In this document: piece by piece, positions 1 to 61,546 of the stretch
Position numbering within the stretch: the stretch's first letter is position 1
How the letters are laid out: the number at the start of each line of letters is the position of its first letter
Assembly: GCA_017532085.1 (NCBI GenBank)
Contig: JAFXJT010000021.1
Location: 1 to 61,546 of the forward strand
Origin: Oscillospiraceae bacterium
GTDB taxonomy: Bacteria > Bacillota > Clostridia > Oscillospirales > Ruminococcaceae
Reading direction: 5' to 3'
Length of the DNA stretch: 61,546 nt
Made by a program: the position numbers and the translations under genes
Notes under the pieces: model-generated
What the model was told of the DNA's origin: nothing
The model's database searches: none
What the model saw: only the letters and a program-made list of their open reading frames with translations

Positions 1-166
1 GCACCATTCGCCGCCTCCGAAAAGACTGCAAACTCTTTTTATACCCTGTGCTTGGGTTGATGGTCTCTTGCCGTTTCCGGTTCGATTCCATCGGAATCTC
101 AAGGGTTTTTCTTGTAAAGCATTGTTCAATTTTCAAGGTGCCGTTTACTGCCCTCTCTCGGACAGC
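1..166 (-). other. Leader of a probable rRNA (or other stable RNA) operon reading off the left edge
   Basis: Transcription from the two promoters at 173-319 enters this stretch. On the minus strand it has a boxA-like segment (CTTGAAAATTGAACA, complement of 123-137), as seen in Firmicutes rRNA leaders and spacers. No 16S sequence is present, so the rRNA itself would lie beyond position 1. No convincing open frame is seen. Another highly expressed RNA operon is the alternative. Confidence 0.5.
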
Positions 167-172
167 TTTACT

Positions 173-201
173 ATTATATCACAGTCGGTTCGCTTTGTCA
201 A
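173..201 (-). promoter_or_regulatory. Strong sigma-A promoter P2 of the leftward operon
   Basis: Reading leftward: TTGACA (complement of 196-201), 17-bp spacer, TATAAT (complement of 173-178), both perfect consensus. It sits about 115 bp downstream of a second strong promoter, the tandem arrangement typical of rRNA operons. Confidence 0.8.
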
Positions 202-290
202 GTCCCTTTTTTCGTTTTCTCGAAAAAAATTTTTCTTGCCTTCGCTGCTCTCCTGTGATCTCTTCGCCTCTTCCGTGAGGCGACTTGTAT

Positions 291-319
291 ATAATACCAC
301 ATACCAATGGTATTGTCAA
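291..319 (-). promoter_or_regulatory. Strong sigma-A promoter P1 of the leftward operon, with a palindrome in its spacer
   Basis: Reading leftward: TTGACA (complement of 314-319), 17-bp spacer, TATTAT (complement of 291-296). The spacer carries the near-perfect palindrome ATACCAATGGTAT (301-313), which could bind a repressor or be incidental. The upstream flank is AT-rich. Confidence 0.75.
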
Positions 320-430
320 GGGGTTTTTCGCATTTTCTTCGATTTTGGCGCATCGCACAAATCATCCTCTCAACTTTAAGAATTCGTAGTCATTTTGCCT
401 TGTGCATTTCTCCTTTTGCGTCTGTTTCGA

Positions 431-466
431 CAAAAAACGAGCAGTGCGCCCAACAGCACACTGCTC
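431..466 (-). terminator. Rho-independent terminator of the CNNM/CBS gene
   Basis: An 8-bp stem GAGCAGTG/CACTGCTC (439-446 with 459-466) is followed on the minus strand by a T-run (complement of 431-438). It lies directly after the stop of the gene at 472. Confidence 0.8.
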
Positions 467-471
467 TGTTC

Positions 472-1797
472 TCACTCAGATTCCTCGGAATCAGTCATAT
501 TCTCCACCGTCAGCTTCTCTGCACAGATCCGACTGATCCAATTATCCTCATACTCCAATAATGTATAGCGCACACCTTCATGCACAACCGACGGTGTCTC
601 ACCACTCGTAGGAATGCGTCCCAGCAAATGCACTACATAAGCACTCATGGTATCGAAATCCTCTCCGCATTCCGCCTTCACGCCCAATGTCGGCAAAATA
701 TCTTCGGGATCCGCAGCGCCGTCAATTGAGAACACGCCCTCGGAAAGCTCTGTAAGCTCCGCTTCCTCGTCGTCATATTCATCCTGAATATTACCAACGA
801 TCTCCTCAAGCAGATCTTCCATAGTCACCATACCGGCCGTACCGCCATATTCATCCGAAACAATGGCGAGCTGGATTTTTTCACGACGCATTCGCTGAAA
901 CACATCTCTGCATTTGGCGGATTCAGGTACAAACACCACATCACGCATCAGCGGTAAGATCGGATGATCCTCTGCTTCTCCCATCATCGAAAGAAGGTCC
1001 TTCACAAGAACGACACCGACAATCGTATCAACGGTACCGTCATATACCGGAACGCGGGAAAATCCTTCTTCACGGATCACAGCTGCCACGCCAAACACCG
1101 TTTCATCCTTAGGCACAGCGCTCATATCCTTGCGATGCGTCATGACCTCTGATACCATCACATCATCGAAAGCAAAGATATTATTGATCATATCCCGCTG
1201 ACTTTCTTCGATGACTCCCGTTTCGTTGCCGGCATCCACCAGCATACGAATCTCCTCTTCGGTCACGATTTCGGTAGTCTCTGATGCCTTAATACCAAAA
1301 GGGAGACAAATCAGTGCAACACAACTTCTGACCAGCCAGATCAATGGCGCAAGACACAACATCAGCATTTGCACCGAACCCGATGCAAATCGTGCAAATT
1401 TCTCCGGTTGGCGGGATGCCAGACGCTTCGGCAGCAGATCGGTAAATGCAATCAATACTATTGCCGCAATCAACGATAGTATAATACCTGCCAGCAAACC
1501 CGACTCCCGGACAGGAATACGCCCGGCAAGCCGACTGCCGAAAATGCCAAAAGTCAGCATGCTGATCCAAACAGCTGACAGCACCCGATGCGTTGTAAAG
1601 CATAACAGTAATCGGCTCGGAACAGTCAGCAATCGATCCAGCTTTTGCCAGCGCCGATCCTCCTCGGCAAGCGTTTTGATCCGAGCATCATTGGCTTCGG
1701 TTAATGCAGCTTCACAAGCAGAAAACCATGCTCGCAATAAGCAGCATACAATGAGGAAGGCGATCAAAATCCACAATCGGTCACCATCGGTATCCAT
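472..1797 (-). CDS. CNNM-domain, CBS-pair membrane protein (HlyC/CorC family)
   Basis: A 441-residue integral membrane protein with the family order: N-terminal DUF21/CNNM transmembrane domain (about residues 1-185, with hydrophobic helices near 8-30, 65-85, 98-120 and 130-155), a CBS pair (about 205-330; segments with SRVPVYDG and [20 protein letters not shown]) and a C-terminal CorC/HlyC transporter-associated domain (about 345-430). CNNM/CorC proteins are linked to Mg2+ (or Co2+) efflux and homeostasis; 'hemolysin' is a legacy name. It is a single-gene unit with its own promoter, a palindromic leader and a terminator. The start is the ATG at 1797, behind a weak AAAGGA. The substrate is not readable from sequence. 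Confidence 0.88.
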
Positions 1798-1829
1798 GAA
1801 GAAAAAAATCCTTTCTATCTCAATAGTTT

Positions 1830-1847
1830 CTTACGAACCTTCGTAAG
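1830..1847. promoter_or_regulatory. Perfect 18-bp palindrome in the leader of the CNNM gene (candidate operator)
   Basis: CTTACGAA-CC-TTCGTAAG is a perfect 8-bp inverted repeat with a 2-bp centre. It begins 11 bp downstream of the -10 box, so a bound dimer would block initiation or early elongation. No T-run follows, so it is not a terminator. The regulator is not identifiable here. Confidence 0.55.
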
Positions 1848-1857
1848 CATGATTCTT

Positions 1858-1886
1858 ATTATAGTGCATTTATCGCAGAAAGTCAA
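1858..1886 (-). promoter_or_regulatory. Promoter of the CNNM/CBS gene
   Basis: TTGACT (complement of 1881-1886), 17-bp spacer and TATAAT (complement of 1858-1863) give a leader of about 55 nt that contains the palindrome at 1830-1847. Confidence 0.8.
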
Positions 1887-1982
1887 GCTGCCATCCCGAT
1901 TTTCAAAAGAAAACCATTGCGCAATCCATTTGGGACGCTTTCGGGGATTTTCCCACCGGATCAGCTAAACAGCCCTGCACTT

Positions 1983-3917
1983 TTAAGAAAGCTCAAACAT
2001 ACCCGTATATAGCTGATAATACTTTCCTTTCTGCGCAATCAGGGTGTTATGATTGCCTCGCTCAATGATCTCGCCCTTTTCCAGCACCATAATCGCCTGT
2101 GCATTGCGAATGGTTGATAATCTGTGTGCAATCACAAATACCGTCCTGCCTTCCATTAATTGATCCATACCTTTTTCAATCAGCGCTTCGGTACGAGTAT
2201 CAATCGAACTCGTGGCTTCATCCAAAATCAGCACCGGCGGATCGGCAATGGCAGCACGCGCTATGGCAAGCAGCTGCCGCTGACCCTGACTGAGATTGGC
2301 TCCATCGGCTGTCAGCATCGTATCATAGCCTTGCGGCAGATGTGTGATGAAATAATGTGCATTGGCACGCTTTGCTGCGGCAATGATATCTGCATCATCG
2401 GCGTCCAGTCTGCCATATTGGATATTTTCACGAACGGTGCCGGTGAATAAATGCGTATCCTGCAAAACCATGGCAAGAGAACGCCGAAGATCATCTTTCT
2501 TGATTTTATTGATATTAATGCCATCATAGCGGATTTTGCCGTCGGGTACATCATAAAATCGGTTAATGAGATTGGTGATGGTTGTTTTTCCGGCACCCGT
2601 AGAGCCTACAAAGGCAATTTTTTCTCCGTCATTGGCATACAGCGAAATATCCTTGAGCACGATTTTTTCCGGCGTATAGCCGAACACCACATGATCAAAT
2701 TCCACATTGCCTTTCACAGGCGTATAGGTAATCGTGCCATCCCGATGGGGATGCTTCCATGCCCAGAAACCGGTTCGCTCGGTGGTTTCCTCTATGGTAC
2801 CATCCGCAAGCTGACGCGCATTGATCAGCGTCACATAGCCGTCATCCACCTCTGGTTCCCCATCCAGCATACGGAAAATACGCTCTGCGCCGGCAAGAGA
2901 GGAAAGAATCGTGCCAAAGAGCTGTGCCACCTGTGTAATCGGTCTGGTAAAGGTACGGCTATATTCCAAAAAGGAAATCAATGCGCCAAGAGAAATCATG
3001 CCGTGAATGCCCATAATACCGCCGCAGATCGCAGTGACTGCATAGCAGATATGAGACAGATTGCCCATGATAGGCATCAGCATATTGGAAAAGGAATTGG
3101 CTTCGGTCGCAGCGTGACAAAGTGCTTCATTGCGCTGTGCGAATCCTTCCTTGGCCGCCTCCTCATGGCAAAACACCTTGACAACCTTCTGACCTTCGAT
3201 CATTTCTTCAATATAACCATTCACAGCACCGATTGCTTGCTGCTGCTGCTTGAAGAATTTTCCTGAACGTCCCGCCAATGCCCCGGCGATTCTCATTTGT
3301 ACGGCAAGGAACAAAAGCACCAGAAGCGTCAGCATCCAACTATAACGCAGCATCATGACAAAGGTGCCGGTAACGGTAACAATACCCACCAACAATTGAG
3401 AAAGCGTATTGGAAAGCATCTCCCGCAGCGTATCCACATCATTGGTATAGTGACTCATCAGCTCACCGTGCGTATGGGTATCGAAATAACGAATGGGCAA
3501 ACGCTCCATATGAGAAAACATCTGCTTACGAATCTGAAATAAAGTACCTGTGGAAACTTTCAGCAGCAGTCTTGCGTAAAGATAAGCACTCAAAGCGCCG
3601 CTGAGATAGATGACCGCCATAATCAGAACAGTGCGAATGAATCCGCCCATTTGCTCCAGTTCCATCAGATTCTTGCCGGAATCCGAAGCATATTCGTTAA
3701 TCATCGGACTGAGATAATCATCCACAATGACCTGCAGAAACGAAGTGCCTATGACCTGCGCCAATGTAGAAACCAGAATGAATACGGCAATCAGTACCAG
3801 CAGCAGCCGATATTCACTGAAATAGGAAAATAATCTGCGGATTGTTTTCCCCATATGTTCGGGTTTTTTTCCCGGGGCGAAATTCTGCGGACCCCTTCCG
3901 CCTGCCATACGAGCCAT
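1983..3917 (-). CDS. Heterodimeric ABC exporter, subunit with the intact catalytic site
   Basis: A 644-residue half-transporter: six-helix transmembrane domain (about 30-340) followed by an ATPase domain. It has Walker A GSTGAGKTT, signature LSQGQ, Walker B with the catalytic glutamate (LILDEATSSID) and the switch histidine (VIAHRLST). A stretch of about 40 residues between the two domains (near 355-400) is longer than in the partner. The start ATG overlaps the partner's stop codon (TAATG), so the two are translationally coupled. The family (LmrCD, BmrCD, TM287/288 type) exports drugs, lipids or peptides; the substrate is unknown. It is the third gene of the MarR operon. Confidence 0.92.
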   Translation of the reverse strand: MARMAGGRGPQNFAPGKKPEHMGKTIRRLFSYFSEYRLLLVLIAVFILVSTLAQVIGTSFLQVIVDDYLSPMINEYASDSGKNLMELEQMGGFIRTVLIMAVIYLSGALSAYLYARLLLKVSTGTLFQIRKQMFSHMERLPIRYFDTHTHGELMSHYTNDVDTLREMLSNTLSQLLVGIVTVTGTFVMMLRYSWMLTLLVLLFLAVQMRIAGALAGRSGKFFKQQQQAIGAVNGYIEEMIEGQKVVKVFCHEEAAKEGFAQRNEALCHAATEANSFSNMLMPIMGNLSHICYAVTAICGGIMGIHGMISLGALISFLEYSRTFTRPITQVAQLFGTILSSLAGAERIFRMLDGEPEVDDGYVTLINARQLADGTIEETTERTGFWAWKHPHRDGTITYTPVKGNVEFDHVVFGYTPEKIVLKDISLYANDGEKIAFVGSTGAGKTTITNLINRFYDVPDGKIRYDGININKIKKDDLRRSLAMVLQDTHLFTGTVRENIQYGRLDADDADIIAAAKRANAHYFITHLPQGYDTMLTADGANLSQGQRQLLAIARAAIADPPVLILDEATSSIDTRTEALIEKGMDQLMEGRTVFVIAHRLSTIRNAQAIMVLEKGEIIERGNHNTLIAQKGKYYQLYTGMFELS

Positions 3918-5653
3918 TATTCTACCCCCTTCTGCTGGCTTTCATATACCTCACGGTAGATGCTGTTGGTTTTCAAAAGATTTTCATGGGTATCAAAGCC
4001 ATTGCATTTTCCCTCATCCATAACCAGAATACGATCTGCCTCGGCAACAGAGGAAATTCTCTGGGCAATGATAAGCGTTGTAATACTGCCATGCCGTTTG
4101 CGCAGTGCATCTCGGATTTTACTGTCGGTGGCAGTATCTACGGCGCTGGTAGAATCATCCAAAATCATGATTTTCGGTTTTTTCAGCAGCGCACGGGCAA
4201 TACAAAGCCGCTGCTTTTGACCGCCGGATACATTGGTACCGCCCTGTCCCAGATCGGTGTCATAGCCATCGGGGAAAGAGGTAATGAACTCATGTGCCTG
4301 AGCCGCCTCGCAGGCTGCCACAATCTCTTCATCAGTAGCATCGGGATTTCCCCAGCGCAGATTATTGCGAATGCTGCCGGAAAAAAGCACATTCTTCTGC
4401 AGCACCATTGCTACCTGATTGCGCAGCGTATCCAGCTTGTAATCCCGTACATCATGACCGCCGACCAGCACACGACCCTCCGTAACATCATATAAGCGAG
4501 GAATCAATTGTACCAGCGTGCTTTTTGCCGATCCGGTACCACCGATGATACCAATGGTCTCACCGGAATGAATCGTCAGATTGATGTGCTCTAAATTCAG
4601 ATTGTCGCTGTCTTTGTTGTAAGAGAAGGATACATTTTCAAATACAATGGAACCATCTGCACATTCCAATGCAGGATCTGCATCGTGATCGTTAATATCC
4701 AGAGTTTCATCCAGTACCTCACAGATACGACGGATGGATGCCAGCGAGATAATCAGACTGATGAAAATCATGGTGATCATCATTAGAGACATAAGAATCT
4801 GACCGATATAGGAAATGAAACTGGAAAGCTCACCAATATCGAAGGTACCTTGGATTGCCATGCGGCCTCCGAACCAAAGGATCGCAAGAATACAGCCATA
4901 CATGGAAATCTGCATAAGGGGGCTGTTCAGAAGCACTATTTTCTCTGCGGCAACCTGTGTTTTGCGTACTTCATCAGCACTGGCTTCAAATTTTTCTATT
5001 TCATGGCGTTCTCGCACAAACGCCTTGACCACGCGAATTGCAATCAGATTTTCCTGCAATGCGCCGTTCATGCGATCATATCGTTCCAGCATGCTGTGAA
5101 ACCGCGGATATGCATTGATCGCAATGAGAAACAACATCGTAGCAAGAAACGGAATGACAACAGCAAAAACCAATGCCATTTTCGCATTGATCGTTATGGC
5201 CATGATCAATGCGCCGATCAGCATGGAGGGAGATCGTACCATCATGCGGATACACATCATAAAAGTGTTCTGTACATGATTAACATCCGTAGTTAAACGT
5301 GTGATCAAGGAGGCTGTGGAATAGTGATCAATATTAGAGAACGAGAAATCCTGCACACGATCGAACAGCTTGGCACGCAGATTTTTACCGAATCCGATGC
5401 CCGCCTTAGCAGAAAATCTGCCGCCCAGCGCACCGCAGATCAGCGACAAAATCGAAGCGATAATCATAATGATACCGATTCTTACGGTATAGGCAGTATC
5501 CTGTGCCTGGATTCCGTTTGTGACCATTTTTGCCATCAGAAAGGGAATCAAAATTTCAAGTCCCGCTTCCCCCAACATCACAAGAGGTGTATAAATGGCG
5601 TATTTCTTATACTCTCCCAGACAGGAAAGCAGCTTTTTTATCATTGACAGCAT
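3917..5653 (-). CDS. Heterodimeric ABC exporter, subunit with the degenerate ATP site
   Basis: A 578-residue half-transporter with a six-helix membrane domain (about 15-305) and an ATPase domain. Three ATP-site residues deviate: Walker A reads GGTGSAKST, the catalytic glutamate after Walker B is aspartate (LDDSTSAVD), and the switch histidine is glutamine (IIAQRIS). The signature VSGGQ is intact, so it completes the good site of the partner. This asymmetry is known from heterodimers such as TM287/288. The ATG lies 6 nt after GGAGG and overlaps the MarR stop (TGATG). Confidence 0.92.
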   Translation of the reverse strand: MLSMIKKLLSCLGEYKKYAIYTPLVMLGEAGLEILIPFLMAKMVTNGIQAQDTAYTVRIGIIMIIASILSLICGALGGRFSAKAGIGFGKNLRAKLFDRVQDFSFSNIDHYSTASLITRLTTDVNHVQNTFMMCIRMMVRSPSMLIGALIMAITINAKMALVFAVVIPFLATMLFLIAINAYPRFHSMLERYDRMNGALQENLIAIRVVKAFVRERHEIEKFEASADEVRKTQVAAEKIVLLNSPLMQISMYGCILAILWFGGRMAIQGTFDIGELSSFISYIGQILMSLMMITMIFISLIISLASIRRICEVLDETLDINDHDADPALECADGSIVFENVSFSYNKDSDNLNLEHINLTIHSGETIGIIGGTGSAKSTLVQLIPRLYDVTEGRVLVGGHDVRDYKLDTLRNQVAMVLQKNVLFSGSIRNNLRWGNPDATDEEIVAACEAAQAHEFITSFPDGYDTDLGQGGTNVSGGQKQRLCIARALLKKPKIMILDDSTSAVDTATDSKIRDALRKRHGSITTLIIAQRISSVAEADRILVMDEGKCNGFDTHENLLKTNSIYREVYESQQKGVE

Positions 5654-6231
5654 CAGATTCCTCCTTTCTGTTCATCAGAATGGTGTACAAGAGCAGTACA
5701 GACCGCATTCTCCTGTGCAATTTCTTCGGCAAGTGTTTTCAGTGCAAGTGGGGTAACGTCCATCGGTTCTCTTCCCAAAGCACGTTCCATTTGTTCTGTC
5801 ATACGACGCAAATAGTCCGTAAGTTGTCGAAGCTCCGCTTCGGAAAAGCCATCAAAAACCGATGCATCAAACCGATCAATGACATCGCAGCAGCTTTGCA
5901 AAACAGCCTTTCCTGCTTCCGTCAGCTCCAGCTGCTTGCAGCGCTGATTATCGGGACAGACCGCTGCTGTCAGATATCCCAATTGCTTCAGCGGTTTGAT
6001 TGTCATCGCTACGGCAGCAGGTGTAATATGCAGCCGTTCTGCCACATCAATTTGCTTACAGCCCGGATGCTTCAAAATATCATCCAGCAGATGAACCTGC
6101 GTTCCGTTGAGCGGTGCAGTATGCTCTACCTGCCGGATATAGATTCTCCGCAAAAAATGCAGCTTGGCAAGCCGACCAAACAGCATACGGTATTGTTCCG
6201 ACGCATCCGGATTCCCCATCGGTTTTGTCAT
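5653..6231 (-). CDS. MarR-family regulator of the ABC exporter operon
   Basis: A winged-helix protein of 192 residues. The helix-turn-helix region is around residues 55-80 (QIDVAERLHITPAAVAMTIK), followed by the wing and a C-terminal dimerisation helix. An upstream in-frame ATG at 6246 is part of the ribosome-binding site (GGGAGG), so the ATG at 6231 is preferred. It is the first gene of a coupled three-gene operon and probably represses itself and the exporter through the palindrome at 6253-6273. MarR proteins often respond to the compounds their exporters remove; the ligand is unknown. Confidence 0.88.
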   Translation of the reverse strand: MTKPMGNPDASEQYRMLFGRLAKLHFLRRIYIRQVEHTAPLNGTQVHLLDDILKHPGCKQIDVAERLHITPAAVAMTIKPLKQLGYLTAAVCPDNQRCKQLELTEAGKAVLQSCCDVIDRFDASVFDGFSEAELRQLTDYLRRMTEQMERALGREPMDVTPLALKTLAEEIAQENAVCTALVHHSDEQKGGI

Positions 6232-6252
6232 GCAGCTCCCTCCCATCAGTTC

Positions 6253-6273
6253 AGCGCTTAACTGTTAAGCACT
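6253..6273. promoter_or_regulatory. Candidate MarR operator
   Basis: The inverted repeat AGCGCTTAA-CTG-TTAAGCACT has one mismatch in 9-bp arms. It lies a few bases downstream of the -10 box of the exporter operon, at or just after the expected transcription start, which fits repression by the product of the first gene. Confidence 0.7.
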
Positions 6274-6278
6274 TAATC

Positions 6279-6307
6279 ATTATACGCAAGATTCCACATT
6301 CTGTCAA
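6279..6307 (-). promoter_or_regulatory. Promoter of the marR-ABC exporter operon
   Basis: TTGACA (complement of 6302-6307), 17-bp spacer, TATAAT (complement of 6279-6284). Both hexamers are perfect consensus, as often seen for promoters held off by a repressor. It diverges from the riboswitch promoter at 6370. Confidence 0.88.
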
Positions 6308-6369
6308 GACAGCCGCATCACAATATTGCACAAAAAGAAAAAGGGAATTTTGTACACATCTCCAATCCC

Positions 6370-6398
6370 TTGACAAACTCGACCGATTGTGATATCAT
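6370..6398 (+). promoter_or_regulatory. Promoter of the cobalamin-riboswitch operon
   Basis: TTGACA (6370-6375), 17-bp spacer, TATCAT (6393-6398). Transcription would start near 6405 and give a leader of about 395 nt before the first gene. Confidence 0.82.
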
Positions 6399-6429
6399 TG
6401 CTGTATCAGTGATTATATCCTGATCCTCT

Positions 6430-6620
6430 TAAAAATGACAAATAACGAAGCAATCCGGCAAACAGGATCCGCTGCATTGCTTTCTATCATGCGCAGAGCG
6501 GCGTTGCTTGCAGCAACCAATGTGAGGGAAGTTCGGTGAAAATCCGTCGCAACAGCCATTACCGTGACAGTCGGAATACTCACCGCATTCTGCGACGGGA
6601 GTCGGAATCAAGCCTTTTGT
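6430..6620 (+). ncRNA. Cobalamin (B12) riboswitch aptamer
   Basis: The core matches the cobalamin class: a hairpin GTTGC/GCAAC (6503-6517), GAGGGAAGTTC then the hallmark GGTGAAAATCC (6535-6545), a junction with CAGCC and CCGTGAC (6553-6568), and a B12-box-like AGTCGGAATCAAGCC (6600-6614). Limits are approximate. It lies between a strong promoter and a terminator and precedes transporter genes, so it probably represses the operon when cobalamin is plentiful. Confidence 0.82.
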
Positions 6621-6733
6621 ATGCTTGAACGACACATTTTTGGGTATGAAAAGTGCAACCGTTTGTTGATCCTATGGATAAGGGCGCAGTGTCGATTCAT
6701 GACCGAATGCCCCGATCCGATCAGCAGGCTGTT

Positions 6734-6778
6734 GCGCTTTTTTCTGTCGTGATACACGATAGGAAAAGGCGCTTTTTT
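6734..6778 (+). terminator. Expression-platform terminator of the cobalamin riboswitch
   Basis: An 18-bp stem (6734-6751 with 6755-6772, three-base loop ATA, several G-T pairs) is followed by TTTTTT (6773-6778). It ends only 7 nt before the ribosome-binding site of the first gene, so it acts before any gene of the operon. The antiterminator partner was not worked out. Confidence 0.82.
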
Positions 6779-6799
6779 ATTGGAAAAGGAGGGGATATT

Positions 6800-7015
6800 A
6801 TGGCATTGCACAGCAAAGCGGAAGCAATTCTTTGGTTGCAGCAAATGCAGGCACAATTGCTGGCAAAAGGCATTCAACGATATCCGAAGCGCAGTGATTT
6901 TACTGCCGAGCAAGTAGTTGCCATCAAAGCACATCTCGGGCCGTGGCCTCGTGCACTGGAGGCGGCTGCCTTAAAACCGCTGTGCAAAACAGAGCCTGCT
7001 CCGAAAGAACCATGA
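6800..7015 (+). CDS. Small (71-residue) protein at the head of the corrinoid operon
   Basis: Start ATG with AAAGGAGGGG 6 nt upstream. The protein is soluble, with no signal or membrane segment. A helical N-terminus (about 5-25) is followed by a segment (about 25-60; RYPKRSDFTAEQ then LGPWPRALEAA) that resembles the short DNA-binding repeat associated with homing endonucleases (GxW..AL.AAGL pattern). That resemblance is by eye and weak. It is the first reading frame after the riboswitch terminator and so should be co-regulated with the transporter. A small nucleic-acid-binding role is possible; the function is unknown. Confidence 0.68.
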   Translation: MALHSKAEAILWLQQMQAQLLAKGIQRYPKRSDFTAEQVVAIKAHLGPWPRALEAAALKPLCKTEPAPKEP

Positions 7016-7099
7016 AAAGCGTATTTTGCGCAAACAAGAATCCATACCAACAAAGATGGCAAAACACATTGTCAACCAAATGAAAAAGGAGAAAAAATT

Positions 7100-7966
7100 A
7101 TGAAAAAACAAATTCTGACTACAATGCTTTTGAGTACGGTGCTGACCGCATGCACGATTCCCTGCTATGCTTTCGCTGCCGAAACAATGGATGTAGCGGT
7201 AACCATTGCCGATGCCGATGGCAATCTGGTACTGACACAGGCGGATGTCGTGGTCACGGATGCCGATCGGGATGGCGTGCTGACCATTGGGGATGCGTTA
7301 TATGCTGCACATGAGGCCTATTATGAAGGCGGTGCAAAAAGCGGTTATGCCGCCTCCATGACCGATTACGGTCTGAGCCTGGATATGCTCTGGGGCAATA
7401 CAAACGGCGGCTCCCATGGATACTATCGAAATCACGCATCGGCTATGAGCCTTTTGGATCCTATTGCAGAGGGCGACCGGATTACAGCGTTTTCCTATAC
7501 GGATTTGGCAGGTTGGTCGGATCAATATTGTTATTTTGATCCCGATGCGGTATCTGCTGCCGAAGGAGAAGAGATTACGCTGACTTTGCTGGGCGCAGGA
7601 TATGATGAGGCTTGGAATCCCATTACTGCGCCTGTTGCCGATGCATATATTGTACTGGACGGTGTGCGCACTTCCTATCGGACAGATGCAGACGGAATGG
7701 CAACATTGCCTTTGACCGCCGCAGGAACACATATCATCAGTGCAGTATCCGATACAGCGATTCTGGTGCCGCCGGTATGCGTCGCAGCAGTCAACGGTTC
7801 CGATATCGGCACCTCCACAACAGCACCTGTAACCACCGCAGCAACGACATCTGCGGATGGAGTGGATACCGGTGACAGCGATTTGTCCATTTGGCTGCTT
7901 GCCGCTATGACACTGATGGGCATTGTCGCCATCGGATGCAACAAACGAATCGGATGCAGAAAATGA
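7100..7966 (+). CDS. Secreted, C-terminally anchored protein of the corrinoid operon, DUF4430-like region
   Basis: 288 residues. The N-terminal signal sequence could be cleaved after AFA (about residue 26); a lipobox-like LTAC at 15-18 is an alternative. Two aspartate-rich loops (near 37-48 and 53-64; DADRDGVLTIGD fits a 12-residue EF-hand-type loop) may bind Ca2+. The central part (about 75-140; YGLSLDMLWG, then GYYRNHAS and EGDRITAFSY) echoes the DUF4430/transcobalamin beta-domain pattern of the next protein. An Ig-like stretch (about 155-220), a Thr/Ala-rich linker and a C-terminal membrane helix with basic tail (about 262-288) follow. There is no LPXTG. Context suggests a surface role in corrinoid capture. 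Confidence 0.8.
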   Translation: MKKQILTTMLLSTVLTACTIPCYAFAAETMDVAVTIADADGNLVLTQADVVVTDADRDGVLTIGDALYAAHEAYYEGGAKSGYAASMTDYGLSLDMLWGNTNGGSHGYYRNHASAMSLLDPIAEGDRITAFSYTDLAGWSDQYCYFDPDAVSAAEGEEITLTLLGAGYDEAWNPITAPVADAYIVLDGVRTSYRTDADGMATLPLTAAGTHIISAVSDTAILVPPVCVAAVNGSDIGTSTTAPVTTAATTSADGVDTGDSDLSIWLLAAMTLMGIVAIGCNKRIGCRK

Positions 7967-9744
7967 GAAGAACATGGCGCTTTTCGTTATGGGTGCTGAC
8001 GATCGTCTGCTGTTTTCGGATGCTGTTTTTGCCTTGTGCTGCATCGCTTTCGCACACAGCGGTTTATGACACTATTTTGCAGGCACAGCTGACATCAGCC
8101 GGTGCCGAGGATGTCCAAACATGGATTACCGATACATTAGCAGCTCGTGCAGGCAGCGGCTCGCCGGAATGGTATGTGATGGCACTTGCGCAGTCGGGAA
8201 AAACGTATGATATGACAGCCTATACAGCCGCGCTGCATACTGTCATGGACAATCAGACCGGCAATGCGGTACAGCGGCAGCGGTGTGCACTGGCAATGCT
8301 GGCAGCTGCTCCCGATTGCAATGCCGCTGCCATGGAACGTCTGCTTGCAGAAACGCTTGGCAAACAGGGCATCATGAGTGAAATTTTCGGGTTGCATCTC
8401 ATGCAGCTTGATGTGCCGTCGCCGCACAGCAAGGAATCGGTTGTGCAGATGCTTTGTGCACGTCAGCTTGCAGATGGCGGCTGGGCGCTTTCAGGCAATA
8501 TCGGCGATGTGGATGTGACTGCCATGACCATACAGGCATTGGCGCCTCATCGCAAGATACAGGCCGTGGAGGATGCCATTGCAAAGGGATTGTCTTTTTT
8601 ATCGGCAAAGCAGCTGGATGACGGCAGCTATGTCAGCTATGGCGTATCCAATCCGGAAAGCGGTGCGCAGGTTTGGATTGCACTGGCCGCTTTGGGGATC
8701 GATTCTCAAACAGATCCACGTTTTTGCAAAAACGGCAATACAATTGCAGATGCGATTTTGCGGTTTCAATGTGAATCGGGCGGATTTGCCCATGTTGCAA
8801 ACGGCAAAGAAAATGCCAATGCCACCGTACAGGTATTTCTGGCGCTGACAGCTCAGCGGCTGCTGGAAACAGAACAACGCAGCTTGTATGCCTTTTTGCG
8901 AAACGATTCTCCTGCTGCAAGCACATCCGCAGCATCTTCGACAGCAGCGCAAACAAGCACTTCGGCAACAACGCATACGACGAATTCTGCAGCAGCGACT
9001 GCAGGATTGCAAAGTGACAGCACCTCACAATCCATGCCAAACGGCAGCGGCAGTACATGGATCGGCAGCCATACCTCTGCTGTTGATATCACTGCAGCAG
9101 AACAGCTTGCGCCGAATCACACTGCAGGATCGGGAAACTCCACTGTCCGCAAAATGCCGCTGCTGCGATGGCTCCTTACTGCTGCGATCCTTTTGACCGC
9201 AGCTCTGATTTGCGTGGTGATGTGGCGAAAGGGACGCAGGCATCCCAATCATATCCTGCTTGTGTTGGGATGCGGAGCTGTCATGATCGCTGGGGTATGG
9301 TGGATCCGATTGGAAACACCGGAACAATACTATGGAACACAACCAGAAAAAAGCAATGTAATCGGTACCGTAACGTACAGCATTCGCTGTGATCAACTGC
9401 CAAACAATCATACTCATGCACATCTGCCGGAAGACGGCATTTTGCTCCCGCCGACGGTACTTGCTCTTGGGGAGGGAGAAACCATACTGGATTTGCTATA
9501 TGAAGTCACAAAAACACAGAAGCTTCAGTTGGAAGTCAACGGCTTGCAGGACGAACAAGCCTATATCCGCAGTATTGCAAATTTATATGAGTTTGATTAT
9601 GGCGATTTGTCCGGCTGGATGTATCGGGTCAACGGCGAATCTCCATCCATCGGCTGCGGTCAATACGTGCTTTCGGATGGCGATGTCGTAGAATGGATTT
9701 ACTCGCTTTCTATGGGAGAGGATCTCTTTGACTCAGAACAGTAA
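7963..9744 (+). CDS. Transcobalamin-like surface protein: alpha/alpha-barrel, membrane hairpin, DUF4430 beta-domain
   Basis: 593 residues from the ATG at 7963, which overlaps the preceding stop (ATGA). The order is signal sequence (1-28); alpha-helical domain (about 30-310) with terpene-cyclase/prenyltransferase-type repeats (QLADGGWALSG, QLDDGSYVSYG, QCESGGFAH); Ser/Thr/Ala linker (about 310-395); two hydrophobic helices (about 400-420 and 428-447) around a short basic loop WRKGRRHPNH; and a C-terminal DUF4430 domain (about 465-593; LDLLYEV, AYIRSIANLYEFDYGDLSGW, MYRVNG, SDGDVVEW). An alpha/alpha-barrel plus DUF4430 is the plan of animal transcobalamin and intrinsic factor. With a B12 riboswitch upstream and an ECF transporter downstream, corrinoid binding is the best inference. 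The GGW-type repeats do not indicate terpene synthesis here. Confidence 0.88.
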   Translation: MRRTWRFSLWVLTIVCCFRMLFLPCAASLSHTAVYDTILQAQLTSAGAEDVQTWITDTLAARAGSGSPEWYVMALAQSGKTYDMTAYTAALHTVMDNQTGNAVQRQRCALAMLAAAPDCNAAAMERLLAETLGKQGIMSEIFGLHLMQLDVPSPHSKESVVQMLCARQLADGGWALSGNIGDVDVTAMTIQALAPHRKIQAVEDAIAKGLSFLSAKQLDDGSYVSYGVSNPESGAQVWIALAALGIDSQTDPRFCKNGNTIADAILRFQCESGGFAHVANGKENANATVQVFLALTAQRLLETEQRSLYAFLRNDSPAASTSAASSTAAQTSTSATTHTTNSAAATAGLQSDSTSQSMPNGSGSTWIGSHTSAVDITAAEQLAPNHTAGSGNSTVRKMPLLRWLLTAAILLTAALICVVMWRKGRRHPNHILLVLGCGAVMIAGVWWIRLETPEQYYGTQPEKSNVIGTVTYSIRCDQLPNNHTHAHLPEDGILLPPTVLALGEGETILDLLYEVTKTQKLQLEVNGLQDEQAYIRSIANLYEFDYGDLSGWMYRVNGESPSIGCGQYVLSDGDVVEWIYSLSMGEDLFDSEQ

Positions 9745-9756
9745 AGGAGGGAAATG

Positions 9757-10629
9757 ATGCGCCGCTTTGAACAAGGACATCCAGTGCCTGTTGCAGCACA
9801 TCTGCTGTGCACAGCGTTGATCGCCATGTTCAGTCGTGATCCATTGCTGCTGGGGCTTGCTCTTGTCGGTGCATTGGGCTGCTATTGGCAGCAGAAAATG
9901 GATCATAAACTGCATGGTTTTGCAGTGCTGTTATTTTTCGGCTTTACGCTGCTGAATCCTTTATGGAATCAGAGCGGTACCACCGTACTTTTCATTCTCA
10001 ATGATCGCCCGATTACGCTGGAAGCGTTGTGCTACGGTGCGGTATCTGCGCTGATGCTGCTTGCAGTGCTGTATTGGTTCGCTGTATTCTCTCGTTGGAT
10101 GACCGCCGATCGCTTGTTGTATCTTTGCCGCAGACTTTCTCCGCAGCTTGCATTGACTGTCTCCATGGGAATACGGCAGGCATCCTTGCTGACTGCACAA
10201 CTGCAGCGCATTCGAGAAGCACAGATGGTGATGGGCTTGCAGCAAGAGCAAAATCTCATTGATCGGATGCGCAGCGGATTACGCAGTTTTTCCGCAACTC
10301 TTTCTTGGGGATTGGAAAACGGCATTGTGACTGCTGACAGTATGAGCGCACGCGGTTATGGAATTGGCAAACGAAGCAGCTTCTCCATATTTGTATTTCA
10401 TCGCAAGGATGCACTGCATCTGCTCAGTGTCATAGCGCTGACAGCATTGGTGCTGCTTGGGATATCGAAAGGCGCTTTGCTGGATACCTATTACCCGAAC
10501 ATACAATCACCTCCTTGGAATGGATATTCATGGCTTTGCTATTGTGCATATGGATTGCTTTCATGCTATCCTATGCTTCACAACGGAAAGGAGGCGCTGC
10601 AATGGCGATACTTACAGTCAAAGATTTGA
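9757..10629 (+). CDS. ECF transporter transmembrane component (EcfT/CbiQ family)
   Basis: 290 residues. Hydrophobic helices occupy the N-terminal half and the C-terminus. The central cytoplasmic region carries the coupling motifs expected of EcfT: RIREAQMVMG (about 147-156) and the Ala-Arg-Gly motif in SMSARGYG (about 198-205). Two ATGs (9754, 9757) follow AAAGGAGG; the second has the better 6-nt spacing. It couples the ATPase (next gene) to the S component. The gene begins 12 nt after the transcobalamin-like gene and overlaps the ATPase gene by 28 bp. Confidence 0.88.
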   Translation: MRRFEQGHPVPVAAHLLCTALIAMFSRDPLLLGLALVGALGCYWQQKMDHKLHGFAVLLFFGFTLLNPLWNQSGTTVLFILNDRPITLEALCYGAVSALMLLAVLYWFAVFSRWMTADRLLYLCRRLSPQLALTVSMGIRQASLLTAQLQRIREAQMVMGLQQEQNLIDRMRSGLRSFSATLSWGLENGIVTADSMSARGYGIGKRSSFSIFVFHRKDALHLLSVIALTALVLLGISKGALLDTYYPNIQSPPWNGYSWLCYCAYGLLSCYPMLHNGKEALQWRYLQSKI

Positions 10630-12260
10630 GCTTTTGGTATCCCGAACAAAAGAAACCTGCCATTGAAAAGGTCTCTTTTTCCGTTGAGGCGGGAGCATTT
10701 GTCACACTCTGCGGTACAACCGGCTGCGGTAAAAGTACACTGCTGCGTCTTTGCAAGCGTGAGCTGATGCCTCATGGCACGCAAAACGGCTCTGTTTGTT
10801 TTCAAGGCAAGCCGCTTTCTGCAACGGATGCTCGTACTGCAGCTTCTGATATTGGTTTTGTCGCACAACAGCCTGAACAGCAAATTGTTACGGATAAAGT
10901 GTGGCATGAGCTTGCATTTGGACTGGAAAATCTCGGTCTGCCTCAGCAGGAAATCCGCAGACGCGTGGCGGAAATGGCATCCTATTTTGGCATTACCGAT
11001 TGGTTTGAACGAGATACAGCCTCTCTTTCAGGCGGTCAAAAACAGCTTTTGAATCTGGCAGCAGTCATGATTATGCAGCCAAAGCTTCTATTGCTGGATG
11101 AACCAACGGCACAACTGGATCCGATTGCAGCCGGCGAATTTATCGCAACGCTGCATCAGCTCAATCGAGAGCTGTCACTGACCATTCTCATCACCGAACA
11201 TCGACTGGAAGAGGTTGTGCCGCTTTCCGATGCACTGATGGTCATGGAGCATGGAACACTCACCGCCTATGACTCACCGCGCAACGTACTTTCGGCAATG
11301 CCTTCCACCTCTCCGCTGCTGGGTGGTATGCCTGCTGCAGCCCGATTATATCATGCTTTAGGCGCAGCAACGGCACACTGTCCTTTGACGCAAAGAGAAG
11401 GCAGAGCCTATTTGCAGGAGCACTGCACACTGCCATCACGTCTGCCTGTCATGCCGCCGCAATCTCCCTCTGCATCAGCACCTGCTCTGGAGTGGAACAG
11501 TGTGTATCAACGATACCATCGCAATGCACCGGATGTGCTCTCTGATTTTTCGCTGTGCATTTATGAAGGTGAATGCTTTTGTCTGTTAGGCGGAAACGGT
11601 GCAGGAAAATCCACAGCATTGAAAGCGGCTGCCGGTCTGTTAAAGCCCTATGCAGGCAGCATTCGTGTGTTCGGAAAAAAGCAATCGGATTATACAAACG
11701 GTGCCTTATATCATCATTGTCTTGCAATGCTGCCGCAAAATGTACAGACACTCTTCGTGAAGAACACCGTCAAAGAGGAGCTTGCGGAAATCGGCACAGC
11801 GGCAGAAGCCTTTCCCTTTGCACTGACACAATGGTATGATCGTCATCCCTATGATGTCAGCGGCGGAGAGCAGCAGCTGATCGCACTTGCCAAAATTATG
11901 GGCCAAAAGCCGCGAATTCTTTTGCTGGATGAACCGACAAAAGGTCTGGATGCCGATGCCAAAGCTCGATTGGGTCAAGTGCTGCGTGCCCTGCAGCAGC
12001 AAGGCGTGACCATCGTCATCGTGACTCACGACATTGCCTTTTCTGCCGTGTATGCACAGCGATGCGGACTGCTGTTTCGTGGAAATTTGATTGCAGCGGA
12101 ATCTCCGGATCGTTTTTTTGCAGGCAATCATTTTTATACCACCGCCGCTCATCGGATGAGCCGAGGACTGTGTGAAAACGCCATCACTGTGGAACAGCTT
12201 GCCCAATACGGCAGACAGCGTATGCAGCAGGAGGATGACAATGCGAATGATAGAACATAA
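10602..12260 (+). CDS. ECF transporter ATPase with two fused ABC domains (EcfA-A')
   Basis: 552 residues from the ATG at 10602 (AAAGGAGG 8 nt upstream). Two ABC domains lie in tandem. The first (about 3-230) has GTTGCGKST, signature LSGGQ, Walker B LLLLDEPTAQLD and switch EHRLEE. A variable linker (about 235-300) follows. The second (about 300-530) has GGNGAGKST, signature VSGGE, Walker B ILLLDEPTKGLD and switch THD. Both sites keep the catalytic glutamate and histidine. Group II ECF systems normally use two separate ATPases; fusions are known. It powers the T/S pair encoded on either side. Confidence 0.92.
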   Translation: MAILTVKDLSFWYPEQKKPAIEKVSFSVEAGAFVTLCGTTGCGKSTLLRLCKRELMPHGTQNGSVCFQGKPLSATDARTAASDIGFVAQQPEQQIVTDKVWHELAFGLENLGLPQQEIRRRVAEMASYFGITDWFERDTASLSGGQKQLLNLAAVMIMQPKLLLLDEPTAQLDPIAAGEFIATLHQLNRELSLTILITEHRLEEVVPLSDALMVMEHGTLTAYDSPRNVLSAMPSTSPLLGGMPAAARLYHALGAATAHCPLTQREGRAYLQEHCTLPSRLPVMPPQSPSASAPALEWNSVYQRYHRNAPDVLSDFSLCIYEGECFCLLGGNGAGKSTALKAAAGLLKPYAGSIRVFGKKQSDYTNGALYHHCLAMLPQNVQTLFVKNTVKEELAEIGTAAEAFPFALTQWYDRHPYDVSGGEQQLIALAKIMGQKPRILLLDEPTKGLDADAKARLGQVLRALQQQGVTIVIVTHDIAFSAVYAQRCGLLFRGNLIAAESPDRFFAGNHFYTTAAHRMSRGLCENAITVEQLAQYGRQRMQQEDDNANDRT

Positions 12261-12924
12261 AAAAACTCGGATTGTGCTTTCATGGATACTGCCGCTTCTG
12301 ATCATGCCGCCTGTGGTATATCTCAGTACAAAACTGGATAGCCGATATACAGCAGGAATGATTCTTTTGATGGTCGTCTTGACTTTACTGCTGTTTCTTT
12401 CCGGAATCAATCGCAAAGAAATCGGCACACGCAGAATGGTACTTTCTGCAATATTTATCGGTATGGCAATCGCCGGACGGGCACTGCCAATTCTCAAGCC
12501 CGTAACAGCATTGACGATCCTTGCAGCAATGTATCTTGGCAAAGAAGCCGGTTTTCTTGTGGGAGCATTCTCCGCAGTGCTTTCCAATTTTTTCTTTGGA
12601 CAAGGCCCTTGGACGCCCTTTCAGATGCTTGCATGGGGATTGATCGGCTGGTTGGCGGGCATTCTTGCAATCCCGCTGCAAACCCATCGATGGCTGATGC
12701 TGGGATACGGTGCAATCACAGGCTTGGGATACTCGATGCTGATGGATATCTGGACTGTATTATGGCATTATGAAGGCTTTTCGGCAGCGTATTATGGTAC
12801 AGTGCTCATCACGGCAATGCCGCATACATTGTTATATGTCGGCGGTAATGTATTATTTTTGGCAGTGCTCGGTAAACCGATCGGAGATAAGCTGCTGCGA
12901 ATCCAAAAAAAATATGGCATATAG
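12241..12924 (+). CDS. ECF transporter substrate-binding (S) component, probably for cobalamin or a corrinoid
   Basis: A very hydrophobic protein of 227 residues with about six helices. Segment 70-145 carries the pattern of the cobalamin-type S components (CbrT/CblT families) as I recall them: a glycine-rich helix with AGRALP, KPVTALTIL, GKEAGFLVGAFSA, then SNFFFGQGPWTPFQMLAWG. The ATG at 12241 lies 6 nt after AGGAGG; the ATG at 12235 is too close to that site. It overlaps the ATPase gene by 20 bp. The riboswitch supports cobalamin, cobinamide or dimethylbenzimidazole as substrate, which sequence alone cannot separate. Confidence 0.85.
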   Translation: MRMIEHKKTRIVLSWILPLLIMPPVVYLSTKLDSRYTAGMILLMVVLTLLLFLSGINRKEIGTRRMVLSAIFIGMAIAGRALPILKPVTALTILAAMYLGKEAGFLVGAFSAVLSNFFFGQGPWTPFQMLAWGLIGWLAGILAIPLQTHRWLMLGYGAITGLGYSMLMDIWTVLWHYEGFSAAYYGTVLITAMPHTLLYVGGNVLFLAVLGKPIGDKLLRIQKKYGI

Positions 12925-12960
12925 GATGACAGAAGGGTACACTTGTGTCATCCTTTTCTT
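12924..12960 (+). terminator. Terminator of the corrinoid uptake operon
   Basis: A perfect 8-bp stem GGATGACA/TGTCATCC (12924-12931, 12946-12953) is followed by TTTTCTT. It starts on the last base of the S-component stop codon. Confidence 0.85.
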
Positions 12961-12987
12961 ATAAAAGGAAAGAGAAACCAAGAAAAG

Positions 12988-13016
12988 TTGAAAAAAAACA
13001 GGATCTGTGCTATAAT
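12988..13016 (+). promoter_or_regulatory. Promoter of the ABC-F gene
   Basis: TTGAAA (12988-12993), 17-bp spacer, TATAAT (13011-13016). It gives a short leader of about 35 nt. Confidence 0.8.
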
Positions 13017-13056
13017 GGATTCTATACAATAAAATATAGGAGAAGCATCCGCTGCT

Positions 13057-14610
13057 ATGAGTATTTTAACCGTTGAAAATGTGACCCACGGCTTTGGTGC
13101 CCGTCAGATTCTGAACAATGCATCCTTCCGGCTGCTCAAGGGTGAACATATCGGATTGGTAGGAGCAAATGGTGAGGGAAAATCTACTTTTTTGAATATC
13201 ATCACCGGAAAACTTGCGCCCGATGAAGGCAAAATCGAATGGTGCAGACGTATCACCACAGGATATCTGGATCAATACAGCACCCTTCAAAAGGGTAAAA
13301 CGATCTATGATGTGCTGCGGGATGCCTTTGGATATCTGGAAGAATTGGAACAGGAAATGCTTGCGCTCTATGATACAATGGCAGATTGCTCCGAAGAAGC
13401 GCTGGCAGAGGCAATGGAGGAAGTCGGCGAGATCCAGAATCTGTTGGATTACAGCGGCTATTACACCATTGATGCCAAGATCTCGGAATATGCAAACGGT
13501 CTGGGCTTAGGCGAAATCGGTCTGGATCGGGATGTTTCAGAACTTTCAGGCGGTCAGCGTGCCAAAGTCCTGCTTGCTAAGGTGCTGTTGGAAAATCCTA
13601 TGATTCTGATTCTCGATGAGCCAACCAATTTCCTGGATGAGAATCATATCGCATGGCTGAAGGATTTCTTGCAAAACTATGAAAATGCATTCATTTTAGT
13701 ATCCCATGATATTCCTTTTCTCAATGATGTGGTCAACGTGATTTACCATGTGGAACATGCAGTGCTGACTCGCTATGCAGGAGATTACGATAATTTTCTG
13801 CGGATGTATGAGCTGAAAAAGCGCCAGCTGGAGCAGGCATATGAAAAACAGCAAAAGGAAATTGCCGACCTTGAGGATTTTATTGCTCGCAACAAAGCAA
13901 GAGTTGCCACAACCAATATGGCAAAATCCCGACAGAAAAAGCTGGATAAGATGGATAAGATTACTTTGGGTGCTCGAAAAGCAGAGCTGTCTTTCGGTTT
14001 TACTCCCGCCAGAACGCCCGGCCGTGTGGTAATCGAATGCCGCGATCTGGTGCTTGGCTATGATGAGCCGCTGACACGTCCTGTATCTCTAAAACTGGAA
14101 TGCGGACAGAAAATTGCAATTAAAGGCGTAAATGGCTTAGGAAAATCCACACTGTTGAAAACACTGCTCAAACTGATTCCGCCAATCAGCGGAACCGTAG
14201 AGCATGATCAGTTCCTTGAGCCGGGCTATTTTGAACAGGAAGAAATTGCTACTTCGGAAACAGCTTTGCAAACCATCTGGGATGCTTATCCTGCTATGAG
14301 CAATGGAGAAGTCCGGGCTGCTTTGGCAAGATGCGGACTGACCACTGAGCATATCACCTCACAGATGCGGGTGCTTTCCGGTGGAGAAAACGCCAAGGTG
14401 CGGCTATGCCGTCTGATGCTTAAGAGCATCAATCTGCTGGTGCTGGATGAGCCAACCAATCACCTGGATGTGGAAGCCAAAGATGAACTGAAGCGTGCAA
14501 TCAAGGAATTCAAAGGCACAGTGCTGCTGGTAAGCCACGAACCGGAGTTTTATTATGATGTAGCCGATGAGGTATGGAATCTGGAGGATTGGACAACCAA
14601 AATTGTCTGA
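13057..14610 (+). CDS. ABC-F family ATPase (YkpA/YbiT-like)
   Basis: A soluble 517-residue protein with two ABC domains and no membrane segment. Domain 1 has GANGEGKST, signature LSGGQ and LILDEPTNFLD. The inter-domain linker (about 245-310) is highly charged and helical. Domain 2 has GVNGLGKST, signature LSGGE and LVLDEPTNHLD. ABC-F proteins act on the ribosome, in translation regulation or antibiotic protection. Overall order and length fit the housekeeping YkpA/YbiT branch better than resistance types, but this is by eye. The AGGAG at 13038 is 14 nt from the ATG, unusually far. Confidence 0.9.
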   Translation: MSILTVENVTHGFGARQILNNASFRLLKGEHIGLVGANGEGKSTFLNIITGKLAPDEGKIEWCRRITTGYLDQYSTLQKGKTIYDVLRDAFGYLEELEQEMLALYDTMADCSEEALAEAMEEVGEIQNLLDYSGYYTIDAKISEYANGLGLGEIGLDRDVSELSGGQRAKVLLAKVLLENPMILILDEPTNFLDENHIAWLKDFLQNYENAFILVSHDIPFLNDVVNVIYHVEHAVLTRYAGDYDNFLRMYELKKRQLEQAYEKQQKEIADLEDFIARNKARVATTNMAKSRQKKLDKMDKITLGARKAELSFGFTPARTPGRVVIECRDLVLGYDEPLTRPVSLKLECGQKIAIKGVNGLGKSTLLKTLLKLIPPISGTVEHDQFLEPGYFEQEEIATSETALQTIWDAYPAMSNGEVRAALARCGLTTEHITSQMRVLSGGENAKVRLCRLMLKSINLLVLDEPTNHLDVEAKDELKRAIKEFKGTVLLVSHEPEFYYDVADEVWNLEDWTTKIV

Positions 14611-14700
14611 GCACGCCTCATCCCCCATTCTCAATCGCACAAGAATCCAAGAATCTTGCAGGATCTATTCGGTAAGGAACGCTATGTTCGTGTCATTGCC

Positions 14701-14750
14701 CTCGGTGACAATCATGCGAATTGATATCACTCCCATGACGGCTCACCGAG
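14701..14750. other. Unassigned structured stretch between two convergent genes
   Basis: CTCGGTGA (14701-14708) pairs with TCACCGAG (14743-14750), and TCATG (14712-14716) with CATGA (14734-14738) inside it, around the palindrome TGATATCA. No T-run follows and no gene is recognised in 14611-14780. It may be a decayed gene end, a small RNA or a transcript-end structure. Confidence 0.35.
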
Positions 14751-14779
14751 ATCAAACACTTGGGTGAATGATATAGAAA

Positions 14780-14815
14780 CAACCCGTGAGGAATGCTTCC
14801 TCACGGGTTGTTTTG
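14780..14815. terminator. Bidirectional terminator between the ABC-F and symporter genes
   Basis: A perfect 14-bp stem CAACCCGTGAGGAA/TTCCTCACGGGTTG (14780-14793, 14797-14810) with loop TGC. T-rich sequence follows on both strands, and the two flanking genes converge. Confidence 0.88.
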
Positions 14816-14817
14816 CG

Positions 14818-16263
14818 CTATGAAGTCTCTTTTTTCCGTCTGGTGTTCGCTTTTTTCGGTGGAGTAAGCGATTGAAAATACTCTTTTGTTTCCGAAGCCA
14901 CAACACCGGAAAGTACAAGCAGTGCCGTAATATTCGGCAGCGCCATCAGACCATTGCAGATATCTGCCAGATTCCATACTGCCTCAACAGTCAGATAAGG
15001 TCCAATAAAGACCGCTGCAATATACAGCCACCGATAGCAGCGGGTGGCGGTTTTGTTGGCGCCGCTCAAATACGAAAGACAACGCTCAGAATAATAATTC
15101 CATCCCAAAATGGTAGTGAACGCAAAAAACACAAGACAAATCATCAGAATCAAAGCGGAAATCGTTTCCGGAAAAGGCAAGCCATACTGGAATGCACTGG
15201 TAGTAATCTCTACTCCCTGCAGCGAAGGGTCACGCTCCAGACAGCCGGACATAACAATGGCAAGTCCTGTCATGGTGCAAACAATAATGGTATCAATAAA
15301 AGTGCCGGTCATGGTGATTAAGCCCTGTCTTGCAGGCTCTGAGGTCTTGGCCGCTGCTGCCGCAATCGGTGCGGAGCCGAGACCTGCTTCATTGGAAAAA
15401 ATGCCTCTTGCCACACCCGATTGCATAGAGGAAAATACCGCACCCAGTGCACCGCCTGCAACCGCACGCAAACCGAATGCACTCTCGAAGATCGTGCGGA
15501 ATGCACCGGGGATTTCTTTGATATGCAAACCAATCATCAGCAGGCAACAGCATACATATACTACCACCATGGCGGGAACAAGGATCTCGGAAACAGTCGC
15601 AATCCGCTTGATGCCGCCAATGATAATCAGTGCCACAAGCAGCGTAATGACCGCACCAACGATCATTTGCACATAAGTATATTCCATACCAAACAACGAA
15701 ACCGTATGAAGTCGTTGCGGATCAAAGAAATTGGTTGCGGCTTCTGTAATGCCATTGATTTGGGTAATGGTACCGATTACCATGATGCCGGCAAGCAATG
15801 CAAATACCGCAAAGAGCTTTGCAAGCCATTTCCACCGTTTGCCCATGCCTTTCTCAATATAGTAAAACGGACCGCCCAGCATTTGTCCTTGGGCATCGGG
15901 GGTACGATATTTGACTGCCAGCAGTCCTTCTGCATATTTTGTTGCCATGCCGAACAAAGCGGCAACTTCCATCCAAAACAAAGCGCCCGGTCCACCGGCA
16001 GCAATGGCTGTGGCAACGCCTACGATATTTCCTGTTCCGATGGTTGCAGAAAGTGCTGTGCATAATGCAGCAAAGGCAGAAACCTCTCCTTGCCCTTGTT
16101 TTTCCGGCGAGACCATATAACGTAAAGCAAGCCCAAGCTTATGAAATTGCACACCTTTCAGCCGAATGGTTAACCAGATACCACAAAATAAAATCAGAAC
16201 AATCAGCGGAACGCCCCAGATGATGCTGTCAATCTCGCGAATGACACGATTGAAGATATCCAC
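14818..16263 (-). CDS. Sodium:alanine/glycine symporter (AGCS family)
   Basis: 481 residues with about 10-11 membrane helices. AGCS hallmarks are FAALCTALSATIGTGNIVGVA (residues 63-83) and GGPGALFWMEVAALFGMATKYAEG just after it, with GGPFYYIE further on. These proteins co-import alanine or glycine with Na+. The start is GTG at 16263, five nt after AGGAGG. It is a single gene with its own promoter and shared terminator. The exact amino acid is not readable. Confidence 0.93.
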   Translation of the reverse strand: MDIFNRVIREIDSIIWGVPLIVLILFCGIWLTIRLKGVQFHKLGLALRYMVSPEKQGQGEVSAFAALCTALSATIGTGNIVGVATAIAAGGPGALFWMEVAALFGMATKYAEGLLAVKYRTPDAQGQMLGGPFYYIEKGMGKRWKWLAKLFAVFALLAGIMVIGTITQINGITEAATNFFDPQRLHTVSLFGMEYTYVQMIVGAVITLLVALIIIGGIKRIATVSEILVPAMVVVYVCCCLLMIGLHIKEIPGAFRTIFESAFGLRAVAGGALGAVFSSMQSGVARGIFSNEAGLGSAPIAAAAAKTSEPARQGLITMTGTFIDTIIVCTMTGLAIVMSGCLERDPSLQGVEITTSAFQYGLPFPETISALILMICLVFFAFTTILGWNYYSERCLSYLSGANKTATRCYRWLYIAAVFIGPYLTVEAVWNLADICNGLMALPNITALLVLSGVVASETKEYFQSLTPPKKANTRRKKETS

Positions 16264-16299
16264 ATTTGCCTCCTGTTAATTTTTTCACATACTTTTTGT

Positions 16300-16328
16300 A
16301 TTATACCATCCTCCTGCAAATTCGTCAA
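16300..16328 (-). promoter_or_regulatory. Promoter of the AGCS symporter gene
   Basis: TTGACG (complement of 16323-16328), 17-bp spacer, TATAAT (complement of 16300-16305). Confidence 0.8.
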
Positions 16329-16344
16329 GAGCATTGCATGAAAG

Positions 16345-16391
16345 ATAAAAAAGGACAGACGCTCCGTCAGGCGGAAACCGTTCTGTCCTTT
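16345..16391 (-). terminator. Terminator of the copA-like gene
   Basis: AAAGGACAGA (16350-16359) pairs with TCTGTCCTTT (16382-16391), with an inner CCG/CGG extension. On the minus strand a T-run follows (complement of 16346-16352). It lies 8 nt after the stop of the gene at 16399. Confidence 0.82.
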
Positions 16392-16398
16392 GTATGTT

Positions 16399-18621
16399 TT
16401 ATCGGATATGCCTTTTGGATTCTAAACGGATGGTGCGCAGCCGCAAAGCATTCAGCAATACCGAAACAGAACTGAAGCTCATGGCAGCTGCACCGAACAT
16501 CGGGTTGAGCAGGATATGGAACAGCGGATACAATACACCCATGGCAACAGGAATGCCCAGACAATTATAGCCGAATGCCCAAAACAGATTCTGCTTGATA
16601 TTTTGCACGGTACAACGACTCAGATGCAGTGCAGTCCGGATCAAGGAAAGCTCCGGACGCATGAGCACAATATCAGCACTTTCCATTGCTACATCGGTAC
16701 CCGATCCCATGGCAACACCAATCTCTGCCTGCACCAAAGCGGGAGCATCGTTCATACCATCGCCCACCATCATCACACAGCGTCCCTGCTGCTGCAATTG
16801 TGCAATCACATTGGTCTTATCACCCGGCAGCACTTCGGCATAAAACTCAGTAATCCCGATTTGCTTGGCGATGGCTGCGGCCGTTGCCTGATGATCACCG
16901 GTAAGCATGACAATACGAAGACCATCCTCTTGGAGCGCATGTATCGCATCCACAGCATCCGGTCGGAGCGTATCGGCAATGGCAGCAGCACCGACGTAAC
17001 TGCCGTCGACAGCACATAATACAGGCGTTGCGCCCTGTGCAGTGATTTGCTCTACTATAGTTTGCGGTATCATGATTTCATGCTCTTTCAGATAGCGGAC
17101 ACTGCCTGCCAGCACAGATTTTCCATGCACCTCGCAGTGCACTCCCAGACCGGTATCCGCTTGGAAGGCGGTACATGCCGGAACAGCATACCCCCGTAGA
17201 TTCGCTTCCTTGACAATGGCACGCGCAAGCGGATGCTCTGATCGAAGCTCTGCGGCAGCAAGAAGCGTCAGCAAAGTCTGTTCGTCTGTCTGATAGGGAT
17301 AACAAGCACACACCGCCGGCGAACCGACAGTCAGTGTGCCGGTTTTATCCAGCACTATCGTATCCACATGATGTGCCAGCTCCAGCGTATCGCCGCCACG
17401 AAACAGAATGCCCAAGGATGCGCCTCGTCCGGTAGCGGTTAATATGGCAGTGGGTGTCGCAAGACCCAGCGCACAGGGACAGGCAATCACCAGCACTGAG
17501 ATAAAAATCTGCAATACAAACTGTGCAGATTTTCCATTGATCGCCCAAAATACAGCCGCCAGAGCCGCCAAGCCAATGACCGTGGGGACAAAAATGCCGG
17601 ATACACGATCGGCAAGACGAGCAATGGGCGCTTTTCGTCCTTGCGCTTCTTCCACCAGCTTGACCATCTGTGCCAGCGCTGTATCAGCACCAACCTTGGT
17701 GGCTCGGATGGTAAGCGTACCGTTGCCGTTCAGCGTTCCTCCAAACACGGCATCACCTACGGATTTATCCACAGGCAGACTTTCTCCTGTCAGCATGGAT
17801 TCATTGATCGCAGAGCTGCCTTCTGTCACAACGCCGTCAGTGGGGATTTTTTCTCCGGGACGCACCAGCAGCAGATCGTCGATTTTGACCATTTCCACTT
17901 TCATCTGGATTTCATTGCCATCCCGCAGCACGGAGGCAAGCTTGGGTGCCAGTGCAGAAAGCGCTCGAATGGCCTGTGCGGATTTAGATTTGGCTCCTGA
18001 TTCCATCATTTTGCCAAAGGTAATCAATGTCAAGATTCCGGCAGCAGATTCAAAATAGAGCTGATGCACAAAGGATAGGTCGCCTCCGGCGATCTGAAGC
18101 ATGGCATAGAGACTGTATCCCAGCGCCGAAATGGTGCCCATGGCAATCAGACTGTCCATATTGGGACTTGCCTGTAAAAGATTTCGGATGCCGGCTCGGT
18201 AAAAAGGAAAGCCGAGAATCACAGAGGGCAACGTCAAGAACAGTTGTGCAAACGCATATTGCATCGGAGATATGGCTGGATCTAAAAAAGCAGGCAACGG
18301 CATCCCCAGCATATGACCCATGGTCAGAATCATCAGCGGAACCGTAAAAGCAACGGATCCGATCAATCGGCGCTTAAGTATTTGCTGCGCCGTCAGCTTT
18401 GGCTTTTTTGTATCGGGATACGGCAGCTGAAAGCCTAAGGCTTCTACCGTTTCACGGATCTTGGCTTCCGTGATAACCTCCGGAGTATACTCCACCGTCA
18501 GCTGTTCTGTGGCAAAATTCACGGATGCGGAAGCAATCCCCTCCTGCTTGCGCAAACGACGCTCAATACGTGCGGCACAGGCAGAACAGGTCATACCTAC
18601 AACCGGAAAGCGTTGTTCCAT
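16399..18621 (-). CDS. copA: Copper-type P1B-ATPase (CopA-like exporter)
   Basis: 740 residues. A single N-terminal heavy-metal-binding domain carries [12 protein letters not shown] (about 9-20). Then come eight membrane helices with the Cu+-type Cys-Pro-Cys ([15 protein letters not shown]), the phosphorylation motif DKTGTLT, the HP motif in SEHPLARAI, and [12 protein letters not shown] of the hinge. P1B-1 ATPases export Cu+ from the cytoplasm. Start: the ATG at 18621 follows GAGGGA; the ATG at 18633 overlaps that site. No CsoR or CopY regulator is adjacent. Ag+ is a usual second substrate. Confidence 0.9.
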
Positions 18622-18651
18622 ATGATCCCTCATTTCGTTTCAGATGGTCAT

Positions 18652-18680
18652 ATTATACCACATAAATTGCCGGGTTGCAA
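18652..18680 (-). promoter_or_regulatory. Promoter of the copA-like gene
   Basis: TTGCAA (18675-18680), 17-bp spacer, TATAAT (complement of 18652-18657). It lies back to back with the rightward promoter at 18690, with 9 bp between their -35 boxes. Confidence 0.75.
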
Positions 18681-18689
18681 GGTGAACGG

Positions 18690-18718
18690 TTGACAAATCC
18701 TGCTGTATGTGCTACACT
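18690..18718 (+). promoter_or_regulatory. Promoter of the small membrane protein/PRC-barrel pair
   Basis: TTGACA (18690-18695), 17-bp spacer, TACACT (18713-18718). Confidence 0.78.
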
Positions 18719-18769
18719 GTATATGCAAATTTACAATTATGTGATACTTACATCGGAGGTGCAAAAACG

Positions 18770-18988
18770 ATGAGTTACGAGAAAATGCTTGCAGCATTCT
18801 GGCTGCTGAACAACGTGAATGCCGGCGATGACACGCCTGTGGGATTGTATCTCGCCATTGGAGGCATTGCATTGCTGCTGATGATCGCTATGGCTGCGTC
18901 AAAGGTACTTTCAGAGAAAGAAAACAGAAAAAATCAGACGAAACATACAAAATCAAAGGATAGCCGGAAGGATTCTGAAACGGAGTAA
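18770..18988 (+). CDS. Small single-pass membrane protein, 72 residues
   Basis: The start ATG has GGAGGT 9 nt upstream. A short N-terminus with acidic GDDTP is followed by one hydrophobic helix (about 25-45) and a highly charged Lys/Glu/Ser tail of about 25 residues. There is no cleavable signal. It is the first of two genes on its own promoter, followed by a PRC-barrel protein 60 nt downstream. I do not recognise the family. Its shape resembles the anchor end of a sortase substrate, but nothing is attached in front of it. Confidence 0.7.
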   Translation: MSYEKMLAAFWLLNNVNAGDDTPVGLYLAIGGIALLLMIAMAASKVLSEKENRKNQTKHTKSKDSRKDSETE

Positions 18989-19048
18989 GTCTGATGCTGC
19001 GATAAATCGGCGCATTGCTGCATATATATCATTTTGAGGTGATGCAGG

Positions 19049-19399
19049 ATGCGGCGCAGGATTTCCCATCTGCGGCAGTTGGAGCTGATTGATATCCGCA
19101 CGGGAGAACGGCTTGGATTTGCCGATGATTTTGCTGTGGATACGGAAACCGGCAAATTGCTTGCCATAATCCGTTATGGCAAGGAACGCTGCTTTGGCTT
19201 GTTTGGCAGAGAAAAAGATCATGAGCTTCCGTTTTCCTGCGTCAGGCAAATTGGACGACAAATCATCCTGCTGGATTCGGGGCAGCCCTATGAACAGGAT
19301 GCAGCAACGGATCCTCTGTTGGCCAAGGATCCGTTAGCACCTTATTATACTGATCATCCGGCTGATAAAAAGCATAGCCGATATCATTGGCTTTCATAA
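19049..19399 (+). CDS. PRC-barrel protein of the YlmC/YmxH type
   Basis: 116 residues; ATG 7-8 nt after GAGGTG. The N-terminal 75 residues match the YlmC/YmxH pattern: strand ELIDIRTGERLGF, an ETGKLLAII turn, the glycine-rich FGLFGREKDHELPF, then IGRQIILL. A polar tail of about 40 residues extends beyond the usual family length of about 80. YmxH-type proteins are common in spore-forming Firmicutes and poorly characterised. It is co-transcribed with the small membrane protein. Confidence 0.78.
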   Translation: MRRRISHLRQLELIDIRTGERLGFADDFAVDTETGKLLAIIRYGKERCFGLFGREKDHELPFSCVRQIGRQIILLDSGQPYEQDAATDPLLAKDPLAPYYTDHPADKKHSRYHWLS

Positions 19400-19406
19400 A
19401 ACGAAG

Positions 19407-19448
19407 AAAGCTCCTCCTGCTGTTTTGTGCAGCAAGAGGAGCTTTTTT
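19407..19448. terminator. Bidirectional terminator between the PRC-barrel and P-type ATPase genes
   Basis: AAAGCTCCTC (19407-19416) with GAGGAGCTTT (19436-19445), extended by TGCTG/CAGCA, then T-run on the plus strand. On the minus strand T-rich sequence also follows. Confidence 0.85.
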
Positions 19449-19471
19449 GCTTTGTTTTAGCACTGTTTAGA

Positions 19472-22108
19472 TTATTTGAACATCACTTTGCGTTCAATCG
19501 CCTTGACGATTTCAACAATAGGAACAATCAGTGCGGCAAGACCGATGCCAATAAGATACTGTACCGGTTCAAGTGCTACCAACGAGAAGATGCTCTGCAA
19601 TCCGGGAATCAGCAGCAGCGGAACAGTCAGCAGCACAGACAATCCGATAGCACCCAGCATCGCACGATTGTGGCTGTGCATGGTGAACACCGAACCATAA
19701 AGACTGCGCATATTCCATGCATGGAACATTTCACAGAAAGAAAGGGTCAAAAATGCCATGGTATCGCCGGCTTCAGGACTGGTCTGTGCACCGACGACAT
19801 AGGCTGCAAGGGTCAATGCGGCAATCACCGCACCCTGCCAAAGCAGATTGATTCCCATGCCTTCTGCAAAAATATGGGTGTTGCTGCTGCGGGGCTTTCT
19901 GTTCATGATGCCTCGCTCGGCAGGTTCCATGCCCAAAGCAATCGCAGGGAAGGTATCAGAGATCAAATTGATCCACAGCAGATGCACAGGCTGGAAAATC
20001 GTGAACGGACCTCCGGTAAGACTGCCAAGACCAATGGTTGCAATCAGAATACACAACACCTCACTGAGGTTGCTGGAAAGCAGGAACTGAATGGCTTTTC
20101 GAATATTGTCATAGATCCGGCGGCCTTCCTCCACAGCATTGACAATGGTAGCAAAGTTATCATCTGCCAACACCATATCGGCCACATTCTTGGTTACATC
20201 CGTACCGGTGATGCCCATACCAACGCCAATATCTGCGCTCTTGATGGAAGGCGCATCATTCACGCCATCACCGGTCATAGCGGTTGTTTTGTGCTGTTTT
20301 TTCCATGCATTGACGATTCGCACCTTATGTTCGGGCTGCACACGGGCATAAACACTGTAATCGGCAACATGTTTTTCAAATTCCTCATCGGGAATCTGAC
20401 TCAGCTCGGCGCCGGTGAGTGCCTTCTGGCCCTCCTTCAAAATACCCAGCTCGGTTGCAATAGCCACTGCAGTATCCTTATGGTCGCCCGTAATCATAAT
20501 GGGACGGACACCGGCACTGCGGCAAAGATCAATGGCAGGCTTGACTTCAGGACGAACAGGATCAATCATACCGGTCAGACCAATATAGATGAGATCCTGT
20601 TCCAATGTTTCAGGATTGCTGTCAGCAGGCAGATCGGTATGCTCACGATAAGCCGCCAGCAATACACGCAGTGCCTGATCCGCCATTTCTTTATTGGATT
20701 TCAAAATACGGGTACGGTCTGCATCGGTCATAGGACGAACCGTACCGTTTTCACGGATACGGGTACAGCAGCGCAGCGCCTCATCGGGAGCACCCTTGGT
20801 ATACTGTACATAGCCCTGTTCGGTCTTGTGTACTGTAGACATCATCTTACGCATGGAATCAAAAGGAGCTTCCATCACACGAGGTGTTTGTGCTTCCATT
20901 TCATATTTGCGCAAGCCAAGGGTATTGGCATAGCTGACCAAAGCAGCTTCAGTCGGCTCACCGGTGACACTGCCGTCGGTATTGAGCACAGCATCGCAGC
21001 AGAGTGCCATTGCACGAGCCAGCAGCTCTTCCTCGTCAGCAACATGCTTGGTAACGGTCATTTTATTCTGCGTCAGTGTACCGGTCTTATCGCTGCAGAT
21101 GATCTCGGCACAGCCCAGCGCCTCCACGGCAGTGAGTTTACGGATCACCGCGCTGCGCTTGGACATATTGGTCACGCCAATGGAGAGCACCACCGTAACA
21201 ACTGCAGCAAGACCCTCAGGAATGGCAGCAACCGCAAGGCTGACCGAAAGCATAAAGGATTCCAAGAATGCAGGCATCGTCAGCTGACCGCCCTGCACCA
21301 GAATACGTACCACATTCAGTCCCAGAATAAAAATACAAATTCCCAATACGGCAAAGGACAAAATCTTACTAAGCTGATTCAGCTTTTTCTGCAGCGGAGT
21401 ATCATCATCATCGGCAGTCGCAATTGCAGTGGCAATCTTACCCATTTCGGTCTGCATACCGGTAGCCACCACAACCGCCTTGGCTCTGCCGTATGCAATG
21501 GTAGAGCCCATATACAGCATATTGCGGCGATCACTCAGCGGCACTTCATCGCCATGCAATACATCGCTGATCTTTTCGGAAGGTACACTCTCACCGGTGA
21601 GAGCAGCTTCCTCGGATTTCAGCGCAGCACATTCCAGAATACGGCAATCGGCAGGTACGCTGTCGCCGGCTTCCAGATTGATTACGTCACCGATCACAAG
21701 CTCAGCGCTTGCAACCAGTTTCGCATCGCCGTCACGCAGCACCTTGCTCTGGGCAGCGCTCATAGCCTGCAATGCCGCAATGGCAGCTTCGGCTTTATTT
21801 TCCTGATATACGCCTAAAACAGCATTGGCAATTACAACAAACAAAATGATGAAGGCATCGGGCTCCAGATGGCCTTCAGCGACGATGCCGGTCATGGCAG
21901 AAACCACTGCAGCCACGATCAGCACAAGAATCATAGGATTCTTGAATTGCTCGACGAACCGTGCCAGCAGCGACTTTTTGGGCGGCTCCTCCAATCGATT
22001 GGGGCCGTTGGCTTTCAGACGTTCGGCAGCTTCCTGTGAGGATAGACCGGCCTCGGTACTCTTGACCTCGGCAAGCACCTCATCGGTTGAAACCAGATAA
22101 TGCTTCAT
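19472..22108 (-). CDS. P2-type cation ATPase (Ca2+/Mn2+), under an Mn2+ riboswitch
   Basis: 878 residues from the ATG at 22108 (AGGAAAGGAAC upstream). It has an N-terminal cation-ATPase domain (LSSQEAAERLKANGPNRLEE), TGES loop (ALTGESVPSEK), the phosphorylation motif ICSDKTGTLTQNKMT, nucleotide-binding KGAPDE, hinge MTGDGVNDAPSIKSADIG and four C-terminal helices. Helix 4 has AAIPEGLAAVVT, like the PEGL motif of PMR1/SERCA pumps. The overall type suggests Ca2+ export, but the yybP-ykoY riboswitch upstream points to Mn2+ detoxification, as known for L. lactis YoaB. Confidence 0.92.
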   Translation of the reverse strand: MKHYLVSTDEVLAEVKSTEAGLSSQEAAERLKANGPNRLEEPPKKSLLARFVEQFKNPMILVLIVAAVVSAMTGIVAEGHLEPDAFIILFVVIANAVLGVYQENKAEAAIAALQAMSAAQSKVLRDGDAKLVASAELVIGDVINLEAGDSVPADCRILECAALKSEEAALTGESVPSEKISDVLHGDEVPLSDRRNMLYMGSTIAYGRAKAVVVATGMQTEMGKIATAIATADDDDTPLQKKLNQLSKILSFAVLGICIFILGLNVVRILVQGGQLTMPAFLESFMLSVSLAVAAIPEGLAAVVTVVLSIGVTNMSKRSAVIRKLTAVEALGCAEIICSDKTGTLTQNKMTVTKHVADEEELLARAMALCCDAVLNTDGSVTGEPTEAALVSYANTLGLRKYEMEAQTPRVMEAPFDSMRKMMSTVHKTEQGYVQYTKGAPDEALRCCTRIRENGTVRPMTDADRTRILKSNKEMADQALRVLLAAYREHTDLPADSNPETLEQDLIYIGLTGMIDPVRPEVKPAIDLCRSAGVRPIMITGDHKDTAVAIATELGILKEGQKALTGAELSQIPDEEFEKHVADYSVYARVQPEHKVRIVNAWKKQHKTTAMTGDGVNDAPSIKSADIGVGMGITGTDVTKNVADMVLADDNFATIVNAVEEGRRIYDNIRKAIQFLLSSNLSEVLCILIATIGLGSLTGGPFTIFQPVHLLWINLISDTFPAIALGMEPAERGIMNRKPRSSNTHIFAEGMGINLLWQGAVIAALTLAAYVVGAQTSPEAGDTMAFLTLSFCEMFHAWNMRSLYGSVFTMHSHNRAMLGAIGLSVLLTVPLLLIPGLQSIFSLVALEPVQYLIGIGLAALIVPIVEIVKAIERKVMFK

Positions 22109-22179
22109 ACTTGCTTGTTCCTTTCCTGCAAATGTAATCGGATGGCTTGCGAACCGCAGCGGTTGAGATGGCAAACAAC

Positions 22180-22226
22180 AAAAAAGACCTCCGCTCCGGC
22201 TTACATGAAAAACCAAAGCGAAAGTC
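22180..22226 (-). terminator. Expression-platform terminator of the Mn2+ riboswitch
   Basis: A 14-bp stem including G-T pairs (22186-22199 with 22213-22226) is followed on the minus strand by TTTTTT (complement of 22180-22185). Its 5' arm contains the aptamer's conserved GACTTT. Confidence 0.82.
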
Positions 22227-22325
22227 TTGCCAATTCTATTTCACGCGGCTGCATGAATGATTCCATACAGCGCCTTGACGCAATGAAATCCGTCGTATTA
22301 CGCCGGCGGCTACTCCCTGTTCGCA
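22186..22325 (-). ncRNA. yybP-ykoY (manganese) riboswitch with overlapping terminator
   Basis: On the minus strand the leader has the two conserved blocks of this class: GGGAGTAGC (complement of 22309-22317) and TTGGCAAGACTTTCGC (complement of 22217-22232), separated by a variable hairpin region. GACTTTCGCTTTGG (complement of 22213-22226) can pair over 14 bp with CCGGAGCGGAGGTC (complement of 22186-22199), followed by a T-run. Aptamer and terminator therefore compete for the same strand, so Mn2+ binding should switch the ATPase on. Confidence 0.85.
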
Positions 22326-22334
22326 ATAGCATAT

Positions 22335-22363
22335 ACTATACCATATTCTCCCGTAATTGTCAA
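22335..22363 (-). promoter_or_regulatory. Promoter of the Mn2+-riboswitch P-type ATPase
   Basis: TTGACA (complement of 22358-22363), 17-bp spacer, TATAGT (complement of 22335-22340), about 220 nt before the start codon. Confidence 0.82.
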
Positions 22364-22518
22364 TATTTTAGGAAAGATTTCATCAGTTTATTCGTACCGC
22401 TCAGATTTCAGCATCAATTTTTCGTTGATTTTGCTTGATTGCGCACGCCGGATTTGTGAATAACAGGCAGCGAAAGAGGGTATACTTGGTAGCGAACATG
22501 CAAAGGAGGCGTATCAAT

Positions 22519-23682
22519 TTGCAGATGACAACGGATCACACGGATCGGCTGCTGCTTGAGGAGGACGGTTTGCTTTCCGGCAGAATTACACCGGAAAGCG
22601 CAATGAGGCTGGGAGCAGTGCTGGCAGAGGCTTCTGCACGCTGTATGATCGGATTTTCTCCCGATTCTGCCTTTGCTCGTGCCGTGGCATATACCGTATG
22701 CGGTGCGGCAGCCGCAGCGGGCGGACAAACGGTTTTGGTACCGGATTGTATCCCCATTGAACTCGGAGCTGCATCCATTGCAGATGATTGTGATATGATT
22801 CTGCATATTGATGAGGCGAGAATGCGTATGTTTGCACGAGGCCTGCTGCCCTTGACCGGCATACAGACAGAGATTCTGACAACAGGCAAAAAAACAGGCT
22901 GGCTGCAGCGAACCGAATACGGCAGCACAGCAGATGGAGAAGGTCTGCGTATGCTGTATCCCAAAGAGGTGCTGCGCCGTTTGCCTTCAGCGCTGCGGGG
23001 GATGCCCGAAATCAGCACCGCTGCTCCGAGGCTGTATGCACTGTGTCAGCGATTGTTTCGGGGCGGAAGAGGCGAATTGCTCACCTTTCAAATGTCAGGA
23101 GACGGCAGGAGAGTTTCACTATATACCGAAAAAACCGGATGGGTTTTCTATGAACGGCTGCTGCTTCTTTTGGCGGGACAGTATTTTGCCGAGGGCAGAG
23201 ATGCTGCCTTGCCCTATTGGATGCCTCGTGCAGCAGAAGAGCTTGCTGCAAACTATCATCGCAGGGTACTGCGATACGCTTCCGCCTCCGACGGCACCGA
23301 TGCGGAAGCCAGAGCCTTGGCATTGCGGCAGGGAATCACATTGGATGCAGCAGTGCTCTGTGCTGAGTTTTTGCGTATGTATGCCGAGCATGATGGTTCA
23401 CTGACCGAATGGCTTGCGCAGCTTCCCAACAGTCATACTGTGCGGCGCATCGTAAAGCTCTCCGGAGCGGAGGACTCCACAGGAGTTGCAAAGCGCTGTT
23501 CGGCACAGGGACAGTGGAATACACATTGGACAGCCGAAGGTGTGATTGCAGAGGATGCCAGAGGACAGGCATTGCTGCGTCCATCCCGCAGCGGTAGAAG
23601 CCTTACTTTATGGGCCGAAGCCCAAAGTATGGAGCTGGCTGCTGAACTTGCAGGGGATCTTACAGCGCTGCTGGAGCAATAA
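22519..23682 (+). CDS. Phosphohexomutase-like protein lacking a recognisable active site
   Basis: 387 residues from a TTG (22519) 9 nt after AAAGGAGG; the ATG at 22525 is 15 nt away, so TTG is preferred. The N-terminus (DGLLSGRITPESAMRLGAVL) and an early GFSPDSAFARAVAYTVCGAA stretch resemble domain I of phosphoglucosamine/phosphomannomutases. The C-terminus (LLRPSRSGRSLTLWAEAQ) resembles their domain IV phosphate-binding loop. The catalytic phosphoserine loop (S-x-S-H-N-P) and the metal-binding DGD motif are not seen, and the protein is shorter than the usual 450 residues. It may be a catalytically dead relative with a regulatory or structural role. It lies alone before rnj. Confidence 0.65.
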   Translation: MQMTTDHTDRLLLEEDGLLSGRITPESAMRLGAVLAEASARCMIGFSPDSAFARAVAYTVCGAAAAAGGQTVLVPDCIPIELGAASIADDCDMILHIDEARMRMFARGLLPLTGIQTEILTTGKKTGWLQRTEYGSTADGEGLRMLYPKEVLRRLPSALRGMPEISTAAPRLYALCQRLFRGGRGELLTFQMSGDGRRVSLYTEKTGWVFYERLLLLLAGQYFAEGRDAALPYWMPRAAEELAANYHRRVLRYASASDGTDAEARALALRQGITLDAAVLCAEFLRMYAEHDGSLTEWLAQLPNSHTVRRIVKLSGAEDSTGVAKRCSAQGQWNTHWTAEGVIAEDARGQALLRPSRSGRSLTLWAEAQSMELAAELAGDLTALLEQ

Positions 23683-23703
23683 TCAATGCCCATTCTGTTT
23701 CAT

Positions 23704-23727
23704 GCCGTGTTGCTTCTCAAACACGGC
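23704..23727 (+). other. Hairpin after the phosphohexomutase-like gene
   Basis: GCCGTGTT (23704-23711) pairs with AACACGGC (23720-23727). No T-run follows, so it is at best a weak terminator or a transcript-end stabiliser. Confidence 0.4.
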
Positions 23728-23754
23728 GTTACATCTGGATTCTCTAAAAAGTCC

Positions 23755-23783
23755 TTGACTTTTTTGCGTTTTTATCGTATACT
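23755..23783 (+). promoter_or_regulatory. Promoter of the rnj-gdpP gene block
   Basis: TTGACT (23755-23760), 17-bp T-rich spacer, TATACT (23778-23783). Confidence 0.8.
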
Positions 23784-23874
23784 AGTATCTGTATGATTAT
23801 GTCCGGAAATCAATCTGTTTTTCTGCACAAAAAAGTGTTATGGCAGAAAAACTGCAAGAAAGAGAGGTAACCAT

Positions 23875-25782
23875 TTGAATAGAAAACCCACTCATCCCAA
23901 TCATTCCACCTCTGCAGCTGCCGGAGGACATCGAAATACTAATCGGAAAGCTCGAAACGGAATTCCGATTGCCGCTGTCGGACGCAAGTTTTTCCCCGGC
24001 GAAATGAATCCGGATAAAACGGAAAAAAAGCAGCGCAAATCGGAACAGCTTCCTGTCATTGCGAAAAAAGCATCTGCAGAATTCAAAGAACCAAGGGATC
24101 GAAATCATACCGAGCGAGCCAAAACACCGGTTCGGATCATTCCGTTGGGCGGCTTAGGCGAAATCGGCAAAAACATGACTGTAATCGAATGTGCCAATGA
24201 TATGTTTATCATTGACTGCGGTCTTGCATTTCCCGATGCGGAAATGCTGGGCATGGATCTGGTCATTCCCGATTTTACTTATATCGAGAGAAATGTGGAG
24301 CGTCTGCGCGGCGTAGTGCTCACGCACGGCCACGAGGATCACATCGGAAGTCTTGCCTATTTGCTGAAAAAAGTCAATGTGCCGATTTACGGCACCTGTC
24401 TTACGCTTGCGCTGGTAGAATCCAAGCTGAAAGAGCATCAGTTAAACAACAGTGCTAAGCTCAATGTAGTAAAGCCGCGTCAGACTGTACGGATGGGCTG
24501 CATGGCAGTGGAATTCATTCATGTCAACCACTCCATCCCCGATGCGGTTGGTCTTGCTGTGCATACACCTGCCGGCGTGATCGTGCATACAGGTGATTTT
24601 AAGGTGGACTATTCTCCGATCAATGGCGGCATCATTGATCTGGCACGTTTTGGCGAGCTTGGCTCCAGAGGCGTGCTGGCACTGATGGCGGATTCCACCA
24701 ACGCCGAGCGTTCCGGCTCTACCCCCACAGAGCGCACCGTAGGCGAATCCTTTGAAAAACTGTTTGCCTCTGCTGAGGGCAGACGGATCATCATCGCAAC
24801 CTTTTCTTCCAACATTCACCGGATTCAGCAGATTATCGATTGCGCTGAGCGCTATGGCAGAAAAGTTGCGGTGTTCGGGCGCAGTATGGTCAATGTCATC
24901 AATATTGCAACGCAGCTGGGCTATTTGCAGGTAAAAAAAGGCACCATCATTGATATTGAGCTGATGAATCGGTATTCTGCCGATCAGATCGTGCTGATTA
25001 CCACCGGCAGCCAGGGCGAGCCGATGTCTGCACTGACTCGTATGGCAATGCATGATCACAAAAAGGTTGCCATTACACCGCAGGATCTCATTATCATATC
25101 CGCAACGCCGATTCCCGGCAATGAAAAATACGTGACCAGAGTGGTCAATGAACTGATGAAATCCGGCGCACAGGTCGTATATGAAAGAATGTATGAGGTG
25201 CATGTTTCGGGTCACGCCTGCCAGGAAGAGCTGAAGCTCATGCTGGCTCTGACCAAGCCGAAATTTTTCCTGCCTGTCCACGGCGAATATAAACATCTGA
25301 AAAAGCATGCACAATTGGCTCTGGAAATGGGAATGGCAAAGGAAAATATCATTTTGCCTGAGCTTGGCAATGTCATTGAAACCAATGGTGTACAAATGAA
25401 GGTCGTTTCGCAGGCACCTGCCGGCAGTGTGCTGGTGGATGGTCTCGGTGTAGGCGACGTTGGCGCAATTGTACTCCGTGACCGCAAGCATCTGGCACAG
25501 GATGGTCTGATTATTGTGGTCGTCGGCATTGATCGTGCCACAGGCGCTGTGGTTTCCGGTCCGGAACTGATCTCCAGAGGCTTTGTCTATGTGAGAGAAT
25601 CCGAAGAAATGATGGAAGGCGCTAAGCAGCAGATTCGGGATACTCTGGAAAACTGCAGTCTCGAACAGATGCGGGATTGGAACGGCTTGAAGCTGCAGCT
25701 GCGTGATGTGCTTTGTGATTATATCAAAACAGCCACTCAGCGTCGTCCTATGATTCTGCCAATCATTATGGAAATGGAATAA
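23875..25782 (+). CDS. rnj: Ribonuclease J
   Basis: 635 residues; TTG start behind AGAGAGG. A basic, low-complexity N-terminal extension of about 85 residues precedes the metallo-beta-lactamase core, as in many Clostridia. The core has IIPLGGLGEIGKNM, the zinc motif THGHEDHIG, HTGDFKVD and, in the beta-CASP domain, MADSTNAE and SGHA near the C-terminal HGEY motif. RNase J is a 5'-to-3' exonuclease and endonuclease central to RNA turnover in Gram-positives. It heads a run of housekeeping genes continuing to ftsH. Confidence 0.95.
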   Translation: MNRKPTHPNHSTSAAAGGHRNTNRKARNGIPIAAVGRKFFPGEMNPDKTEKKQRKSEQLPVIAKKASAEFKEPRDRNHTERAKTPVRIIPLGGLGEIGKNMTVIECANDMFIIDCGLAFPDAEMLGMDLVIPDFTYIERNVERLRGVVLTHGHEDHIGSLAYLLKKVNVPIYGTCLTLALVESKLKEHQLNNSAKLNVVKPRQTVRMGCMAVEFIHVNHSIPDAVGLAVHTPAGVIVHTGDFKVDYSPINGGIIDLARFGELGSRGVLALMADSTNAERSGSTPTERTVGESFEKLFASAEGRRIIIATFSSNIHRIQQIIDCAERYGRKVAVFGRSMVNVINIATQLGYLQVKKGTIIDIELMNRYSADQIVLITTGSQGEPMSALTRMAMHDHKKVAITPQDLIIISATPIPGNEKYVTRVVNELMKSGAQVVYERMYEVHVSGHACQEELKLMLALTKPKFFLPVHGEYKHLKKHAQLALEMGMAKENIILPELGNVIETNGVQMKVVSQAPAGSVLVDGLGVGDVGAIVLRDRKHLAQDGLIIVVVGIDRATGAVVSGPELISRGFVYVRESEEMMEGAKQQIRDTLENCSLEQMRDWNGLKLQLRDVLCDYIKTATQRRPMILPIIMEME

Positions 25783-25819
25783 GCAATATAAAAAAACCGC
25801 TCTGAAAGAGGGTGAAGGA

Positions 25820-27808
25820 ATGCGAAACAAACGATTATGGCGGCCGATATGTGCTTTTGTCCTGCTGCTGCTTGCCGCAGTATGCGTGCTGATCGCATTG
25901 GGACAGATGCAGCAGCAAAAACTGTTGTTCTGGAGTGCGGTGGTACTGCTGCTGGGCGGTGCTGCGTGGACGATCGCAGAAGGTTTTCTTGCACGAAAAA
26001 ATCTAATCCGCTATGTTTCGGAAATGAGCGATGCACTGACCGAAACCGGCCACAGTGTTCCCGAGGAAATGCGAATTCCTATTGTCATTCTCAATGAACG
26101 GCATGAGATCATTTGGTACAACAGCAGCTTCTATCATTGTGTGGCAGGCGGTATGGATCTGTTCGGCAAGCCCTTGCAGACTGTTTTGCCCATCGATTAT
26201 CAGAAGCTGATGGAGGATGGCGTGTGCGAGGCCACACTGCCTGCATATGCCTACCGTATTTTCCGCACAGTGTATCAAGATGAGGGGAAAGAAACCTATC
26301 TGCTCTGTTTCCAAGACATCACCGCACATATGGAACTGCGCAGAAGATTCTTTAATACCCGCCTTTGTGCCATGCATATTGTAGTGGACAATTTTGAGGA
26401 TCTGTTCAACGGTACTCGTCAGAGCGAACGTGCTGCGGTACTGGCTGCACTGGAGGATCTGTTTGAAAAGGCACTGGAAGGCAGCGAAAGTATCTTTTGT
26501 CGTCTGGATGAGGATCGTTTTCTGGTCATCACCGAATATCAATATTATCAAAAGATGGAAACCGGTCGGTTCCCGCTGCTGGATGAAGCACGCAAGATCT
26601 TAGTCGGCGGAAAAACACCGCTTACCCTTTCGATCGGTGTGGGTAAGGATGGCGCAACCTTTGCACAGAATGAAAGCTTTGCACAGCAATCTTTGGATAT
26701 GGCTCTGGGCAGAGGCGGAGATCAAGCGGCTGTGAAAACCAAATCCGGATACACATTTTACGGCGGCGTATCTAAGGGCGTGGAGCATAAATCCAAAACC
26801 AGATATCGTGCCATTGCAAGAGCACTGCAGGAAATGATCGAGGGCTGTGAACAGGTGCTCGTGATGGGACACCGCTTCAGTGATCTGGATGCAGTAGGCT
26901 CTGCGGTAGGCGTGGCGTTCATTGCCGAAGAGCTGGGAAAGCCTGCTAACATTGCGATCAAAGCACAGGCAACGCTGGCAAAGCCGCTGGTAGAACGCCT
27001 GCTGCGAGAGCGTCCCTCTTTGCTGATTTCCCCGGAGGAAGCAAGAGAACGCATGACAGAAAATACTTTGCTGGTCATTGTGGATACGATGAACAAGGAT
27101 ATCCTTGAGGATGTCGCATTGTATCAGATGGCAAAGCATGTGGTGGTCATTGATCATCACCGCAAAATGGTCAATTACATCGATAATACCATTCTGAGTC
27201 TGCATGAACCGCACGCATCCTCTGCCTCTGAGCTGGTAGCAGAGATGATCCAGTATCTGGATTGCCGTGATACAATGCCGCAGCTTTGTGCGGAATCGCT
27301 GCTTTCGGGTATTATGCTGGATACCAAGAATTTTGTGATGCAGACCGGTGTGCATACCTTTGAGGCAGCGGCTTATCTGCGGCAGCGAGGTGCAGATCCG
27401 ATTGTGGTGAAAACGCTCTTTGCCGCAACCATGACTGCGTATCGGCAGCGCTCCCGATTGGTTGTTGATGTAGAACTGCATCGCTGCTGCGCTATTACCG
27501 TAGCAAGAGAAGCTGTGCCGGATATTCAGATTATCGCCTCACAGACAGCGGATGAGCTGCTGGGGATTGAGGGCGTCGATGCCTCTTTCGTAATCTTCCC
27601 CAATGGCAATATGAGCTGTATTTCCGCACGCTCTCTGGGCAAGATGAATGTGCAGGTCATTATGGAACAATTGGGCGGCGGTGGTCATCAGACCATGGCA
27701 GCGGCACAGCGTACCGACTGCACACCATCGGCATTGCGGCTGGAACTCATTGCTGCATTGGATGCCCTTGATACAGAATCTGCCGAACAGGAAACTGCTG
27801 TATCCTAA
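25820..27808 (+). CDS. gdpP: Cyclic-di-AMP phosphodiesterase GdpP
   Basis: 662 residues. It has two N-terminal membrane helices (about 9-28 and 33-53), a PAS domain (about 75-170), a degenerate GGDEF domain (about 175-305) and DHH/DHHA1 domains. DHH motifs include MGHRFSDLDAVGSAVG, VIVDTMNKD and VVVIDHHRKM; the DHHA1 end has LGGGGHQTMAAA. GdpP hydrolyses c-di-AMP to pApA and so affects potassium balance, cell wall and beta-lactam tolerance. It lies 38 nt after rnj and just before rplI, the usual Firmicutes order. Confidence 0.95.
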   Translation: MRNKRLWRPICAFVLLLLAAVCVLIALGQMQQQKLLFWSAVVLLLGGAAWTIAEGFLARKNLIRYVSEMSDALTETGHSVPEEMRIPIVILNERHEIIWYNSSFYHCVAGGMDLFGKPLQTVLPIDYQKLMEDGVCEATLPAYAYRIFRTVYQDEGKETYLLCFQDITAHMELRRRFFNTRLCAMHIVVDNFEDLFNGTRQSERAAVLAALEDLFEKALEGSESIFCRLDEDRFLVITEYQYYQKMETGRFPLLDEARKILVGGKTPLTLSIGVGKDGATFAQNESFAQQSLDMALGRGGDQAAVKTKSGYTFYGGVSKGVEHKSKTRYRAIARALQEMIEGCEQVLVMGHRFSDLDAVGSAVGVAFIAEELGKPANIAIKAQATLAKPLVERLLRERPSLLISPEEARERMTENTLLVIVDTMNKDILEDVALYQMAKHVVVIDHHRKMVNYIDNTILSLHEPHASSASELVAEMIQYLDCRDTMPQLCAESLLSGIMLDTKNFVMQTGVHTFEAAAYLRQRGADPIVVKTLFAATMTAYRQRSRLVVDVELHRCCAITVAREAVPDIQIIASQTADELLGIEGVDASFVIFPNGNMSCISARSLGKMNVQVIMEQLGGGGHQTMAAAQRTDCTPSALRLELIAALDALDTESAEQETAVS

Positions 27809-27866
27809 TGTGCATCGATCCGATGGTCAATCTCACAAACGATCTATATAGAAAGGATGGTCTCTT

Positions 27867-28319
27867 ATGAAGGTTATTTTATTGCAGGACATTAAAGGCA
27901 CCGGCAAAAAAGGCGATGTAAAAAATGTTTCTGACGGTTATGCCCGCAATTTTCTGATCGGTAAAGGGCTTGCTGTGGAGGCAACACCCAAAAATCTGAC
28001 TGAACTGCAGGGAAAAAAAGATTCTGAGCAGCATAAAATTGATGTGGCACGACAGGAGGCCGAAGCACAGGCTGCAAAGCTTACGGATCAAAAAATCATT
28101 GTCCGTGCCAAAGCAGGTCAAAACGGCAAGCTGTTTGGCGCCGTGACTCTGGGGCATGTAGCGGATGCGCTGGAAAAACAGCTCGGATTTGCTGTGGATA
28201 AACGAAAGCTGACAGTCTCTTCGGAAATGAAAAATGTTGGTACTTATTCTGCAGAGGCAAAGCTGTTCAACGGTGTAACCGCAAAGTTCACAGTCTCCGT
28301 GGAGCTGGAAAATGCCTGA
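27867..28319 (+). CDS. rplI: 50S ribosomal protein L9
   Basis: 150 residues, the normal length. The N-terminal domain starts [18 protein letters not shown] with the conserved [12 protein letters not shown], then a long connecting helix (about 40-75) and the C-terminal rRNA-binding domain. RBS GAAAGGA. It overlaps dnaB by 8 bp, as part of the gdpP-rplI-dnaB block. Confidence 0.97.
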
Positions 28320-29706
28320 GCAGGAACACACCGGCCGATTTACGGCTGAAGATGGAATGCAGCTCTCCGATCGCTCCTTGCCGCATAGTATTGAGGCGGA
28401 GCAATCGGTGCTGGGCTCGATCCTGCTTGCACCCGAAACCATCAGTGCTGCATTGGAGATTATCAAACCCGAAACCTTTTTCCTGGATCAGCATCGGGAA
28501 CTGTTTCGGTTGATGCTCTCGTTATACAGCGGTGCGCAGGGTGCGCAAATGGATATTATTGTGATCCTCAATGAGGCGGTGCGCCAAGGCATCTTTGAAA
28601 CACCGGCTGAGGGAAAACGCTATCTCGCTGCATTGGCAGAAACCGTACCTTCTGCCGAAAATATTACAAGCTACTGCAAGATCATTGCCGAAAAATACAG
28701 TGCACGCTGTCTTGCCAGTGTGGCAAGAGATCTTCTGCGGGAGATTGCTTCCGGCGCTGAATCGGCACAGACCTTGCTGGATTCTGCGGAACAACGGATC
28801 TTCGATATCCGACAGGGACGGGATGTGCGCGGACTGATCCCCATTCGGGATGTTATGGTCTCTACCTATCGTCATCTGGGTGATCTTTCCGGCCCAAACA
28901 GTGAACAGTTTGCAGGAGCGAAAACGGGATTCCCGGAGCTTGACAGCATTACCGGCGGTATGAACAACTCCGATCTGGTGCTGCTGGCGGCTCGACCGGG
29001 TATGGGAAAAACCTCATTTGCATTGAATCTTGCTACCAATGTCAGTCGCCGCTCGGGCAGGACGGTTGTGATCTATTCTTTGGAAATGAGTATGGAACAA
29101 CTGGTTTCCAGAATGCTTTCCACCGAAGCACTGGTGGATTCGCATAAGCTGCGTACCGGTCGGCTGGATCCCAAAGAATGGGGCAGAATCGCACAGAGTG
29201 CCGATGTGCTTTCCGGTATGAATATCTTCCTGTCGGAAGCCACAGGCATCACCGTTTCACAAATGAAGGCACAGCTGCGGCGTGTAAAGAACCTGGGTAT
29301 GGTGGTTATTGACTACCTGCAGCTTATGGATGCACCAAACAAAAGCGATAATCGTGTTCAGGTGATTTCTGAAATCACCAGAGGTCTGAAGCTGATGGCA
29401 AAAGAACTGAATGTACCTGTGCTGCTGCTTTCTCAGCTCAATCGAGGCGTAGAAAGCCGTACCGATAAGCGTCCGATGCTTTCTGATCTGCGTGAATCGG
29501 GTTCCATTGAGCAGGATGCGGATATTGTGATGTTCCTGTATAATGATTACTACTATAATAAGAATTCCACAACGCCCAATATTACAGAATGTATTGTGCA
29601 GAAAAACCGTCATGGTGAAACTGCCACGGTGAATATGATCTGGGATGCACAGTTCACCCGCTTCTCAGCTCCTGCACGTGAGGACGCAGTTCCTCCGCCG
29701 ACATGA
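28312..29706 (+). CDS. dnaB: Replicative DNA helicase DnaB (DnaC in Bacillus terms)
   Basis: 464 residues. The N-terminal collar domain (about 20-125; [14 protein letters not shown]) is followed by a RecA-like helicase domain with Walker [27 protein letters not shown], Walker [21 protein letters not shown] and the arginine-bearing [14 protein letters not shown]. No intein. The ATG overlaps the end of rplI (ATGCCTGA). It is the hexameric helicase loaded at oriC. Confidence 0.96.
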
Positions 29707-31064
29707 TGAGCGAACACTTGCATCCGACACTTGCCGCCGCTGCAAACAGTGGTCTGCTGCCCATGACAGGCATTGTAACGGCTGCGCTTTCCGGCGGTGC
29801 CGACAGTGTGGCGCTGCTGCTCATCTTGCAAAAACTGCAGCATACCTTTGGCTACACCTTGCAGGCAGTGCATGTGCATCATGGAATTCGAGGCGAAGAA
29901 GCCGATCGGGATGCTCGGTTTTGTGAACAGCTTTGCAGACAATACAGAATCCCCTTTCAGCTTTGCAGGGTGGATGCAAGGGGCTTTGCAAGAAAAAATA
30001 AGCTTTCTCTTGAGACAGCTGCTCGTCAGCTTCGCTATGAAGCATTGGAACTGGCGGCTCCCGAAGGATGGATTGCCACCGCACACCATGCAGATGATCA
30101 GGCGGAAACACTGCTGTTTCATCTGGTACGTGGGACAGGTCTGAAAGGACTTTGCGGCATCCCCCAAAAGAGAGATCGGATCATCCGTCCGCTGCTGAAG
30201 CTCTCAAAAGCGCAATTATGTGCGTTTCTTGAGGAGGAACAACAGGAATATGTCACGGACAGCACCAATCTCACCGATGATACCTGCCGCAATCTGCTCA
30301 GGCATCAAGTGCTGCCCAAGCTTGCTGCAATCAATCCGGCAGCGGTAAAGCATATGTCCCAAACCACCCAGAGTCTTTCGGTGGATGAAGAATATCTTTC
30401 CGAAAAAGCATCTGAGGCCTATGCCGCTTGCCTTTGCGAAAGCGGTGGGTGCAAGGGACTTTCCGAATACCATCCGGCATTGCGTATGCGCTGCTATCGG
30501 CGCTGTCTTCTGCCATATGGAATCGATCCGTCCTATGAGATCCTTTCTCATCTCGATACGCTGGTGCTGGAAAACAAAGGAAAATTCACAATTGCCGGTG
30601 ATGTTTATGCGCAGGTACATCGGGGTATTCTGTATATCAGAAAGAATACCGCACCTCTGTGCTCCGAGTTGCCCTTGCAAATCGGTATCAATCAGATGTT
30701 TGCATCACGGATCTGTCATGCTTCGATTTTAGAGGCACCGATATCACCGGGCTATCACAATACGCTCACAAGGTCTACGTTGGACTATGATAAAATAATT
30801 GGAAATCCCCATTTCCGGCTATGGCGAAACGCAGATCGCATTACGCTGCCGGGACGTGGTTTTTCGAGTACACTGAAAAAATGTGTGCAGACTATTGTGC
30901 CGATTCCCGAACGCAGAACATTATATGCTCTCTTTGATGATCTGGGGTGTATTTACTGCGAACAGATCGGCATAGCCGCAAGGGTAAAACCTGATGCGGA
31001 GACAAATCGCCTTTTGGTGCTGCAATGCAGTGCTGCGGCTGATGAGACATTGAAGAAGGAGTGA
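29703..31064 (+). CDS. tilS: tRNA(Ile)-lysidine synthase TilS
   Basis: 453 residues. The N-type ATP pyrophosphatase loop LSGGADSVALL (about 29-39), AVHVHHGIRGEEAD, and TAHHADDQAET mark the family, with substrate-recognition domains behind. TilS converts C34 of tRNA-Ile(CAU) to lysidine, an essential decoding step. Two ATGs in a row (29703, 29706); the first overlaps the dnaB stop (ATGA). Next to ftsH, as in Bacillus, but with no hpt gene between. Confidence 0.93.
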   Translation: MMSEHLHPTLAAAANSGLLPMTGIVTAALSGGADSVALLLILQKLQHTFGYTLQAVHVHHGIRGEEADRDARFCEQLCRQYRIPFQLCRVDARGFARKNKLSLETAARQLRYEALELAAPEGWIATAHHADDQAETLLFHLVRGTGLKGLCGIPQKRDRIIRPLLKLSKAQLCAFLEEEQQEYVTDSTNLTDDTCRNLLRHQVLPKLAAINPAAVKHMSQTTQSLSVDEEYLSEKASEAYAACLCESGGCKGLSEYHPALRMRCYRRCLLPYGIDPSYEILSHLDTLVLENKGKFTIAGDVYAQVHRGILYIRKNTAPLCSELPLQIGINQMFASRICHASILEAPISPGYHNTLTRSTLDYDKIIGNPHFRLWRNADRITLPGRGFSSTLKKCVQTIVPIPERRTLYALFDDLGCIYCEQIGIAARVKPDAETNRLLVLQCSAAADETLKKE

Positions 31065-31070
31065 ACCCAT

Positions 31071-33017
31071 TTGGCAGGAAAAAATCGAGGCTTGCTTGCC
31101 TACGCTCTGATTGCATTGATCTTTGTCGGTGCAATCTGGTTCGGTTTATTTGCACTGGCAGGTGATCGGAACCGAGTACCCTATTCAGAAGTGATCGCTC
31201 ATTTCGATGAGTATGAGGTCACATGGTATACACTGGATCTTGGAACCGGTGAGCTGAAATATCAACTGGAAGGCGAGGATAAGAAATATACTTACCAAGT
31301 GCCTTATGTCTCACTGTTCTTGCAGGAGACAATGAATTATCGCACCGAATACAACGAAAAGCATCCGGATGCGCAGCTGGAACAAGACTATTTCGAAATC
31401 AAAGATACCTCATGGCTTCTGACCGTGGTGCCTACCATTATCATGCTGGTACTGGGTATTGCAATTTTTGTGTTTATGTTCCGGCAAGCCAACGGCGGCG
31501 GAAAAATCAATTCTTTTGGTCGTGCCAATATCAAAGCGCCTTCGCAGAGCAGCAAAAAAGCAACCTTTGCCGATGTGGCAGGTGCCGATGAGGAAAAAGC
31601 CGAGATGGCGGAGATTGTCGATTTTCTCAAGAATCCGAAGAAGTATGACGAAATCGGTGCTCGCATTCCGAGAGGTGTATTGCTGCTGGGTCCTCCCGGC
31701 ACCGGTAAAACGCTGCTTGCTCGTGCGGTAGCAGGAGAAGCCGGCGTGCCTTTCTTCCCAATCTCGGGCTCTGATTTTGTGGAAATGTTCGTCGGTGTCG
31801 GTGCCAGCCGTGTGAGAGATTTGTTCGAGCAAGCAAAAAAGCACGCTCCTTCGATCATTTTCATCGATGAAATCGATGTGGTAGGTCGTCACCGCGGATC
31901 CGGCTTGGGCGGTGGTCACGATGAACGTGAGCAAACACTCAACCAATTGCTGGTGGAAATGGATGGCTTTACCGAAAAAGAAAGCGTCATTGTAATTGCA
32001 GCTACCAACCGACGGGATATTCTGGATCCCGCACTGCTGCGTCCGGGTCGTTTCGACCGCCAGATTACAGTCCATTATCCCGATGTCAAAGGACGTGAGG
32101 AAATCCTCAAGGTGCATAAGGGCAAAAAACCCATTGGCCCCGATGTGGACTTCCGTGAGATCGCAAGAGATACACAGGGCTTTACCGGTGCAGATCTGGA
32201 GAACCTGCTGAATGAGGCAGCCATTCTCGCTGCAAGAGATAACCGCAAGGCTATCGTTAAGGCTGATATCGAAGAAGCTACCATGAAGGTCATTGCAGGT
32301 CCCGAAAAGAAAACCAGAAAGGTTACGGATCGGGATAAGAAGATCACCGCATATCACGAGGCAGGTCATGCTGTCACTGCATATCATCTGGAAACACAGG
32401 ATACTGTTCAGCAAGTCAGCGTGATCCAGCGTGGTATGGCCGCCGGTATGACATGGACACGTCCCGATACCGAGGATAACCATGTGACTCGTAAAAAGCT
32501 TTCTGAAATGCTGGTTATGCTGCTTGGCGGTCGTGCCGCTGAGGCTCTGGTGCTGGATGATATTTCTACCGGTGCTTCCAATGATATGGAAAGAGCAACC
32601 AAAATTGCCAAGAATATGGTAACACGTTGGGGCTTTTCCGATAAGCTTGGTCCGGTGGTATATGGTTCTGAGAATAACGAAGTGTTCATCGGCCGCGATT
32701 ACGGTCATGTGCGTGACTATTCCGAAGACGTGGCAGCGGATATTGATGCGGAAGTACGTGCTATCATTGAACGTGCTTATGCACACTCCACAGAACTGCT
32801 GAAGGAACACGCCGATCAATTGGATGCTCTTGCAGCTTATTTGATCGAATATGAAAAAGCAAGCGAAGAAGAGTTCGTGCAGATTATGAAAGGTGAACTT
32901 TCTGTCGCATCCCGCAAAGCAAAAGAGCAGCCAGCTGCTGTGGATACCGTTGCGCCTGTTACGGAAGCAGAACCGGAAGCAGAATCCAAAACGGATGATA
33001 CTGCCTCTGAAAACTAA
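31071..33017 (+). CDS. ftsH: ATP-dependent zinc metalloprotease FtsH
   Basis: 648 residues from a TTG 9 nt after AAGGAG. Two membrane helices (about 6-28 and 108-130) flank an extracytoplasmic domain. The AAA+ domain has Walker [16 protein letters not shown], Walker [12 protein letters not shown] and the SRH region [11 protein letters not shown]. The M41 protease domain has zinc motif HEAGH. The acidic C-terminal tail (about 610-648) is Pro/Glu/Ala-rich. It degrades membrane and regulatory proteins. Confidence 0.96.
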
Positions 33018-33052
33018 GCGCATTGCTCAGCTGCTATCATAGTAAAATTGCA

Positions 33053-33092
33053 AACGCCGCTTTTGACATCCCATCAAAAGTGGCGTTGCTTT
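33053..33092 (+). terminator. Terminator of the rnj-ftsH gene block
   Basis: AACGCCGCTTTTGA (33053-33066) with TCAAAAGTGGCGTT (33074-33087), one mismatch, then GCTTT. The T-run is short, so termination may be partial. Confidence 0.7.
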
Positions 33093-33151
33093 ATGCCGAG
33101 CAGGAACACACAAATTGTCTTGAAAAAGAATTCAAGGCATCCACGAAAGTG

Positions 33152-33191
33152 ATAAAAAAGCCAGAGAAGAAATGAAATCTTCTCTGGCTTT
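33152..33191 (-). terminator. Terminator of the isochorismatase-like gene
   Basis: A perfect 14-bp stem AAAGCCAGAGAAGA/TCTTCTCTGGCTTT (33157-33170, 33178-33191), with a T-run on the minus strand. Confidence 0.85.
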
Positions 33192-33222
33192 GTTCTTCTT
33201 ATCACGCATACAAACTTGTCAT

Positions 33223-33735
33223 TTATATGAACTTGATATTTGCCTTTTTCAGTTTCTCATGGGCTTTTGAAACCTTTTTAGCAGAAAACACTGTGGCGGT
33301 TCCGTTGCGGATAATCTCTGCTTTGATCCCGCGTTTTGCTGCGCCAAGTGCCGTCGAAGTAACACAGCCGCACTCGTCTAAACCACAGAGATGCAATGTG
33401 TCATAGCCTTTTTCCTTGATCAGTTTCCGCAGCGTTTGATTGGAAAGTGCATCACCGAAATATTTATCAAAACAGTATTCCGAAACGATATCCAATCCAC
33501 TGAAAAGCTCTGCGCCTTCGGTTCCTGCGATGGAATAGCCAAAGAGCAGGCGGTTCGTCGGTAAATTCTGAATGATGTGACGTATGTAGATAATGTCACT
33601 TCCATTTGCTTGATACCGGTGTATCAATTCATTGACGGCAGCGGTAAGCTCTGCAGTATGATAAGAGAACATCTCTTTTCTTTTGTCATACAGATAATCA
33701 TTTTGCATATCAATCACAAGCAGTGCAGTTTTCAT
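33223..33735 (-). CDS. Isochorismatase-family cysteine hydrolase
   Basis: 170 residues from the ATG at 33735 (GGGAGGG 4 nt upstream). It has the family triad: aspartate in LLVIDMQNDYL, lysine in FDKYFGDAL and the nucleophilic cysteine in LDECGCVTSTALGA. Relatives hydrolyse nicotinamide, N-carbamoyl or isochorismate substrates; nothing here fixes the substrate. It lies downstream of the GH5 gene on the same strand with a gap of about 110 nt and no terminator seen between, so they may be co-transcribed. Confidence 0.85.
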   Translation of the reverse strand: MKTALLVIDMQNDYLYDKRKEMFSYHTAELTAAVNELIHRYQANGSDIIYIRHIIQNLPTNRLLFGYSIAGTEGAELFSGLDIVSEYCFDKYFGDALSNQTLRKLIKEKGYDTLHLCGLDECGCVTSTALGAAKRGIKAEIIRNGTATVFSAKKVSKAHEKLKKANIKFI

Positions 33736-33845
33736 AATACCCTCCCAAGCGTTCAATTTACCATCGAAGGAATCCTCCCGGTAACACAAAAGTCAGGCAA
33801 TGTCGCAAAATCATCCAATCGACTTTGGGAACACTATTTCTTACA

Positions 33846-35003
33846 TTATGCAGCTTCCTGCTGCGCATTCGCGCTGCTCAGAATCGTCATGAGATCCGCA
33901 AGCAATGCTTGGTCATAAAACTTGCCGTTTTCCCGATCATAAAAACTTCCTGTGGTATCCCAGATCACCGGACAAATATCGCGGAAATAGGCCTCCTTGC
34001 AAACCGCAGTCATAAATCGACGAATCATTTCCTGCGTTTTATTCTCCTTTGCTACGCCAAATTCGCCCATGATCACAGGGATTCCTTTATCAATGAAATG
34101 TGTCTTGAGCTTTTCCATATACTGGACAAGCTGCGCACGCTCCTGATCTGTGCCCCACTCGGTCTGTGCCTTGCCCCAGCTTGCGTCCTCCGTGAGAATA
34201 CAGAAAGTAGAAGGTGTATAATAATGCACCGAAACAGCACACCGATTCTCTTTATCATTCGGCATTACAAACAGCGGATCACAGGTCAAATCAATATCCG
34301 TGGCATAACCTGCAATCAGCAGATGCCGTTTGGTATTGTTGCCGCCGGATTTTCGCACAATATCCACAAAGGTCTGATTGATCTCATTCAGCAAACCATA
34401 GGATTCCGCTTTTCCGTCGGTACTGCCGCTGTAACGATTCCAAAGCTGATCCCAATGGCCCTCCTCGTTCAACGATTCAAACATCAGATAATCACTCTCT
34501 TGTTTGAAGGCTTCACAAAGCTGCTCCCAGATCCGAGTGTATTTTTTCATGCAGGATTCCTTGTCCTGTGCAAAGTTTTCCCACCATCCGCTATCATAGT
34601 GGATATTCAGAATGACATACAGATCCGCATCCAATGCCCAGCCAACCACTTCCTTGACACGAGCCAGATAATCAGGATGAATCGTATAGCCCTCCTGCAT
34701 CATATTCGACCATGCAACAGGCACGCGCAATACCCCAAAACCTTCTGCACGATAGCCCTGAATCATCTCCTGGGTAATCACAGGACTGCCCCATGCCGTC
34801 TCATAATTGGTAACACTGCTCGTGTTAATCCAATTGCCGCAGGATTCAAAGGTATTGCCAAGATTGATTCCCAATCCCATATCCTGCACCAGATCCATAG
34901 TTGTGATATCACGCATTTCTGTTCCCTTGCTTTCACAACCGGTGAATACAGAAAGCAGTAATCCTGTACTCAACAGCAGTGCTGTCAGCCGTTTGATTGT
35001 CAT
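33846..35003 (-). CDS. Lipoprotein glycoside hydrolase family 5 (endoglucanase-like)
   Basis: 385 residues from the ATG at 35003; GGGGAGG lies 11 nt upstream. A type II signal (LLLSVFTGC, lipidated Cys near residue 19) tethers it to the membrane. The GH5 core has GINLGNTFE, RVPVAW, HYDSGWW, the acid/base glutamate in FESLNEEG, VHYYTP and the nucleophile in IMGEFGV. GH5 enzymes cut beta-1,4-glucans or mannans. There is no dockerin or carbohydrate-binding module, so it is a membrane-anchored enzyme, not a cellulosome part. Confidence 0.92.
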   Translation of the reverse strand: MTIKRLTALLLSTGLLLSVFTGCESKGTEMRDITTMDLVQDMGLGINLGNTFESCGNWINTSSVTNYETAWGSPVITQEMIQGYRAEGFGVLRVPVAWSNMMQEGYTIHPDYLARVKEVVGWALDADLYVILNIHYDSGWWENFAQDKESCMKKYTRIWEQLCEAFKQESDYLMFESLNEEGHWDQLWNRYSGSTDGKAESYGLLNEINQTFVDIVRKSGGNNTKRHLLIAGYATDIDLTCDPLFVMPNDKENRCAVSVHYYTPSTFCILTEDASWGKAQTEWGTDQERAQLVQYMEKLKTHFIDKGIPVIMGEFGVAKENKTQEMIRRFMTAVCKEAYFRDICPVIWDTTGSFYDRENGKFYDQALLADLMTILSSANAQQEAA

Positions 35004-35047
35004 AACAACGCATTCCTCCCCTTCTTCGCATCTAAAATTGCTCTTAT

Positions 35048-35076
35048 AGTATAGCATAAAAGGAACATGGGAACAA
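35048..35076 (-). promoter_or_regulatory. Promoter of the GH5 gene
   Basis: TTGTTC (complement of 35071-35076), 17-bp spacer, TATACT (complement of 35048-35053). Confidence 0.65.
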
Positions 35077-35135
35077 GCCCCTTTTTGTGAACAATTCCGA
35101 TTCGGCACTTTTATGCGAAAAACACTGGAAAATCA

Positions 35136-35186
35136 TGACAAAAGAGCATCATGCTATCTGTATTTCAGATCGCACAATGCTCTTTG
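35136..35186 (-). terminator. Terminator of the lon-ysxC unit
   Basis: AAAGAGCAT (35142-35150) with ATGCTCTTT (35178-35186), extended by inner pairs including CAGAT/ATCTG. On the minus strand TTTTG follows. Confidence 0.72.
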
Positions 35187-35203
35187 ACATTGGATAGACA
35201 GCG

Positions 35204-35815
35204 TTATGTCTCCTGTTCAGATTCCATCTCCACAGGCACAGTGATCTCCTCAATCAAACGGCGTAAATCCTGTACACCTTCGCCGGTCATAGAGGAAAAG
35301 ACCGTAACATTCATATCTTCAAACTGCGGAATCTCCTTGGGAAATGCCTCCAATCGCTGCGTTCTCTGGGTACGGTTGAGTTTATCTGCCTTGGTCAGAA
35401 CCACAGCAAAAGGCATCTCTGTATCCATAAGAAAATCCACCATCTGCAGATCATCTTTGGTAGGCGGATGGCGCATATCAATGAGCAGCAATACCGCCCG
35501 CAGATCACGATCGGACTGTAAATAGCCATTGATGAGGTCACGCCAGCGATGCAGCTCGGATTTGGCGGTTTTTGCATAGCCATAGCCGGGCAGATCTACA
35601 AATGTCACGGTATCACATTGATAAAAGTTGATTGTAGCGGTTTTTCCCGGCACAGCACTCACTCTGGCAAGATTTTTGCGATTGAACAGTTTGTTGATCA
35701 GCGTGGATTTTCCTACATTGGAACGTCCCGCAAAAGCAATCTCAGGATGCTTTCCTGCAGGCAGCTGAGAAGATAATCCATACGCCGCTGTAAATTCAGC
35801 GATATTCCAATTCAC
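35204..35815 (-). CDS. ysxC: Ribosome biogenesis GTPase YsxC/EngB
   Basis: 203 residues. It has G1 GRSNVGKST, G3 DLPGYG, G4 TKAD and the typical KTATINFY of switch I. EngB GTPases assist late 50S assembly. The ATG follows the lon stop by one base, so the two are coupled, the standard Firmicutes order. Confidence 0.95.
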   Translation of the reverse strand: MNWNIAEFTAAYGLSSQLPAGKHPEIAFAGRSNVGKSTLINKLFNRKNLARVSAVPGKTATINFYQCDTVTFVDLPGYGYAKTAKSELHRWRDLINGYLQSDRDLRAVLLLIDMRHPPTKDDLQMVDFLMDTEMPFAVVLTKADKLNRTQRTQRLEAFPKEIPQFEDMNVTVFSSMTGEGVQDLRRLIEEITVPVEMESEQET

Positions 35816-35816
35816 G

Positions 35817-38297
35817 TTACTTCTCCGTTGTCATAGATTTTTGTGGCTTTTGAGGCTGATCCCACATAGGCACTGCAGGAAGTCCCAGTTTTTGCAGCTC
35901 AGTGGAATGCAGCGGCTCCAGCTTGGTATCATACTGCTGCTGCACCAAGGCCGTCTGCAAAACAGTATCAACGGTTTCGGCAGGGATAAACTCTATGGCA
36001 TTGCGCACCACAGCATCCAGCTCCTCAAGATCGGGTACATTGGCCTTGGGAATAATCACAGTCTTGATCCCCGCTTTATAAGCAGCCATGGATTTTTCAC
36101 ACAAGCCGCCAATCGGCAAGACTCTGCCATGCAAGGTAATCTCGCCGGTCATAGCCACATCATGGCGCACAGGCGTACCGGAAAGCGCAGAAACCAATGC
36201 AGTCAGCATCGTCACGCCGGCACTGGGACCATCCTTAGGCACAGCACCTTCCGGTGCATGAATGTGCAGATCCTTGGTTTTGAACAAATCCGTGCGAATG
36301 TCATATTCCTTTGCAACATAGCGTGTATAAGATACCGCAAGCTTTGCACTTTCTTTCATAACATCGCCCAAGGAACCCGTGACTTGGATCTCGCCCTTGC
36401 CATCCATAACCAGCACCTCCAGCGGCATAAGCACTCCGCCGGCCGAGGTCCATGCAAGACCATTGACCAAACCAATGGTATCGGCTTGCTCTTGATAATC
36501 GGGCAAATACTTATGGGGACCCAAAGCAGTCTCCAGCGTTTCGGGGGTATACTGTATGCGCTTGACATCATCAGCAACAATTGCCTTTGCACATTTCCGG
36601 CACAATGAGGCGATCTGGCGCTCCAAAGAACGCACACCGGCTTCCTTGGTATAATAATCAATCAGATCATAGAGCGCAGCATCGGTAATGCGAAGCTGTG
36701 TTGCTTTCAATCCATGAAGCTTCAGCTGCTTCTTCAGCAGATGCCGCTTGGCAATGTGGAATTTTTCCAATCTCGTATAGGAATTCAGTTCGATAATCTC
36801 CATACGATCCCGCAAAGGACCCGGAATGGTATCCAACGTATTGGCAGTGGTAACAAACATTACCTCGCTCAAATCGAAAGGCAGCTCCAAAAAGTGATCT
36901 CGAAAAGCATGATTCTGTTCGCTGTCAAGCACCTCCAGCATTGCAGAGGCAGGATCACCCTTATAATCATTGCCCATCTTATCAATCTCGTCCAGCAAAA
37001 TCAGCGGATTCTTGCTTTTTGCCTGCCGCATGGCGTCCATAATTCTGCCGGGCATGGCGCCCACATAGGTTTTGCGATGTCCGCGGATATCCGATTCATC
37101 TCTGACACCACCCAGAGAAACTCGCACATAATTGCGTCCCAATGCCTTTGCAATAGAGCGTCCGATGGAGGTTTTACCCACACCGGGCGGTCCCACCAAG
37201 CAAAGAATCTGTCCCTTCACAGATGGCATCAGCGCATGCACGCTCAAGCTTTCCAGCACACGCTCTTTCACGCGCTTTAAGCCGTAATGTTCCTGATCCA
37301 GTAATGCTGCGGCTTTTTTGATATCCAGCTTTTCTTTTGTTTTGGTATTCCAGGGAAGATCCAGTACCGTATCCAGATAATTGCGGATGACATAAGCCTC
37401 CTGTGAAGAAGGCGGCATTTTCAGCAGACGTTCGGCTTCCCGTACAAGTTTCTGCTCAGATTCCGCTTCTAAAGAGAGCGCATGGATCTTTTGCAGATAG
37501 TTTTGTACTTCCTCATGAGAGGATTCTTCCTCTCCCAGCTCTGCCGAGATCACACGCATCTGTTCCCGCAAATAATACTCCCGCTGCCCTTTGTCGAGGC
37601 TTTCCTGCACCTGCGAATGGATCTCACGCTCGACTTCCAATACCTCGATTTCACGCACCAGCATTGCATAGAGCATGGTCATCCGCAAAAACAGGTCGTT
37701 TTCTTCCAAAAGCTGCTGACGATCCGTATAATCCAGCTGCACATTAAAGGCAATGCTTTCAAACAATTCGAAGGGCGTTTCCGCCGCCATCAAAGATTCT
37801 ATCAGCTCTTTGGGCATTTTGGGGAAAAACGAAGCGTACCGCTGAAAGACATCCCGCAGCGAACGCATCATGGCATCCATTTCAATCTCATCCGCCTTGT
37901 GACGCCGTGAAACTGCCATCCGTTTCACTTGAGTCTCCAGATAAGGCTTATCATTCATCTGCAAATCAAGAACGCGTGCACGATAGAGTCCTTCCACCAG
38001 CACTCGCATCACCTCGCCATTGCGCAGAACCTGTCTGATTTCCGCTACTACACCAATGCGATACAGATCTTTGCGCTTTGGCTTTTCGGTGCCAAGCTTC
38101 TTTTGCGCCACCAAAAAGATTTTGCGATCTTCTGCCAGTGCTTCTTCAATAGCATTTTTTGACATTTCACGTGCAACATCAAAATGCAGCACCATATTTG
38201 GAAATGCAACCACACCCCGCAATGCTACGGTTGGGATCCACTGCTGTGCATCCGAAGCATCGGGGTTCAGGCATTCTCTTTTTTCATCATCTCTCAT
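35817..38297 (-). CDS. lon: ATP-dependent protease Lon (LonA)
   Basis: 826 residues. An N-terminal substrate-binding domain (about 20-215) is followed by a coiled region (about 220-300), AAA+ domain with Walker [18 protein letters not shown], Walker [12 protein letters not shown], and a C-terminal serine/lysine-dyad protease with [11 protein letters not shown] (catalytic Ser) and a Lys in [14 protein letters not shown] weak (AGGATG). It degrades misfolded and regulatory proteins. Confidence 0.96.
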
Positions 38298-38385
38298 TAT
38301 ATCATCCTAACTGCCCTGCGCGGCATAGCTGCCAAATATACCCTGTGCGCAGCCAAGGCATATCATTGAGTCTCCTGTCCTGTTC

Positions 38386-38414
38386 ATTATACAGGATATA
38401 CATGAAAATTGCAA
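38386..38414 (-). promoter_or_regulatory. Promoter of lon-ysxC
   Basis: TTGCAA (complement of 38409-38414), 17-bp spacer, TATAAT (complement of 38386-38391). No CtsR box or CIRCE element was seen in the leader. Confidence 0.75.
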
Positions 38415-38461
38415 GTGGAAAATGTGTGCATCCCATGGATGCCATCACCTCCCAAAAGAAA

Positions 38462-38497
38462 CAAAACAATCTCTCGCAGCCATACTGCGAGAGATTG
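38462..38497 (-). terminator. Terminator of clpX
   Basis: A perfect 13-bp stem CAATCTCTCGCAG/CTGCGAGAGATTG (38467-38479, 38485-38497), with TTTTGT after it on the minus strand. Confidence 0.85.
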
Positions 38498-38507
38498 CAG
38501 GCTTCTT

Positions 38508-39776
38508 TTATGAGGCATTGACGACTTGATCCTGTGCATTCAACAAAACCGGACAGGTCTGATTCCGCACACAATCTGCGGTCACAACTACCTTGACAAC
38601 CTCTTTCGCCGAAGGGGCATCAAACATCACTTGCATCAGAATTCCTTCCAGAATCGCACGTAATCCACGGGCGCCGGTTTTCTGCTCGATGGCACGCTTA
38701 GCAATCTCTGAGAGAGCAGCCTCTTCGATATCCAGCTCGATATCATCATAGCGGAACAGCTTGGTATACTGCTTCAGCAATGCATTCTTCGGCTCAGTCA
38801 GTATCCGCACCAGCGTATCCTCATCCATTTCATCCAGCGTTGTAATAATCGGCAGACGACCCACCAGTTCCGGGACAATACCGAATTTTACCAGATCCTG
38901 CGGAATCACTTTGCGGAAAATATTGGCGGTTTTTTCCTTTTTTGAAAGAATCTGTGCGCCAAAACCCAGTGCTGAGGATTGGGTTCTGTTCAGAATATGG
39001 CGCTCCAGACCGTCGAACGCACCGCCGCAGATAAACAGGATATTCTTGGTGTTGATATGAATAAATTCCTGATTGGGATGCTTTCTGCCACCTTGAGGCG
39101 GCACATTGGAAATCGTACCTTCAATGATTTTCAGCAGTGACTGCTGTACACCCTCGCCGCTGACATCACGGGTTAAGGAGGTGTTTTCTGATTTGCGGGC
39201 GATTTTATCGATTTCATCAATATAGATAATGCCACGCTCAGCAGCTGCTACATTGAAGTTTGCAGCTTGAATCAGACGCAGCAGAACATTCTCCACGTCA
39301 TCGCCCACATAGCCTGCTTCGGTGATGGTTGTGGCATCCGCAATGGCAAAAGGTACATCCAGAATTTTCGCAAGGGTCTGCGCCAGATAGGTTTTTCCGA
39401 CACCTGTAGGTCCCAGCAGCAGCACATTGCTTTTTTGCAGCTCCACATCGTCGCCATCATCCCGGCTGAGAATCCGCTTATAGTGATTATAAACAGAGAC
39501 TGCCAAGGAGATCTTTGCCTGGTCCTGTCCGATGACATATTCATCCAGCACCTTTTTGATCTCCGCAGGCTTCAGCAGATGGAACTCCTTTTCACCCTTT
39601 GCGGCGGCATTTTTCTTCTGCTGAGCACGCTCGGGCACAATACCGCCGTAAATCATCTCATAGCAATAGCAAACGCATTCATCACAAATGTTGCTATCGC
39701 CGGCAGAGAACATACTTTGTACTTTATTTTCGCCTTTTCCGCAAAAACTGCATTTCCGAAATGCCTTATCTGACAT
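38508..39776 (-). CDS. clpX: ClpX, ATPase subunit of the ClpXP protease
   Basis: 422 residues. The N-terminal zinc-binding domain uses CSFCGKG and [11 protein letters not shown] (one extra Cys beyond the usual CDECV). The AAA+ domain has [18 protein letters not shown], Walker [12 protein letters not shown], and the ClpP-docking loop LGFGA (IGF-like). It unfolds substrates and feeds them to ClpP, encoded 32 nt upstream. Confidence 0.96.
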
Positions 39777-39808
39777 GAGTTTTCCTTTCTGCGGTTATCA
39801 TTTTCGGT

Positions 39809-40399
39809 TTATCGCTTGGAAACCACCTTATCGATCAGGCCATATGCCTGTGCTTCGGCAGCGGTCATGAAATAATCACGCTCCACATCACGCTGGATCT
39901 CCTCCAACGGTTTGCCGGTGTTTTCTGCCAGCATACGATTGAGCTTATCCTTGGTTCTAAGCAGATTATCGGTACGAATCTTGATGTCCGTTGCTTGACC
40001 GGAAAGTCCACCGCCCATAATCAACGGCTGATGAATCATGATCTCACTGTTCGGCAGCGCCATACGCTTGCCCTTTGCACCGGCTGCCAGCAAAAATGCG
40101 CCCATGGAAGCAGCCAATCCGATACAAATGGTTGCCACATCGCATTTGATATACTGCATGGTATCATAGATTGCCATGCCGGCAGTCACAGAGCCGCCGG
40201 GACTGTTAATATACAAAGAGATATCTTTTTCTGAATCCTGGCTTTCCAAAAACAGCAGCTGTGCAACAACAAGACTTGCCGTAGTATCATTCACATCCTC
40301 CGACAGCATAATGATGCGGTCGTTTAGCAGACGGGAGAAAATATCATAAGCACGTTCTCCACGATTGGTCTGCTCAATTACGGTTGGGACAAGACTCAT
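39809..40399 (-). CDS. clpP: ClpP, proteolytic subunit
   Basis: 196 residues, normal length. Serine-protease triad: Ser in [11 protein letters not shown], His in MIHQPL and the Asp in the D-V-E-R-D region. It forms the tetradecameric chamber with ClpX. The gene order tig-clpP-clpX is conserved in bacteria. Confidence 0.97.
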
Positions 40400-40423
40400 C
40401 CTCAGTCATCCTTTCTTTCAAGT

Positions 40424-40452
40424 TGAGCGACGCCCAATGGAAGCGTCGCTCA
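40424..40452 (-). other. Intercistronic hairpin between tig and clpP
   Basis: Perfect 10-bp stem TGAGCGACGC/GCGTCGCTCA (40424-40433, 40443-40452). No T-run follows on the minus strand, so it may mark processing or mRNA stability between trigger factor and clpP. Confidence 0.55.
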
Positions 40453-40470
40453 TCGTTGCAGCGTAATATT

Positions 40471-41829
40471 TTATTCGGCAGCAGGAGTCTCTTCCTCAGC
40501 AGCTTCAGCCGCAGTTTCGGTCTCCTCAGCCTGTGCCATATCGTTGTCCACCACAGCATTGCTCTTTACGAGCTCAACTGCCTTGGTCACACGCATATCC
40601 ATTGCGAAATCAGCCATCGGAATCTGTGCTTTTACAACCTCAAGCGGCACATTCACACGAGCTGCAAAATCCTGCAGACCCTCTTCCAGCTCTTCATCCG
40701 AAACAGTCAGACCTTCCAGATCAGCAACCTTCTCCAGAGCCAGACGCAGCAGAACTTCCTTACGAGCCTGTTCCTCATAGGTATCACGCAGCTGCTGCTC
40801 GGTCATGCCGGTCAGCTCCAGATAATCGGAAAGCTTCATATCAGAATACTGTCTCTGCAGATTCTGCTCGAAATCACGCACCATCTGACTGATGCGGCGC
40901 TCATACATCACGGAAGGAATTGCAGCATCTGCACTGGCAATCAGCGCATCAAACACAGCATTCTCGAACTGATTCTCGGCCTGCTTCTGTGCAGTCTCAG
41001 TCAGCTTTGCACGGATATCCTCTCGCAGAGCCTCCATGGTATCAAACTCAGAAACATCCTTTGCCAGTTCATCATCAGCCTCAGGCAGCTCCTGCTTGCT
41101 GATGCCGAGCAGCTCGATCTTGAATACAGCAGCCTTGCCTGCATAGCGCTCATCGCCATATTCCTCAGGGAAGGTAACGTTGATATCAAACTGATCGCCA
41201 ACATTGTGACCAACGATCTGCTCTTCAAAACCGGGAATAAACTGACCGCTGCCAAGACGGAGCGGATACTCTTCGCCTTTACCGCCTTCAAATGCTACAT
41301 CATCGATGAAGCCTTCGAAATTGATTTTGACCTCATCCTGCAGCTCTGCGGGACGGCCCTCAACCTCTACAATGCGAGCTTGACGCTGACGGAGCACATT
41401 GATCTGCTGATCCACGTCCTCATCAGTCACTTCACGCACCTGCTTAGGAGCATGGATGCCCTTGTACTCGCCCAGCTCTACCTCGGGCTTGGTGATGCAG
41501 ACTGCCTTGCAGACTGCGCCTTCTTCCTTAGAGCAGGATACCAGCTCGATAGCAGGACGATCTACCAGAGTGAGCTGCAGCTCCTTCATCATCTCATCCA
41601 GCTCAGCAGGCAGCAGGCTGTCTACGGCATCCTCGAAAAATACGCCTTCGCCGTAGAGCTTCTCTACCATCTTACGAGGAGCCTTGCCCTTGCGGAAGCC
41701 CTTGATAACGATATCCTTCTTCTGTCTCTGATAAACACGTTCGCAAGCAGCTTCCAGTGCTTCCGCAGAGATTTCAAAGGTTACTTCTCTCATATTGACA
41801 TCGGTTTTCACATCGGATACGATACGCAT
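40471..41829 (-). CDS. tig: Trigger factor
   Basis: 452 residues from the ATG at 41829 (GGAGG 7 nt upstream). The ribosome-binding N-terminal domain has the loop GFRKGKAPRKM (normally GFRxGxxP). The FKBP-type peptidyl-prolyl isomerase domain (about 150-240) and a C-terminal helical chaperone domain follow; the C-terminus is acidic. It is the first chaperone to meet nascent chains. Confidence 0.96.
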   Translation of the reverse strand: MRIVSDVKTDVNMREVTFEISAEALEAACERVYQRQKKDIVIKGFRKGKAPRKMVEKLYGEGVFFEDAVDSLLPAELDEMMKELQLTLVDRPAIELVSCSKEEGAVCKAVCITKPEVELGEYKGIHAPKQVREVTDEDVDQQINVLRQRQARIVEVEGRPAELQDEVKINFEGFIDDVAFEGGKGEEYPLRLGSGQFIPGFEEQIVGHNVGDQFDINVTFPEEYGDERYAGKAAVFKIELLGISKQELPEADDELAKDVSEFDTMEALREDIRAKLTETAQKQAENQFENAVFDALIASADAAIPSVMYERRISQMVRDFEQNLQRQYSDMKLSDYLELTGMTEQQLRDTYEEQARKEVLLRLALEKVADLEGLTVSDEELEEGLQDFAARVNVPLEVVKAQIPMADFAMDMRVTKAVELVKSNAVVDNDMAQAEETETAAEAAEEETPAAE

Positions 41830-41908
41830 GATTGTTCCTCCAAATTTTGATTTCAACATTTGCAGAGCAACTGCCCAAAGGGCAAAAAACGCCGCATAGA
41901 TACATTAG

Positions 41909-41937
41909 ATTATAGCACAAACCATAGAATTTTTCCA
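41909..41937 (-). promoter_or_regulatory. Promoter of tig-clpP-clpX
   Basis: TGGAAA (complement of 41932-41937), 17-bp spacer, TATAAT (complement of 41909-41914). The -35 is weak. Confidence 0.62.
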
Positions 41938-41969
41938 GCAGTTTTTCACACTTCTTTGTTTCCTACAAA

Positions 41970-42659
41970 TTATAGAACATTCCGAGGGGCAAATTGTAAA
42001 AAATCACCAGAAATCAGATGGTAATGCACTGCATCTCGCAGTCCATTGATTGCATGACGATGGCTGCTGCCATGGACATGGCCGTAATAGCATTCCTCCA
42101 CATGGTGCTTCCAGAGCACATCCAGCATCTCATAATTACAGTTGCCGGCATAAATGGGCGGATAATGCAGAAAGACAATCGGTTTGAGTCCTGCCTGCTC
42201 CGCAGCACACAAAGAAACCTCCAGCCGCTGCGCTTCTCGCGCATTGACCTTGGCATTGGCAGGCTCTTGATAATCCATATTCACCCAGCCTCGGGTTCCG
42301 CAAATTCCATATTGACCATAAGCATAATGATTATTATGCAGAATATGCAGCGAATGAAGACCGTTTTCTTCGAAAAAACGATTCATTTTGGTCATGGAAG
42401 TCCACCAATAATCGTGGTTGCCTTTGAGTATGATCTTTCTGCCGGGCAAAGCTTCAATCCATTGAAAATCGGGCAACGCTTCCTCCAGAGTCATACCCCA
42501 GGAGGTATCTCCTGCCAGCACCACCGTATCTTCCGGTGTTATGCGTGCAAGCCATTCTCTTTGCAGAATAGAATCATGGTCCTTCCAGCCGGAGAACACA
42601 TCCATTGGTTTGTTGACACCAAAGGAGAGGTGCAAATCTCCGATGACGAATAAGCTCAC
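41970..42659 (-). CDS. Calcineurin-like metallophosphoesterase
   Basis: 229 residues with the five metal motifs of the superfamily: GDLHL, GDTSWG, KGNHDYWW, the conserved His in FLHYPP and GHVHGSSH. GTG start overlapping the thrC stop (GTGA), so it is co-translated with thrC at the end of the rplS operon. Substrate unknown; relatives are phosphatases or nucleotide phosphodiesterases. Confidence 0.85.
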   Translation of the reverse strand: MSLFVIGDLHLSFGVNKPMDVFSGWKDHDSILQREWLARITPEDTVVLAGDTSWGMTLEEALPDFQWIEALPGRKIILKGNHDYWWTSMTKMNRFFEENGLHSLHILHNNHYAYGQYGICGTRGWVNMDYQEPANAKVNAREAQRLEVSLCAAEQAGLKPIVFLHYPPIYAGNCNYEMLDVLWKHHVEECYYGHVHGSSHRHAINGLRDAVHYHLISGDFLQFAPRNVL

Positions 42660-44152
42660 GAGATGCCCAGCTTTTCTTTCACATAGGCTGCCATAGCATC
42701 CTGTGCCACCGAATCGGTAAAGCGAACAGGCTTGCTCTTGAGTTCAGCCAATGCAGCAGGAATAGCCATACCGGTTTTTGCTTGCAGCAGATCCAGCACA
42801 GCATACTCATCCGCATCCGCAGGCACTGTATCCACAGCCTCCAACACGGCAGCACCAAACTTATAAGGATTCGCTGTAGATGCCACCAGCATCGGCAGTT
42901 TTTCTGTTGCTGCTGCCTGATAATCACGGGCAGCACAGATGCCTACTGCAGTATGTGTATCGCTGAGATATCCGTTTTCTCCAAATACCTTGCCGATCAT
43001 CGCTTTGGTCTGCTCGTCATTCCAGTAGCTGCCGGAGAATTCCACTTGAATCCGTTCACGCAGCTCACGAGGAATTTCGTATCTGCCCTCAGTCTTGAGC
43101 GCCTCAAACCATGTGCGGATCTGTGCATCATCCTCGTGGGTCATATGATAAAGCAGACGCTCCAGATTGCTGGAAATCAGAATATCCATCGAAGGAGATA
43201 CCGTTGCATGGAAATCACGGTTTCTATCATATACACCGGTGCGGATGAAATCGGAAAGCACCATATTGATGTTGGATGCGCATACCAGATGCTGCATCGG
43301 AACACCCATTTGCTTTGCATACCATGCTGCAAGAATATTACCGAAGTTACCGGTGGGAACCGTCAGCGAGAAGCGCTCGCCCGGTTTCAGAATCCCCTTT
43401 TCCAGCATAGTCACATAGGCAGAAACATAGTAAACAATCTGGGGAGCCAGACGACCCCAGTTGATGCTGTTTGCACTGGAAAATTGCATCCCGTTTGCTG
43501 CAAGTGCCTCCTGCATGGCGGGGTCCGTAAAAATCGCCTTTACGCCATTCTGGCAATCATCAAAATTACCCTTGACGGCACAAACGCCTACGTTTTGACC
43601 TTCCTGCGTCTGCATTTGACGCTTTTGCATAGAGCTGACACCATCCTCGGGATAGAACACGAGAATCTTGGTGCCGGGTACATCACGAAAACCTGCCAAT
43701 GCAGCCTTTCCGGTATCGCCGGAGGTTGCTGTCAGGATTACAATCTCACGTCCCACGCCGCTCTTTTTCGCAGATCGCGTGAGAAAATGCGGCAGAATCT
43801 GCAAAGCCATATCCTTAAAGGCACAGGTAGGACCATGCCACAGCTCCAGCAGCATTGTGCCATCCGCAAGCGTTGTAATTTCCTGTACATTTTCAGTCTC
43901 AAAACTGCCGCTTGCATAGGCAGCCGTTGTACACTCACGCAGCTCATCCAAAGTAAAATCGGTGAGATACAGATGAAATAAACGTGCTGCGCGCTCGGCG
44001 TAGGAAAGTCCCATCAGCGCTTCAAAATCCGAAGCAGTCAGCTCCGGAATCGAATCCGGCACAAACAGACCACCGTCTGCGGATATGCCCTGCGCAATGG
44101 CTTCTGCGCTGCTGACAGACAGCGCACGGTTTCTTGTGCTATGGTACAACAT
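42656..44152 (-). CDS. thrC: Threonine synthase
   Basis: 498 residues from the ATG at 44152; an earlier ATG (44170) is part of the GGAGG site. PLP-dependent fold type II: lysine in PTCAFKDMALQ, phosphate-binding TATSGDTGKAAL and PTGNFGNI. It converts O-phosphohomoserine to threonine. The length and order fit the longer (yeast/E. coli-like) class. It sits between yraN and a metallophosphoesterase gene in the rplS operon, an unusual place for a biosynthetic gene. Confidence 0.94.
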   Translation of the reverse strand: MLYHSTRNRALSVSSAEAIAQGISADGGLFVPDSIPELTASDFEALMGLSYAERAARLFHLYLTDFTLDELRECTTAAYASGSFETENVQEITTLADGTMLLELWHGPTCAFKDMALQILPHFLTRSAKKSGVGREIVILTATSGDTGKAALAGFRDVPGTKILVFYPEDGVSSMQKRQMQTQEGQNVGVCAVKGNFDDCQNGVKAIFTDPAMQEALAANGMQFSSANSINWGRLAPQIVYYVSAYVTMLEKGILKPGERFSLTVPTGNFGNILAAWYAKQMGVPMQHLVCASNINMVLSDFIRTGVYDRNRDFHATVSPSMDILISSNLERLLYHMTHEDDAQIRTWFEALKTEGRYEIPRELRERIQVEFSGSYWNDEQTKAMIGKVFGENGYLSDTHTAVGICAARDYQAAATEKLPMLVASTANPYKFGAAVLEAVDTVPADADEYAVLDLLQAKTGMAIPAALAELKSKPVRFTDSVAQDAMAAYVKEKLGIS

Positions 44153-44190
44153 GATGTATATAACCTCCAATATCGAAGCGGCTGCTTCGT

Positions 44191-44580
44191 TTAGAATCCA
44201 TATGAATTGGGCGAGCTCGCATCAAATGCACGCTCGATATAATGAATGTGCCGCACAACACTGCCGGTATACTCTACTTCAGCCACATCAAATCGAGGCT
44301 GCAGATCCAAAGGATGCTCCATAAGATATCGCAGCGCAGTCTGAAGAATCCGCTGCTGCTTCTGACGATTCACTGCAATCGTTCCGGAAACCAGTGCATT
44401 TTGCCTTCGGGTTTTCACCTCTACAAACAACAGCCATTCCTCTTGACGTGCAATAATATCGATCTCTCCGCCTTTTATTGTATAGTTCCGGCACAGAATC
44501 TCACAGCCTCTGGTTTCCAGCAGACGACAAACAGCATCTTCACCAATGCGGCCAATGGCTCGCAAATTACTTTTCGCCAT
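44191..44580 (-). CDS. YraN family (UPF0102) putative endonuclease
   Basis: 129 residues. It starts with the family pattern [16 protein letters not shown] and carries the nuclease-like [22 protein letters not shown] motif (E-I-D ... E-V-K). It overlaps rnhB by 14 bp, the common neighbour of this family. Confidence 0.9.
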
Positions 44581-45196
44581 AGAATTTTTTCAAAAATGAG
44601 GGGCGATGGGCAGGACACAATCCATATTCTGCAATGGCCTGATAATGCGCCTTGGTGCCATAGCCCTTATGCTTTGCAAAGCCATACATGGGGTACTGCT
44701 CGTCCAGAGCACGCAGCGAAGCATCTCTGGCCGTTTTTGCCAGTATTGAGGCTGCTGCAATACTTGCAGACTTCGCATCTCCCCCAACCAGAGTCTGTAC
44801 AGCAACCGCAAGACTGGGAGCTCGATTTCCATCTACCAATGCAAGAGAGGGCTGCACAGAAAGCTGCTCCACCGCACGCTGCATAGCGAGCATCGCCGCC
44901 TGCAAAATATTCAATTGCTCGATCTCTGCCACAGTAGCACAAGCGATCGCCCATGCAATCGCCTGTTCTTTGATCAACGGAATCAGTGCTTCACGTTTCC
45001 GTTCCGTGATTTTCTTACTGTCATTCAGTCCTGCAATCTGTGCATCCGGTTTTAAGATCACAGCCGCAGCGTAGACATCACCTGCCAGCGGTCCTCTGCC
45101 GGCTTCATCCACGCCGCAAAAAATCGGAGCGTACATCCGCACCTGTGCATCAAACTCAATGAGCTCCGTTGGGATTTTCGCTGTTTTCGCCATCAT
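44567..45196 (-). CDS. rnhB: Ribonuclease HII
   Basis: 209 residues from ATG 45196 (a second ATG follows directly; AGGAACG upstream). The catalytic acidic residues are in [14 protein letters not shown] and later [15 protein letters not shown] is also typical. It removes ribonucleotides from DNA. The start lies inside the end of rbgA (41-bp overlap). Confidence 0.93.
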
Positions 45197-46076
45197 TCGT
45201 TCCTGTCTGCGGCACTGAGGAAGGTTTTTCCAATGTGATTCTGCCCAGCTTTGCCGCACGATATTCATCCATCAGCGCAATGGCTGCACGTTCTGTATTT
45301 GGGATCCCGCCCGAAAGCAGCATCCCTCGATTTTTCGCAAGCATTTCCAGCAATGCAAAACCATTACCTTCCGCATCGGGCGCAATGCGATACCGAGCCT
45401 CCAGCATCTGCGGATAATTGCTGTGCAAAAAGGCCAACAGTTTTGCTGCAAGGCCTTCCAGATCAAGGATCTCATCTCTTACCGCACCGGTAAACGCCAG
45501 CCGACAAGCAACTTCTTGATCATCAAGCTTGGGCCAGAGTACACCGGGCGTATCCAGCAGCTCCACACCGCCATCAATTTTGATCCACTGCTGTGTTCTG
45601 GTAACACCGGCACGATCCTCCGCCTTGGCACGCTTACCGCCCGCCAGACGATTGATCAGTGAGGATTTTCCCACATTGGGAATGCCCAGAATCATAACAC
45701 GAATGGGTCTGCCTTTCATGCCCTTTGCCGCATATTGCGCAAGCTGCGGAGCCAACAGACGCCGTAATGCGGGCGCAAAATTCTTAACGCCCTTTCCTGA
45801 TTTGGAATCAGCGGTTATCACCACCGCTCCACGTTTTTGATAGTATTCAACCCACTGCTGCGTAAGCTGTGGATCTGCCATATCGGCTTTATTCAAAATG
45901 ACCAAGCGAGGTTTCCGTCGGGTCAAACGATCAAATTCCGGGTTGCGGCTGCTCAGCGGCAGTCTTGCATCCAGCAGCTCCGCCACGGCATCCACCAGCG
46001 GCAGACTTTTTGTGATCATCCGCCGTGTTTTGGCCATATGTCCGGGAAACCACTGGATATCCTTCATATCCTCCAT
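45156..46076 (-). CDS. rbgA: Ribosome biogenesis GTPase RbgA/YlqF
   Basis: 306 residues. It is a circularly permuted GTPase: G4 NKAD (about residue 62) precedes G1 [10 protein letters not shown] and G3 DTPG. It starts with the family-typical [11 protein letters not shown]. It acts in late 50S assembly, in keeping with rplS upstream in the operon. An alternative ATG three codons in has the better GGAGG but only 3-nt spacing. Confidence 0.93.
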
Positions 46077-46126
46077 GTATGCTCCATTTCTAAGGCATGG
46101 GTAGGAAATACCTGTACACAGGCTTG

Positions 46127-47032
46127 TTATTCCACCAAAGTAAAATCCATTAAGGGATACACACGCAGCCAGACCTTGCCTACAATATCCGATTCGGGAA
46201 TCAATCCGACCTCCGGATGGCGGCTGTCCTTCGATATGCTGCGATTATCGCCCAATACAAATACATAACCTTCGGGCACGGTAATCGGATACGTAAATGC
46301 ACCCTCATCCCGTGTCGTCAGAGTACTGGTATAGTCCTCTTGCAGCGGCACATCGTCAACATAAACAATGCCTTCTGCAAAATCAATCATCACTTTTTGT
46401 CCACCGACGGCAATCAGCCGCTTGACAATCCGTTTGCCCAGTCCGTCCCCCAGCACCAACTCGCCGTTTTGCTGAAATGTACCGGAAGTACGGCTGTCCA
46501 CAATGATCACATCACCCGGTTCAGGCTTATCCAGCATGGTCACAACCAATCGGTCATCATCCCGCAAAGTCGGCAGCATAGATTCCCCCTCAACCGTCGC
46601 AACACAGAACAAAAAGGTGAAAACCAACAAGACAACAAATACCGAAGTGATAATCGATTCCATCAAATCACACACATCACCGAGAATGCCTTTTACCGAT
46701 ACATTGGATTTCGGCGCAATCGGTTCCTGCGGCTCCGATGACTGCTGTGTTGTTTCCTTCTCGGATTCCGGCTGCACTATGGTCTCTTCCGATTCTGTTG
46801 CTGCATCCGGTTCTTCCGTCGTTTCCTCAGGAGAGGTCTCCGTTTCCGGTTCGATTGCAGCATCGGATGTCTCCGCTGTTTCCGATTCCGCCAGAGCTTC
46901 CTCCTCGCCAAGGATCGGTTCTGCTGCTGTCGGGATATTTTCAGTCTCTGTCAAGGCAACAGACTCACACGTATCCTGCACGTCGGCTGCATTTTGTTCC
47001 TTCAGCGGCTTTGTCTCTTCTGTCTGTGCCAT
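46127..47032 (-). CDS. lepB: Signal peptidase I with a long acidic N-terminal extension
   Basis: 301 residues. The first ~110 are cytoplasmic, Glu/Thr/Ser-rich and low-complexity. Then comes one membrane helix (about 128-148), catalytic serine in VEGESMLPTL and catalytic lysine in GKRIVKRLIAV, with the later GDNRSISKDSRH box. It cleaves signal peptides of exported proteins. It is the second of two tandem copies in the rplS-rbgA interval. Confidence 0.92.
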   Translation of the reverse strand: MAQTEETKPLKEQNAADVQDTCESVALTETENIPTAAEPILGEEEALAESETAETSDAAIEPETETSPEETTEEPDAATESEETIVQPESEKETTQQSSEPQEPIAPKSNVSVKGILGDVCDLMESIITSVFVVLLVFTFLFCVATVEGESMLPTLRDDDRLVVTMLDKPEPGDVIIVDSRTSGTFQQNGELVLGDGLGKRIVKRLIAVGGQKVMIDFAEGIVYVDDVPLQEDYTSTLTTRDEGAFTYPITVPEGYVFVLGDNRSISKDSRHPEVGLIPESDIVGKVWLRVYPLMDFTLVE

Positions 47033-47047
47033 GACACATCCTCCTCA

Positions 47048-47713
47048 TCAATTCAAGATCGCAAACTGGTCAAACCAAGTCGTGCAGAGTGCATCATCGC
47101 GGGAAAACCGCAAAATTGCACGTCCCATCACCTGCTCTTCCGACACCAGACCCACCGCCGAATTCCGGCTGTCGGTGCTGTGCAGACGATTATCGCCCAT
47201 CACAAAGACATATCCTTCCGGAATGGTAAGAGGATAGGCAAAGGCACCGTCATTGCGCGTCGTCAGATCCGCAATATACGGTTCATTGCGCACTTCACCA
47301 TCCACCGTCACGGTACCGGTTTCAAAATCGATATCCAGCTCCTGTCCACTGACCGCAATCACACGCTTGACAAGACGGATTTCCATACCTTTGGATTCCG
47401 TTACAGTGGTTTGCGATGCATCGGTAAACAGATTGGCATGATCGCCGTTTATGATTACAACATCGCCGGCTTTGGGCGTATAGAACAAGCTCACCATCAG
47501 CAGCTTATCTTGATTGTACAGGGTAGGATTCATAGAGCTGCCCTCTACCGTAACAGGACGCAGTAAAAATGCAAACAGCAGCAGCACAAGAAATACTGAT
47601 GTGATCGCAGATTCAATAATATCCAGAAGATCCTGCAAAAGTGTGGTTTTCTTTTTTGGTTCTGACTGCTGCTCCGCCGAGACTGTTTCGTGCATTTCCG
47701 GAGTATCAGACAT
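47048..47713 (-). CDS. lepB: Signal peptidase I
   Basis: 221 residues with a short N-terminus, one membrane helix (about 32-52), serine in VEGSSMNPTL, lysine in RLVKRVIAV and GDNRLHSTDSRN. It is a compact paralogue of the next gene, 15 bp apart. The duplication may give different expression or substrate preference. Confidence 0.93.
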   Translation of the reverse strand: MSDTPEMHETVSAEQQSEPKKKTTLLQDLLDIIESAITSVFLVLLLFAFLLRPVTVEGSSMNPTLYNQDKLLMVSLFYTPKAGDVVIINGDHANLFTDASQTTVTESKGMEIRLVKRVIAVSGQELDIDFETGTVTVDGEVRNEPYIADLTTRNDGAFAYPLTIPEGYVFVMGDNRLHSTDSRNSAVGLVSEEQVMGRAILRFSRDDALCTTWFDQFAILN

Positions 47714-47781
47714 GCCCTACACCCCTTTCCTTCCGCAAAATGATTTGTGGATTCTGCGGATTTACAATAGTCAAGAAAAGC

Positions 47782-47810
47782 AAAAAAGGGACATTGCGTC
47801 CCCCTTTCGC
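47782..47810 (-). terminator. Partial terminator after rplS
   Basis: GGGAC/GTCCC stem (47788-47792 with 47798-47802, extended by A-T pairs) with TTTTTT on the minus strand (complement of 47782-47787). It probably attenuates transcription from L19 into the signal peptidase genes. Confidence 0.65.
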
Positions 47811-47820
47811 TTGTTTGCAA

Positions 47821-48165
47821 TCAACGTACCTGCGCCTTAACCTTAGCAGCCTTACCGACTCTGCCGCGCAGATAGTAGAGCTTCGCTCTGCGGACAACAC
47901 CGCGACGAACGATTTCTACTTTGTCAACAGAGGGAGAATGAACAGGGAATACACGCTCAATGCCGCAGCCATGTGCGACACGACGAACAGTAAAGGTCTC
48001 ATTGATGCCGCCATGCTTCTTGGCGATGATGGTACCCTCAAAAACCTGAATACGGCTCTTCTCGCCTTCCTTGATACGAACGTGAACCTTAACGGTATCA
48101 CCGACGTTCAGTTCCGGTACGTTCTCCTTCATGCTGGACTTGCTGATCTGCTCCAAAGCGTTCAT
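47821..48165 (-). CDS. rplS: 50S ribosomal protein L19
   Basis: 114 residues, the full family length, with VGDTVKVHVRI, FEGTIIAKK and the C-terminal RRAKLYYLRGRVGKAAK. AAGGAGG RBS. It heads the operon lepB-lepB-rbgA-rnhB-yraN-thrC-phosphoesterase. Confidence 0.97.
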   Translation of the reverse strand: MNALEQISKSSMKENVPELNVGDTVKVHVRIKEGEKSRIQVFEGTIIAKKHGGINETFTVRRVAHGCGIERVFPVHSPSVDKVEIVRRGVVRRAKLYYLRGRVGKAAKVKAQVR

Positions 48166-48345
48166 GGGAAAAATCCTCCTTCATTGTTTACGGATGTTCA
48201 TTCGTGCAAGATCAGTTCCCGTTGCATATACGAGATCGCACCAGCGGACCATCCATGTCAGTAATATTGCCGTACAGTGCCTCAGCACTGCACATTGCAT
48301 ATTGACCCTCGCCGGCAAGGAACCGGCGGACATTCAAATGCTGTA
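48166..48345 (-). promoter_or_regulatory. Leader of rplS, possible L19 leader RNA
   Basis: About 170 nt between promoter and start. It contains a strong hairpin CGCCGG/CCGGCG (48310-48329 on the plus strand) and a second one GTGCAGTGC/GCACTGTAC-like. Firmicutes L19 genes often have an autoregulatory leader; I see structure in the right place but did not confirm the consensus. Confidence 0.45.
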
Positions 48346-48347
48346 CT

Positions 48348-48376
48348 ATTATATCATATTCTTTTTTGGATTGCAA
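48348..48376 (-). promoter_or_regulatory. Promoter of the rplS operon
   Basis: TTGCAA (48371-48376, its own complement), 17-bp spacer, TATAAT (complement of 48348-48353). Confidence 0.78.
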
Positions 48377-48437
48377 GCATTTTTTGCATTTTTTCGCAAA
48401 TAATGCAAAATTCTTATTCTTCGCCCGATGTTCTCCG

Positions 48438-48944
48438 TCAACCTGCTGAGAAATGACGAAACGTATGCACAAAACTGCATAGAATCGCCGCAGCTACCGG
48501 TACCGCAAACAAAACGGCTTGCAGAATCATGGAAAACGAACCGATGGTGCAGGCAATCCACAGCGGAACACCTGCTGCCGCAATTGCCAGCAAATACAGC
48601 AGCACCATCTGCACCCGAAACAGCACCACACCGGCACCTTGCAGCGCATACAATCCTCTTGCAAGCAGCAGACCAAAGCCCATAATCACCGCTATCACAA
48701 CAGGAAGCTTGACAAAAATCCCATCGGCAAGGTCATACAGAATCGAACCAATGGCAGAACCGATTCCTTCCATATCCACGGATTCTACGGGGATTACAGC
48801 TGCAAACACATCCGCAGCCCGGGAAAGATACTTCTCTATTGTTTGCAGTGATGCCGAATTTCGTATGGCAAACAGCAAAAGCATCCCGATGATACCAAGC
48901 ATCGGCCAAAAGCAAAGACGCAATTGTTTTTTTCGTGTCATCAT
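48438..48944 (-). CDS. Hypothetical membrane protein
   Basis: 168 residues, with hydrophobic helices near 12-28, 80-98, 105-125 and 130-152. A periplasmic-side loop with SVDMEGIGSAIGS lies between the first and second. No known domain recognised. It begins a few bases after the DUF2344 gene with no clear RBS, so translation may depend on coupling. Last gene of the radical-SAM cluster. Confidence 0.6.
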   Translation of the reverse strand: MMTRKKQLRLCFWPMLGIIGMLLLFAIRNSASLQTIEKYLSRAADVFAAVIPVESVDMEGIGSAIGSILYDLADGIFVKLPVVIAVIMGFGLLLARGLYALQGAGVVLFRVQMVLLYLLAIAAAGVPLWIACTIGSFSMILQAVLFAVPVAAAILCSFVHTFRHFSAG

Positions 48945-48949
48945 CAATC

Positions 48950-49627
48950 TTATATAAACGCACTGCCATCAGCGCAAAGAATGGCAAGTCGGGTGGCACG
49001 CATCATACCAAATCGCACATTGGGAACAGATTGCTCCAGATATGCTCGGAACGCATCAAACAGCAGCGAAGGATTGACATTCACCGAAGTGCCGGCCGGC
49101 ATTCTCAGCTTCAGCCACAGCCCATCCTCCAGCGTTTGGGTCATCAGAATCTGTGCCTGCTGCTTCAGATCCAACATTGCTGTGCCTCGTTTGGTTTTCT
49201 TTTCGATCAGGATAGCCTCCTGTGCAAAAAAGGCATCCCACGCAGACCGCAGTACATCTGCAGATGTATCGTCGACACAATCCAGACAGATCTGATAATC
49301 GGCAAAAGCAATATCCGTATGCTTTCGAACCGGCTCTGCTACCGTGACGATCTGCAGATCGGGGGGCAGCACTGCATTCAGCCGTTCCATCGCCTCCTGC
49401 ATGGACATCGGACCATCCAATCGGAAATCCATACACTCACAGCCGCTTTCATATCCCAGCGAAAGCGCCAGCGGAAACATCAGATAGGCATGAGGATTAA
49501 AGCCTTCGGTAAACCAGATCGGCACCTCAGCACGACGAAAAGCCCGCTGCATACAGCGCATCAAGTCCAGATGAGAAATATATTTTGCCCTTCGGCGTTT
49601 TTCAAAGGTTGCTCGCACAGGAATCAT
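48950..49627 (-). CDS. Radical SAM-associated DUF2344 protein (TIGR03936 type)
   Basis: 225 residues from the ATG at 49627 (AAGGAGG upstream), overlapping the radical SAM stop (ATGA). The start pattern F-E-K-R-R-R-A-K-Y-I-S-H-L-D-L-M and FTEGFNPHAYLMFPLALSLG are hallmarks. In many Firmicutes it lies next to, or is fused to, the TIGR03960 radical SAM protein, as here. Function unknown; a tRNA or rRNA role has been suggested from context only. Confidence 0.88.
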   Translation of the reverse strand: MIPVRATFEKRRRAKYISHLDLMRCMQRAFRRAEVPIWFTEGFNPHAYLMFPLALSLGYESGCECMDFRLDGPMSMQEAMERLNAVLPPDLQIVTVAEPVRKHTDIAFADYQICLDCVDDTSADVLRSAWDAFFAQEAILIEKKTKRGTAMLDLKQQAQILMTQTLEDGLWLKLRMPAGTSVNVNPSLLFDAFRAYLEQSVPNVRFGMMRATRLAILCADGSAFI

Positions 49628-51498
49628 ACGGTTGCCTCCTTTTCCGAAAGAGCAGCAGGGAAACACGGCTTATGCGTTACCTTTGTCACACCGCAGCCCG
49701 AACACTGCATACGGCAATGCGGTGTGGTTTGTGCTGCAATGGCTTTTTCGTTTTCCTTGATGAAAAAGGCTTTATCCACATAATAATCCAAATGATCCCA
49801 AGGCAGCACTTCTTCATAGCTGCGTGCACGGTTTGCATAAAACTCCATGGTCAGACCGCAGGCCGCAAATGCCTCCTGCCACAAATCAAAGCGAAAATGC
49901 TCTGACCACGCATCAAACAGGCAGCCTCGCTTCCATGCTTCCAGTATGACAGCGTTCAAACGACGATCGCCTCGAGCCAATACTGCCTCCAGAATACTGG
50001 TTTCGGGACTATGCCAGCTCACACGAATCCGTTTATGGCCCTTCACTGCTTCCTCCAGCAGCGATTGCTTATGCGCAATCATCTCCACGGTGTCCTGCGG
50101 ATGGAATTGGAAGGGTGTAAAAGGCTTTGGTACAAAAGTTGCAACGCTGGCAGAAATCTGCACCGATTTTCCCTTAGGGCGCTCCTCCATTGCAAACCAC
50201 ATATCCACCACACGCTGAGCAAGCTCTATGATGCCGATGATATCTTCATCGGTTTCCGTAGGCAGACCCATCATAAAATACAGCTTCACGGATGCCTGTC
50301 CTGCCGAAAAAGCGATCTTGCAGGTGCGCATCAATTCTTCTTCCGTCACATTCTTATTGATGACATCCCGAAGACGCTGCGTTCCGGCTTCGGGCGCAAA
50401 GGTCAAACCGCTGCTGCGCACCCGACGAATCCGATTCATCAGACCCGTGCTGAAATTATCCACTCGCAGCGAAGGAAGGCTCAGATTGATATGTTCCTGC
50501 TCGGTAAAAGTCAGCAGACCATCCATCATCTCCTCAATCTGAGAATGATCAGAAGTGGAAAGAGAACAGAGTGACAGCTCCTCATAGCCTGTTTTTCTGC
50601 AAAGTATCTTAGCCTGTTTGCAGATTTGCTCCGGCGATTTTTCACGGAACGGCCGATATAAAAATCCCGCTTGACAAAAACGGCAGCCACGAATACAGCC
50701 GCGCAGTACCTCCGTGACAGCACGATCATGTACGATTTCGGAAAAAGGCACCACAAATTCTTCCGGCACATCCACTGTGTCAAACTCCGAGATGATTCGT
50801 TTGCGTACAGTGGCAGGTGCACCTTCCTTCGGTGTGACCGCTTGTATAGTGCCGTCTGCATGGTAGGTCACCTCATACAAAGAAGGCACATAAACTCCCT
50901 CAATCTGCGAAGCGGCACGCAGAAACTCGCTTCTGGAAGCGCCCTTTTGCTTCATCTCATGATAGAGATCCATCACCTGAAGATCCACTTCTTCCCCTTC
51001 GCCCAAGAAAAACAAATCAAAAAAATCAGCAATGGGTTCAGGATTACAGGCGCAGGATCCGCCGGCACAAACAATAGGACTGAGTGATTCTCCGCGATCC
51101 TTTTGCAGCAATGGAACACCGGCAAGATCCAGCATATTCAGAATATTGGTATAGCAAAGCTCATATTGCAGGGTAAAGCCGATAAAATCAAAATCCTTGA
51201 CAGGCTCCAGACTCTCCAGCGCATATAGCGGGATCCGGTGTTCCCGCATCGCTGCTTCAAAATCCACATCGGGAGCAAACACACGTTCACACCAGTATTC
51301 GGGTCTGCGATTGATTACCGAATACAAAATCTTCATGCCAAGATGGCTCATGCCCACATCATAGCGATCAGGAAAGCAAAATGCGAATCGTACCGATACC
51401 TCTTTTTTATCCTTCATTACGCTGCCCGGCTCACCGCCGATATAGCGTGCAGGCTTTTGAACATTCAGCAAAAGAGGTTCAATGCGTTCAAACAGCAT
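49624..51498 (-). CDS. TIGR03960-type B12-binding-domain radical SAM protein
   Basis: 624 residues from the ATG at 51498 (GAAAGGTG upstream; a GTG at 51510 is the alternative). The N-terminal half has a Rossmann-like cobalamin-binding fold (RYDVGMSHLGMKIL, GFTLQYELCYTNIL). The radical SAM core has the 4Fe-4S motif CIRGCRFCQAG (C-x3-C-x2-C). The C-terminus has a cysteine set CRMQCSGCG (extra metal site or zinc). If it really uses cobalamin, it is one possible consumer of what the corrinoid importer brings in, but B12 use is not established for this family. Confidence 0.88.
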   Translation of the reverse strand: MLFERIEPLLLNVQKPARYIGGEPGSVMKDKKEVSVRFAFCFPDRYDVGMSHLGMKILYSVINRRPEYWCERVFAPDVDFEAAMREHRIPLYALESLEPVKDFDFIGFTLQYELCYTNILNMLDLAGVPLLQKDRGESLSPIVCAGGSCACNPEPIADFFDLFFLGEGEEVDLQVMDLYHEMKQKGASRSEFLRAASQIEGVYVPSLYEVTYHADGTIQAVTPKEGAPATVRKRIISEFDTVDVPEEFVVPFSEIVHDRAVTEVLRGCIRGCRFCQAGFLYRPFREKSPEQICKQAKILCRKTGYEELSLCSLSTSDHSQIEEMMDGLLTFTEQEHINLSLPSLRVDNFSTGLMNRIRRVRSSGLTFAPEAGTQRLRDVINKNVTEEELMRTCKIAFSAGQASVKLYFMMGLPTETDEDIIGIIELAQRVVDMWFAMEERPKGKSVQISASVATFVPKPFTPFQFHPQDTVEMIAHKQSLLEEAVKGHKRIRVSWHSPETSILEAVLARGDRRLNAVILEAWKRGCLFDAWSEHFRFDLWQEAFAACGLTMEFYANRARSYEEVLPWDHLDYYVDKAFFIKENEKAIAAQTTPHCRMQCSGCGVTKVTHKPCFPAALSEKEATV

Positions 51499-51650
51499 TG
51501 TTGTATTCACCTTTCTTTTTCAGATTGTTTGATATCCTAAATAACGGCAGACCTGCGCAGCATTTGCCGGATCTTGTGCAGGAAACATGGAAAAGCATCA
51601 GCTTGCTTCTGTCCATTCCTTAAGCGACAATGCTATGATACGATATGCTA

Positions 51651-52889
51651 TCACATCCGCTCTTCATCTGCGGCTTTTCGTAAAATTGCACCCTTTGGCA
51701 CAGGTTCCGGATATGCGACAGAGCAATCCATCATAGCATGATTGGCTGACGCAATGGATTCTCCTTCGCCGTTTTGCAGATCTTGCACGCAAAAGCTGCG
51801 GGGCGGTTCATGGGGGCAAAGCAAAGAAACCGCATCCCCGGCAAAGAATCGGTTGCGCTGAGACAGATACAATCTGCCCTCACGCCAATCCTGCACAATA
51901 CCGATGACCTCTGTAGTACGAACATAGCTGGCCGTTGCATTATGGATGCTGTCATCGGGTCTGCCGAAATAAAATCCTGTGGTATAAGGACGATGGCTCA
52001 CTGCCTCCAGCTCCTCCATCACCCACGTCGGCACCTCCTTAGGCGGATCCGCAAACAAGGCATCGATGGCAGCGCGATAGGCATTGGTCATGCCTGCCAC
52101 ATAATAAAAAGACTTTGCTCGCCCTTCGATTTTCAATGAAGTGACACCGGCTTGATACAGCTCTTTCAAATAGGGCAGCATACAAAGATCCTTGGCATTT
52201 AAGATGTAACTGCCTTCCTCGGTTTCTCCGATAGGGAAATATTGTCCGGGACGTTTTTCCTCCACCAGATGATAGCGCCAACGGCAGGATTGTGCACAGG
52301 CCCCGCGATTGGCATCACGGCCTGTAAAATATTCGGAAAGCAAACAGCGGCCCGAAACGCTCATGCACATAGCGCCGTGCACAAAGGTCTCCAATGCAAG
52401 CTGTGGCGGTGTTTTTGCCCGGATTTCCGCAATTTCTTCCAGCGAAAGCTCTCGTGCCAGCACCACACGCTCAACACCCATATTCCAGAGCGCAGTTGCC
52501 GTTGCATAATTCACAATTCCGGTCTGCGTGGAGGCATGCACCGGCAAATCCGGCAGAATGCTGCGCAGTGTAGTGATCACACCCAGATCCGCAGCAATCA
52601 CCGCATCAATACCGCAGGCAGCCGCTTCCCGTAAAAAATCGGGCATCTGATCCATTTCATGACAGCGCGGCATCACATTGACAGTCAGATAAACCTTCAC
52701 GCCCTTTGCGTGTGCATCCTGCACAGCCTGCGCCATGGCTGCAAAATCAAAGTTTTTGGCAGAAGCACGCATTCCGAAGGTTTTGGCTCCCAGATACACT
52801 GCATCTGCACCATATTGCAGTGCCATGGCAAGGCACTCTGCATCTCCTGCCGGAATCAACAGCTCGGGCTTTTTCAGCAGCTCAGCCAT
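51651..52889 (-). CDS. U32 family peptidase / tRNA hydroxylation protein-like
   Basis: 412 residues from the ATG at 52889. It starts ELLIPAGDAECLAMALQYGADAVYLG, the U32 signature, with conserved cysteines in HGAMCMSVSGRCLLSEY and RGACAQSCRW (Fe-S type). Relatives (YrrO/TrhP, RlhA) take part in tRNA or rRNA hydroxylation; older annotation is collagenase-like protease. It overlaps mltG by 8 bp, an order (mltG next to U32 genes) common in Firmicutes. Confidence 0.9.
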   Translation of the reverse strand: MAELLKKPELLIPAGDAECLAMALQYGADAVYLGAKTFGMRASAKNFDFAAMAQAVQDAHAKGVKVYLTVNVMPRCHEMDQMPDFLREAAACGIDAVIAADLGVITTLRSILPDLPVHASTQTGIVNYATATALWNMGVERVVLARELSLEEIAEIRAKTPPQLALETFVHGAMCMSVSGRCLLSEYFTGRDANRGACAQSCRWRYHLVEEKRPGQYFPIGETEEGSYILNAKDLCMLPYLKELYQAGVTSLKIEGRAKSFYYVAGMTNAYRAAIDALFADPPKEVPTWVMEELEAVSHRPYTTGFYFGRPDDSIHNATASYVRTTEVIGIVQDWREGRLYLSQRNRFFAGDAVSLLCPHEPPRSFCVQDLQNGEGESIASANHAMMDCSVAYPEPVPKGAILRKAADEERM

Positions 52890-54291
52890 TTCCGGAATCC
52901 TCGCTGTCTGCAAGACCTGCCTGCGCCTGCTGCTCCTTGATCAATGCAAGATTTGCCTCATGCTCAGCATTGGTCATAGCATAGAAGATTTCTCCCGTCT
53001 GCACATTGGCGCAGAAGAAATAATGATCAATATCAGCAGGATACAGCACCGCTTCAATCGCATCCCTTCCGGGATTGTTAATGGCACCGGGCGGTAAGCC
53101 TTGACCCACATAGGTATTATAGGCATCCAGCATCAGCTTATTGGCGATGGGCAAATTGGGGGTAATCACATCCTCGGCATATACACGTGTGGGATCCGAT
53201 TGCAGTGTCGGGAATATGCTGCTGTTATTCAGACGATTATGGAACACCGCCGCTACCTTCTTCATAGAAGACGCTACCGGCGCCTCTGCCTGTACGATGG
53301 ATGCCAGTATGATCACTTCATCCAGCGACATACCCAGCTCTTCCATACGATCGAAATCTTCCTGCGTGATTTTGCGGTCGAAGTTTTCATAAATCTTCTG
53401 CACAACAATCTGCGGCTCTTCATCGACATAGAAATCGTAGGTGTCGGGGAAGAAATATCCCTCCATACGATAAAAGCGAAGATCCGTAACAGTGGGGACA
53501 TGAGATTCAAACTCATAGCCAAAACCGCCGCCGTTGAAATAGAACATAAAGTCCTCTGCATCGCAGACCTCATTCTCTTCCAACAGATTCGCCGCATCAT
53601 AGAGGGTAATTCCCTCACGGAACGTAACGGTAACCGTTTCACGCATATTAACAGAAACATCGCACAGCTCTTCGATCATGGCCTCATAGCTCATGGAAGG
53701 CCGAAGTACGTGTTCACCTGCAATATAGGCGCCATCCTTACCGTTCAGACGAGACATCAGCAAAAACAATTTGGGGACACGGATGATTCCTTTTTCCTCC
53801 AGCAGCTCTGCAATATCCGAAGTGGTCGCACCATTGGGGATGACTACGCTCTTTTCTGTCATATCCTTATTGATTCCGAACAGCTCCATGGCCATCGCAA
53901 GAATGGAAATGGATGCCAGAATGGAAACGGAGAAAATCAGCGTCAGCAGCACCAGTGAGCAGGAAATGCCTCTGCTTTTTTTGCGCTTGCGTTTCTTATG
54001 CCGCTTTCTTGCTGCGGCAGCCCGATCACGATGTTCTTCCATTTGCGCATCGTCATCATCCTCATAAGATTCCGCATTCTCTTCATATGCATCTTCATCA
54101 TCCAAAGCCGCATCGGATTTGTCGGAGCCTGCTTCCTCCTCCGATCCTCCATCCGCTGCATACACCGCTTCATCGGAATCCTCTTCCTCATAAGCCGACG
54201 TATCTTCTTCGGTTTCTTTTATAATACTTGCCAGAATATCATCCACCGATGTATCCTCATCCGGTTGTAATGGTTTTTTCGGATCAGCCAT
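52882..54291 (-). CDS. mltG: Endolytic murein transglycosylase MltG (YceG-like)
   Basis: 469 residues. The first ~105 are cytoplasmic and very acidic (Asp/Glu-rich), with a basic stretch just before one membrane helix (about 110-135). The YceG-like extracytoplasmic domain contains catalytic glutamate in ASIVQAEAP and VFHNRLN, and ends with the GLPPGAINNPG motif. It cuts nascent peptidoglycan strands. It overlaps the folate gene by 8 bp. Confidence 0.93.
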   Translation of the reverse strand: MADPKKPLQPDEDTSVDDILASIIKETEEDTSAYEEEDSDEAVYAADGGSEEEAGSDKSDAALDDEDAYEENAESYEDDDDAQMEEHRDRAAAARKRHKKRKRKKSRGISCSLVLLTLIFSVSILASISILAMAMELFGINKDMTEKSVVIPNGATTSDIAELLEEKGIIRVPKLFLLMSRLNGKDGAYIAGEHVLRPSMSYEAMIEELCDVSVNMRETVTVTFREGITLYDAANLLEENEVCDAEDFMFYFNGGGFGYEFESHVPTVTDLRFYRMEGYFFPDTYDFYVDEEPQIVVQKIYENFDRKITQEDFDRMEELGMSLDEVIILASIVQAEAPVASSMKKVAAVFHNRLNNSSIFPTLQSDPTRVYAEDVITPNLPIANKLMLDAYNTYVGQGLPPGAINNPGRDAIEAVLYPADIDHYFFCANVQTGEIFYAMTNAEHEANLALIKEQQAQAGLADSEDSGNG

Positions 54292-54865
54292 GAAATACCT
54301 CCGTTCCCTGTTCCGTCACACAGCACTGCAGCCGGCGATCGTAGCTGTCATGAGGCAGCGCTTCCACAAAGCCGGAAGCATAGCAAAGCCCCATGGTTTC
54401 TATGGGATATTGTGCCAGATAACGGTCATAATAGCCGCCGCCTGCTCCAAGCCGATAGCCCTGTGCGTCAAATGCCAGCATAGGCACCAACATCAAAGAA
54501 GCGGCATTGGGTATCACCCGTCGCTCAATCGCAGTTGGCGGCACCGGAATCCGATATGCGCCGCTGCGCAGCTCCTCCATGGAACACAGCTCATAAAACT
54601 GCATCGTATGTGCATAGGTATCGCAAACCGGCAATGCCAGCCGCTTTCCTTTGGCCAGACATTCGCCAAGCAGCCAACGGGTATATACCTCATGCGGCAT
54701 GGAAACATAGGCAAAAATCCATGTAGCCTTGGCAAAAGAGCGGCTTTCCAACACCTGCTGCGCAATGGCGTCATCCGCTGCCGCACGGATATCAAAAGGC
54801 ATTTCCTTACGACGCTGCATCATTTGTGCGCGCAGTGCATTTTTCTGTGATATCATATCCATCAT
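54284..54865 (-). CDS. 5-formyltetrahydrofolate cyclo-ligase
   Basis: About 193 residues. It has the family loop GYRLGAGGGYYDRYL near the C-terminus and the N-terminal KNALRAQMMQRRKEM. It recycles 5-formyl-THF to 5,10-methenyl-THF with ATP. The start is uncertain: ATGs at 54865, 54862 and 54856, with no strong RBS; coupling to the DJ-1-like gene is likely. Confidence 0.9.
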   Translation of the reverse strand: MMDMISQKNALRAQMMQRRKEMPFDIRAAADDAIAQQVLESRSFAKATWIFAYVSMPHEVYTRWLLGECLAKGKRLALPVCDTYAHTMQFYELCSMEELRSGAYRIPVPPTAIERRVIPNAASLMLVPMLAFDAQGYRLGAGGGYYDRYLAQYPIETMGLCYASGFVEALPHDSYDRRLQCCVTEQGTEVFHG

Positions 54866-55407
54866 TTTTTGCAAATCATCTTTTCAGCAAGGCTCTTGCG
54901 TACTTCTTTGGAAAGCAGACATTCTACCAGCTTCAAGCCAAACTCCAGCGCCACGCCGGCACCCTTAGCCGTAATGATCTTTCCATCCACGCAAACAGTA
55001 TCATGAGAAAGCTTTGCACCGGACAGATCCCGTTCAAATCCCGGATATGCCGTTGCTTTTTTTCCTTTCAACAAACCTGCTCTGCCCAAAATAGACGGAG
55101 CCGCACAGATCGCTGCAATCCATTTATTCTGCTCGGAACAGAACTGCACAGCCTTCTGCACTGTCTCATTCTGTCCAAGATTCAGTGTACCGGGCATGCC
55201 GCCGGGCAGCACAATCATTTCCACGTTTTTATCCAGCACCACAGCATCCTCCGTCACATCCGCCGTCACGGGAATCTGATGCGCACCGGTAATCACCTTG
55301 CCGCCAATACCCACAGTCACAACCTGCTTGCCTGCTCTGCGCAGACAATCAATGGGAGTAATGGCTTCACATTCTTCAAATCCATTTGCAAGAAATACAT
55401 AGATCAT
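54862..55407 (-). CDS. DJ-1/PfpI family protein
   Basis: 181 residues. The nucleophile cysteine is in IAAICAAPSILG and the supporting glutamate in NGFEECEA, the DJ-1 (YajL/ThiJ) pattern. The family protects against glyoxal or oxidative damage; exact activity debated. Near the tmk-like gene (20-nt gap), likely one transcript. Confidence 0.9.
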   Translation of the reverse strand: MIYVFLANGFEECEAITPIDCLRRAGKQVVTVGIGGKVITGAHQIPVTADVTEDAVVLDKNVEMIVLPGGMPGTLNLGQNETVQKAVQFCSEQNKWIAAICAAPSILGRAGLLKGKKATAYPGFERDLSGAKLSHDTVCVDGKIITAKGAGVALEFGLKLVECLLSKEVRKSLAEKMICKK

Positions 55408-55427
55408 AGTAAAATCATCCTTTCAGT

Positions 55428-56114
55428 TTACAGGGCAGAATCCGTATTATCCGCACACAGCACATCGGTAATTCGCTGTGTCATATCCTCTCTCGGCAGC
55501 AAACCATTTGCATCGGCACAGGGCAAAATCACCCAGCCCAGCCGCTCTGCGGCAAAGAGCGCTGCTTCCCGGCAAGCTGCCAAAAAGGTAAGATCCCGTT
55601 CGTGGATGTCCTTTTGCTGCTCGATTCCATGGTAGCGCTCCAGCAGAAGCCTCTGAGAAAGCTCCAACGGCATATCCAAAAACACAACCCGATTGGGACG
55701 AGGCAGCTGCAGCTTTCCATATTCATATTCCGCAAGCCATGCCAGATAGGCATCCCATTCGGATTTCGGCAGCTTATTCATCTGATAAATGGCATTGGAT
55801 GTCACATAGCGTCCGGCAAGGATTGTCATGCCGGTTTCATAATCCTGCTGCCAATATTGACAAAACGAAGCAAAACGATCCACTGCATAAAAGCTGGATG
55901 CGGCATAAGGATTCACGCCATCCGCCGCAGAACCGAATGCGCCGCTCAGATACAGCTTCACCAATGCCGAAGAGGGATCATCGTAATTGGGATAGCTGAT
56001 GGCTCGATTACGAATCCCACGCTGTGCCAATGCCTCGGATACCAAGGGCAGCTGCGTAGATTTTCCGCAGCCATCCAGTCCTTCAATAACAAATACTTTG
56101 CCTTGCTTCTGCAT
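55428..56114 (-). CDS. tmk: Thymidylate kinase
   Basis: 228 residues from the ATG at 56114 (AGGGGAAA upstream). It has the P-loop EGLDGCGKST, DR in YAVDRFASF, and a LID-like region after RYHG. dTMP kinase family. A long insert (about 40-70) and weak similarity in the LID make it somewhat divergent; some Clostridia carry it as a dTMP kinase-like paralogue. Other nucleotide kinases are the alternative. Confidence 0.85.
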   Translation of the reverse strand: MQKQGKVFVIEGLDGCGKSTQLPLVSEALAQRGIRNRAISYPNYDDPSSALVKLYLSGAFGSAADGVNPYAASSFYAVDRFASFCQYWQQDYETGMTILAGRYVTSNAIYQMNKLPKSEWDAYLAWLAEYEYGKLQLPRPNRVVFLDMPLELSQRLLLERYHGIEQQKDIHERDLTFLAACREAALFAAERLGWVILPCADANGLLPREDMTQRITDVLCADNTDSAL

Positions 56115-56150
56115 AGACAATTTCCCCTTTTTCGCATAGTATATCATGTT

Positions 56151-56179
56151 ATTATAGCATGGATTCCCCTTAAAGTCAA
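56151..56179 (-). promoter_or_regulatory. Promoter of the tmk-like gene
   Basis: TTGACT (complement of 56174-56179), 17-bp spacer, TATAAT (complement of 56151-56156). Confidence 0.8.
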
Positions 56180-56207
56180 GCAAAGAACCACCATTTTGAT
56201 ATACCGC

Positions 56208-56245
56208 AAAAAGCGCAGATCTTATGAAAAGATCTGCGCTTTTTT
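56208..56245. terminator. Terminator after hpf
   Basis: AAAAAGCGCAGATCTT (56208-56223) with AAGATCTGCGCTTTTT (56229-56244 or so) and T-runs on both strands. Confidence 0.88.
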
Positions 56246-56279
56246 CCTGTATCAAACATAATCCGCCTTGCTTTCCGAC

Positions 56280-56807
56280 TTATTCGGTTGTCGGCTCCAG
56301 CACTGCATAATCCCCATCTGCACGGCGATATACCACATTCATACCGCCCGTTTCACCGTTTAAGAACAGGAAGAAGGAATGTCCCAGCATATTCATCTGC
56401 AGAATTGCCTCTTCCACGGACATAGGATGGAGACGAAAACTCTTGCGGCGAATGACATTATATTCTGTCTGTTCCTCTACCGTATCCGCAAAGGTCTCAT
56501 TCAAAGCACCCTCACGAATCCGCTTGCCAAGCTTTGTCTTGTTCTTGCGGATCTTACGGATGATCTTATCAATCGCTGCATCCAGCGCATCATTTTTATC
56601 TGCCGCTGCCTGCTCTGCACGATAGATCATAGAACCGGCACGCACGGTCAATTCCACCACAATCTGGTCGCGCTGCTCGCTGAGTGTGATTTTGGCTTCT
56701 GCTTCATCTTCGAAGAATTTGTTGAGCTTCTGATGCAGTTTCTTCTCGGCATTTTCGGTAAAGCTTGGGCCGATTTGTAATTTTTTTGCCATAATGTTCA
56801 GTTTCAT
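56280..56807 (-). CDS. hpf: Ribosome hibernation promoting factor, long form
   Basis: 175 residues from the ATG at 56807 (GAGGAGG). The N-terminal S30AE domain (about 1-100; PSFTENAEKKLHQKLNKFF) and the C-terminal dimerisation domain (about 115-175; VIRRKSFRLHPMSVEEAILQMNMLGHSFFLFLN) show the long form that makes 100S dimers. Own promoter. Confidence 0.95.
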   Translation of the reverse strand: MKLNIMAKKLQIGPSFTENAEKKLHQKLNKFFEDEAEAKITLSEQRDQIVVELTVRAGSMIYRAEQAAADKNDALDAAIDKIIRKIRKNKTKLGKRIREGALNETFADTVEEQTEYNVIRRKSFRLHPMSVEEAILQMNMLGHSFFLFLNGETGGMNVVYRRADGDYAVLEPTTE

Positions 56808-56871
56808 GCAGATACCTCCTCGAATACCCAAAGTGTTATGCCAAAGACATCGCACCTTAGTTGATAGTTAG

Positions 56872-56900
56872 ATTATAGCATAAGTTGATAAAAAATGCAA
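56872..56900 (-). promoter_or_regulatory. Promoter of hpf
   Basis: TTGCAT (complement of 56895-56900), 17-bp spacer, TATAAT (complement of 56872-56877). No sigma-B or sigma-H motif was evident. Confidence 0.75.
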
Positions 56901-56960
56901 TAGTAAATTCCCAGTTTTGTGAAAAGTAGATGAACTCCTGAAAAATCTTCGGTGAAATCT

Positions 56961-56999
56961 CACAAAACAAAGCTCGGGAACAGCAATTCCCGAGCTTCT
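56961..56999 (-). terminator. Terminator after cysK
   Basis: A perfect 11-bp stem AAGCTCGGGAA/TTCCCGAGCTT (56970-56980, 56987-56997). T-rich sequence on both strands, stronger on plus. Confidence 0.72.
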
Positions 57000-57034
57000 T
57001 TTTTCTCTTCGGCAGGCTATTTGCATGCTGCCAT

Positions 57035-58051
57035 TCAACGAATGCTTCGTACAGAAAGCAGTTTGAGCTGCGATGTAATGGAATCCTCCGTCTGCGGAAA
57101 TTCCTCACAATAATCCGTGGAAAGATATTTTTTGTTGTCATCCGCAAAGACCGTAACGATCGTTTTCTCGCCGCCGATGCGGTCACCTGCCAGCAAACAA
57201 CCCAATAAATTGGCTCCGGAACTGATGCCGACACCTAAACCAAGCTGACGAGAAAGCATCTGCGCCATGCGGATGGAATCCACATCATCCACAGAAACAA
57301 TGCCGGTTGTCTCCGGCAGCTTGAGAATCGGCGGAATAAACTCATCGGATATGCCCTGAATCCGATGCTTGCCAACTTTATAGCCGGTGGACAGTGTCGG
57401 AGAATTCAACGGTTCCAACGGAAATACAGCGCAATCAGGATTTACAGTCCGCAGTCTTCTGCCAATTCCCATAACGGTACCGCCGGTACCTACGCCGGCA
57501 ACCACTGCATCCGCAGTTTTACCGATAGCCGCCAGCTGTGCAGCAATCTCTGCGCCGGTTGTTTCATAATGTGTTTCCACATTATCTTCATTGGAGAACT
57601 GACGAGGCAGATACACTCCGCCATGTTCGGCAAGCTTTTCGGTCATGGCAATGGAGCCCAGGAAACCGCCTTCCTCGGCCGAAACCAACCGCACTTCCGC
57701 GCCATAGCTGAGAATAATATTCCGTCGCTCCATGCTCATCCAATCGGGCATATAAATCACCACAGGATGCCCCAACGCTGCACCCATTGCGGAAAATGCA
57801 ATGCCGGTATTACCGCTTGTGGCTTCGGCAATGCAGTCGCCCGGATGAATCTCACCGGTCTGATAAGCCTTTTTCAGCATATAATATGCAACACGATCCT
57901 TAATGCTGCCGCTGAGATTATAGGATTCTGCCTTGGCATATACCACACGGCGTTCTCCATGATATTCCATGGTAAGTTCGAGCAGCGGCGTATTCCCCAC
58001 CAGCGCTGATAATGCCCGGAACTGCTGCGGCTCGGTCATCCGTTCATGCAA
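57035..58051 (-). CDS. cysK: Cysteine synthase family (O-acetylserine sulfhydrylase-like)
   Basis: 338 residues from a TTG at 58051, 8 nt after AAAGGAGG; the in-frame ATG at 58078 lies upstream of that site and close to the transcription start. PLP lysine in NLSGSIKDRVAYY, phosphate cradle GVGTGGTVMGIGR, and TSGNTGIAF. CysK or a relative (cystathionine beta-synthase type) cannot be fully told apart. Confidence 0.9.
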   Translation of the reverse strand: MHERMTEPQQFRALSALVGNTPLLELTMEYHGERRVVYAKAESYNLSGSIKDRVAYYMLKKAYQTGEIHPGDCIAEATSGNTGIAFSAMGAALGHPVVIYMPDWMSMERRNIILSYGAEVRLVSAEEGGFLGSIAMTEKLAEHGGVYLPRQFSNEDNVETHYETTGAEIAAQLAAIGKTADAVVAGVGTGGTVMGIGRRLRTVNPDCAVFPLEPLNSPTLSTGYKVGKHRIQGISDEFIPPILKLPETTGIVSVDDVDSIRMAQMLSRQLGLGVGISSGANLLGCLLAGDRIGGEKTIVTVFADDNKKYLSTDYCEEFPQTEDSITSQLKLLSVRSIR

Positions 58052-58096
58052 ATGGAATTCCTCCTTTTTTCGATCCATGTGATCGCATACTTTTAT

Positions 58097-58125
58097 AGTA
58101 TATCACAGTTGCCATAAAATTGCAA
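58097..58125 (-). promoter_or_regulatory. Promoter of cysK
   Basis: TTGCAA (complement of 58120-58125), 17-bp spacer, TATACT (complement of 58097-58102). Its expected start near 58090 leaves little room for an RBS before the ATG at 58078. Confidence 0.75.
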
Positions 58126-58361
58126 CACCTGCATAGGAAAAAATTCAATTTCTTTCAATGTCCGTTTTGACAGAAAAAAGCAGCAGTGTTCTCTGCAAAC
58201 AGAGAAGCGTTCTGCCGCTTCCGAACGGTTTCTGATCGCCCGTTCCGTATTTCTTTTCTGCTGTGTCGGCACTCCGGGTATTTTCCGTATTCTGCACCGA
58301 GCATTGCATAACCGGATGCCGTGTTTGGTATCCTATGCATTGTAATCAGGTATGTATTTCG

Positions 58362-58850
58362 TCAATGCGGCTGCTGCATATGATATTGGGCTCTTGCCAC
58401 AGCAGCTGCTTGCTGCATGGCTTCCACTTCCGCTGCCGAGCAACGATAATCCCCCTCTCCGCAGCGAAGATAGGTACCGGTCAATGGATTGCCGTCCAGA
58501 TAAACAGGCTTTTCTATGGCTGCAGCTTCCGGCACACGAATGATAATAATTCGATTGCCATCCACTTCTTCGATGGTAATCCGTTCTTCGGTCAGCAGAT
58601 TGACACTGACCTTGCCGGGCATATGCAGGATATGCAGAAACTCTGCGATCATTTCCTCAGGATCGGGCAAATTTACAGTATGCAGGGATTTATCTTCATG
58701 CTCCTCTACCCCCAGCAGGATAATGCCACCTTCTGCATTGGCAAATGCAGAATAGGTCTCCCAGATACTTTGCGGCAATCCGCCCATAGCACTTTTCGCT
58801 TCCAGTCGATTGTTTTCCCGTGCATTTTGCAAATCGTTAGGGTGAATCAT
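58362..58850 (-). CDS. Stand-alone AlbA_2 (Schlafen-type) domain protein
   Basis: 162 residues from the ATG at 58850 (GGGAGGT upstream). It matches the AlbA_2 pattern: ENNRLEAKSA, LPQSIWETYSAFANAEGGIILLGVEE and a later VSVNLLTEERI/IIIIRVPEA. Family members usually carry a further C-terminal ATPase-like or winged-helix region (350-500 residues); this one ends soon after the domain. It may bind nucleic acid. It lies right beside the mobile region but reads away from it. Confidence 0.82.
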   Translation of the reverse strand: MIHPNDLQNARENNRLEAKSAMGGLPQSIWETYSAFANAEGGIILLGVEEHEDKSLHTVNLPDPEEMIAEFLHILHMPGKVSVNLLTEERITIEEVDGNRIIIIRVPEAAAIEKPVYLDGNPLTGTYLRCGEGDYRCSAAEVEAMQQAAAVARAQYHMQQPH

Positions 58851-58879
58851 GCAGCATACCTCCCGCAGCATTTTTCTTT

Positions 58880-58908
58880 ATTGTAACATATTTACACGGC
58901 CGTTGCAA
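58880..58908 (-). promoter_or_regulatory. Promoter of the AlbA_2 gene
   Basis: TTGCAA (58903-58908, its own complement), 17-bp spacer, TACAAT (complement of 58880-58885). Confidence 0.7.
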
Positions 58909-58930
58909 GTGCCAATCGCCAATTCTTAAG

Positions 58931-58979
58931 AAGAAGCTGCAGCGGCTTCCTCTGATTTCGAGAGAAAACCGCTGCTTTG
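58931..58979 (-). terminator. Terminator of the recombinase gene
   Basis: GCAGCGG (58939-58945) with CCGCTGC (58969-58975), extended through CTTCCTCT/AGAGAAAA with two mismatches. It lies 11 nt after the stop. The T-rich run is modest. Confidence 0.68.
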
Positions 58980-58989
58980 AATGCTTACA

Positions 58990-60681
58990 TTACTGCATCT
59001 TATATGCGTCGATCATTTTCTTGCTGATGCTTCCTGAACGCCGAGCATAGCGGCTGCCGTTTCTGACGTAGGTAACAGGCCTGTCTTCTCCCGTTTGCAG
59101 CTTGATTTGCAGCTTCATGGTGCGTTCATTGATGGGTATGACCTCAATGCGGTCGATGATCTCCTTTACCAAAGCATCCACCTGCTGTGCTTCCATAGGA
59201 TGATCCGAAGCATAGATCCGCTGCAGATACGTTTCGATGCACTTTAAGGTTCCGGCATAGTGCTGATCGCCTTTGCATTTGGCTTCCAGCTCGGTAATGG
59301 CAGATTCCATATCGGCAAGGATTTGATTGCATTGGTCATTGCGGTCCGTAAATTCTGTTTTGCCGATCGCCTCCTCCATATACAATTCCAGCAGCTTATC
59401 CCGTTTGCGTCTTTCCTTTTCCATCCGCATTTGCAGTTCAGCGATCTGTTTGCGATATTCGGCGGGTCTATCTGCCTCCTGATAGATGCGGAGAAAGGTT
59501 TCGATATAATCCTCCAGATGATCAGTAATTTCCCGAAAAAACTCTGAGAGGATCGTGTATAGTTCGTGCTCCATAATGGCGAAGGAGGCACAGTTTTTTG
59601 CACCGAATCTTCGTTTTTCCGAGCAGATCCATTGGTATACCGGTTTGCCTTGGGATCGGTTGTTGGAGAAGCAGGTGCGCCAGTAAGGCTTATCATGTGC
59701 ACTGCACCAGATTTTCCCGGTCAGCACACTGCTGTCCTTGAAGGAGCGTTCTCTGCTTTTAATAGCAAGGCTTCGTTCTGTGAAAATGCGATTGCACTTA
59801 TCCCACAGCGCTTCGGATACGATCGCAGGCACGATCTCACCGGTTTCATCCTTATACAGCACCCATTCCTCCTGCGGGAGAAATCGTTGCTCTCTGGTTC
59901 GGTAATCCACGACCTTAACCTTGTTGCCGCAATAGTAGCCTTTGTATTTGGGATTTTGAATGATGCCCGAGATCGTATTGTGATGAATACGTGTTCCGTT
60001 TCTTCCACGGTATCCTTTATCATAGAGCAGCTGTTCGATCTTTCGCACACTGGTATCACCTGTGGCGTAGAGTTCAAAAATCATCCGCACCATTTCCGCT
60101 TCTGCTTCGTTAATGACCAGCCGACAGTCCTGCTTGTCGTATCCGAAGATGCGGTTGTTGCCCAGAACGTTTCCGTTTTCTATGGCTCGTTTATGTCCCC
60201 AGCGCACACGTTCCGAGAGCTTGCGCACTTCATCGGCAGCAATGCTGGACATAATGGTCAGACGCATTTCACTGTCTCCGTCAATGGTACAGATGTTATC
60301 GTTCTGGAAGAAAACGCCGACACCGCACCGCAGAAGATCTCTGGTGTACGTCAGACTATCGATGGTGTTTCTTGCAAATCGACTGACCTCCTTGGTCAAT
60401 ACCAGATCAAACTTCCCTGCTTTCCCATCGGCAATCATTTGCATAAAGGCTGTGCGGTTTTCCGCATGCTCACCTCGCACACGATCTACATAGCCTTCCA
60501 CATAATTCCAATGCGGATTGGAACGGATCATCTCCGTAAAATAGGAGATCTGGTTTTCGATGGAGTTTTCCTGTTCTTCTCTGGTGGTGGAAACTCTGGC
60601 ATAAAAGGTTACGTTGATATCCAGATCGTAGATTGTAGTTCGATGCTGCTTCATCTGATCGACTGCTGCATAAATATCCAT
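58990..60681 (-). CDS. Large serine recombinase
   Basis: 563 residues from the ATG at 60681 (AGGGGAG upstream). The N-terminal resolvase domain (about 20-165) has the nucleophile serine in FYARVSTTREEQ and the conserved TKEVSRFARN. Then come the recombinase domain (about 180-285; NRIFGYDKQD, IQNPKYKGYYCG), a zinc-ribbon-like part (about 325-370, few cysteines) and a coiled coil (about 400-460). Such enzymes integrate or excise phages and conjugative or mobilisable elements. No phage or conjugation gene is inside the window. Confidence 0.92.
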   Translation of the reverse strand: MDIYAAVDQMKQHRTTIYDLDINVTFYARVSTTREEQENSIENQISYFTEMIRSNPHWNYVEGYVDRVRGEHAENRTAFMQMIADGKAGKFDLVLTKEVSRFARNTIDSLTYTRDLLRCGVGVFFQNDNICTIDGDSEMRLTIMSSIAADEVRKLSERVRWGHKRAIENGNVLGNNRIFGYDKQDCRLVINEAEAEMVRMIFELYATGDTSVRKIEQLLYDKGYRGRNGTRIHHNTISGIIQNPKYKGYYCGNKVKVVDYRTREQRFLPQEEWVLYKDETGEIVPAIVSEALWDKCNRIFTERSLAIKSRERSFKDSSVLTGKIWCSAHDKPYWRTCFSNNRSQGKPVYQWICSEKRRFGAKNCASFAIMEHELYTILSEFFREITDHLEDYIETFLRIYQEADRPAEYRKQIAELQMRMEKERRKRDKLLELYMEEAIGKTEFTDRNDQCNQILADMESAITELEAKCKGDQHYAGTLKCIETYLQRIYASDHPMEAQQVDALVKEIIDRIEVIPINERTMKLQIKLQTGEDRPVTYVRNGSRYARRSGSISKKMIDAYKMQ

Positions 60682-60703
60682 TCGCACTCCCCTTTTTCTT
60701 TAC

Positions 60704-60732
60704 ATTATAGCATGACGAGAAAATTGCGTCAA
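60704..60732 (-). promoter_or_regulatory. Promoter of the recombinase gene
   Basis: TTGACG (complement of 60727-60732), 17-bp spacer, TATAAT (complement of 60704-60709). Confidence 0.78.
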
Positions 60733-60763
60733 TCGGCCAAATTCTGCCATCAATCGGATGTAT

Positions 60764-60779
60764 GCTCCCGAATGGGAGC
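60764..60779. other. Hairpin between the small gene and the recombinase
   Basis: GCTCCC-GAAT-GGGAGC (60764-60779). TTTT follows only on the plus strand; on the minus strand it may attenuate transcription into the recombinase. Confidence 0.45.
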
Positions 60780-60786
60780 CGTTTTG

Positions 60787-60936
60787 TCATGCGGTGAGTT
60801 TGTCGATCATCACAAGCATACGATTATACTTTGCGCGATCGATTTCACCATTTTCCAAAAGAAGCTTTGTCCATGCGGTCAGTGTTTTCTTTTTCAGCGC
60901 AAGGGCTGCGTTCAGGTTTCCTTTCAAAAGCATCAT
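60787..60936 (-). CDS. 49-residue protein upstream of the recombinase (SHOCT-like end)
   Basis: Two adjacent ATGs (60936, 60933) follow ACAGGAG, so the second is the likelier start. The protein is helical and basic. It ends in a pattern like SHOCT domains (LLENGEIDRAKYNRMLVMID, with G-x-I and a Y-x-x-x-L spacing). Small proteins of this type are often found with integrases or resolvases. Function unknown. Confidence 0.6.
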   Translation of the reverse strand: MMLLKGNLNAALALKKKTLTAWTKLLLENGEIDRAKYNRMLVMIDKLTA

Positions 60937-61250
60937 CTCCTGTAACTAGTCTGCTCAGCAATGGAAAAAATATCCCTCAAGCCCGAAGGCTTTCATGGAT
61001 ACAATACCACATCTTTGTTCAAAATGGTATCACCAAACGCAACGACAATTTGTCGCCAAGCTTGTGCAACACCCATCAATTCTGACAATTGATGGGGTCG
61101 TGTTTCACGACGTGGCCACCTGACTGAAGGATTTGTTCCGTCAGCCTAAGCAAGGGGGGCGGTGAATCGGAGCTGTTGACAAACTCGGTTCAACTCGACT
61201 TTTCTGCTGAAATATGGTGTAATAGAAGTACAGAAAGCGAGGTAATAAGG
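60937..61250. other. Intergenic stretch rich in inverted repeats
   Basis: No gene recognised. It has a perfect 10-bp inverted repeat CCCATCAATT/AATTGATGGG (61072-61096, loop CTGAC), directly followed by GTCGTG-TTT-CACGAC (61097-61111) and the palindrome GTGGCCAC (61112-61119). These lie between the recombinase module and the transposase remnant and may be recombination or protein-binding sites, or ends of an element. Confidence 0.5.
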
Positions 61251-61373
61251 ATGCTTAACAGGCACGAAAACCGACAGATGAAAATGCACTTTGTAACATT
61301 GGAAGATCTAATGCCGCAGGAACACTTTCTTCGCAATTTGGATGCCATTTGCCCGCAGGGATTTCAAGCATAA
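61251..61373 (+). pseudogene. Truncated IS1182-type transposase (N-terminal remnant)
   Basis: Forty codons with a good start (GAGGTAATAAGG then ATG). Residues 8-33 match the N-terminus of IS1182-family (DUF772) transposases: basic start, HFVTLEDLMPQEHFLRNLDA. After that the family sequence (normally an F-S-F-I-Y-D region) is lost and a TAA follows at once. The remnant directly abuts the first CRISPR repeat, so the rest of the insertion sequence was deleted or the array joined to it. Confidence 0.7.
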
Positions 61374-61546
61374 GGATCACCCCCGCAGATGCGGGGAAAA
61401 GGCAACCGCATTTGCTGGCGTTACCGCCGTCAAGGGATCACCCCCGCAGATGCGGGGAAAAGTCAACCTTTGGCATAGTGCCTGTTGTGGTTTTAGGATC
61501 ACCCCCGCAGATGCGGGGAAAAGCTCAATAAACGCTTCTCCCCCAC
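61374..61546 (-). CRISPR. CRISPR array, type I-E-like, trailing end (array continues past the window)
   Basis: Three identical 28-bp repeats (61374-61401, 61435-61462, 61496-61523), two 33-nt spacers (61402-61434, 61463-61495) and the start of a third. The period is 61. Each repeat has a GC stem CCCCGC-AGAT-GCGGGG flanked by GGATCA and AAAAG. Read on the minus strand it ends GGGGGTGATCC, like the type I-E repeat of S. thermophilus CRISPR4. So transcription is probably leftward, the leader and cas genes lie to the right beyond the window, and 61374 is the oldest end. No cas gene is visible. Confidence 0.9.

What the first reader, a model, noticed from the sequence alone, without database searches (positions are those of the whole stretch)
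6370..12960. Cobalamin-riboswitch operon that pairs a transcobalamin-like surface protein with a complete ECF importer
Seen: promoter, B12-type aptamer core, terminator, then six genes: small protein, surface protein, alpha/alpha-barrel plus DUF4430 protein, EcfT, fused EcfA-A', S component, and a terminator. Known: the C-terminal beta-domain of transcobalamin and intrinsic factor belongs to the DUF4430 family and their N-terminal domain is an alpha/alpha-barrel; CbrT-type S components carry cobalamin. Inferred: the surface proteins capture corrinoids and pass them to the ECF complex, a Gram-positive counterpart of BtuB/BtuG-BtuF with an animal-like binding protein. I am not aware of a characterised example, but could not search.
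Basis: partly seen in the sequence, partly recalled or inferred. Interest (0 to 1): 0.9.

Follow-up and report, generated by a model that had tools for sequence, protein, structure and literature searches.

The report
Transcobalamin-like vitamin B12 uptake operon
A gut-type bacterium carries a vitamin B12-controlled operon that appears to pair membrane-tethered relatives of the animal B12-carrying proteins with a B12 importer, a set-up predicted from genomes in 2007 for which no laboratory test was found.

Summary
The operon has a near-consensus promoter, an AdoCbl-II riboswitch above Rfam's cut-off, an 18-pair terminator and six genes. The 593-residue protein has DUF4430 (E 1e-17); its predicted structure matches intrinsic factor, transcobalamin and haptocorrin over both domains (Foldseek's first seven PDB hits). 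The 288-residue surface protein escapes the DUF4430 profile, yet its first domain is predicted to fold like the transcobalamin beta domain. The S component is closest to CbrT, the B12 S component of known structure. Added here: a membrane hairpin separates the two transcobalamin-like domains in 119 of 120 aligned sequences; B12 aptamers lie upstream on the same strand at 41 of 56 DUF4430 places in relatives and 16 of 18 clusters sampled across the phylum; and a two-gene form (DUF4430 protein plus CbrT-like S component) exists. The genome has MetH; searches found no CbiC and no BtuF-type protein. Limit on novelty: Burroughs et al. 2007 already predicted B12 scavenging by bacterial transcobalamin-like toroid proteins encoded with CbiO/CbiQ genes. 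No experimental test was found in openly licensed papers. Corrinoid binding and hand-over to the S component are inferred.

The parts
6370..6398 (+). sigma-70-type promoter TTGACA-17-TATCAT with TG before the second hexamer
   Evidence: 11 of 12 consensus positions; number of promoter-like sites in the region not above shuffles
6508..6588 (+). AdoCbl-II cobalamin riboswitch aptamer
   Evidence: RF01689, 40.2 bits, cut-off 36.5; the only RF01689 match found in the genome (150 of 237 candidates scored); RF00174 gives none
6734..6772 (+). intrinsic terminator of the leader (expression platform)
   Evidence: 18-pair stem then T6; z -4.9
6800..7015 (+). 71-aa small protein, HNH_repeat-like, function unknown
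   Evidence: PF18780 E 5.3e-5, 23.9 bits, below curated cut-off 26; tblastn match in 14 of 52 related loci
7100..7966 (+). 288-aa surface protein: signal-peptide-like N terminus, transcobalamin beta-like domain (about 28-140), Ig-like domain (142-235), C-terminal TM anchor (261-284)
7963..9744 (+). 593-aa membrane-tethered transcobalamin-like protein: signal-peptide-like N terminus, alpha/alpha toroid (31-304), disordered linker, TM hairpin (400-447), DUF4430 (466-585)
   Evidence: PF14478 E 1e-17; model pLDDT 85.4; Foldseek ranks 1-7 intrinsic factor, transcobalamin, haptocorrin over both domains; two TM segments between the domains in 119 of 120 aligned rows, window included
9757..10629 (+). 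EcfT transmembrane coupling subunit
   Evidence: CbiQ 18.2 bits, below cut-off 25; family profile matches EcfT chains of solved ECF complexes, E 2e-9
10602..12260 (+). fused EcfA-A' ATPase
   Evidence: two ABC_tran stretches; TIGR04520 322.9 bits over cut-off 315
12241..12924 (+). CbrT-like S component
   Evidence: single sequence: 6FNP chain A, E 2.1e-6; the other listed chain is a protease at E 1.3; family profile 6.1e-17, next S components 5.1e-4 and 0.059
12924..12954 (+). terminator-like hairpin ending the operon
   Evidence: -18.5 kcal/mol hairpin followed by TTTTCTT; not in the list

Best explanation
This is a B12-repressed cobalamin/corrinoid import operon. When adenosylcobalamin is scarce, transcription reads through the leader terminator. 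The cell then makes two anchored surface proteins of transcobalamin type and a dedicated ECF importer. The 288-residue protein (beta-type domain plus Ig-like domain on a C-terminal membrane anchor) captures corrinoids at the surface. The 593-residue protein has an alpha/alpha toroid and a DUF4430 beta domain, both predicted on the outer face and joined by a TM hairpin; it closes on the ligand as transcobalamin does, next to the membrane. It hands the ligand to the CbrT-like S component, which EcfT and EcfA-A' drive through an ATP-powered transport cycle. Shown: gene content, riboswitch match, predicted folds, S-component relationship, and conserved linkage across the phylum. Inferred: corrinoid as ligand, order of hand-over, direct contact with the S component, and OFF direction of the riboswitch.
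Against: No ligand binding was or could be tested. By sequence profile the toroid is closer to class II terpene cyclases, and no transcobalamin appears in that list; toroid-only enzymes score as high as intrinsic factor. PF01122 is not matched. The relative placement of the two domains in the model differs from the solved carriers (Foldseek rmsd 10.5-18.4 A for ranks 1-7). 15 of 56 DUF4430 places have no detected aptamer; four of these lie in loci cut close upstream (L036, L039, L050, L063), 11 do not. Model R1 found aptamers in only 4 of 30 named loci, although a wider profile found 41 of 80. 137 of 199 genomes sampled in the phylum have no DUF4430 match. The genome is incomplete, so absences are provisional, and BtuM- or BacA-type B12 transporters were not searched.
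Confidence: 0.83

Rival explanations
1. A narrower version that overlaps with the best explanation: the system is corrinoid-specific but its main ligand is not complete cobalamin; it scavenges cobinamide or other cobamides made by gut neighbours.
For: CbrT transports cobinamide as well as cobalamin (PMC5997447, passages); haptocorrin binds analogues (PMC5599065, passages); some gut B12 auxotrophs are thought to salvage B12 vitamers (PMC6593275, passages).
Against: The only biosynthesis marker searched, CbiC, gave no match. Late salvage genes (cobU, cobS, cobT) were not searched, so use of incomplete corrinoids is neither supported nor excluded.
Confidence: 0.25
2. The surface proteins are co-regulated but do not feed the importer: they store, sense or strip B12 from host carriers, and the ECF transporter takes up free B12 alone.
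For: Purified ECF-CbrT transports cobalamin in proteoliposomes with no surface protein mentioned in the passages read (PMC5997447). In 2 of 21 complete genus loci the ECF genes are on the opposite strand from the surface-protein genes.
Against: Co-linearity in 19 of 21 complete genus loci and the two-gene form in which a DUF4430 protein directly precedes a CbrT-like S component.
Confidence: 0.12
3. It is a cobalt or nickel importer (CbiQ/CbiO-type annotation).
For: EcfT weakly matches CbiQ and EcfA matches cbiO models.
Against: No CbiM/NikM-type match appears among the S component's PDB matches: it matches CbrT; no corrin synthesis marker; the extracellular proteins are of transcobalamin type.
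Confidence: 0.03
4. The toroid is an enzyme related to class II terpene cyclases acting outside the cell.
For: The closest profile matches in the PDB are drimenyl-diphosphate synthase and squalene-hopene cyclase.
Against: The motif at 182-185 reads D-V-D-V in the window protein; position 185 is V in 107 of 120 rows and D is not among its four commonest residues, which cover 119 rows, so the DXDD acid motif (recalled, not from a call) is not kept; the domain is fused to DUF4430 in a riboswitch-led operon.
Confidence: 0.02

Closest known systems
[quoted passage not shown] 2007, PMC1796856)
   Same: Toroid plus beta-grasp fusion, secreted, second paralogous surface protein, CbiO/CbiQ genes in the operon, host without a corrin synthesis marker, predicted B12 scavenging.
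   Different: The parts read mention no riboswitch, no S component and no TM hairpin between toroid and beta-grasp domain; its 2007 date precedes the CbrT structure paper (2018). The 288-aa protein escapes PF14478.
Animal intrinsic factor, transcobalamin, haptocorrin
   Same: Two-domain alpha/alpha toroid plus beta domain; first seven Foldseek PDB hits for the whole 593-aa model.
   Different: Membrane-tethered by a hairpin between the domains, bacterial, no PF01122 match; feeds an ABC-type importer rather than a receptor (inferred).
ECF-CbrT of Lactobacillus delbrueckii (PMC5997447, passages; PDB 6FNP)
   Same: Same S-component relationship and ECF module type.
   Different: Here EcfT, the fused ATPase and the S component share one operon with two surface proteins. 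That CbrT uses a module shared with other S components (group II) is recalled; the passages seen define group II but do not place CbrT in it outright.
BtuG/BtuB of Bacteroides (PMC6143338, passages)
   Same: A surface protein captures B12 ahead of the transporter, in a B12 transport locus.
   Different: BtuG is a beta-propeller lipoprotein on an outer membrane; unrelated fold and envelope.

Membership tests
PF14478 / transcobalamin-like SLBB clade | match to the DUF4430 profile over its cut-off, 593-aa protein | tested here: met
   64.8 bits against 23.8
PF14478 / transcobalamin-like SLBB clade | match to the DUF4430 profile, 288-aa protein | tested here: not met
   no match at E up to 1; 0 of 102 aligned family members at E up to 0.01. 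It resembles a member by predicted fold only.
PF14478 / transcobalamin-like SLBB clade | beta-grasp fold of transcobalamin type, with beta-hairpin insert after the helix | tested here: met
   predicted models only: strands 523-526 and 534-538 after helix 508-518; strands 83-88 and 91-97 after helices 63-74 and 78-82; fold matches
PF14478 / transcobalamin-like SLBB clade | fusion to an alpha/alpha toroid | tested here: met
   predicted model and fold searches
PF14478 / transcobalamin-like SLBB clade | secreted or surface protein, operon with CbiO/CbiQ genes and a second surface protein | tested here: met
   (signal peptide judged by hydropathy and model, no dedicated predictor)
PF14478 / transcobalamin-like SLBB clade | binds B12 or a related corrinoid | not testable with these tools
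   needs purified protein
Animal cobalamin-binding proteins (PF01122) | match to PF01122 | tested here: not met
   no match at E up to 1 for the window protein; not among the 25 of 72 families shown for 35 aligned sequences
Animal cobalamin-binding proteins (PF01122) | two-domain toroid plus beta-domain architecture | tested here: met
   Foldseek ranks 1-7, 587-617 alignment columns
Animal cobalamin-binding proteins (PF01122) | cobalt-coordinating histidine (transcobalamin only) | not tested
   no residue-level superposition available; PMC11107200 (passages) says it is mostly absent in IF and HC
CbrT-type S component | sequence relationship to CbrT ahead of other S components | tested here: met
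   6FNP chain A E 6.1e-17; next 4hzu_S 5.1e-4, 3p5n (riboflavin) 0.059. That chain A is the S component is inferred from its length; EcfT of 6FNP is another sequence
CbrT-type S component | transports cobalamin | not testable with these tools
   needs reconstitution
ECF transporter with dedicated module | EcfT, two ATPase domains and S component in one operon | tested here: met
   (CbiQ itself is below its Pfam cut-off for the window EcfT)
AdoCbl-II riboswitch (RF01689) | score over Rfam gathering cut-off | tested here: met
   40.2 against 36.5
AdoCbl-II riboswitch (RF01689) | B12-dependent control of expression | not testable with these tools
   terminator present, response unmeasured

The most novel reading that the evidence does not exclude
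A binding-protein-fed ECF transporter. [quoted passage not shown] Here a transcobalamin-type clamp, whose two lobes hang from one membrane hairpin over the ECF complex, would be an external donor, helped by a second transcobalamin-beta-type catcher. The riboswitch linkage across the phylum (DUF4430 in 62 of 199 sampled genomes) suggests a widespread B12 uptake route in Bacillota and a bacterial relative from which animal B12 carriers may descend.
Probability: 0.5. Interest if true: 0.82.

Novelty: new variant of a known kind. Interest (0 to 1): 0.64.

Why it matters
[quoted passage not shown] This operon type, now tied to B12 riboswitches and CbrT-like S components in many Bacillota, is a concrete candidate that can be expressed and assayed. 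It would be an ECF importer with an external binding protein, and it offers a bacterial counterpart for testing the 2007 proposal that animals acquired transcobalamin-like proteins from Gram-positive bacteria.

Tried and rejected
Cobalt/nickel import: rejected because the S component matches CbrT and no CbiM/NikM-type chain is among its matches. Sequence comparison of the two surface-protein families: profile-profile comparison found no relationship beyond 17 columns, so the link between them rests on predicted fold only. Profile of the 593-aa family against the PDB: terpene cyclases and a few other chains, no transcobalamin. Profile of the 288-aa family against the PDB: no match. Antiterminator by pairing of 6548-6557 with 6727-6736: striking in the window (0 of 200 shuffles as good) but among 19 other loci with the core pattern only L034 did comparably (3 of 200); three further loci lacked the pattern, so it is not used. 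First phylum test with 1.5-kb flanks: 2 of 20 loci with a riboswitch; the flanks were judged too short for operons with long first genes, so longer stretches were taken, which gave 16 of 18. The 18 were the first 18 matching genomes by handle number among those marked same phylum but not same class, one cluster each. Model R1 in 30 of the 80 named loci: 4 hits; a sequence profile built from 23 Rfam hits found 41 of 80. RF00174 and RF01689 over 31 of the 80 genomes gave 27 and 11 genomes with matches (25 and 4 over the cut-off); contig numbers there were not equated with the loci, so the profile was used for positions. Organism: not named by the tools; nearest named records are Oscillospiraceae and Ruminococcus genomes, and the phylum name Bacillota is inferred from these.

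Papers. Search listings only. Passages: PMC4350170, PMC5997447, PMC5599065, PMC11107200, PMC1949818, PMC6593275, PMC6143338. PMC1796856: passages, abstract and outline (91), section 7 part 1 of 2 (93), section 8 (94). The statement that no experimental characterisation was found rests, in a library of openly licensed papers, and on listings and passages rather than full texts.
Full report
WHAT IS THERE. The window is one contig (C80) of a 1.98-Mb draft genome, 83% complete. Between 6370 and 12960 lies one apparent transcription unit: promoter TTGACA-17-TATCAT, 11 of 12 (the number of promoter-like sites in the region is not above shuffles), an AdoCbl-II aptamer at 6508-6588 scoring 40.2 bits against Rfam's 36.5, an 18-pair terminator followed by T6 at 6734-6772, six genes on the same strand and a closing hairpin. 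It holds the only RF01689 match and the only DUF4430 match found in the genome; RF00174 gives none.

THE IMPORTER. EcfT is recognised by its family profile against EcfT chains of solved complexes (E 2e-9; CbiQ below cut-off for the window protein, though 9 of 10 family members match it at E up to 0.01). EcfA-A' carries two ATPase domains and passes TIGR04520. The S component finds 6FNP chain A at E 2.1e-6. 6FNP is ECF-CbrT, shown to transport cobalamin and cobinamide (PMC5997447, passages). With a 17-row profile CbrT scores E 6.1e-17, and the next S components 5.1e-4 and 0.059.

CONSERVATION OF THE LINK. PF14478 is found in 46 of 60 relatives, plus the window genome. Of its 56 places in the relatives (one below the Pfam cut-off), 41 have a B12 aptamer upstream on the same strand, none has one on the wrong side or strand, and 15 have none detected. 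25 of the 52 loci carry an aptamer over Rfam's own cut-off; 13 more were found with model R1, which was built from 16 sequences of this set (window and 15 loci), so those are less independent. A second sample, 18 clusters from 18 genomes of other classes of the phylum, gave 16 with RF00174 upstream on the same strand, 17 aptamers in all. The two misses are a stretch cut by a contig end (L130) and L135, whose genome has no RF00174 match. Those 18 genomes hold 58 RF00174 matches in about 48 Mb (in 11 of them only the best 81 candidates were scored), so fewer than one would be expected by chance in the 135 kb searched. S components lie near 15 of 18 and EcfT near 15 of 18 of these clusters. The first try at this test, with 1.5-kb flanks, gave 2 of 20. 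In the best 80 of 87 loci from named records found with the 593-aa protein alone, 64 have an S component, 63 an EcfT and 69 either, with no match on the wrong strand; 41 of 80 have a recognisable aptamer, all on the same strand and 40 of them upstream. In the phylum sample as a whole 62 of 199 genomes have DUF4430.

A SECOND, SMALLER FORM. Among the 25 loci L059-L083, 11 carry an S component of a second family (A4 type) next to the DUF4430 gene and no EcfT match; the A4 profile was built from 7 of these 11, and the other 4 were found with it. Eight of the 11 have a detected aptamer. The two DUF4430 proteins scanned are 138 and 161 aa. The seven S proteins match nothing in Pfam at E up to 0.01, but their profile finds CbrT as its only PDB match, E 4.3e-17, and aligns with the window-type S family at 97.7% probability. 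So surface DUF4430 proteins accompany CbrT-like S components with or without a dedicated ECF module.

HOST PHYSIOLOGY. The genome encodes a 782-aa MetH with B12-binding domains and six B12-binding matches on contig C76, two of them over the Pfam cut-off; two proteins scanned there are radical SAM proteins. It gave no match to CbiC or to BtuF-type proteins (PF01497). In this incomplete genome the operon is the only B12 uptake route seen, but BtuM- and BacA-type transporters were not searched.

MECHANISM. Best supported: an OFF riboswitch ending transcription at the leader terminator; capture at the surface; closing of a two-lobed clamp; hand-over to the S component; ATP-driven import. The first and last steps follow from families of known behaviour; capture and hand-over are inferred from fold and gene order.

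WHAT IS KNOWN AND WHAT IS NEW. Burroughs et al. 2007 (PMC1796856) described bacterial transcobalamin-like domains fused to toroids, in operons with a second surface protein and CbiO/CbiQ genes, in bacteria usually lacking key B12 synthesis enzymes, and predicted scavenging of B12 and transfer of the gene to animals. This operon is a member of that predicted kind. Added here are the riboswitch link with counts, the CbrT-like S component, the conserved TM hairpin between the lobes, the hidden beta domain in the 288-aa family, and the two-gene form. None of these appears in the parts of that paper that were read. Experimental status could be checked only in openly licensed papers.

Noticed in passing
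window 6800-7015: 71-aa HNH_repeat-like small protein between riboswitch and surface gene; found in 14 of 52 related loci, including L079 of another family, where it lies behind a B12 riboswitch. Function unknown.
   Followed up: partly
L032 2279-5986 and L033 7302-11010: In two relatives the ECF genes face the surface-protein genes (convergent) instead of following them; one R1 aptamer match was found in each locus.
   Followed up: no
L060, L061, L067, L068, L069, L073, L074, L076, L078, L079, L080: Two-gene form: DUF4430 protein followed by a CbrT-like S component; seven of these S proteins were scanned and match no Pfam model at E up to 0.01.
   Followed up: partly
L092 (window genome contig C76, 12000-23000): Several B12-binding matches close together; two proteins scanned are radical SAM with weak B12-binding domains, beside a GH3-family (PF03321) protein.
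   Followed up: no
L045 5897-7837: Toroid-DUF4430 gene with no match to the operon's other genes in the 12 kb fetched and no B12 aptamer detected.
   Followed up: no
L135 / G109: DUF4430 gene in a genome (100% complete by the tool) without an RF00174 match: possibly another ligand or regulator.
   Followed up: no
L075 5861-9404: Short DUF4430 protein next to a 1023-aa GHL10 plus amidase_3 protein, no B12 aptamer found: may have a different role.
   Followed up: no
window 6548-6557 and 6727-6736: Ten-pair complementarity between the aptamer core and the start of the terminator; 0 of 200 shuffles as good in the window, but only 1 of 19 other loci tested did comparably.
   Followed up: yes
window 472-6246 and 13057-18633: Ordinary neighbours: CNNM/CBS protein and two ABC exporter genes with a MarR regulator upstream; ABC-F-like protein, sodium:alanine symporter and heavy-metal P-type ATPase downstream.
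   Followed up: partly
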